NCBI GenBank assembly: GCA_903813345.2
Contig: CAIIXF020000005.1
Location: forward strand, 32,429,375 to 32,493,374
DNA length: 64,000 nucleotides
DNA from: Owenia fusiformis
Lineage: Eukaryota > Annelida > Polychaeta > Sabellida > Oweniidae
Direction: 5' to 3'
Part shown: one piece after another, positions 1-64,000 of the stretch
Layout of the letters: each line of letters begins with the position of its first letter
Position numbering within the stretch: the stretch's first letter is position 1
Notes under the pieces: generated by a model
What the model was told of the DNA's origin: nothing
The model's database searches: none
The model's input: only the letters and a program-made list of their open reading frames with translations
Made by a program: the position numbers and the translations under genes

Positions 1-341
1 TCAGTAGAACGGCAAAGATAAGAAATTGGGAGACCATTGTGCAATAATATATGGAAAAGTATATTCATAATGTACATGAATGACATTTGTATATCTTGGA
101 TTGCTTCTAGTTTGGCTTATAAAGTGTGTGGCCTCTTATATTTGGATGTTTCTCTGCCATGTTATTTTCAATAAGATTAACATGGCTGAAATTCTTCAAA
201 TTACAAGACGGCACAGGCTTATTGCACAAAAAACTAAAAAATCTGAAATATACAAATGTCATTCATGTACATTATGAATATACTTTTCTATATATTATTG
301 CACAATGGTCTCCCAATTTCTTATTTTTGCTGTTCTACTGA
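1..341. mobile_element. Foldback element with ~95-bp inverted arms
   Basis: The first ~95 bases reappear as a near-perfect reverse complement at about 245-341, where the sequence ends GTTCTACTGA against TCAGTAGAAC at base 1. The central part contains a smaller inverted pair around CCATGTTATT...AACATGG. The same central motif occurs in the element at 515-911, so the two look related. There is no transposase-like reading frame. The two short ORFs here (80-277 and 126-341) come from the arms and are not genes. The left end coincides with the window edge, so the true boundary and target duplication cannot be seen. Confidence 0.8.
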
Positions 342-514
342 CGAAATGAAGCAGTGAAATGGACTCTAGCACAGCATGTTGTCAAATGGAAATAAAGCTA
401 GGGGAAGTAACAAATATGCAGACTTCATATGTAAACAAATATTTTTTAATCCCAAATTTTAACATGTGGGCTATAGTCTGAATATTTTCGTTCCAAATTT
501 CAAAAAAATTCAGA

Positions 515-911
515 CTACAGTCAAAACAGAAATGTTTGTGACTACTTTGAATTTAAAAAATAAGCAATCAAATGGCCATATTGAAACAGTTTATGTAAAA
601 ATTGAAACATTTATATTTATCCTAACTTTTGTATATTTCAGATAGTAATGTATAATGTGCAGCAAAGCTGTGGCCTTTTGTAATTTAGGGAGTTTCAGCC
701 ATGTTAATTTTTCCGAAAATAACATGGCAGAGAAGTATCAAAATATAGGAGGACACAGATATGATAGCTAATCTACAAAACAAACTAAAATATACAAAAG
801 TTAGGATAAATATAAATGTTTCTATTTTTACATAAACTGTTTCAATATGGTCATTTGATTGCTTATTTTTTAAATTGAAAGTAGTCACAAACATTTCTGT
901 TTTGACTGTAG
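515..911. mobile_element. Foldback element with ~125-bp inverted arms
   Basis: The left arm starts CTACAGTCAAAACAGAAATG and the right arm ends with its reverse complement at 911. The arms are about 125 nt with few mismatches. The loop carries a CCATGTTAATTT...AAATAACATGG inverted motif like that at 1-341. The right half (AAACAAACTAAAATATAC and onward) recurs at 17860-17985. This is a non-autonomous element. The minus ORF at 685-939 is a by-product of the arm. Confidence 0.8.
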
Positions 912-2130
912 TAGAGGATATCGTCAAGTAAAAATCCATTGTATGTACAGTACTTTACAGGGTTTTGGTTGTCTCTTCAGTTTATATTTTCTAGTCGCTT
1001 GGAATGGATATTCTGTTTATGAACACAATAATAATGTATATATACCTGTTGTGTAGTATAGGCAAGCAACCAAAACTACTGCAAACATCTTCCACACCAT
1101 CTTTCAGCCTATAAATAATTAATTTTACATATGAAATAACTTGCTCCTGGTGCTTTTTTCTGCAAAATCCTGTAAATATAATTATGGATTGCTAACAAAT
1201 AGCTACTGTAAGGGAAAAACATGTCGCGACTTATTCAAGACTATTGCGACTTCTAATGGATGAAATACATACAAAAATGATCCCCTAAAAAAATAATTAT
1301 AATTACAAGTCTTCTAAATTGAATCCGGTTTGTGTCTAAATTCACATTTTTAAAAATTATTACACTGGCCCCTGATATCTTCTGGTTCAAAATGAAAATA
1401 CATCTATCAGAATTCAGACACAAAACTTTTAAATATTTAGGATTGTTAATGTTTGAAAAAATTACTTCATGATGCTCCTGATGGCTTCTGAGCCATGTTC
1501 TTTTTGAAGCATGCAGGCCTCAAAATGTTGATAACATTGGATAAAACAATGCAAAATGGTTTTACTTTTCACGGGCCCTTTAAATATGAATGTATTTTAT
1601 TTATAATATTGCACTGGTCCTTTGATTGCTAGTTTTCCTTGACACATAAAATAGTTTGTTTCTGAACTATGAAGATGGATGCAACAAGGTAAGGATGCCT
1701 TTCAAAAAAAGTTATATATGGATGCTATCACCACAGATGGCAGAATTTTTCTAAGAAAATACATCCTAAAGAAAGATTTTCTTTAGGATGTATACTAAGA
1801 AAAATCCTGCCATCTGTGGCCATCACGTTTTATTTTGAACCAAAAAATAAAATAAAATTTCACTGTCGATTATTTCCTAGGATGAATAACACATCCTTGA
1901 CTATTTCTTACTTTAACATCGAGAGAAGGCACAAGTCCATTTGAATATTATGTACTTACAATTCCTGACCAACCCTGTCTCTCTCCAAACGGCCTAGTCA
2001 CAAATGGGCTTTAGAAACCACGTGGACAGCATACACATCAGTAGTCAATACCAGATTAAGCAGGTTACTCATGCGCAACCGGTGTAGTCACACGCCAAGG
2101 CGTTCGATTTTCACTATTATTTGAAAAAGT
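912..2130. other. Intergenic, AT-rich, with one hairpin
   Basis: No coding potential recognised. At 1724-1825 there is an imperfect hairpin of about 45-nt arms (CCACAGATGGCAG ... CTGCCATCTGTGG, with ACATCCTAAAGAAA near the centre). It is probably a miniature inverted-repeat element. The rest is unremarkable AT-rich DNA. Confidence 0.6.
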
Positions 2131-2131
2131 A

Positions 2132-2273
2132 ATGCCTGGGTCACATTTGTTCCGATCCATCGGCCGGCGCCCGGCCGATTGAGTGTTTTGTTCAAAATCG
2201 TATTCAATTTTGAATAAAATACTCAATCGCCCGGGCGCCGTCGTGAAAATCTGAGCAAATGTGACCAAGGTAT
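2132..2273. mobile_element. Palindromic MITE, family A, copy 1
   Basis: This is an almost wholly self-complementary block. GGTCACATTTGTTC at the left pairs with GAGCAAATGTGACC at the right, and GC-rich GGCCGGGCGCC-type cores pair around ACTCAATCG. A diverged copy of the same architecture is at 35142-35281, with matching TTTGCTCAGATTTTCA and GAGTATTTTGTTCA blocks. Both copies produce a similar spurious ORF of 60-70 codons, which reflects common descent of the element and not a gene. Confidence 0.8.
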
Positions 2274-2301
2274 AAGTACGTACTCACTGTACTGAGTTTG
2301 A

Positions 2302-2533
2302 GGGGGTGTACCAAATAAAGTGTGGCAGTTAAACGCGTACGGCGAGGAACAACACGAGGGCGATGACATTTGAGCAAACTGATGTTTTCATTTATTTACA
2401 GATAAAAATATCAAGAAACTAGACCAGATATCCCTGAAACAATAAAAAACATTAGTTTGCTCAAATGTCATCACCCTCGTGCTGTACCTTACCCCATGCG
2501 TTCAACTGTCACGCTTAATTTGGTACAGCCCCT
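2302..2533. mobile_element. MITE with ~73-bp terminal inverted repeats
   Basis: The left TIR starts GTACCAAATAAAG and continues through CACGAGGGCGATGACATTTG. The right end carries the reverse complement, ending CTTAATTTGGTAC. Similarity continues slightly outward (GGGGTGTACC against GGTACAGCCCC). The loop is about 85 bp and non-coding. No target duplication could be fixed with confidence. Confidence 0.8.
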
Positions 2534-5070
2534 GTGAGTACTGACTTATCAAATCACGTACCAGTACAGGCGTGCACTTTGGGAGTTTAAGGAAGTTTCG
2601 CAGAAGCGTAACTAGGCTGTTTTGCTGATATGCATTGGTGAATCCCGTCTTTTAGATTCTACTGGCGACAATTTAATAGAAATAAGTTTATATCATGTGC
2701 TAAATCTGATATAAAATGTTTTTAAAATGTTCGATTTTTATAAATTCATATCGCGAACAAATCCATATCGAGAACAAAACAAAATGTTTCCTGCGAGGCG
2801 CGGTATGCGTATAATTTACGTTATGCATTGTCCCCTGATGATTTCGACTGTTGTGTAAGTATAAACAAATATTATAAAATATGTAGACAACAATACTCAG
2901 AATAAGGTCAAGTAAAAGGCATCATTTCCTTTTTAAATATAACCCCGAGAGCGTCAATTTGAATTATTATCAAAATGATATTGATCAAATTTGTTTATTC
3001 CTTTGTGGAACGCCAGTTGGAACAGTGAACTCACTAAATTTGGACCTATATTGCACCGAAAATCATGTTAATTGTTTACCAGAAAATGATAGTTTACCTA
3101 GAAATTATTTTTTAAGGTTATTTTATTTCCATAATTATGAGTCATATATAATATTACTCACGTGTACACATGGAAAAAACAAACCTACGTTTACACATTA
3201 TTGGCTTGGCCTAGAAATAAATTGCCTATCTGCGTTATTTAAACGTATTTTCGAAAAATGGCCGCTTTTGCAAGGTGCGTCTCATTACAAGAAACTAGAG
3301 TATATTGAAAAATGATTTATTTAGGCAAGAGTATTTCTCCAAATATTGTTATTATGCTGTTATATATTTATCGAAGACTAATTATGTTCCTTCTTATTTG
3401 TTTGATGTATTTAGATTATTCAGATTACACCACGAGTACACGATCAACAATACACAAAACGTCAAAGAAGTGTTTCTTTGCGAGAACGTTCCCATTACTA
3501 TTGCGAAAGTAAGATTGAAAGATTGACAGGCATGACGCTGTAGTTTGCAAACTTGCTAGTTACCAGACTTATTAAGGGGAGTGTAGGTCTTAAATATGTC
3601 GTTTTCACAGCATTTCTGTCATTTTAATCATGTTTAATTAATATTTGGGATTCGTGTCAAAGGTCGACCAAGAATAATATTTGGCAACACTAAATTATTC
3701 GCAATGGGTGTTTTCTTCACAAAAGAAACAATTTGACATGCAAAGTATAATCTGAATAGTCAAATATATCAAACAAATAAGTACAACATTGTATAACAGG
3801 CTTCATATTTCACATCATTTAGCCTATGGCGATTATTTGTTTGTTTGTTTGTTTGTACTTCCCCCTCCTCCTTAGATTATTTATATTGCATTTAGGCATT
3901 TATAGCAGAAGCATATCTGGATAAACCATGGAAAGGAGCATTCAATTTCTAATATTTTGGAATATATTATTCATAAAATGTTGTCAACTTATGACATAGT
4001 GGTTTGTCATTTCTCAGTTTCCAGGGCACAACTTTACAAGTCTGTATCAATATAACTAAAATTCCTTAAATATTTAACTTATACTTGACAATAATTATAT
4101 CATGCCATTTTGGAATTATTTATTATTACTTATTCATTATTATCAGTAAACTAATAAATCTAAACCATTGTAGGCCTAAGTAATCCTTACCAAGCTTTCA
4201 ATTTTGCTACTTTCAGATGTATTATTATAAAAATGCGCGGCGATGTATAAATTATGATTGTACAATGTAGAAGTTATTTAGACGGTCTATTCAAATTTCA
4301 AATCATATAAATAAACAAAACTCAAAAATTAACATATCCAAGACGATGTTTAATGGATAATAATGGAAACCACCAGTGTAGTTTTTATTTTTTCCAATGT
4401 ACAATAATGGTGTTGAGCAATTTTCTATCAACTTCCTTCATCAATATTATTTCATAAAATTTCCGAGAAATTGTATTTCATGATATTATGAGCATTGATA
4501 TGAATATGTGCCAAATGTTTCATCATATTTTGTTAGAAATAACTAAAATGGTCACACATTTTAATAATAGCTTGATGAATGACTATGGTATTTTTACAAT
4601 TGAATAATAGTATATAAAATTATGATAGAATTACGATAAATGAAGGTTTTGTTTTTTAATTGTTTTCCACCTCTCACCCCCCTTTGATTTGGTCCTTCTG
4701 GTCTAAATTTACTTCACATCTTAGATAAGGACAGTGTAATCCAACAAAATTTTGGATAGTTTCACAAAACATTTATTCAATAATCTTTAACAAAATATTT
4801 AACTAAAAAACGGCAACTCCAGGGAGTAGCAAATCCATACAACAAATTATTCATACATTCACCATGTACCTCGTATATACTGTATATAGAATCTACTGTT
4901 ACAACCCTCTATTTGCACATACACTAGATTCACTTAGGTGAAATCTCAGAAATACAGCCAATTCAAGGTTTGGGTGGCCAAGTTTAACTTATAAAGGCAC
5001 AAATCAGAAAGGAGGTACGAGATAAAATACCTTTGATTTCACTATAATACAGCCTTTTTGGAAAGATCTA
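2534..5070. other. Intergenic, no recognised gene
   Basis: AT-rich. A 118-codon open frame at 2959-3315 opens with TTG, not ATG, and has no recognisable domain; I do not call it a gene. A TTTG microsatellite lies near 3836-3856. Nothing else is supported. Confidence 0.5.
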
Positions 5071-5074
5071 ATTA

Positions 5075-5254
5075 CAGTAAAACCTGTATATAGTGAACAC
5101 CCATTGAACTACAAAAATGTGTTCACTGTAGGTAGGTGTTCACTACAAAGAGGGGATTTTCATACATGAGTCAATGTAAAATGTGTCTTGAGTGGGCGTT
5201 CATTAAACACAGATGTTCACTAGAGAGAGGTGTTCACTAAGACAGGTTTTACTG
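5075..5254. mobile_element. Pogo/Tigger-like MITE, copy 1
   Basis: The termini are CAGTAAAACCTGT and ACAGGTTTTACTG, flanked on both sides by TA, as expected for a Tc1/mariner-superfamily (pogo/Tigger) TA target duplication. The inside is made of GTGTTCACT-type repeats. There is no transposase. Relatives in this window are at about 26717-26901 and 37696-37894. Confidence 0.85.
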
Positions 5255-7907
5255 TATAATTTACAATATTCTGGATTTTTCAAAGCAATAATCAGACCAT
5301 CCACCTAAGCAGGTGTCCAGAATCCGTACCTTCTGGATTTTGAAGTCCTTTGATCAGAAGATGGAATCGGACAAATAAAGTAATTGTGATCTTCTCTGAA
5401 ATATATAATTTTAGTATTAAATAGCCTAACCTTGCCCAAGTCCCCGGGCTCAAGTCGGTCTCTTTTACTTATTTTGATTTCTATTGTGGTATCAATTCAA
5501 GATCAGATAAGTAAAAAATAAACTGTGAAATCTAAACTGTGTATTCAGTAATATTCTTGAAGATTGACGAAGGCTTCACCATATCCAATATAACTTCATT
5601 CATTTGGATAATTAAATAGTAAAACACAAAGGCTACCAATCTATCTGAATATGTAAAATAATGACAGTAAAGGCCCTAATAAAATCATGTCACAAGCCAA
5701 TTTTACAGCAATGATGCACTCTGGGCCATTTAAAATCTTAAATAGGACCCTGGCAAACTAGACATTGCATACAGAGTAATCTACAATGCTAAGTGAGCTC
5801 TTCTTTCTCCAAAAGATAGGTAACATGTCTCTCATTAATATAATGAATGTAGTCAGTGGTCTCGCGAATAAGCTAAATAACATCATTCATAAAATATCAA
5901 TTTTCACAAAATAGTAAAAAGATTTTGTTGTAATTACAACACTCCATGATTGCATTTAATTAAAATTTTCAAAATTCTTATGACAATATATTTCAAATTG
6001 GGCTTAAAGTGTGTGAGAAAAAAGCTACATTGACCAAAGAGTTTATTTCAGACGAGTCATCAGAGCTGTCGCAGTAACCATGAGGTTGTGAGTTTGAGAA
6101 ACGTGAGCTCCTTGGATATATACTATCAATCCTGTTTCCAAATTATTCTATTTAGATTTGCATAACACAAACACTGTGAAAAATCAACTTTTCAATCAGT
6201 GATAACTTTGTCATCAATAAAAACAACTTATACAGAAGAGATTTAACATTTAACATGTACATGTTGAAATGTTGTTGATGACCTGTTACAAACACTGAAC
6301 CTGTCACTGTGCAACATCCTTACTGATGATCAGTCTGGAGTCAAGTTTAATACATCAGGGGCGGATCCAGGAACCAACAAGCGGGGGGGGCATATTTGGA
6401 GTTTGAAAAAAAAATTCCACGCAAAAAAATGTTGGGCCCCTGAAACAAAAAAGTGGGCCCAAATTTTGAAAATTTTAAGGCCCATTTTCCTGATAATTTG
6501 ACCTAAAATTAAAAAATAAGGCCTTAAAAGGCCCATTTTTGCCAAAAAGATGTGACTGAAAAAAAGTTACTGAAATAAATCCATTAATGCTGAATGGTCT
6601 GTGATACATAAAGCAAAGAGTATGCAGTATACAGGTACATAAGTGCACGATGCCCTATATCTTGTGTATGATGGTTCTTCAATAAAAAAAATAATATATA
6701 ATACTAATTAACATATTTGTATGGTCTATTTATTTATCTTAACAAAACTTGAATTCACAATCTACATAGAGCTAGAGCTGGCATAGAATGGAATTGAAAT
6801 TGATATTTATTGATTTCGTTTATTCCTATTTGCTATGTGTTGGCAAGTGTTCTTTATGTAAAATGACAATTTAAAAAAATATCAGAAAAAAGAAGCGGTC
6901 CAAAAGTCCATTTCAGATATCTGACATTTCGGACAATAATTCTTCTCCCTGCCAGCCCTACGTACAACATGTATGAATATCCAATTATACTTTTAATTAA
7001 GAATATGACATTTTAGAGGGACATCTTTCACTAAGACCTAAATGGATCAAACTTTGGTTCACCCGAGTAATAGAAGATTTGCACACTCTATATGGCTACA
7101 TGATTTCTCATACACTTTAAATAAAAATATGATCTCAGTATACATGTACATACAGAATATGTTGGTATACTTTACATAATGTACAATTTAGTTTATACAG
7201 TATACATGTAATGTACAAAGTAATATAATATTAAAAAATAATTAAATATATCCTTCATGGTGGTATAATCAATCATAAGTTAATTTAAAAAAAATATATC
7301 ACACATTTGTACCATATTTATAATTCTTTATCTTTACACATGTAAACACCTTTACATATATACTAGATTTTTCAAAAAAATGAAATGTAAAACAACATTA
7401 ACAAAATTATAACAACTGCATAAATCAACAATAAAAATTATAGTACATGTAGTAAGCCCATTGCAATTTACATTTTAAACGTCTTATAAAGAAAAATATT
7501 TACACAGAAAGTAGGACTTGGAAGGAAATGAGATATATTTAAAGTAATTACCAACCCCATTGGTATCTTGATATGGTTGCTAAAACTAAAAATTATCTAT
7601 TTTCCAATCGTATAATGAGAAAATATTATTGTACATTCAAAGACCTAGTTTTTCATATTTTGGCATAGTATTGATAGTTTATAATTGGTTATAGCAACCA
7701 TTTACCAAGACAGCAATAGGCTTGCAAGAAATGTCAGCTTAACTGAGAGGGTTACACATCTTTAACCTGATACCTTCAATATATCCTGTTATGCCCAAAT
7801 GGGACTTTGGCAAATACTCAGTAGCTCCACATGGAGTATTCCATATATATATCAATCTCTTAACTACTGTATATACAAATATTTCATGTATTTTCAAAAT
7901 GGCCACA
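5255..7907. other. Intergenic / 3' flank of the minus-strand coiled-coil gene
   Basis: A dispersed repeat at about 6355-6545 starts GGGGCGGATCCAGGAACC, then G-rich, then AAATTTTGAAAATTTTAAGGCCC. A related, inverted and diverged copy lies at about 18305-18460. The 3' UTR of the gene ending at 7908 must lie in the right part of this stretch, but no polyadenylation site can be fixed. No other gene is visible. Confidence 0.5.
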
Positions 7908-8399
7908 TTAGTTACAACAAAGGTCAATATGTTTTAGCAGGTTAGCAGCTAAATGTGGTCTATAAGATTTATGGCATTTAGGACACTGCATATCATCGCT
8001 ATCCATGATACTATCCTTACTATAATAGTCATTTCCTGACTTCCGCGTTTTCGTCTCATATCCATTCAAATTGTTCTGGGAGATTTTTGTTGTATAATTA
8101 TTTGACTTTATATAATCATTCCCTGTGATTGGTAAAGAGTCCAGATGGAAATCTCCATTATGAGTGTCATGTACTCCAGAGTCCACCTCATCATAACCTT
8201 CTTCGTCATCATCAGCATCAGTAGCTTCATTTTTGATGTTTGACCCCCTAGTGACGTTACGAGCACGGTCAGCTGTAACATTACGTTGGAGATTCATTGG
8301 TGAGTAGGCGGCTTGATTATTCATCCAGGGTGCTTCGTTGGTGAAGTCTGCATGTCTTGTATAATCCATATTCTGCCCTCCTCTTGCCAACAGTGATGG
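7908..8399 (-). CDS. C-terminal exon: LIR-like motif and UBZ-like zinc finger
   Basis: This exon has 163 codons plus TAA. A low-complexity N/D/S-rich tail holds DDDEEGYDEV at about 8184-8213, an aromatic-x-x-aliphatic core preceded by acids, as in LC3-interacting motifs. The last 25 residues hold Cys642, Cys645, His660 and Cys664 (7917-7985), a CCHC arrangement like the C-terminal fingers of optineurin and TAX1BP1. The protein stops three codons after the last ligand cysteine region. Confidence 0.8.
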   Translation of the reverse strand, partial: PSLLARGGQNMDYTRHADFTNEAPWMNNQAAYSPMNLQRNVTADRARNVTRGSNIKNEATDADDDEEGYDEVDSGVHDTHNGDFHLDSLPITGNDYIKSNNYTTKISQNNLNGYETKTRKSGNDYYSKDSIMDSDDMQCPKCHKSYRPHLAANLLKHIDLCCN

Positions 8400-11300
8400 C
8401 TGCAAAAAAAGAATAAGAACAAAATAGTAAAAATGGAACCATTTAGAAGGTTCCTCGCCCAATATAATTGCTCTATTACTTAACCAATTAAAACAAAAAA
8501 GGTAAAATAACCCTTTTCACTTTATCGACTTATTAACCAAATTGCCTACAAACTATGGCTCATGCTTCCAAGAACTAAGATATAATATAATTCATTATGT
8601 TCTGAGCACAAAAAAACACGTAAAATGATATTTAAAAATTGCCATTTTTCAAAATGTAATTATTAATTTGTTCAAACTATCTATAACATTTACCTCTTGC
8701 AGTGCATACTGCACTTGCCTCCCTCGTTGTTTATCCATGTAGGAGTCCTCGAGATTTCTGAGGGCCACACTCCTCGTAGCATTCATCTGGGCCATGGTGC
8801 CTGCCTGAAAGTCTGCAAGGAGTCTGTTGGCAATAGCCAGCTCTTCACGTAAGGTCTCTATTGTTGCCTGGGCCCTCTCTCGATCTCGCCGTTCTGATTC
8901 AAAATCTTGACGAAAAAGTTCAACCTAAAGAAATATGAATCATTGAGAATTATTTTTGAATGCAGACAATTCACCTACATTGAAGTCTAATTCATCATTC
9001 ACCAATATAGTCAGATGCACTTTATCTACTCTACACAAACGGTCCACCTACATGTATTTTTACATTTATCCACATTGCTGTTTCACATTCATCCACATTG
9101 TTGTTTCACATTTATCCACATTGTTGTATTACATTAATCCATATTGTTGTTTCACATTTATCCACATTGTTGTTGCCCTTACATGCACTTTTCCTTCCAG
9201 TGTTTCTTACATACCTGATGCTCTAGTGCCTCCACTTTGCCTATACTCTGCATATTAGTGCCTCTTAAGCCTTTCCCCTCTAGCTCTTCTTCCAGTGTGT
9301 TCACTCTCTCATTGAGGGCTTCTATAACACTCTTCTGGTTGAAACAACTCTCCTTGAGCTTAAAGTTATCAATTTGTGTCTGAAATAATATTGAAACTTG
9401 AAAGTATAGGACGAGGCATAATTTTAATGCAAATAGACACAATCAGATTATTACAATTTTTTGGGGGGATTTTGATAAAAATACTTATGTAGGCTAGTGC
9501 CTGCATGCTCCCGCACCCAACAATACAAGACAATATCGCCCTTTGAAATAATTTTGAATAATAAGCCTACAGTTTAGCAGCCCCGCCCCAAAGGTTGGTA
9601 CATGTGACAGCCCAGGTATTAAATCATTTCAAATCTACCACACCGACCCTTTCTTGACCAATCACTGAAGTGGAAGGAACATGTGCTAAATACATGCTCA
9701 TTAATTATGCGGTGACGTCAGAGGAAATGACCATATAGAAAGTCGTCCGTATTTCAACGACGAGCTCTGATTGGTTCGGTGATATCAGAGATTTATTGTA
9801 AACTGAAAGAGTGAACACAAAAGTCTCCTTTAAGAATTGAAGTCTACCATGCCCACCATGTGAATGAGAGCCATAAAAAGCATCATACCATTATCAAATT
9901 TAAAAAAATCAAGAAATTCCAAACAATTAATTGAATTACCCTGGCCTTATAGAGCAATTGTTCATGCTTTAACTTTAAATCTTAAAATTTAGTTTTCAAA
10001 TTCCGTTATAAAATAGATCATTCAGGCTCCCTTAGCAACTGTGGACTGGCTATGTGGTATTTCCGAATGTGTGTTGTCCTTTTAGTAGAAGTAATATTGA
10101 TTTTTCAAAATGTTTTTGTTCTTCCAACTACAGTGTAATTGGAGTTTGGACAATGTGAAGAATATGTCGAAGTAAGATATTTTTGTCAGTAATCCAATAA
10201 TGCCCAAAACTTGCAGTATGTTTTATAGTTTGATGGCACATGACCTTAATGGCACATAGGTGGCACTATAATCCTGTCGTAGAACTTGATATAAGTATTA
10301 GAGAGTGACTGAAAACTTAAAACCATAATCCCCTTAATTCATTGCCATGGTAAGAAGTGATGAATAAAATTAGAAAACTGGATGTTTGTAACATACATAT
10401 ACCTATGTAATCCCTGTCTGTCAGACTTCACATCTCATAGAATCACTCTCACAAATGTTTCTAAGTATTATACATGTATATCGTAAATGCTACTAACCTT
10501 GTTTAGTTCCTTTTCCAAATCATCAATTTTCTTTTTTGATTCTAACAAGACCATGTCCATCTTTTCTTTCTCTGCCCATGTAATCCTGCTTGGATCTTCT
10601 TTTTCCTCAATTCTAGATTTCAGAATTGCTTTCTCGTCTTTCAGTTTAGTTACAAACTGGTCTCGTTGTTTATTATAATGCTGCCATCTGGTGTTCATTT
10701 CTACCACTTCTTTCAGTTTCTCTTTCATTTTACGATTATCTTCCTCCAAGTCTCTTATCTTCGCATTTAACAACGTCACATCATCAGTTTCAGTTTTACC
10801 TTCTACCCTGGTCTGAAATTGAAAGAAAATTTGTCTCAAAGTAATTAAACTAATTTCTTAAATGAGCTCAATTGACTATAACTACTATGTATTATATTTT
10901 ATTATCTATTTTACATAAATGAAAATAAAAATTAAGTATTGACTTTTATATTATACAGTTTAAATACTTCACAAATTTATTAATCAACTTTATGTTTTGA
11001 GGTATTTTTGAAAATTATTCAATATCTGTTGTCAAAAATTAAAGGTTAAGTTTCATAAGCAGCTCAGCTTTGCATTTAAAATTTAAATAGTATGTTTTTC
11101 ATCTTAAAATGTTCCTGAGTCACAAATAAAAATCAAGTAAAACCTTTATAATTCAATTTTATGTAACTGTTACTGATAGAAAAAGTTTACTTTGAAAGAT
11201 GAAAATGTAGGTTTATTAAAATCTTACATTTATCATACACATTTTACAAAAATGCTAAATTCAGCTTGTAAAAAACCAAAATCAATTTATTGAAGTGCTC

Positions 11301-14300
11301 AGATTCAGCAGCTTAGCAAAAGCGTTCTTGTATATTACTGGATGGATGGTGAGATAGAGGTATATTTATATACTCAGAAGGTACACACTCTCATATTTCA
11401 ATGGGAATTCTCAAAGCTTCATTCGATGAGTCATATATAACTAACATAGCATGATAAGATTTAAGGGGAATCCCCTGAAAAAAGAACCATATCCTCTGGG
11501 TTATTCAGTTCAAGCTAACTTGGAATTAGTTTTCATACAACTTCCTCATGGGCATTAACTTTGATGAGTCACAAGATATGAAAATTGTACATCCCGAAAA
11601 AACTTGTAATTAACATGTATATATTTTAATATCATTTGAAAGTTGAAATTTTGGTTTGTTCCATTTTCACCTTGACATCATTTGCCCTTATTATCCGATT
11701 TATAGCGGTAATTCAAACACAAAGTATTAGGTAACATGTAAGGTCAAATAAGGGAAATAGCTATTGATTACATAGGTTTTATCAAATGAGATCAGGAATA
11801 AAGGTGTAACTTTTGGACATGTTAGTATGAATGCTAACATGCAAGCACCAAAGATTATTCACTTTACTCCACCTACCTTAATCATTACAGCTACATTTCA
11901 GTAAATAGACAGACCACAAATATGTGGAGAGAAAAGTTGCCAAATTATTTTGGCAGGTTATCATATTCTTGTTATTTATATTCTAAATGATCTCAGGCTC
12001 TAAATGTTAAGTAATGCTTCAAGGCCCTGTTTTGAGCTTCCTCATCACGAACAATCTTTCATTAAAATCTGACTACTTGCATTTTGAATAATTTACAGGT
12101 CATTCGTAAAAAATATAATAAGATTAATAAATTAAAAAGAGGAAGACCAAACTTTTGAATTCACTTTCATTTATAATGAAACCAAAATTAGGTTTTAAGT
12201 GTATGAATGTTTGATTTATAAATCAATATACAAATGCTGCTTTATTTGACCGAAATGAGACCGAAACTTGTTTAATCTCCTTTCATGTTTACAAAATTAC
12301 AAGTGGTCTAAACTAAAAGGTTGTGTATAAAAGAAACATACAATTTCTTCAGTAAAAAGAGAGGATAGAAAGGTTTTTTTTCTAATTAAATTGTTACCAT
12401 TCAAAAGATGACCATTTAATAGATGGTGTGTACAATTTTCAGAATTTTTTGATGACTGGTTTAAGAGAAAAATGTTTTCAAAAAGTTCACCATATCGATA
12501 CCTATCCTTTGAGATTCCAAGCAATATATATCTGTTCCTTGAACTTTACATTGAAAAATCAGAATTTAAAAACTAGATTACCAGGTACCCATTTTTCACT
12601 TCAAACCAGGAAGTTTAAAACTTAAAAACTTCTACTAATCTGAACTTTACCTTATATTAAGAGTACTGGAGAAATGATATCAAGATAACAAAGTAGTGTA
12701 GGATTTTGATCTGAATTAATTTGTGAATAAATTATTTGATTAATTTGAAACACTACAAAACTGATCAGTCCTGTTACTTCTGGGACACCCTGTAGTACCA
12801 ATGAACTTAAATTAATAGCAAATTATTAAAACTTAAAATTGAAATGTAACCATGTATCTCGTTAGTGTCAAAAATTGCAATCAGTCACTAGTCAGCCTTC
12901 TGTTATCTGCCAATAGTAGTTATGCCTCATGCATCATTTTGGATTATATATTTGAATGTTTACTCTAGAAATGGCTCTTGTATTCACGCCTATAAAATGT
13001 TTGTTAGTGTAACATGAGATCGAGAGCTATTCTCATATATGTATCCAGGGATCTCTCCATCATTAAAAAGTGGGAGCAGTACCACCTGAGATTTTCATAA
13101 TAGGCTTACTATTATGAAAAATAGGCATATTTTGGCCAATTTTGGTCTGAATTGTGAAAATGAGAATTTTGCACCCACTTGAGAAAAAATGCTGTAGAGA
13201 TCACTGGTATTCGCATCGTTAAACTCATTGAAAAGATTTTTGCTAAACTGCATGGTCAACCCCTCCAAATACGGGGCACTTGACAGGCATGAAACGCCCC
13301 CTATTTGAAATTGATTACACAGACTGCTTTATACTGGATCTACTCCATATGTAAATCATTCATTGAATAGATAAGAATTTTTAAAGATGGTCTTAACTAT
13401 GTGCCTTATCTTAAACTAAAATGAAACTTACCTTTTGTAGTTTGTTACTCTCAGCCATGATATCTTGATGTTTTGTTGGAGGTGCAGTATAATCACGTCT
13501 ACCAGAAAGTCCTTGTAAAGAGTCTTTATTGTCCAGCTTTTTGATCAGAGTCTCACATTTCTCCGACGTCTCCTTCAATTGATACTTCAATCGATCAGTT
13601 TCCTCTGTTAAAGAACTACATAGTGTATCCTTTGCTGCATTCCTTCTTTCTAGTTCAGTGATTTTTCGTTGCAGTTGGGATTGCCGACTCTGTTGTGGGA
13701 GCCTAATTGTATCTTCTGGTTGCGTAATTTTGCTGCTTATCGAGGTAATCTCTTCCTTTAGCTCTCTGTTAGTTTTTTCCAGTCTATCAATCGTTCTTGT
13801 TTGTTCACGAATTTTCTAAAATTAGATTTGTTTATCCATACAGTATAAACCATCACCATGCATGCTTCCTGATATTTCTTGATGCTGAACTCCGGCAAAA
13901 ACTTTCAAACTATACAATTTAATACTTACTTTAGTTGTTTCAACTTGATAAAACAGAGTTAATTTCTGTGTTCGCTTGTCCGGAATTATAATACAAATAT
14001 GATACAAACACAATAATGTTAATAAAACTACTGAAAAATCAACGACCTAAACAACCTTGTTTACCTATAAGCCTTTATATGATGAGGCTGGCAAGCCTTA
14101 TTCCCATTCAATTAGCAGTATAATTAAGTGCGTCATATACAGTATGTGGGCAACATGTTTATCTGCTTAGTAAATGTCAATGAACAGTAAATATATCTAT
14201 ACTGATACAAGGTGAACCATTAAAGTTGCCTATTTACAAATTTCGCATGCACCTTGTTAAAGGGGCAAAAAGGACTGAAGAGAGAAAATTCAATTTTTTT

Positions 14301-15668
14301 TTTTCCGAGCTATCAGGTCAATATTTGGGTTACATCTTCTTTGACATACCCGTTTTCTTAAAATGTATGGATAAACTATCAATTTCAGCAAAGAGAAGTG
14401 TAAATTCAGTTCAAAGCTTCTATAAAGGGAGTCCCACTTATAGATTTTTTAAGATCCACAACGTTTCAAGAGGAATATCAGCTGAAATGATATTCATTCA
14501 GGGGGTTTCTTTGAAGATAATAAAAATATATGTTAGTCTTGATGAAATATCAAAACTTAAATATATTTTGACACTGGTCGATGATCATTGAATGGCCCCC
14601 TGCACTAATTGTTGCACCTTTAAATTTGGTATCTTCCATGTCATTTAAATGAGTGACTTAGGTAGAAATTTTTCATCAAATTTAAATCATACTTTCAGAA
14701 AAAAGGTTTGTATCAAAATTACACTGGATGGTACAAATTGCAGGCATTTCATTTCAAGTTTCTTCTTTTTATTTCAAGCTAGGATTAGTTAAACTGAAAT
14801 ATTAGTTAAATCCTCAGTCATTTTGGATATACATGTATCAGATACAATACATGAACATGCATAAAAAATTTAAACTGAAATATTAGTTAAATCCTCAGTC
14901 ATTTTGGATATATCAGATACAATACATGAACATGCATAAAAAAATTTAAACTGAAATATTAGTTAAATCCTCAGTCATTTTGGATATATCAGATACAATA
15001 CATAACCATGCATAAAATTTTTAAACTGAAATATTAGTTAAATCCTCAGTCATTTTGGATATATCAGATAAAATACATGAACATACATAAAAACTGATTC
15101 CTCAGCATTTTTGTATTCATATCATATTGGTTGCTAAATGAAGACTCACTGGTTTAACCAATTTATGGATATACTAATTCAGATAAGTTCATTGGTTCAG
15201 CAAAAAGGTAGATATGATGAATCAGTTTCCAATCATTATAATAATATCATTTACCTGGATGTAGCATTCAGTGTCAAATGGATTGCCTCCTTGCTCTAGC
15301 ACAAACTGTCGCAACTCTGCATTTTCTTTTCTAACATCCTTTAGTACTACTGGATTCTGGATATCATCATCGATGAGACTCAATTCAGCACTGTCATTTT
15401 TCCTTGCTAATTTTTCCTTCAGTTTTTCATTTTCCTTAACCAGTTGTGTGTTGAGCTTATCCTTGCTGGATAATTCCTCTTGGGCAGTTTGGTAAAGGTT
15501 GGCAAACTCTTGCAGGGCATTAGCTTTTAGTCGCAAATCCTGATTGGTTTCCTTCAGCTGGGAATTTTCTTGTATGAGGTGACTGTAGGCTATATCTGGG
15601 GGGTAGACATAAGATATGGAACTACTAGCAGAGTCTAACACACTAGAATTATCATCCCTAGTAGCCAT
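7908..15668 (-). CDS. UBAN / zinc-finger coiled-coil adaptor (TNIP/ABIN-optineurin type)
   Basis: Six coding exons (5' to 3'): 15668-15255, 13815-13432, 10812-10498, 9379-9215, 8924-8694 and 8399-7908. All have GT-AG junctions and join in phase to 666 codons plus stop; human TNIP1 is of similar size. The ATG at 15666-15668 sits in AAGATGG context. Most of residues 20-420 is coiled coil rich in E, K, Q and L. Residues 433-442 carry the UBAN signature DFxxERxxRE, which in NEMO, ABIN and optineurin binds Met1/Lys63 ubiquitin chains. Residues ~564-575 are acidic with a YDEV LIR-like core. Residues 642-664 form CxxC-x14-HxxxC, a UBZ-like finger. The UBAN wording (QVxxFxxDFxxERxDRER) is nearest TNIP; the finger is as in optineurin/TAX1BP1. 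Inferred role: cytosolic polyubiquitin adaptor in NF-kB-type signalling or selective autophagy. All introns are phase 0. Confidence 0.88.
8694..8924 (-). CDS. UBAN exon of the coiled-coil adaptor
   Basis: This 77-codon exon encodes residues 427-503. The ubiquitin-binding motif DFESERRDRE lies at 8877-8906 (residues 433-442). All key positions of DFxxERxxRE are present. The preceding exon ends in a heptad-like VEALEHQ, so the motif lies within a continuous helix, as in ABIN, NEMO and optineurin. The remainder (NRLLADFQAG...) continues the coiled coil and then becomes polar. Confidence 0.88.
9060..9177. repeat. ~23-bp tandem repeat beside an exon
   Basis: About five copies of a unit close to TTTATCCACATTGTTGTTTCACA, ending about 37 bp before the donor of the exon at 9215-9379. 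It is intronic. The forward ORF at 8956-9258 runs through it and is not a gene. Confidence 0.8.
9380..10497. other. Intron of the UBAN gene
   Basis: About 1.1 kb of intron between exons 9215-9379 and 10498-10812. No transposon ends, tandem arrays or nested gene recognised. Confidence 0.5.
10813..13431. other. Intron of the UBAN gene with one MITE
   Basis: A 2.6-kb AT-rich intron. It holds a MITE at 13046-13206 with termini CAGGGATCTCTCC and AGAGATCACTG. This belongs to the same family as 26200-26405 and 46651-46845 and shares the internal text TTGCACCCACTT in inverse orientation. Nothing else recognised. Confidence 0.6.
13046..13206 (-). mobile_element. MITE family B (CAGTGATCTCC ends), copy 1
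   Basis: The terminal inverted repeats are related to CAGTGATCTCC/GGAGATCACTG. The internal sequence (GGTCTGAATTGTGAAAATGAGAATTTTGCACCCA) is the reverse complement of the left part of the copies at 26200 and 46651. It is shorter than those copies, so it is internally deleted. Confidence 0.75.
13816..15254. other. First coding intron of the UBAN gene
   Basis: 1.4 kb. The right part is a tandem array (14788-15090). The forward 121-codon ORF at 14226-14591 has no recognisable domain and lies inside the intron on the opposite strand; it is not called as a gene. Confidence 0.5.
14788..15090. repeat. Minisatellite, ~75-83-bp unit, about 4 copies
   Basis: The unit starts TAAACTGAAATATTAGTTAA, continues TCCTCAGTCATTTTGGATAT, then CAGATACAATACATGAACATGCATAAAA. 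Starts lie near 14788, 14871, 14947 and 15021. The first copy has an extra ACATGTAT. It is intronic. Confidence 0.9.
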
Positions 15669-16380
15669 CTTGGATATACTGCTTCCTGCCTACTCTGAAA
15701 TCATCAGAAATCAAACTGAGAAAAACAACCAATGTGCCATCCATTAGAACTTTTTACTCTCTAAAGTGTTTGACCCATGGCCCTATGCTCATACATGTAC
15801 AGTAACAGTGAATCGTAACCATATGTTTGGAAAGGATTACCTTATACAGAAAAACTCTGTCCAAATTACGTGAGTTAGTTACTAAATTTTTAAGTTACTC
15901 AGACTTAGACTTCGATACTTAGTCATTTGAGTATGTTACTCAGTTACTTAAAAACAATTTTCAATCACGAAACCTGCCATTGATTTTATACATGAGAAAG
16001 TGGGCTGATGTATTAAATGATGCAAATATGGCTCTAAAATATGCTCAAAATGTACCGGAGAGGGTCTAAATTTGAAATTATTTCTGAGGATCGGAACATG
16101 TCTCCATACCCCCCTAGCTTGCGGCATTACACACCATCAACGCGGGGTGTCACTGTCAGCGGCCCAACCCATTGGTATGCAAAAGTTGACCACTCTTCAG
16201 AAATCCTTCGTATGGGCCTGGAAGGAGGGGGGTGCACGGATAATATAAGTTCTCCTTATATCCTACAGGATAATCCAGGCTAGGCATCTTGATTCAGAAA
16301 AAACTGGCCTCCGTCCTGAGATGTCGTTATTCACTGACATTACAACTGGCTATAATTTCATAATCAGCACTATCGAGAGC

Positions 16381-16585
16381 TTATCGGCAGAACGAAGATA
16401 TTTTCGTTTTTGATAGCAATATTTGCGTGTAATATTTAACTTATTTCAACCGTCACATTCCTCCATTCAGTTCCCGGCATGCACCAGTCATAAGGGAAAT
16501 CCCTGGGGAATTCCCCTTCCGACATTTTGAAAATTGCTGACATATTTCCGATGTAAAAACTAAAATCTCTTCGTTCTGCCGATAA
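16381..16585. mobile_element. Short element with 24-bp terminal inverted repeats
   Basis: TTATCGGCAGAACGAAGATA at 16381 is matched by the reverse complement ending TTCGTTCTGCCGATAA at 16585. The spacer is about 155 bp and non-coding. Likely a small MITE in the 5' intron or flank of the UBAN gene. Confidence 0.7.
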
Positions 16586-16760
16586 ACCCATACAATTGGC
16601 GATCTAACAACATAAAAAGAATTCTAAAATGCTCTGGAATGTATCGAGGTAGGTCATTTAATAGTGCAATGCGTAGTTCATTCTCCGACATTGTAGAAAG
16701 ACAGGCTTACCAATGAATCGGGCGTACGACCACAATCTAAAGGGGTCGTAGGATGCGATA

Positions 16761-17985
16761 AGCAGAGAAGCATCAAAATATAAGAGGGCCATAAGAGGCC
16801 ACAGATATGATAGCTAAACTGAGACCGTATCTGTTGCAAGACTAACGCCTGGCGTAACCGTCACCATGTTATTCAGTGTTTTTTAAGTAGCGCAAGGATC
16901 CTGCCATGACCGTGGTAATGTTATCGTGAAAGCCTGGTATAACCGCGACGATGCTGTATTATATTGCAATGCCTGCCATGACCGTGATAATGTAATATAG
17001 TTCTACAAGGCTCGGTATGACCGTGACAATGTAATATAGTACTGCAAGGCGCTGGCATGACCGTGACAATGTAATATAGTATTGCAAGTTCAGGTATGAG
17101 AGTGGTAATGTAGAAATTTACGATTAGGACTGCTATAACCGTGACAATGTGTATTGCAAAGCCTGGCATGACCGTGGCAATGTAGTATAGTATTGCAAGG
17201 CTTGGTATGACCGCCGTGGCAATGTGATATAATATTCCAAGTTCGGGTATGAGAGTGGTAATATAGAAATTTATGATTTGCTATAAGTGACCATGACAAT
17301 GTGTTTTTGAAAACCTGGCATGACCGTGGCAATGTATTATGGGATCGCAAAGCCTGGTATGACCGTGACAATGTAATATAGTATTGCAAGGCCAGGTATG
17401 AGGGTGGTAATGTAGAAATTTAGGCTTAGTCCTACTATGACCGTTATAATGTATTGCAATGACTAGTAAATATGTATGACATAATGCCAGGAATATCCTT
17501 AACAATTTTATGTGATCCGCATTTCAACTAAACAGTTTAATACTATGATCATGGTGTTTAACTACCTTAATCATGTCAAAATCAAAATTACTACTATTCA
17601 TTAATATTCACATTCGCTTATAAACCACAATAAAGGCTACGGTCGCGCCAGGCTTCCACGATAACACTTCCAGGGTCATGACAGGCCTTGCAATATAATA
17701 CAGCATTGTCACGGTTATACCAGCCTGTCACGGTTATACCAGGCTTACACAATAACACTACCACGGTCATGGCAGGATCCTTGAGCTACTTAAAAACGCA
17801 TATTAACATGGTGACGGTTGTGGCAGGCGTAAGTCTTGCAATAGATAGCATGTGGCTAAACTACAAAACAAACTAAAATATACAAAAGTTAGGACATGTA
17901 TTAATGTTTCTATTTTTACATATACTGTTTCAATATGGTCCTTTGATTGCTTATTTTTTAATTCAAAGGAGTTCCAAACATTTTC
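16761..17985 (+). mobile_element. Right half of a foldback element (relative of 515-911), split by an insertion
   Basis: 16761-16819 matches the right-central part of the element at 515-911 (GAGAAG-ATCAAAATATA, CACAGATATGATAGCTAA). 17853-17985 matches its right arm (CTACAAAACAAACTAAAATATAC onward). The two pieces are collinear and interrupted by the 16820-17852 foldback insertion. Confidence 0.75.
16820..17852. mobile_element. Large foldback insertion with an internal tandem array
   Basis: The ends are inverted: TTGCAAGACTAACGCCTGGCG near 16834 against CGCCTG...GTCTTGCAA near 17841. The inverted similarity continues inward for over 100 bp (AGGATCCTGCCATGACCGTGGTA on both arms). Between the arms, about 16960-17450 is a degenerate array of ~35-60-bp units with CATGACCGTGACAATGTAATATAG. 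The flanking TAGCTAAAC (16811-16819) and TGGCTAAAC (17853-17861) look like an 8-9-bp target duplication with one mismatch, which would fit a Mutator-like element. The minus ORFs with repeated HCHGH/YHSH peptides are array by-products. Confidence 0.75.
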
Positions 17986-18089
17986 GTTACTCAAATCAAA
18001 TCAAAGAAAAACAAACAAAAAACTGCTCTGTTTGGAGCCTAACATAAGAACTAGGGGATTGAAAAGAGAGAAGATGAAGTTGTACTTAC

Positions 18090-18200
18090 CTGCTGGTTTT
18101 CTCAGAAAAAGGCTGAACAGAATCATGGACGTATAGACTCAAGAGTGACATTGAATCATCCATTCGTCGCCCAAAACCGTTATCTAATTCTCAACAAGGA
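18090..18200 (-). other. Probable non-coding first exon of the UBAN gene
   Basis: On the minus strand a strong donor (AACCAGCAG|GTAAGT) occurs at 18090. A matching acceptor (GATTTCAG|AGTAGG) lies at 15694, 26 nt upstream of the ATG. This suggests a 5' UTR split by a 2.4-kb intron. The 5' edge is not determined; the end given is approximate. A YY1-type motif (AAAATGGAGGCG) lies just upstream at about 18208. Confidence 0.45.
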
Positions 18201-19234
18201 AGTCCAAAATGGAGGCGTCATAAGGGGATTCCCCAATTTAGTATAGTTCGTTCGGTGCCTACATTGAATTTATTTATCCCCGGTAATCTCATTCTCATTG
18301 GAATTTACGCCAGTGGCGGATCTTGGGGCCCAGGGGGGGGGGGCATGGGGCCCGCCCCCTTCTTTAGTGGGCCGAGAATTTTATTTAGCTTTTTTTTCAA
18401 AGTTTAGGCCCAATTTTTGGTTTTAATTAGGGCCCAAAATTGTTTTCCTGACTCAAAATTCAATTTTTTCCATTCCATGGTTTTGGTTCTTCACTTTATT
18501 ATTAGATGGCGTCCTTTGGTTTTTCATTTATTTTTGGACTGCACTGCGTATTTTGTACTGACCGCATTGCTATAAATATGAGTATTGTTATTAGATGAAA
18601 GCCCATGCTATTATAATGGACTTCTTCAGGTCCGTGCTATTATATTGAACTAAAGATGAGCTCTAGCCTCAGTTGCGATGATTTATTCATCCCCATTCCA
18701 CAATCCCCACTGTAACCAAACTCGTCTGGCCCAGTTATCTACTCCCGACCTCGTAGATCTACGATATCGAGAGTAGATAACTGGGCCAGACGGGTTTGGT
18801 TATCCCTGATTATATCTTCTTGGAAAATATACAATTGGACGACAGGGTCATGTTTTGTGTTTTGATTTATCAAGACTTTTATGAATCGGAATGGCCTAAT
18901 TCCATCCTCCGATCACAGGGCTTCAAAATCCAGAATATATTCTTTCTTTAGGGGGGAAGAAGGAGGTACGGATTCTGGACAACTGCTTAGGAGGATGCCT
19001 AATTCTGACTTTGCATTTTCACTTAAGCGGTACTCTCGTGCAAGTTGTCTGCTTAAAATAGCAGACGAATCTGCCGCCACAAACATTAACAAATATACTG
19101 GATATTTCAGAATATGAAATCTACTTGTTTTGCGTACAACCCAATGTCTATGGTGTGATCAGTTGAATAAATACACAGATTCATCAGTAATAATTCTCTA
19201 GATTTATGACATAAGAAAACTATGCTATTTTTCT
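18201..19234. promoter_or_regulatory. Divergent interval between the UBAN gene and the polyamine oxidase gene
   Basis: About 1 kb separates the inferred minus-strand first exon from the plus-strand oxidase exon. It holds a diverged G-rich dispersed repeat (about 18305-18460, related to 6355-6545) and a large palindrome at 18714-18801. No TATA box was fixed. A shared or bidirectional promoter is possible from the layout only. Confidence 0.4.
18714..18801. repeat. 31-bp-arm palindrome with a nested 12-bp palindrome
   Basis: The left arm starts AACCAAACTCGTCTGGCCCA (18714-18744). The right arm (18771-18801) is its reverse complement with one mismatch. The loop contains the perfect palindrome CGTAGATCTACG at 18752-18763. 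It could be a very short MITE or a cruciform-forming site in the divergent interval. Confidence 0.85.
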
Positions 19235-19273
19235 TTGCCGATGCGGCAACTCAGTCTGACAGCTTCATTCAAA

Positions 19274-39024
<19,751 letters not shown>

Positions 39025-39052
39025 CATATATCAGAATCTTTAGAAACCTGTG

Positions 39053-39250
39053 TATATGAAAACCTGTCCATCAATATACAGGGTGTCCATAAAGTCTCTT
39101 TACAATTACAATACAAAATCTGCAAAGTGTAAATAGAATTTATGGACACCCTGTATATGAAAACCTGTCCAACAATATACAGGGTGTCCATAAAGTCTCT
39201 TTACAATTACAATGTGTAAAGTGTATAGGATTTACGGACACTCTGTGTAT
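39053..39250. repeat. Tandemly duplicated mariner-like hairpin in the PAOX 3' UTR
   Basis: TACAGGGTGTCCATAAAGTC at 39077 pairs with TTTATGGACACCCTGTA ending near 39156. The whole ~99-bp unit, including TATGAAAACCTGTCCA, is repeated at 39152-39250 with decay. ACAGGGTGTCC-type ends are typical of some mariner-like TIRs. It begins about 30 bp after the stop codon. Confidence 0.8.
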
Positions 39251-40856
39251 TGCTATTTCATTTGCTTTCCAAAATAGAAAGACATTGAACATATATGAAT
39301 TGCAAATGAAAGTCTGACAAGATTACATATCTTATATTAATTGACTCGAAAAGTTTCATATTACACAGGTTTTGTCAGTCATAGAAATAGAAACAGTTAG
39401 AGATTATGAATACTGAACAGTTTGAATTCAATTTTCGTTGTTTATTTTACATGATATAGTATTGTTATATGAGTGACTAAAATACTTCAGGGAATTATGT
39501 AAATGATTGTTGTGAATTTAATGTGAGAAAATGGTACGCTATCGTGACGTGTTATGTATGAATATCTCTTGTGTAGTGTCTACAGAACATATCCTCAGTC
39601 TCAGATGGTCTGTTTATGTATTACGTGTTATTTTGAAATGCCAAGAATGTCACTCCTAATTATGAAAATTAAAACTAAAATAGTTTATAAAATGGTCAAA
39701 GCAAAATATTGATATATTGGCATTTCTTATGCCCACATTTATGAATGTACATCCATAATTTACTGCTTATCGTTAACAGGGAATGAGCCATAAATAATAC
39801 ATGTGTAATTGCATGAAAGTAGAAAATGAATTTGCTATTACTATAGGACATTCAGTCCATTATTGGGAATCTCAAAGCTTAGAACAATCGAGCTATTGAA
39901 AGTCGGGTGCATTTATGAGGTTATTAATGGATATCTGACAGCATAGATAGAGTATAATCATAATATAGAGACATGTATTCAAATACTTTATTTGTTTCAG
40001 ACTATTTTTACCTATTATATAAACACAAAAACTATAGGGTGTACAAGAAATTTGGACATTAAAATATTAAAATGTGAGCTCCTATATTCTTGTTCACCCT
40101 GTAGTATAAAATTGAGATTCTGTCCATGTCACCAGATATTTTTTTGTATATACAAATTGCAGGGTAAAACAGCTGATGAGAACCAGATGCACCAAGTATA
40201 ATTTAGAGATCAGAGGGCTTCTTAAGGAGCATGAAGTATTATATAGAGGACATCTCCCTTTGGAGATCATTTTGCCTTTAAGACAATCCTGATGTTTATT
40301 GTACAACTTTATACTTGGAATGCACAACACACATTATTCACAACATTATGTATTATTAGAAGGCTCATTTTTTAAAAAAATTGTATGTTTTTATTATTGC
40401 CGATAATTTCTACAAAAATCAGTTTGCGTTGAAGAAATATAAAGCAAACAAAGGATCAATTCATAATGATGGGATGCAAACAATTTAAAGGAACTATGTA
40501 ACATTTTGTTTAAATGGTAAAATCAAGTGACAAAAAATGGTAAGTAATATTACAATTTGCTAACCGATTGTTTTCTCTACAACCCCAATATATTATCGTG
40601 AAATGGTCATTGAAATAATTTCTTTTTTAAGCTAAGATCCTAGCTTATGTTGTTTGAGAGTCTCTTGTAACATTTGTTAATAAAAAAAATCAGAAAAAGA
40701 TGGGTAAGTATTAGTTCAAGGTATCTACATCTAGTACAGTATTAATAATGTACATATTCAAGACATTGAAATAATATGAACAAAAATAAGTATAGAAATT
40801 GGAATAATATATTATGATGCTTTTTAGTTTTTAATGCTAAGTCATTTCTGATCAGT

Positions 40857-40998
40857 TTTATGTCACAACACCACAATTGGTGACATATTGTTATAGTCTC
40901 CAACTTTTTGGTGGACAGTGTTTAATGGTTGTCTGGCGATTGGCGTCTATAACAAATGGCAGGTGGTGACATTTTGCATGTTAATGCCTTGTATGACT
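40857..40998. mobile_element. Family D element, short copy
   Basis: Starts TGTCACAACACCACAATTGGTGACATATTG, then TTATAGTCTCCAACTTTTTG; ends GGTGGTGACATTTTGCATGTTAATGCC. The two ends match, in inverse orientation, the two ends of 43517-45108, so this is the same element without the internal array. Confidence 0.75.
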
Positions 40999-41879
40999 TT
41001 AAGGCCAACATTGTAAATAAAGAGCCAACTTGCCACATATGTATGTGTGAATTTCTGGACATAGAACAAAAAATGTATTGCTTTCATGATATGTTACCAG
41101 ACTAGGATGGAATATTTATTGAAATTCTGTTATTTATTCTGCTTTTAAAGCAATAAAATTATTACTTATTCACATATCATTGTTTTGTTACTGACATTTT
41201 TTTTAAAGCAGGAAAATAGGTTATGTCTGTATATCCATTTCCTCAGATACAGGTTTATCAAAAATTGCTGCGACTACTCATTTTGGAAGACATCCCACCA
41301 AACAAAATTAAGTATAGAGGATACGAGACAAGTGTCAGCATTTCAGAAAAGCTGCCTGTCAGTCTGTTATTTGCCTATCTGGGCAATAACTCAAATACTG
41401 CTTGACAGATTGGGTTAAAATGTTACAAGCTGATATGACAGGTCTCATAAAATAATTTTTTCGCAAACACTTAATTTTTAAAACGCCTGTCTGTGCCAAA
41501 AGTCAACAAGTTTCTTCCTACAAGTTGTGAAATCATTGGATAAGAAAAATCATTCCTCCCAGGCTGCAACATTTTATTAACAAAGCAGATACAGATTTGA
41601 AATCAATTTGGAGTTTGACCACAGGAAGGTTATGACAGATTTTTGACAATATGTATTACCATAGGAACAAATTAGGGGGAAGGGATGGCTTAAAATGACC
41701 CAATACCGAAAATTGATCCCCTATATTTTATCATTTGCTGAATTTGGTTTGAACTTCCAACATCAAGATTTAGTACTTTTCACACTTCAATCTTTTGCAG
41801 TAACAAAATGGATGAAAATAATGAGTTTTTGTTTTCATGATTTAAACATATTGTAAGTCAAGTTGCAGATTATAATATG

Positions 41880-42090
41880 GCACAAAAAATGCCTTCAGTT
41901 TGGAAAGGATTTTCAAATGAAGCTGTAAGTTACACATTTAGTCCCTCGCTTTTGTTATATCGATGTCCACATCAAAATAAAATTGGTAATATAATAAAGT
42001 TTTTGTCAATATAACAAAAGCGAGGAACTAAATATATGAATTGCAACTTCACTTACAAACCAATTTAAGTCGAATGCATTTTCAGTTTTG
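41880..42090. mobile_element. Foldback element
   Basis: TTTAGTCCCTCGCTTTTGTTATAT (41938) is inverted as ATAACAAAAGCGAGGAACTAAA (42011). Weaker pairing extends outward on both sides (AAGCTGTAAGTTACA against TGCAACTTCACTTAC, then TGGCACAAAA against TTTTGTGCCA), so the element may reach about 41800-42160. Confidence 0.75.
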
Positions 42091-42789
42091 TGCCAACTTA
42101 TAAGTAGGTTTAATTCAAGAAAACAAAAAAACTTGTATCCAGGAAGTTCATCCATTTTGTTACATTGACATTCCCTCCTCAAATAAGCTGGATGGTTAGC
42201 TGAATGGATAAGAAGATTCCTTTTTGTTGTTATATTGCCAACTTGTAGACCCAATATATCTGACCCTGGAAACACTTTTAGTACATACCTGTATATAAAG
42301 GATAAGTACTTGGAGGTTTTGGATACGTTGTTTATCCCGAAGGATATTTCTATATTGGGAAAGGGATAAACCTCTATCCAAAACTGACTGTATATATAAA
42401 TTCTGAACCCCATTCCTTATCCACTATATTATACTTGCAAAATGCAACAAGAACAGATACTCAATTTCAAAACAATACAAACACAAGGTTGTGTATAAAA
42501 AGATTTATTTTCATCCAAATTCAAAATTTGGCAATTCTTCTATTCATTGTGTGCACGTATAAAATGTAACAAACAAGGCAAATAAGCACATTTAATTTTG
42601 TAGAACAATCACTCGTCACCCAATTTAAGGGCTTATTGGAGGTTTTGGCAATGATGAAATAGATACTACGCTGGACATTTTATCAGACAGTTCATTTTCC
42701 AATGTTTAGAAACAGACACTACACTGAACATTTTATCAAACAGTTTATATTTCCAGTGTTAAGGCATTATATGCTGGCACTGAGACTAT

Positions 42790-43050
42790 CACAGTTGGAT
42801 CAACATAAATATGGCATTCAATCCTTCCAAATTGCCATTGGTGGTAGAATATATAAGCTGCAACATATCTATGGCATTGAATCCTTCCCATTGGAGCTTT
42901 AGAATTGTGGTTGAATATAAGCTGCAACATATCTATGGCATTGAATCCTTCCCATTTGAGCTTTAGAATTGTGGTTGAATATAAGCTGCAACATATCTAT
43001 GGCATTGAATCCTTCCCATTGGAGCTGTAGTTTTGCGATTGAATATAAGT
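42790..43050. repeat. Minisatellite, ~64-bp unit, three to four copies
   Basis: Unit: ATATAAGCTGCAACATATCT, ATGGCATTGAATCCTTCCCA, TTGGAGCTTTAGAATTGTGGTTGA. The first copy is diverged. Short ORFs on both strands across it are by-products. Confidence 0.9.
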
Positions 43051-43516
43051 TGGAACATATCGAAGTACTTAAGAGGTAACCAGACATTAAGGTTATTTTT
43101 ATTATATGAATTGGAAACTTTGTACAGAAGTATTTCAATTCACTTTTGACACACATGGGTGATGCTTTGGCAAAATATCTCATATAGTTCCTGTGAAAAA
43201 TATAGTGGGATATATATTTTCAACTTTATTGCATATCATTACCTTTCCCATTCCCTATATCTTTTTTGGCAATAAATTAATAAGTATTGAATCACATTGC
43301 ATGCAGGTAGCTCAAGATCATAGGCTATCAATGCTATAACAAGGCTTCAGAAAAATTCTTTGAAAACTTCCAATTATCACTTATTTTTCAAAAATCTCTT
43401 ATGGATTTGCTTTGTCTCCTTAAATTGTATTCATGATAGTTACATGTTGGTAATATTAACTGAACATTAGAACTCTTACAAATTTCAAAATGGATGCCAC
43501 TTTAATTGAAACAAGG

Positions 43517-45108
43517 CATTAACATGACAAAATGTCACCACCTAAAACAATTTGGTCAATTTAAAGCAAGTTGAAAAAATACCTCTTTGACTTTTTTTGA
43601 CATTGAGAAGGTCATTGAAGGTCAAATGTCAAATGTAAAGTCAGATTTGAACTTCTGAGAACATGTAGATGATTTTGAAAAAAAAATTAAGTAAATTTGA
43701 AGCAAGTTGAAAAAAGACCTTTTTGACCTTGAAAAGGTCATTGAAGGTCAAATGTCAAATCTAAAGTCAGATTTGAACTTCTGAGAACATGTAGATGATT
43801 TTGAAAAAAAATTAGTCAATTTGAAGCAAGTTGAAAAAAGACCTTTTTGACCTTGAGAAGGTCATTGAAGGTCAAAGGTCAAATCTAAAGTCAGATTTGA
43901 ACTTCTGAGAACTTGTAAAGTCAAATTTGAACTTCTGAAAAGATGTAAATGATTTTGAAAAAAAAATTTGGTCAATTTGAAGCAAGTTGAAAACAGACCT
44001 TTTTGACCTTTTTTGACCTTGAGAAGGTCATTAAAGGTCAAATGTCAAATCTAAAGTCAGATTTGAATTTCTGAGAACATGTAGATGATTTTGAAAAAAA
44101 AAATTAGTCAATTTGAAGCAAGTTGAAAAAAGACCTTTTTTGACCTTGAGAAGGTCATTGAAGGTCAAATGTCAAATCTAAAGTCAAATCTAAAGTCATA
44201 TTTGAATTTCTGAGAACATGTAGATGATTTTGAAAAAAATTTTAGTCAATTTGAAGCAAGATGAAAAAATACCTTTTTGACCTTTTTTGACATTGAGAAG
44301 GTCATTGAAGGTCAAATGTCAAATCTAAAGTCAGATTTGAATTTCTGAGAACACGTAGCTGATTTTGAAAAAAAAATTTAGTCAATTTGAAGCAAGTTGA
44401 AAAAAGACCTTTTTGACCTTTTTTGACTTTGAGAAGGTCATTGAAGGTCAAATGTCAAATCTTAAGTCAAATCTAAAGTCAGATTTGAATTTCTGAGAAC
44501 ACGTAGATGATTTTGAAAAAATTTTTTAGTCAATTTGAAGCAAGTTGAAAACAGACCTTTTTGACCTTTTTTGACCTTGAGAAGGTCATTGAAGGTCAAA
44601 TGTCAAATCTTAAGTCAGATTTGAATTTCTGAGAACACGTAGATGATTTTGAAAAAGAAATTTAGTCAATTTGAAGCAAGTTGAAAACAGACCTTTTTTG
44701 ACCTTGAGAAGGTCATTGAAGGTCAAATGTCAAATCTAAAGTCAGATTTGAAGGTCAAATGTCAAATCTAAAGTCAAATCTAAAGTCAGATTTGAACTTC
44801 TGAGAACATGTAGATGATTTTGAAAAAAAAATTAGTCAATGTGAAGCAAGTTGAAAAAAGACTTTTTTGACCTTGAGAAGGTCATTGAAGGTCAAATGTC
44901 AAATCTAAAGTCAGATTTGAACTTCTGAGAACATGTAGATGATTTAGAAAAAAATTGAAGTCAGTCTAAACAGTATTTGTTAAGTTATAGGAAGTTGTAA
45001 GAAATTGTTACAGACGCCGGACGCCGGACGCCAGACGCCAACCACCAACCGCCGTCGGAAAAAAACGGAGACCATAACAATATGTCACCACTTTTGGTGG
45101 TGACATAA
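43517..45108. mobile_element. Family D element with expanded internal minisatellite
   Basis: The left end is GGCATTAACATGACAAAATGTCACCACC. The right end is ACGGAGACCATAACAATATGTCACCACTTTTGGTGGTGACATA, preceded by a GACGCCGGACGCCGGACGCC tract. Both ends occur, closer together, at 40857-40998 and 48940-49075. Between them, about 43560-44960 is an array of ~9-10 units of ~110-170 bp containing TTGAAGCAAGTTGAAAAAAG, ACCTTTTTGACCTTGAGAAG, GTCATTGAAGGTCAAATGTC and TTCTGAGAACATGTAGATGA. Short internal duplications vary unit length. Confidence 0.85.
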
Positions 45109-45356
45109 AAATATTGTACCTCCCTAAATGCCAATGGCACTATTTCTTTTACTGAGATGTTCATGATTACAATGAATAATCCTTATGCAGATACCCTAAT
45201 ATCTCAATATCCAAACAATAGTTTACACATATTGTCTGAACTCTCTATTCTTTTAATTATTTGAAGATTTTTAAGTATCCCAAAATATGAACTTTGTGAC
45301 TTTCCACTAGAAGTTGTGAATACAATATAATATATATGTATTCTGAGTAGAGTTAC

Positions 45357-45711
45357 TGTACTTCTATTTTAATTTGGCGGATCCACCAAATTGTTAAAGT
45401 CAGCCAAATTAAGTTGCTGCCAAATTCCTAAATTCACGGGGATTCATACTACACGAAATCTACCCCATTTTCTGGTGAATATTTTCACTTCTGTTAAACT
45501 ATAAAAATATGTCCATTCTCAACTACTTGACAGTTTACTTGTCAAATGAAAGTCAACAGATAGCAACAAGGATAAAATTGGGCTCATAAGTGCATCCTTT
45601 GAAGTTTGCCAAACATTCCAATATTGCAAGTCCGCCAAATTAAGTAGCTGGCACATGTTCAAAACAGCAAATCCGCCAAAATAAGTAGCGCCAAATTAAG
45701 TAGAAGTACAA
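45357..45711. mobile_element. TIR element family C, copy 2
   Basis: TGTACTTCTATTTTAATTTGGCGG at the left and CGCCAAATTAAGTAGAAGTACA at the right, with further internal GCCAAATTAAGT repeats. It is the counterpart of 23811-24033 and somewhat longer. Confidence 0.8.
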
Positions 45712-46243
45712 TAAGTCACAATCTCCAACGGAATTTGCGAATAAAAGCTCCGTAAAATCTAATATGCGCTAAGCCACAATCTCCGATGGAAGTTATGAAT
45801 ACAAGCTCCATATATTCTGAAATTGGTTTAAGCTATAAACTCCGGAAGAATAGCAGCCTAAAATACTTTCTTATACATTGGTTCATATTCTGAAAACTGC
45901 ACAAGCCAAATAAGAATTTGTCATTTTATTGTTCAATTCTGCTAGCAACTAACTGTTGAACTCAAAGGTATTGTGTATTTAATTTCCATTTCCAGCAACG
46001 TTGGTGATTGCATTCCTAATTGCAACATGCAGTATTTCAATGGATGCAGAGGAGCACAGAATTCCAGAGAAGTGCTGTTACAGCTAATATCTCAGCACCA
46101 GTTTAACAGCACAGTGTTCATATAGCTCAATCTTGGCACTGGGTTAACAGCACAGTGCTGATATAGGTTGAGCAGGCTCTGTTGACCTTGACCTTGGTCA
46201 ATGACCTGAGATTGACTTTTGACCCTTTCCCCCCGAATCGCTG

Positions 46244-49200
46244 TTAGCTCATCATATCTGCATTCGGATTATTACTAGAGTTACTCAATGATTTCAATGA
46301 GTCACTAACGTCTCTACGGAACACTGAAAGATTCTGTGTAAACCTGAAAAACAAGAATTACGCAGATGAGAGATCCTCCAAATATTTATATTTCACTCAT
46401 TCACATGCACGACAGAATCATATGACAGTGGATATGGTAGCTAGTAAGTATATTCTATAGATCTAGTACATTAAAGACTACAATAGAAGACCGCTTTATT
46501 TGAGACACCTCCAGTTCTGGAATACTACTCAAATTCTTGTTGCCCATACTGTATGTAAAATACACCAAGTGGAACACATGAATGGACACAGGTGTTCCAC
46601 GTGCACAGGTTTTACTAACAGGAATACAGCAAGACAATCTAAACATTATGCAGTGATCTCCGAAGACTTTTTCCTCAATCAGGTGCAAAATTTCATTTTC
46701 ACAATTCAGACCAAAATTAGCCAAAATATGCCCATTTTCATGATTTTCAAGTGGGTGCAAATGGATTTTCAAGTGGGTGCAAGCTTCCTTTCAAAATCTC
46801 AGATGGTTGCTGCACCGTCTTGCTTTAATGCTGGGGAGATCACTGTTATGAAAGGTAATCAGACACAAAGCAACATACCGGTCTCTATTCTTGACAAGGA
46901 GAGATCTCTCTATTCCTTCCATGAGACTCTCAAAACACTGGGCCATGGCAGTCTGTTTGTCAGCAGGCTGGCTGCTAATGATGCTTTCACGGAGCTTGTT
47001 GAAGTACTGGAGAACACAATGACATGGTATGTGAGTGTAGTAGGAAGCAGGAATGGAGTAATTTTGAATATAACATAATATGTGAGAGTAATACCAAGCA
47101 TAAAGCAAAAAAATAATGACACTAGCGTTGAACATTAAAATCAAATCAAAAAGTTGTCAAACACATAGAAGTTATGTATGCCTAGTTCTGCCAATAAAAG
47201 CCAACCCTGATCTCTACATATTTCACATCACAATTATACGACTGATGCAAATCATCCCTTAATTCCCAAAACTACTTAGTATTAATGATATTACATAGAC
47301 TATGTGAGTGTGATAAGAATTAGCTAGAAATGAAACCTTAAGTCATAACGTTGTCATGCTAATAAATGGAAGCAGGATATATGGGCCTGTATAGCTCATG
47401 TACAAATGACTACAGTTCAATGGCATTGGTAGGTATGTAATATAAAACAGATACCAAGTTTTTGTCTTTGTTTCACGAGATCGGGGAGAATATCTGATTT
47501 TTTCAATAACAACACTTACATCTTCGTTCAGGAGAATAAGACCTAGAAGTGGGCGGGACATTGACCATTGGTTGCGACAATCTTCAAACATTATGATGTT
47601 CAGGACTGTGGACAACATCTGCAAGACAAGAGAAATGGCACTTTATCTAAATGTTATATGGTGATTCAATTCAGCTGACTCAACACATCCCTGATTGCTA
47701 TCACTGTACTGCATTAGAATCATGGTCAATATAAAACATTCAAGTTACATTGACCTAAAGTGGTTATCATATTCTAGTATAACTGTGTGTGTTACTTAAT
47801 CATTTGCTCATACTGGAAAGGTCATTGATGTGCCTGAAAAGGCTATTTGAGTTAAAAAGGATGATTTTTGAAAAAAATAGTATTACATTATAACAACAAT
47901 AAAGTATGATGTAAATCTTTGCAACAGAATTGTGAAAAGGCACAAGAAAAAACATTGTACCTGTTGCAATATATCTGGATGGAGTTCTAAAATACGTAGG
48001 AATGCTTCGCTGTCTTGTGTTGATGTGCTGTGAGATTTCTTCTGTTTTTTGGTTAATCGTTTAAACAGGTATGTGATTATATTGTCTAGTGTAGCACAAC
48101 AACCCGTACACACCATGGTATCTGAAAGGAAAAAGACAACTTCATAAGTAATCTTTTTAACACAATTTTAACCAATCTTTATTACGCAATCTTAATCTTA
48201 TGTGATTATATTAGCTAGTGTAGCGCAGCAACCTGTACAGTGATAATCTTTGTCACAAATGCTAAACAATCTTCGTCACACAATCTTAATGAATATTTGT
48301 CACATAATCAATTTTAATCAATCTTCATCTCACAATTCTAACCAATATTTGTCACGCAATCGCAATCTTAACCAATATTTGTCACAAAATCAGTTTTAAC
48401 CAATCTTTGTCACACAATGTTAACCAATCTTTAAGCACGTTAACAATGAAATATTGTCATGAAATAAATTAAAGGCAACTGTACCTAGTGCTGTGAGGCC
48501 CTCAGATATTGTGGTAAGGATGTAGAGGAACACTCTTGGTTCCAGGTTACTAATGAATGTCATGTGGTCCTGGGCCAAAATCTCTAGGAGACCATAGTAG
48601 GCTTGACTTAGTTTTGGATAATCCTAAAACACATTGGGGTAGATGGTAATAATTTGCAATATGGGTACTAAGGGATCAATTGTCAAGTGAAATTAACATA
48701 ATAGGTATAAAGATGGTAAAGGGTTCTGATAAAATATATAGCCCATTCAATTGATCATATTTTTGGCATGCAAAATCAAAGTACCTCTACAAGTTTTCCT
48801 ACTGAAAAGTCAACAAAGCAAGTAAATAAAGCCATGGTGTGAGACCATGAAATTGCATTTCTTCTCAGCCATGTTTCTAGTTAAACACAGAAGGTGATGA
48901 GTATCAGAATGGTATGAAGTATTGTAAATCAACATTTTACAAGGCATTAATATGCAAATTGTCACACCTGCCATCTGCCAGACACAAACTACCAACCGCC
49001 ACATACCGAACACTGTCCACAAAAAAGTTGGAGACTGTAACAATATGTCACCACTTTCACTTTTGTGATGACAAATAAACTGTATAACTTACCAATAGAT
49101 CACTGTGTGGTATAGAGAGCAGTAGTTTCACAAATGTTTGAAGTGCATTACTGAGGGCATCATCCCCATAGAGTCTGAAGACACCAAAGTTGACATAATT

Positions 49201-52200
49201 CCCACATAAAGCTGCCTTCAGCATGGAAAAGCATATAGAGACACCTTTTAATCTGGTAGAGTTAAGGTAAATGTGTATTATTATCACTGTCTCACATGAG
49301 TTGAATTTCAACAGAGTGGAATCAATTATCTGTATAGAAATAAACAAATCTAGTGATTACCATATTTGAGCCATGAATGCCAAATGAGTTTTTTTTCATT
49401 TGTATGATAGAAAACTCCTTCAATTAATCCAATATCTTTTCAGAAACTTAACAAATTGATTTAAGCCTCTTCCCTTCCCAAAAACACACCACCTTTAATT
49501 TTCATTTAATCTAAAATGTTTAAAATAACTGTGTGAAGCAGATTTCATATTTTCTAAAGGATACTTCATTGCATATATTTGATCTTTTGGTATTTGTTCC
49601 CCTAGTGTCAGCAGGCGGGTACCTGAAACAAAATCAAGCAATATTCATAACATCTCAACAGAGAGGGTTCACAATCTAATTGAAAAGGTAGTATCACCTG
49701 AGTATGCAATTTACAAAAATATACGATGTAAAATATGATTCACCCACAAAGTAATAACAAGCTAAAAATATGACATGATTTAAAGTAGAACTAGTTCAGA
49801 AGATTGAATGTGCCACAAAAGTCATACAAAGTTCACATTATGCAAGATCCTAACTCCAAATTAAATACAAACTACAGGGTGACACAAAATGCCACCATTT
49901 AACATTAAGATGAACCTTTTTAAGTGTAGCTATAGACTGAGTTTTCGATATGTGAAACAGTGGTATACATAATATACAATATCAACTGTTAACAAAGAAC
50001 GAAATTCTGCACTAAAGGCTGATGTGAAATTTCAATCACTCTATTCTGATTTTAACACACTTTTAGTTTATAACTAAAACAGATTACTAATAGGGGAGAA
50101 AAATGAGTTTACCATAACTGACAATTATTTTGCTGATTTCTCTGAAGAGTAGGATGCCATTTGGGGAAGAAACATCAAACTGTAACCGCTGGGACCTAAA
50201 ACATATAAAGAGAAAATGAACTGTTATATAGTGGAACTACAACTGATTATTTGAATATTTTTCTACATATAGTAAAAGAGTGCACCAGAGATGATGCAGG
50301 TATACTATACATATGTATGTATGAATGGGTGATTTAGAGACAAGGATTCATTTTCAAAAAAGGAATAATATGTATGTTCTTATGTTCTTGTGTCTTGTGT
50401 TTATAAATCTCAAGATATGGTTTAAGACATATGAAGCAATTGACCCACCTGTTCTGTGCAAGTTCAGCCATCAACTTTAGTATTGGAGTGGTGACTGAAG
50501 GCTCATGGTACCACACCTCCACTGCTCGGAGCAGGACTGGTGTGTATGCTGGGTAGACCCAGTCAAATAACATCATGTAACTGGTCTTTGTGTTGAAGGC
50601 AAATGCAACTCCCCTCAGATCACGTGCAAGACCAATAAGAGATCGCTGAAAGATATTTCAATTATAAATTAATTTAAAACGTAGGATCCTGTGCTAAGAG
50701 CTGAAGTGAAAAAGTCACTCAACCATGGCACCTTTTTACATTCATTTTAATCATTCAGAAAAGTTTGTGCAACAGAAATATTTTCTGGACAAGCTATTGG
50801 AAGGAGGGCTTCACTATTACGATTTATAAATATTTTAACCAGAACAACGGCAACGCCAAAGCGTAGCGAATCCCATCGAACAGAAATGGCTGGCATTTTT
50901 ACAAACGAAGCGCAAATATCATAAAACAACACACCAGAAAGGCCACCATTTTCAAAATGGTAGCTCACTAGCCAAGTTGTCATCAGAAGAAATAATATGC
51001 TTTTAAGTAGCCACCTCTAAAATTTTTGAAAAATCGCACACATGCTTGTAAAATAACACACATAAAAATGGTGGCCATTTTTCAAAATGGCCGACTACTC
51101 CCTAAAGTTTTATTAGACAATGTGCCATGCTTAAAGTATTCACATATCAATTATGAACAAAATCGCTCCACTACTTTTCAGGTTATAGTAAAATACGTTA
51201 AAATGGCGGCCATTTTTCAAAATTGTTTTCAAAATGGCCGCCTTCTACCAAAAGTGTCATAGGACAGTGTGCCATGCTTATAGTATTCACATACCAAATA
51301 TGAACAAAATCGCTCCACTACTTTTCGAGTTATAGTAAAATACGTTAAAATGGCGGCCATTTTGAAAAATGGCCACCTTCTACCAAAAGTGTCTTTAGAC
51401 AGTGTGCAATGCTTATAGTATCCACATACCAAATATGAACAAAATCGCTCCACTACTTTTTGAGTTACAGCAAAAATCGTAAAATGACGAGTAAAGGCCG
51501 CCATTTTTCAAGATGGCTGCCATGTGCTTCTTTAATATCTACATTTGTAGCATTATTAACGTCCTTTATAATTTTTTTACATTTAAAACATATTGCTATT
51601 ACAGTTTACATATTGCACCTAAATTACTGTAAAATCGTCACTAAAATGGCCGCCATTTTGAAATGAGCAGCCATTTTGAAAATCGGCTTTCGAGCAGAAC
51701 TTCTAACCCCATAGGGTATATGTGTACAAAATATGAACAAAATCTGGCCAACCGTATTTGAGTTATTGCCCGGACGGACGGACGGACAGACGGACGGACG
51801 TACGTAGACGTACGTACGGATGGACGGATGGACGGACGGACGGACGGAGGCGTTCCCTATATCCCTCCGAACTTCGTTCGATGGGATAATTAACACTTAT
51901 TTGCAACCACAATAGCAGCTCTGTAGGTGCAAAACATCATGTCTTCAACACATCGGTCTTCAACTGTTTAAAGTCACAATCAAAATATATTCAGTTTTTG
52001 TTCAAATAAGGTCAGATTGCTTCCAAACACTGACCAAAACCACTCTCTTAATCATAAGGAAAAATTCAATAACATAAGAAAATGTCACCACCTAGCTGCA
52101 ATAAAAAGTAACAAGTAAGTGTAACCATTTGTTAGAGATTCTGATACCAGTCATAAAAACTTGTGAATAATTGAACAGTAGCTCACATCACAACGAAAGA

Positions 52201-55200
52201 GGATAAATTACTAAGAGAGTGTTTGATATTGGTGATCTTAAGCAAAAGCATATGTTGGGAGATTAAAACTTCCTTAATCAGAATCTTACAGGACATAAAA
52301 CATGGACTAAAGCCTAAATAAATTGTTAAACATTAAAAATTCCCTACCTTTGCTTCCTCAGCTCTGAATAATGATGAGTTGGCATTGCTTATCAAATTAC
52401 CCACAGCATCAAATGCAGCTAATAATGAAAAAATTGGTTTGTTATTACTTAACAAGGAATCACTGTGTCAAAATGTAACTGTCACATTTGATCTATGGCA
52501 ACTGTACAGTGGCTGTAGCTTCCCAAAATTGAGAGAAATATGCAGCATAAAATATAGGAATACGTAGTACAATGTAGATTTTCTATATTGATTTTTTGAA
52601 GCTATGGCCACAGGAGAGCAAATGTAACTGAAGCTTTACTGGGACATCATGAACTGTTCAAACTCGAGATTTGACTTACTAGTGAGGGGCATCATAAACT
52701 GTTCAAACTTCTCTTCATCCTCCCCTAGGTCCACCATGAGCAATCTGCCCAGGGCTGTATAGAAGGTGGTCCTACAGCGCATGTCATTCACCTGGTTCTC
52801 TGTACTGTTTGTAATACCCAAGAATGGGAAGTGTTCACTCTGCAATACAAACAAATCTTCATGCAACCGATTCATTTCAATTGATCATGAACTTACTTTA
52901 GAATTAATGAACAGTGTGATTGCAGAGCAAGAGCTTATTTATTGTGATTGTTGAGCATGAACTTATTTTGATTTTCTGAATGTTAAGCATGAACTCTCAT
53001 ACTATGTGATTGCTGAGCAAGAGCTTATTTATTGTGATTGTTGAGCATGAACTTATTTTGATTTTCTGACTGTTAAGCATGAACTCTCGAACTATGTGAT
53101 TGCTGAGCAAGAGCTTATTTATTGTGATTGTTGAGCATGAACTTATTTTGATTTTGCGAATGTAAAGCATGAACTTACTGTGTGATTGCTGAGCATGAAC
53201 TTATTTTGTGGTTAAACATGAACTCACTGTGTGATTGTTGAGCATGAACTTATTTTGTGGTTTAATATGAACTCACTGTGTGATTGCTGAGCATGAACTC
53301 ATTTTGTGGTTTAATATGAACTCACTGTGTGATTGCTGAGCATGAACTTATTTTGTGGTTTAACATGAACTTACTGTGTGATTGCTGAGCATGAACTTAT
53401 TTTGTGGTTTAACATGAACTTACTGTGTGATTATTGAGCATGAACTTATTTTGTGGTTTAATATGAACTCACTGTGTGATTGCTGAGCATGAAGTCATTT
53501 TGTGGTTTAATATGAACTCACTGTGTGATTGCTGAGCATGAACTCATTTTGTGGTTTAATATGAACTCACTGTGTGATTGCTGAGCATGAACTTATTTTG
53601 TGGTTTAATATGAACTCACTGTGTGATTGCTGAGCATGAACTCATTTTGTGGTTAAACATGCACTTACTGTGTGATTATTGAGCATGAACTGTACAGCAT
53701 CCAGTTTGACAAGTTTCCTAACACTGCTGTAGCCAACACTGAGGTCACTGAGGAGCTGCAAAGTTTTTGTGATGATCTGTTCACTTCTACCCCAGTACTT
53801 CAAGTTGGTTATTCTGTAAGATAAACATGTACACATGCAAGGTATTGTATTTTTGTTTACTATTACCCCAGTAGGATAAACATGTACACATGCAAGGTAT
53901 TGTATTTTGGTTTACTATTACCCCAGTACTTCAAGTTGGTTATTCTGTAAGATAAACATGTAGTATTTTGTATCAAATTGGTTTACAATTACCCTAGTAC
54001 TTCAAGTTGGTTATTCTGTTAAATAAACATGTACACATGCAAGGCTATTTTGTATCAAATTGGTTTACTATTACCCCAGTACTTCAAGTTGGTTATTCTG
54101 TTAGATAAACATGTACACATGCAAGGCTATTTTGTATCAAATTGGTTTACTATTACCCCAGTACTTCAAGTTGGTTATACTGTAAGATAAACATGTACAT
54201 GTGCAAGGCTATTTTGTTTCAAATTGGTTTACTATTACCCCAGTACTTCAAGTTGGTTATTCTGTAAGATAAACATGTACATGTGCAAGGCTATTTTGTA
54301 TCAAATTGGTTTACTATTACCCCAGTACTTCAAGTTGGTTATTCTGTAAGATAAACATGTACATGTGCAAGGCTATTTTATTTCAAATTGGTTTACTAAT
54401 CAGACTTTACTGAGAAACGATAAGGTCCCAAAATGTACTACATATTTTATTCAAGTTTTCAACTTACATTTTTCCTATGAATACCCTAAGCACCATTGCC
54501 TCGTCATTTAGCCCCAATACTTCTGATAGTCTTCTATATACCTACACAGTAAAATACAACAAAAAGTATAATCATCTAAAATACCAAACATAAGAATAGT
54601 GTAAACAATTATTCCAATAAATTTACCAGAAATAACTAGCAGCTAGTAACTTTAAATAGTAAACTGAAATCTCAATTAAATTGCATTCTGAAGATGTGCT
54701 TGTCTCAGAAGCTTGAAATGTTTAACCTAATAATCCGTATAAGGTAAAATATTTCCTAACACATGGAATATTGTGCAAAAATGTGGCCATGAAGATTAAA
54801 CAATCTGAGCAAGATTCAAAAGACATGGAATTATTCTACCAAAAAGTAACCTTACATATATATTTGCTTTTTGCATAAAACAACTTTGCCAGGTGAAATC
54901 AGACACATAATTGCATCCAGGACTAAGCTGAAAATATGCCCCAGCATATGTGGTTGTGAAATAAAAAAAAACCTTACTTTTGAAGTTTTTTGCACTTGAT
55001 CCCCTACATATATTTTTCTAAATTGTTCAAAGAAACTAAGCATTGCCAGTTCCAACTTTGCACACCCAGCCTGGGCCAGTCTACTGTCTGTCAGGTTCAT
55101 CAATTGCAACACCCTAAAATGAATATGCACTTGTTACTAGTGAAGTTCTCATTTGAAAAAATAAAATAAATCACTTATGATCTTAAGACATTTTTAACAA

Positions 55201-58200
55201 AGAATTTAAGTCTAGGTTTCTTGTAAAAATATCAAATCGTTAAATTGAACTCTACAAGATATGTACTCAAAAACAAATGTATAAGAATGGTACTACAGTG
55301 TATTTAGTTGGTGCACTTAGTGCGTCAAGACAAGACAAAAGGAGCAGCTGAGACAAATGGTATAAGTCAGCATGTACCCCATGAAATGGAGACAAAGGGC
55401 AATTTAATTTGTCCAATAATTTGTCCAAAAATCGATCCCACAGTTCATCACATGAGCCAATATTATTCATAAGCAGAAAAAAAGGATGTCATATGGTTTT
55501 ACCTGCAGACTAACTCCCCATCCATTGCATCATGTTCATCTGTACTGGCAAATGATACACGGCCTCCTATCACAGCACCTAAAACAACAGTCAATCATTG
55601 TACTCAAATCTTTTTGCTGAAGAAATTTAAAACAACACTTGATGTATGAATAGCTAGAAAATAGCACCTGGCAACTCCCCAGTGAAAAACTCAATGCCTG
55701 GCTTTTGTACATATAATGTATACTATAGACTAGACACGTACCTATTATATAGACTAACCAGGTTAGTCTGCCCTCTTGTACACCTACTACCCCATTTTTG
55801 TACATATAATGTATACTATAGACTAGGCACGTACCTATTATATAGACTAACCAGGTTAGTCTGCCCTCTTGTACACCTATTACCCCACTGGCTGCAGAGC
55901 TGGCCACTAGTTCCTGATATCTTTGAGCTGCCTCATCAAACAGCTGAACAACCAAAGCGCAGGTTTTCTCATATTCACATCGACCTATGGTAGACAGCTG
56001 AAAGTAAGCAATCAAATTACATGTATATGAATTCATGTTAAACAGACTTTTTAGGAGGTTATTGTAGATATGTTTTATATGACACAATACTAATTTAGTA
56101 AGAGTAAATAGCAAGCATTTAACAAGGCCAAATGTCACCACCTACCATTTGCTACTAACACTGAACTCTGAACGCTGGATGTCAAACACCAAACTCAGTT
56201 CACCAAAATGAATAGATCTTTAATCTGTTTATGTTTTTATATAATATGGAATGAACACATGTAAATTGTTATGATAATTCAGAAATAAAACTGAGAATGC
56301 CTGTATAGTGTTAAGTATACCTACCTGTTCTAATTGTTGTGATATCATTCCTTGGTCATCTAGTGGATCTTCAAGACTGTCCCTGAAACATTTAAGAAAC
56401 ACCAATTGCACTTAGTGTTCTTTTATTACATGGGGATAATAAGGGAACCAAAGTCTGCCTTCGCATTGTTAATCCTTAAGTTGAATGGAGAAAAAGTTTT
56501 CAATAAGATTTCTTCAGCACAACACATTTCTTCAGCACAACACAATTTGAAGTGTGAAATACATTTACATGTCACTACTACCAATCTATCCTGAACAAGT
56601 CTTTCTACTAATAGACTAATGTGTGGACTTGTTTCATTGTTTACAGTGTATATCAAATCAAATTCAATTTAATCCATGTTAAAATATATTCACTGTTCTA
56701 ATTAACTAAGTGAGAGCATACCTCAAGACCACGGCGACAGAATCCAACCGTGATGTAATATATGCTTTAGTGACCTCTGGAGTGAAAGTCTCAAGTAGAT
56801 GGGGTTCGGAGGCCTTGACGTAAGGAACTGATGCCACCATTCTCTGCCAAAGACTTAATAGGTAGTGGACACTATTTGGAGCAAACTGCCACATCTAAAA
56901 TGAATATGCACTTGTCATTAGTGAAGTTCTCATTGAAAAAATAAAATAAATCAATTATGATCTTAAGACATTTTTCACAAAGAATTTAAGTCTAGGTTTC
57001 TTGTAAAAATATCAAATCGTTAGATTGAACACTACGAGATATGTAATACCATTGCCTTAAAAGTATAATACAATAGTGGGAAACAGAAGGCAAAATTTCA
57101 ATGACACTGTTTTATAATGGCTAGCACTTCAATTTTGAAGGCCCAATTTAGAACATTAAAAATACAATGATTTGGCCTACAACTAAAACATTTCTCGATG
57201 ACTTAACTATAGTGACCTACCTGTAGGCTGGTGACAGTGAACTCTACTATGCGTTTGATGACTTAACTATAGTGACCTACCTGTAGGCTGGTGACAGTGA
57301 ACTCTGCTATGTGTTTGATGACTTCGCTGTAGTTGTCCACCTTCACAAGTTCCCCCAGCTGATAGTTTGACTTCAGACGTGCAAGGAGTCGGCAGAATTC
57401 ATGGTAATTATTTGGCTCTGATAGACCCTAAAATCAGATGTTAAGTTAACAAGTCAAATGCACTTATACAGGGCTGCTAAATTTCCCATTCAAAATTCCC
57501 ACACTTTTGCCTGATTCAAGTGTGGAACTCCCTAACCAAATGTCCTGTTTTTATCATTTTGTCAAAGAATTGAGTTTAAGAGACATTTTATATGTTCACT
57601 GCCTGAATGTACATGTTTTCATTCAGTTTTTTCTCATTTAATTTATCTTCTTGGTTTGTGGTTGGTCTAATCTTCAAATTTTTATGATGAGTTGATGGTG
57701 TCAACATTTCAAAAGAAAGACTTTTTCTTTCAAAGGTAAGTGTTAAAGCTACACTACACATCAGTGAACTCTATTATATTCATATTGTCATTTGAAAGAG
57801 AAGTTTTAAGTGGTAAAAAATGCTGCATGAATAACTATTTACCTGTGGGTTTTCAAGTATCACCTTCACCCCTGTGACCAACTGGTTGAGGAATCTGGCA
57901 CGCTGGGAATTATCAAAGAGAGATCTTCGAACAGATGCTATCTGAACGAGACATGCCAAAGCCTGAAAGATGATATGCAATTTAGCACTGAGAAAAAATG
58001 ATACATACAGTACTAATAATATAACTGACATATTGTTAAAGCTGAGATGAAGAGTAACTTTTTCAAAGATGTGTGTCTTTTCTCATGTCATATCAAAATC
58101 TCTAATTCTATTTGTATTATGTACAATATATTAAATAGGCTGAAAATAAAATTGATGATAAGAAAATTTCTTAGGGAAACAACTTGGAAACAAAATTACT

Positions 58201-61200
58201 AAAGAGTCGGTGAACCAGTCTCAGAATAAATATGAATTCCCACACAAATCAAATGTTACATTGCACACACTGAGTGCATGTCGTGCAAATGAATAAGGAT
58301 TGTCTTTAACACTCGAATCTATTTTGGATGTATTTTATATTATGTATTGCAGAGGATGGTTAACTTACCATAGAAGACAAGGATGGAGGCAGATGAGAAT
58401 AGAGATCAAAGAAAAGTTCTACTGTGCTGCCATCAAGGAATGCTGAAATATATCAACAAGAACATTTTACCTCAGTCACATTTTCATAAACCATGAACAC
58501 TTTAGTTTGTCTATTCATTTGTCCAGGCCACCTCACAAAACATTAAATCTAGGTCACTCAACAGCACACATATATGGCTGGAGTTCAAGAAAAAAGGTTG
58601 CCACATGTTACAGCTTAATGAAATATTCAAAATTGAAGTCACAGAATGTCCAGGTTTTGTTTCTAGGATACCATCGACCATCAATGTGTGAAAATCATAT
58701 GCCACAGCCAGCCTATACTTCCTAACAGATTTACTATGATAATGAGCCTACCTCCCCTCCAATTTGTAGGTATCTGTACTGTACAGAGATCATCAGATGA
58801 TTCATCTGTAGATGTACCAATGAAGTCAAATGTCAGACAGTTCTGGGCCATTTGTAATGTATGGTTCAGTAAACCATGCTAAAAACAAACATTTCTAATG
58901 AATGGTTGAATAATCTATGTTGTCATGAACTACTGCATTTAATAAACACAACCTGCAAATCTCCCCTTTGAAATACAAGTTGGGACAAAAAATGTTACCC
59001 ATTCTGAACTGGCAAAAATATCATAAGGTTAACACCTGTATATTGGCAAATTTAATCTTCTCAGTAATTATTATGCATTGATAAAGTCAAGTTTTTTTAT
59101 TCAACATAGAAGAAAATACTAATTACCTGTGATTCATTATTAAAGTCTAGATTCTTTATATTCTCAGCGGCCTGTTTGAGGAGGGTGCAGCCTAATTGGA
59201 AGATCTCATATAATTGACTGTCACGAAAACTTGAAGCAATCTTGCGGTGTTTAGTTAAAGATCTGCTCACCTCTGCCTATTAATGAAAATCAATTACAAA
59301 TTATTTTTATTCGCTGAAACTAAAATCCAATTCATTAAAATACGCTTTTTTGTATTTTTGAGCAAAACTAACAACTCACACATAATGCTTATGTGTTTTT
59401 ATGATCAAATAATAGACAGTGTTTCTTTAAATCAATGACCATGTTTTGCTTATTCTTTTATTAATCATGCATGGAGCAGTTGCTATTATAATAATTCTTT
59501 TTCATAGGGATCCATGTCATTCTATCTTTCTTAGTATTTGTTATCATTTATACTGTACTGATATTTGAGCCTATTATACCAAAGATATCGCTAAATTCTA
59601 TAGTTTATATGTAGAAGTATGGCACTTAGGAGATTATTTTTGTAAGTTCAGTAGATTGTCTTTGTTGACCTTTGTTGGTTTAAGATTTACACGAGTTGAT
59701 ATAATCACACAAAATGCAGGAAAAACGGTGGCATATCAACTTCCACTTAGCTCGAGACAATAAGTAACAAGTGAACGCACATACAGAACTCACAAACCAA
59801 GCTTTAAACTGTTTTAATGCATACATTTGATTTGCTTGCTTAATGTGATGCAAGCCCAAGGAAATCAGAATATGAACATTCTATATGATTTATGGTACCA
59901 TGCTTTATTTTGCTTTTGCTTGTTACTATTTTACCAACCAGACATGCTTATTTAATAATTTTGTTAGGTTTACATCTTTGCACAAGTGTTTTATTAATGC
60001 AGGATTACACCCTATTTCTCCTCTTGATTGAAACTTATATGAGTGAATAAGGTGAATTGATGGACATTTAACACAAAATTATATTTGCATAAAAATGACT
60101 ACTTGGTATCCACCCCCATTAAACACACCAGTCACCGCATGAGTCCAACACCAACTAGTGTCAGTATATTGAAGAAACAGTTGATCAACAAGTGTTCTCT
60201 TAAAACACATGACTACTTGTAAATTCAGTTTGTTTTAGTAATGGTAAATCTTTCACAAATAAACAGAATCTAGACTCACCTTGTATCCCTAAATAACACA
60301 AACAAATACATTACATAAATAAAATAAAAAGTAAAACAAGTTTCCTCATTGAAAGTTGGCTTAGGGATAAGACAGCCTTTCTAACTAAGACAGAAATAAA
60401 AAATAGAGAATGCCCATGAATTGTTGATTATTAATTTGAAAACAATAAACATGAATAATGGCACCACACAATGGGTTCATATATCAAGTATATGGTAACA
60501 AGGAATCATACATTACTTGCAGAATATACTATGTGTAGTTTTATACGTAAAACTCTTAATGGATTCAAAGACTAATAAGTGAGAGATTTCATAGGCTTTA
60601 CGTGGAAGCTTAAATTAGAAAACACCATTCACCATTTATTGAAAACCCTCAAATAAACACAAAATTATAAAAAATTGGCAGTAGATACATCTAATAGAGA
60701 AAGAGATAAGATAGCTCACAGGTCCCAAGCACCACTGTATCCAAGCCCATACTAAGCGTCTTGAATCAAAAGAGGAAATGATAATAATTTCAAAAATAGC
60801 TTGAAGCGTAGAACACGCATTAGGGGAAGGAGTCATATATAGAGATAGAACCCCCTTTCAGTTTAAGCTTTTATTAAACAAGGCAACTGTAAAACATGTG
60901 TTCTATTACTTTTGATATTTCAAATGAATGTCAACCAACAAGACCACATTAAATTAAACCCAAAAATTTGAAAAATATAGGAAGAACTGAGGTTAACGTA
61001 TGTAAGGGCCTGGCGCCTAATTTTGATCCCCTTAAATGTAAAAGTGATAGACTTGGCCCCTGTGAGATGTAGAGTAGAAAAAGGATGAGGAAACCTGTGC
61101 ATACCTCACTGACCTGATTCACTTCACACACTAACTGTGAAAGAAGCTGCACTCCTACCATTACATGTTGGGTAGATCCACTCTGAAATATTCAACAAAA

Positions 61201-63242
61201 AATAGCTTACTCATCACGTTCTATATGGAGCAAGCACTTTAAAATTTCTGAGCATAACCTAGGTGAAAATCATTTTTGCATTTTGTATGTTACAAGGAGT
61301 TTCATTAGCAGCAGGCAACATGCAATTTTCACTGGTTGTTTTCACAGAATCGCTTGTTGTTTTCCAGGACTTTTCAACTTTTCCATGTTAAATTTATGAT
61401 TTCCATTAATTTTGCCCGTTGTTTTCATTTATTTAGCCTGTTGTGAGAAATTCTAGTGAAACCCCTGTATAACCCAAATTTTTATGTAATAATCTACATC
61501 TACCTTATTTTATCCATTCCATATTAATTTTTACCTCCTGATGAATAATGGCATATAATTTATACGGATAAATTCATATTAAAAAAATCACAGTCACCGG
61601 TCATCTTGTTATCCAAAATCATATTTACCAAGTAATCCTCATTATTTTGAAACTTATTTCAAATAAGGCTTTTACACCTGATCATACTGATTGTTTGTAT
61701 GTTATCCCATATTCAATCCCTTCAAGTTACGCCTGATATTGCATATCTTAAATCAAAATGTTCCCGTATTTCTTGGCTTTTCTTTTTAACCAGTGAGTAA
61801 TTAATTGGAGAGAATATCAGATATCAACAGGAACTAGACTGCAATTATCTATCAAAACAGTTGAAATGCTAGAACATTTTGAGTGTACATATAGTTACAT
61901 TTATCATAAATTGGATTGATACGTACCTGCAAAAACTTGCCTACATCTGTAGTTACATTCCTAAAGACATATTCATCTTTACTGACATCAAACCAGCCAA
62001 GCTTTACCAGGCGTCCAAATAACTGTAACAAACATAAACCCTTTAGCATGGATGTATATACAATGATAGAACCTACAGAATATTGATGGGACACTTTTCA
62101 CTATTATTAAAAGTTTTGTCATCTTTTGTTTAACACATTAATATTCTTTGCAGCAACACATTGAGGATTCTTACTTAAAAAAGGGCAACTCTGTGGAATA
62201 GCAAATGCCCAAAAATATGTGAATACAAATCAATATGGGCTAATTCAAAAAATTTCTAGTTCTTAGTTGTGGACATTTTGTATTACAGGTAAGTCAAGTC
62301 ATCCTCTTAGAATATAAACTGCTACCTACCTGTACTAATGCTTGTGTAACAAAGTTGGCCAACTTGGGTCTCGTAGCAAGGTAATTCAAAACATAATTCC
62401 CTGAAATGAGGAATAATGAAAGCTAGAGGACAACAGTGCATGTGCATAGCTTGGGGCTATATATATATGACAATATTACAAAAAAATCTTAATTTTACAT
62501 TTTGATCAAAATTTCTCAATATTTTTTACCAGAGTTGTTCGCAGAGTGGCACGCAAATTTTGAATTATTAAATATGCATGTATAAAAATATATCAATGAA
62601 TGGTTAAGTATATACTAACGTATATCAAGCCTCTGGTCCAAGGGAAGGACAATATTGGGTCTGGAGATCAGTTTAGTCAGAGTGGTTGCAGCAAGTAACT
62701 GTGCATAAGGTGACTGAAACATACAGATATAATCATAAAGTAATATGTTCTTATTTTTTAAAACATCATGCTATGTATTTCATGAAAGAAACAATGCAAA
62801 TATGAAGATAATTCTTGATGTTTCATTTGCATAAAATAAAAGCACACTTTAATCAGCTTGAAATATTGGCATTAGGCCTGCCATGTCTAATTTGACATCT
62901 AGTACAGATCTGAAAGGCAGTATGATGCTTGTGATTTTATAATATAAAATTCATTCATTTTGTGACTATTTGTGGCCAGAGCATAAATGAAAGGTGCTAT
63001 AATGCAAATGAATATGATACTTTATTAGAATGTAACCAAAATTGAGTGGTTTAAATGAAGCTAGCATGCTACTTGGACCAATCTTATTGACTCACATTGC
63101 CTCGCTCCAAAAGTAGTTGACATTTGTTGAGACAGTCAGGAGAATTAGAGAAGTTGACAAGTGCCTTTTCTGCCTCTGATCGCAAGTCTTTGTCCACAGT
63201 CTCGTACAGTTGCTTACACAGAAGCTCTAACTGCTGAAGCTC
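46244..63242 (-). CDS. XPO7: Exportin-7 (RanBP16), N-terminal start outside the window
   Basis: Exons 5' to 3': 63242-63096, 62713-62620, 62400-62330, 62022-61927, 61182-61105, (60288-60280), 59276-59127, 58878-58752, 58442-58369, 57962-57843, 57427-57281, 56894-56722, 56382-56325, 55997-55835, 55578-55503, 55113-54978, 54541-54468, 53813-53669, 52839-52680, 52418-52348, 50645-50449, 50195-50113, 49622-49565, 49252-49093, 48623-48485, 48121-47961, 47618-47520, 47006-46879, 46343-46244. All phases join, giving 1097 codons (1094 without the 9-nt exon) plus TAA; human XPO7 is 1087. Near-identical blocks include [45 protein letters not shown]-type text and the C-terminal DMMS. XPO7 is a HEAT-repeat karyopherin-beta that exports cargo with RanGTP through the nuclear pore. 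Only about the first 8 residues are missing, in an exon beyond 64000. Confidence 0.95.
46246..46343 (-). CDS. XPO7: Terminal coding exon of XPO7
   Basis: Short exon (stop at 46244-46246). It completes a split Arg codon (CG|G) and encodes [17 protein letters not shown]..., ending NADMMS, matching the conserved C terminus of animal exportin-7. Its reading frame is too short to stand out by length; it was found by searching for the expected tail. Confidence 0.92.
46651..46845 (+). mobile_element. MITE family B (CAGTGATCTCC ends), copy 3, in the last XPO7 intron
   Basis: Begins CAGTGATCTCCGAAGACTTT and ends GCTGGGGAGATCACTG. It shows clean TIRs and shares nearly all blocks with 26200-26405. It ends 33 bp from the donor of exon 46879-47006, so it fills much of the last intron. 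Confidence 0.85.
48168..48434. repeat. ~25-bp degenerate array plus a copied exon fragment
   Basis: Repeats of the type TAACCAATCTTTGTCACACAATC run from about 48168 to 48434 in the intron upstream of exon 47961-48121. Inside, 48200-48240 (TATGTGATTATATTAGCTAG...) matches 36 of 41 bases of exon positions 48070-48110, coding for the segment around [10 protein letters not shown]. Confidence 0.75.
48940..49075. mobile_element. Family D element, short copy in an XPO7 intron
   Basis: Left part ACAAGGCATTAATATGCAAATTGTCACACC; right part AAAAGTTGGAGACTGTAACAATATGTCACCACTTTC. It lies less than 20 bp from the donor of exon 49093-49252. It is diverged and lacks the internal array. Confidence 0.7.
50855..51895. 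mobile_element. Dispersed element with AAAATGGCGGCC units and a GGACG tail
   Basis: The left part carries GCGTAGCGAATCCCATCGAA, and the right end TTCGTTCGATGGGATAATTA, so ATCCCATCGAA is inverted at the two ends. Between them are three ~135-bp direct copies (51067-51486) with AAAATGGCGGCCATTTTTCA and ACAAAATCGCTCCACTACTT, then a GGACGGACGG/ACGTACGTACGG tract at 51771-51850. Elements of this style are common in lophotrochozoan genomes as far as I know; no transposase is present. ORFs rich in RPSV/PSVR come from the GGACG tract. Confidence 0.75.
52068..52110. mobile_element. Family D end fragment
   Basis: AATAACATAAGAAAATGTCACCACCTAGC matches the left end of 43517-45108. No right end was found nearby. 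Confidence 0.5.
52900..53668. repeat. Minisatellite made of the 3' end and donor of the adjacent XPO7 exon
   Basis: From 53170 to 53668 there are about ten ~49-bp units. On the minus strand each reads TTCATGCTCAGCAATCACAC, A|GTGAGTTCATATTAAACCAC, AAAATGAG. The first half is a near copy of the last 22 nt of exon 53669-53813 (TTCATGCTCAATAATCACACA) and its donor. From about 52915 to 53170 there are about three larger ~97-bp composite units of the same material. Confidence 0.9.
53669..53813 (-). CDS. XPO7: XPO7 exon flanked on both sides by arrays of its own ends
   Basis: 145 nt encoding the block from [11 protein letters not shown] to [10 protein letters not shown], highly conserved in exportin-7. 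Acceptor CTTACAG|AATAACC and donor CACACA|GTAAGT. It is intact and in phase with both neighbours (54468-54541 and 52680-52839). The authentic donor is GTAAGT, whereas most decoy copies read GTGAGT. Confidence 0.93.
53835..54400. repeat. Minisatellite made of the acceptor and 5' end of the adjacent XPO7 exon
   Basis: About six ~82-bp units plus a partial one. On the minus strand each reads ...CATGTTTATCTTACAG|AATAACCAACTTGAAGTACTGGGG then TAATAGTAAACCAATTTGAT. The part after the bar repeats the first 24 nt of exon 53669-53813. Copies of CAAGTTGGTTATTCTG lie near 53930, 54002, 54085, 54167, 54249 and 54331. Confidence 0.92.
55114..55265. repeat. Intron segment shared with 56895-57045 (copy 1)
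   Basis: Starting exactly at the acceptor (plus-strand CTAAAATGAATATGCACTTG), about 152 bp match 56895-57045 at over 90%, through TTAAGTCTAGGTTTCTTGTA to GATATGTA. The flanking exons are unrelated, so homology begins at the exon boundary. Confidence 0.92.
55708..55893. repeat. 93-bp tandem duplication of an XPO7 exon end and donor
   Basis: Units 55708-55800 and 55801-55893 differ at only a few positions before the right-hand edge. Each carries the exon text for [15 protein letters not shown], the donor (ATAATAG|GTACGTG) and about 34 bp of intron. The unit is 31 codons and the frame stays open through both copies. Confidence 0.93.
56118..56220. mobile_element. Family D fragment
   Basis: AACAAGGCCAAATGTCACCACCTACC, then CTGAACGCTGGATGTCAAAC. 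It matches the left end of family D; decayed and without a clear right end. Intronic. Confidence 0.5.
56895..57045. repeat. Intron segment shared with 55114-55265 (copy 2)
   Basis: This is the 3' end of the intron upstream of exon 56722-56894 on the minus strand. It is the same ~150-bp sequence as at 55114-55265 and also ends exactly at the acceptor AG. Confidence 0.92.
57197..57316. repeat. 60-bp tandem duplication of an XPO7 exon end and donor
   Basis: Copies 57197-57256 and 57257-57316 are identical except for two bases. Each has GTTCACTGTCACCAGCCTACAG|GTAGGT on the minus strand. The upstream donor (exon edge 57281) gives the conserved protein. Reading through to the second donor meets TAA within seven codons. 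Confidence 0.93.
60280..60288 (-). CDS. XPO7: Candidate 9-nt XPO7 microexon
   Basis: On the minus strand TTGTGTTATTTAG|GGATACAAG|GTGAGTCTAG gives a good acceptor and an excellent donor around nine bases (Gly-Tyr-Lys). It lies between exons 61105-61182 and 59127-59276, both phase 0 at this junction, so inclusion is frame-neutral. The junction falls in a variable loop (after VNQVSE, before SRSLTKHRK). It is probably alternatively spliced. Confidence 0.6.
63096..63242 (-). CDS. XPO7: First visible XPO7 coding exon
   Basis: 49 codons from [15 protein letters not shown] to QLLLERGN, the start of the importin-beta N-terminal (Ran-binding) HEAT repeats. Human XPO7 has about eight residues before this point, so the initiator Met must be in an exon to the right of the window. 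Confidence 0.93.
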
Positions 63243-63352
63243 CTACAATATATCAATAAACATGATTACCTTGTTTCATCTAATATGCATTTCATGAAAT
63301 GAATTTAATCCTTCAAATTTATCACGGATTCATTTTAAGAAACGGAGTGGCT

Positions 63353-63512
63353 CCAGGACCGACAATTGTCGGTACTGGAGACTGTCCAGGGGTATTTGCT
63401 TGGGTACCGACAATTGTCGGCACTCTATCGTCACCTAGTAGTGCCAGATAGAGAACCGACAATTGTCGGTACGCAAGTGGCTGCTACGTGTTTTTGCTAG
63501 AGAGCCGACAAT
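63353..63512. repeat. CCGACAATTGTCGG palindromes at ~49-bp spacing
   Basis: Perfect 14-bp palindromes lie at 63359-63372, 63407-63420 and 63456-63469, with a half copy (CCGACAAT) at 63505-63512. Starts are 48, 49 and 49 bp apart. The first is nested in CTCCAG...CTGGAG, making a 30-bp hairpin. The sequence between palindromes is not repeated. Confidence 0.93.
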
Positions 63513-63555
63513 TTCATAAATAAATGCACTACTTTTACTTTTGGAGAAAACCTCA

Positions 63556-63634
63556 TCACTGGTAGTCTAGTGGTTAGCGAGCACGACTCCCGAACACACT
63601 CGGTCCCGAGTTCGAATCCCGGACCTACTTTTTT
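63556..63634 (+). other. tRNA-like sequence with Pol III A and B boxes (SINE head or tRNA pseudogene)
   Basis: A-box-like TGGTAGTCTAGTGG at 63560-63573, B-box GAGTTCGAATCCC at 63608-63620, and a T run at 63629-63634 as a Pol III terminator. The T arm pairs four of five (CCGAG/CCCGG around TTCGAAT). The acceptor and D stems do not pair well, so this is not a functional tRNA by eye. A tRNA-derived SINE head is the likelier reading. Confidence 0.55.
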
Positions 63635-64000
63635 CTTTTGAGGGGGGGGCATAGTGCTTCTTTTGCAGTATGGAATCGTACAGGCATTAACTTGTAGTGA
63701 GCCATAATTTATTTCGACAAAAATTGATTCAACTTCCATCAAAATTGTCCTACAAGCTTCAATTATAAAAAAACATTTTAAAGCTCTTTTCTTGTTCTAT
63801 CTAATGGGTCGATATATATATATGCGAGATGGAATCGTGGCCATTAACTAAGGGGGCCAAATGCAACTTTCATCAAAAATTGTGCTATAAGGTATGAGTA
63901 CCGTAATCCAACACCAAATTCGAAAATTCATAACAATACTTTGCACATATGGCGTTCGTGACCAACTATGAAACGCTCACCCCATGATAGTGTTATACAT

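Follow-up and report, generated by a model that had tools for sequence, protein, structure and literature searches.

The term 'mirage' was given to tandem repeats lying across an exon-intron boundary in the lancelet gene Adh3; such repeats were also described in the lancelet globin genes BflGb6 and BflGb9 (PMC3087553), with troponin C and PGBD5 as further examples (PMC3902484). Both boundaries are affected, units range from 10 to 160 bp, one haplotype has 6 units and another 3, and RT-PCR suggests regular splicing (PMC3087553). Lancelet mirages share units composed of an exon end, a splice site and a piece of intron; they lie at either boundary, carry decoy AG or GT dinucleotides in many units and occur in several unrelated genes. 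Mirages have been proposed as a source of new introns (PMC3087553), and intron gain through tandem duplication of AG|GT sites has been described (Rogers 1989; Gao and Lynch 2009, as cited in PMC3087553). A literature search, judged by title and opening of the abstract among papers mostly outside subscription journals, returned no mirage report outside the lancelets.

Exon 17 of the XPO7 (exportin 7) gene of Owenia fusiformis is flanked by two arrays whose structure is a further example of this known kind. The novel aspect is that mirages are common in the sampled parts of the Owenia genome and can be counted. The DNA analysed (the window) is a stretch of 64,000 nt with a GC content of 34%, located on contig C5 of the host assembly (G000; 498 Mb in 525 contigs). 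XPO7 exons were located by tblastn with human XPO7 protein as query, followed by a junction search. Each of the 27 introns located in the window has GT-AG ends; the joined exons, read from 63242 to 46247, form an open frame with no internal stops; the single '*' in the translation falls in an assumed 5' extension, ahead of the acceptor of the first given exon. As that exon begins at an acceptor, the true gene start lies further upstream. The features around exon 17 are as follows.

46247 to 63242, minus strand: XPO7 (exportin 7), 28 coding exons in the window (tblastn and junction search)
53669 to 53813, minus strand: XPO7 exon 17, 145 nt, flanked by both arrays (tblastn and junction search)
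53816 to 54398, minus strand: acceptor-side mirage of exon 17, 82-bp units (TRF; local alignment score 27.5)
52915 to 53691, minus strand: donor-side mirage of exon 17, 49-bp and then 90/28-bp units (TRF; score 23.0)

Exon 17 has an acceptor of phase 2 and a donor of phase 0, shares 85% identity with human XPO7 residues 597 to 644 and gives one match only across the genome. It separates intron 16 (654 nt) from intron 17 (829 nt).

The upstream array fills 583 nt of the 654-nt intron 16, with a period of 82 and one 55-bp part (TRF). Its 82-bp unit comprises a polypyrimidine-like tract, an ACAG acceptor and a copy of exon 17 nt 1 to 35. A sequence-only reading of this locus had taken the units to be the acceptor plus the first 24 nt of the exon; the acceptor and exon start were borne out, but the copy extends to approximately 35 nt, mismatches included. 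Exactly six decoy acceptors retain an intact ACAG, in keeping with the 'about six' of that reading, and their first exonic nucleotides lie at 54343, 54261, 54179, 54097, 54015 and 53944. One further unit, near 53872, is without an intact ACAG acceptor. Splice sites were scored with matrices built from 87 junctions of four genes of the Owenia fusiformis genome, with the two exon 17 junctions excluded. The true acceptor scored 6.34, and the decoys ranged from 2.28 to 6.56 (6.34, 6.34, 6.25, 2.47 and 2.28, with 6.56 for the nearest). Since some decoys match the true acceptor in score, local strength alone is unable to choose the site. As had been anticipated, use of a decoy acceptor would read the exon start and then a stop, after 14 codons for four copies, 7 for one and 27 for the nearest.

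Intron 16 also holds, within 53816-54398, 10 donor-like sites (15.3 per kb), the highest density in XPO7. Seven of the 10 are GTAAT and lie approximately 23 nt past a decoy acceptor or its remnant, such that the upstream units look like 23-nt micro-exons. These GTAAT sites are weak, scoring 4.67 to 6.76.

On the other side of the exon, the downstream array covers 754 nt within the 829-nt intron 17, with a period of 49 followed by a degenerate 90/28-bp part (TRF). Each unit copies the last 23 nt of exon 17 together with its donor, very nearly the 'last ~22 nt plus donor' that had been read from the sequence. The periods of ~82 and ~49 bp were likewise both recovered by TRF, although a period of approximately 26 bp inside the donor array indicates that the 49-bp unit is itself a dimer. 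The differing periods and units fit the earlier claim that the two arrays arose separately. The array contains 10 decoy donors of the form CACA|GT, where 'ten or more' had been counted: three carry GTAAGT, as does the true donor, and seven carry GTGAGT. The three score 5.81, equal to the true donor (5.81), and the seven score 3.64, under the 5th percentile for real donors. Outside the clear unit copies, a GT at 52896 scores 8.68 as a donor. The frame, continued beyond the true donor, ends at a stop after 8 codons, inside the limit of about ten given previously; this stop precedes the first decoy donor, and every decoy donor of exon 17 therefore takes it in. Mis-splicing at exon 17 would thus be predicted to be null, a claim of the sequence-only reading with which the premature stop at every decoy is consistent.

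Alignment confirmed that the units match the exon ends. Exon 17 scored 27.5 against its upstream and 23.0 against its downstream facing intron; first-order Markov resampling (60 per side) gave maxima of 12 and 13, and the highest score against non-adjacent XPO7 introns was 11.5. The likeness of the units to the ends of exon 17 thus exceeds chance.

The sequence-only reading was confined to exon 17 and did not use the name 'mirage'; absent from it was the recurrence of such copies at XPO7 exons 7, 10, 13, 18 and 25 and in other genes. An exon-edge copy was counted where an exon scored at least 15 against the intron that it faces. By this measure, 7 of 54 XPO7 exon sides carry one: exon 7 upstream, 10 downstream, 13 downstream, 17 upstream, 17 downstream, 18 downstream and 25 upstream. 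The downstream side of exon 6, with a score of 13, fell under the threshold and was left out of the count. The copies outside exon 17 are listed here.

57197 to 57324, minus strand: donor-side mirage of exon 10, 60-bp unit in 2.1 copies (TRF and alignment)
55703 to 55887, minus strand: donor-side mirage of exon 13, 93-bp unit in 2 copies, stop-free and in frame over 31 codons (TRF and alignment)
52641 to 52664, minus strand: single decayed copy of the end of exon 18 in intron 18 (score 19.0, exon nt 130-154 of 160)
58890 to 58919, minus strand: single decayed copy of the start of exon 7 in intron 6 (score 15.0, exon nt 0-30)
48199 to 48239, minus strand: single decayed copy of the start of exon 25 in the repeat-rich intron 24 (score 28.5, exon nt 11-52)

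At exon 10, the 8-bp sequence AAGTCATC occurs three times: where the first copy begins within the exon, where the second copy begins, and once more behind the second copy. Its presence at both borders and at the junction is the pattern expected of a duplication between short direct repeats; such microhomology at unit borders was noticed at exon 10 only. Because the exon 13 unit is stop-free and preserves the frame, splicing from its second donor would lengthen the coding sequence by 31 codons and could yield a longer XPO7 isoform.

Recurrence was quantified in five genes annotated in full or nearly so (XPO7, XPO1, CSE1L, POLR2B and CLTC). Copies scoring at least 15 against the facing intron were found at 11 of 226 exon sides; nine of these start exactly at the facing edge, and two begin further in, 6 and 11 nt from it. 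Controls gave 0/236 at this threshold for exons against random non-adjacent introns and 1/226 for the reverse complement. XPO1 contributes two edge arrays and CLTC one (70 bp, 9 copies). POLR2B has two by TRF, one of which reaches the score threshold, and none was found in CSE1L. Two further RPB2-like genes, annotated in part, hold three more.

Another sample was drawn from Pfam adaptin and myosin-head matches picked blind to repeats, comprising the 112 of 135 listed matches that lie inside 30 loci. Here, 9 of 224 sides scored at least 15, compared to 1/224 for the reverse complement, and 7/224 were kept after inspection. The match at L012 was dropped as it reads as an alternative exon of muscle myosin, and the downstream match at L005 because its array begins in the intron and contains no exon. 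L015 was kept, with a unit that copies only the last 4 exon bases; as some survey segments extend past the exon into the intron, its score derives mainly from intron sequence. The largest arrays copy an exon end and its donor, with 151-bp units in 22.9 copies (99% identical) at L003 and 82-bp units in 33.9 copies (98% identical) at L004. Other survey arrays measure 260 bp x 4.2, 119 bp x 3 and 61 bp x 4.5. At exons unmarked by Pfam, arrays were found at L016 (83 bp x 7 on a donor side; 91 bp x 11.8 on an acceptor side), L022 (41 bp x 4) and L025 (125 bp x 9). Additional edge arrays outside the survey measure 133 bp x 7.9, 31 bp x 21 and 29 bp x 4.3.

Arrays thus recur at both types of exon edge and in several genes, and nearly all of the decoys examined lead to a premature stop. 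In 8 of the 11 donor arrays examined, a stop lies ahead of the first decoy donor; the three that read through are XPO7 exon 13 (in frame) and those of L015 and XPO1 (frame shift). Six acceptor arrays beyond exon 17 (two at L016, one at L029, two in POLR2B and one in a gene on C11), whose decoys were found by exact strings, lead to a stop from every decoy, as do both decoy acceptors at L005. An exact-string search of the XPO1 acceptor array gave no decoy.

These loci have the character of lancelet mirages. Units span the exon-intron boundary on both sides of exon 17 and downstream of exons 10 and 13, donor and acceptor edges are both affected in XPO7 and elsewhere, and splice dinucleotides persist in many repeats (6 decoy acceptors and 10 decoy donors at exon 17). 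Units of 82 and 49 bp, and others of 29 to 151 bp, fall within the approximate 10 to 160 bp range, which one unit of 260 bp exceeds. Unlike the lancelet cases as described in the passages cited above, both edges of one exon are affected in XPO7, arrays reach approximately 34 units (compared with lancelet genes other than Adh3), and a rate can be counted (11/226 exon sides). Splicing and length polymorphism are reported for the lancelet mirages; those of Owenia were analysed in one genome sequence. The reported hosts of mirages are lancelets; the large contigs and low GC content seen here do not fit Branchiostoma. Searches for the GFP and mollusc hemocyanin families gave no match, nor did their controls; those for COX1 and hemerythrin were likewise empty, although prokaryote controls gave matches. 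With the AG|GT model of intron gain, as cited, the Owenia arrays share tandem duplication that copies splice signals; they differ from it in that they lengthen introns already present and leave the exon as it was, no new intron having been found here.

We infer that the arrays are very probably mirages: chance tandem duplications across an exon-intron boundary that subsequently expanded and were tolerated as close to neutral. A duplication by slippage or unequal exchange, of units that here measure 29 to 260 bp (at one locus, direct repeats of 8 bp can be seen to bound it), would happen to span the boundary, and expansion would follow as in any minisatellite. The content and position of the units accord with the seeding at exon ends that the sequence-only reading had proposed. 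Surplus copies would survive on the intron side only, as an exon-side copy would alter the protein, and the true acceptor and donor would consequently remain the innermost pair. If the spliceosome pairs the sites nearest across the exon, the outer decoys would be skipped and the arrays would be close to neutral. Preference for such sites is the expectation of exon definition (PMC9225289), and that work predicts that, of several tandem sites, the innermost pair is used, as proposed here; it draws on alternative sites from a database and on plasmids, whereas the Owenia arrays offer natural, near-identical sites.

Correct splicing of exon 17 is assumed from its coding conservation, which likewise suggests that selection preserves one exact exon. 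If the conserved protein is made, position and not local strength must decide the choice of site, given that some exon 17 decoys are as strong as the true acceptor and others elsewhere are near-perfect copies. The loci therefore represent natural duplicated-splice-site experiments, with many near-identical donors or acceptors and one correct choice, and RNA reads on them would gauge the fidelity of innermost-pair choice as decoys multiply. The arrays also reveal one route of intron lengthening, and a proposed source of new introns, at a measurable rate.

Several observations sit less easily with a simple neutral picture. The seven weak GTGAGT donors (3.64, versus 5.81 for the true donor) could reflect selection, and the decoy of exon 13 keeps the reading frame and brings in no stop. 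Introns 16 and 17 may originally have been short, in which case pairing across the intron would favour the decoys. Pure neutrality would moreover predict random placement of arrays, against which the suggestive excess at exon edges described below (9 of 20, versus 4.7 expected) counts. The interpretation given in the sequence-only reading is, as a whole, partly supported.

Introns are short in the five genes (median 350 nt over 113 introns, 17% being under 250 nt), and a randomly falling tandem duplication would therefore often span an exon edge. It is conceivable, though we consider it doubtful, that exon edges act as genuine hot spots of tandem duplication beyond such passive hitting, for example through the step in GC content between exon and intron (43% versus 32%), a nucleosome edge or transcription. 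Arrays of period at least 25 were each placed at random on the collapsed genes. Across the five genes, 9 of 20 arrays lie at edges (4.7 expected, P 0.019), rising to 9 of 15 (3.1 expected, P 0.0005) when arrays also present in other loci are left out, an exclusion chosen after the first result was known. Omission of XPO7 gives 5 of 14 for all arrays (3.0 expected, P 0.14) and 5 of 10 under the same post hoc exclusion (1.8 expected, P 0.014). For the first four genes the figures are 8 of 14 (4.2 expected, P 0.023), or 4 of 8 without XPO7 (2.5 expected, P 0.19). CLTC, for which more than half of the arrays had been predicted beforehand to lie at edges, fell short of that prediction with 1 of 6 (0.5 expected, P 0.43).

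A further 34 loci yielded 35 arrays with a period of at least 25, 5 of them dispersed; 13 of the other 30 were classed as edge arrays by eye, on incomplete exon annotation and without a P value. Copy numbers are also higher in edge arrays, with a median of 4.5 (n=22) against 2.6 (n=23; P 0.009), the classes here again being partly assigned by eye. Against a hot spot, windows in XPO7 scoring at least 13 showed no clear edge excess (6/54 at edges versus 159/952 in interiors, or 52/835 for interiors without introns 16 and 17), and conservation of the exon copy keeps edge copies detectable for longer. An approximately two-fold excess of arrays at exon edges is hence possible and not yet established. 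In its broadest form, the proposal would make exon edges the preferred birthplaces of minisatellites, at some 4-5% of exon sides; mirage formation would then be a general process still under way in a second lineage of animals, where introns grow through it and innermost-pair splicing shields the coding sequence from up to ~33 near-identical decoys at one exon. We advance this tentatively, as less probable than not.

The sequence-only reading had also entertained a regulatory splice-site cluster, whereby decoys would buffer or adjust the inclusion of exon 17 or route transcripts into nonsense-mediated decay. Several decoy acceptors do equal the true one, all exon 17 decoys give stops, donor-like sites are denser in intron 16 (15.3 per kb) than anywhere else in XPO7 and the exon 13 mirage would add 31 in-frame codons. 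However, the same structures appear at unrelated exons of unrelated genes, at both edges and with arbitrary, unrelated unit lengths, frames and copy numbers, leaving regulation with little support and, in our judgement, very improbable. Less likely still is false expansion at exon ends during assembly. Arrays of up to 99% identity are hard to assemble, and one amphioxus mirage appears mis-assembled in the draft (PMC3087553), but the Owenia units are set apart by substitutions and indels, some copies are single and decayed, and the arrays have unique flanks at many independent loci in contigs of tens of megabases (11 large ones, C1 and C3-C12, of 32-62 Mb). Duplicated, mutually exclusive exons, which the muscle myosin match at L012 resembles, are the least credible explanation and were rejected for exon 17 as whole alternative exons, where units hold one edge only, copying approximately 23 to 35 of 145 nt and one splice site of two.

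Some minor observations were also made. On contig C9 (37986009-37994334 of G000), twelve consecutive matches, all to one part of the myosin head near residues 18-84, form a large cluster of tandem, probably mutually exclusive exons of a myosin heavy chain; this cluster was among the matches outside the 30 loci and so was left out of the survey. L012 holds a further likely alternative myosin exon. Within the window, positions 51079-51486 belong to a family of dispersed repeats that internally carry tandem units of 135-147 bp and AAAATGGCGGC-type motifs; the family is also present in the distant loci L014, L031, L033, L037, L039 and L041. Positions 43544-44921 show nested periods of 12, 30, 124, 136 and 274 bp around GACCTTGAGAAGGTCA, with similar sequence in L010. 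Finally, open frames at 7911-15689 on the minus strand look like a multi-exon gene encoding a long coiled coil and a zinc-finger-like CPKCHKSY...H...C end.
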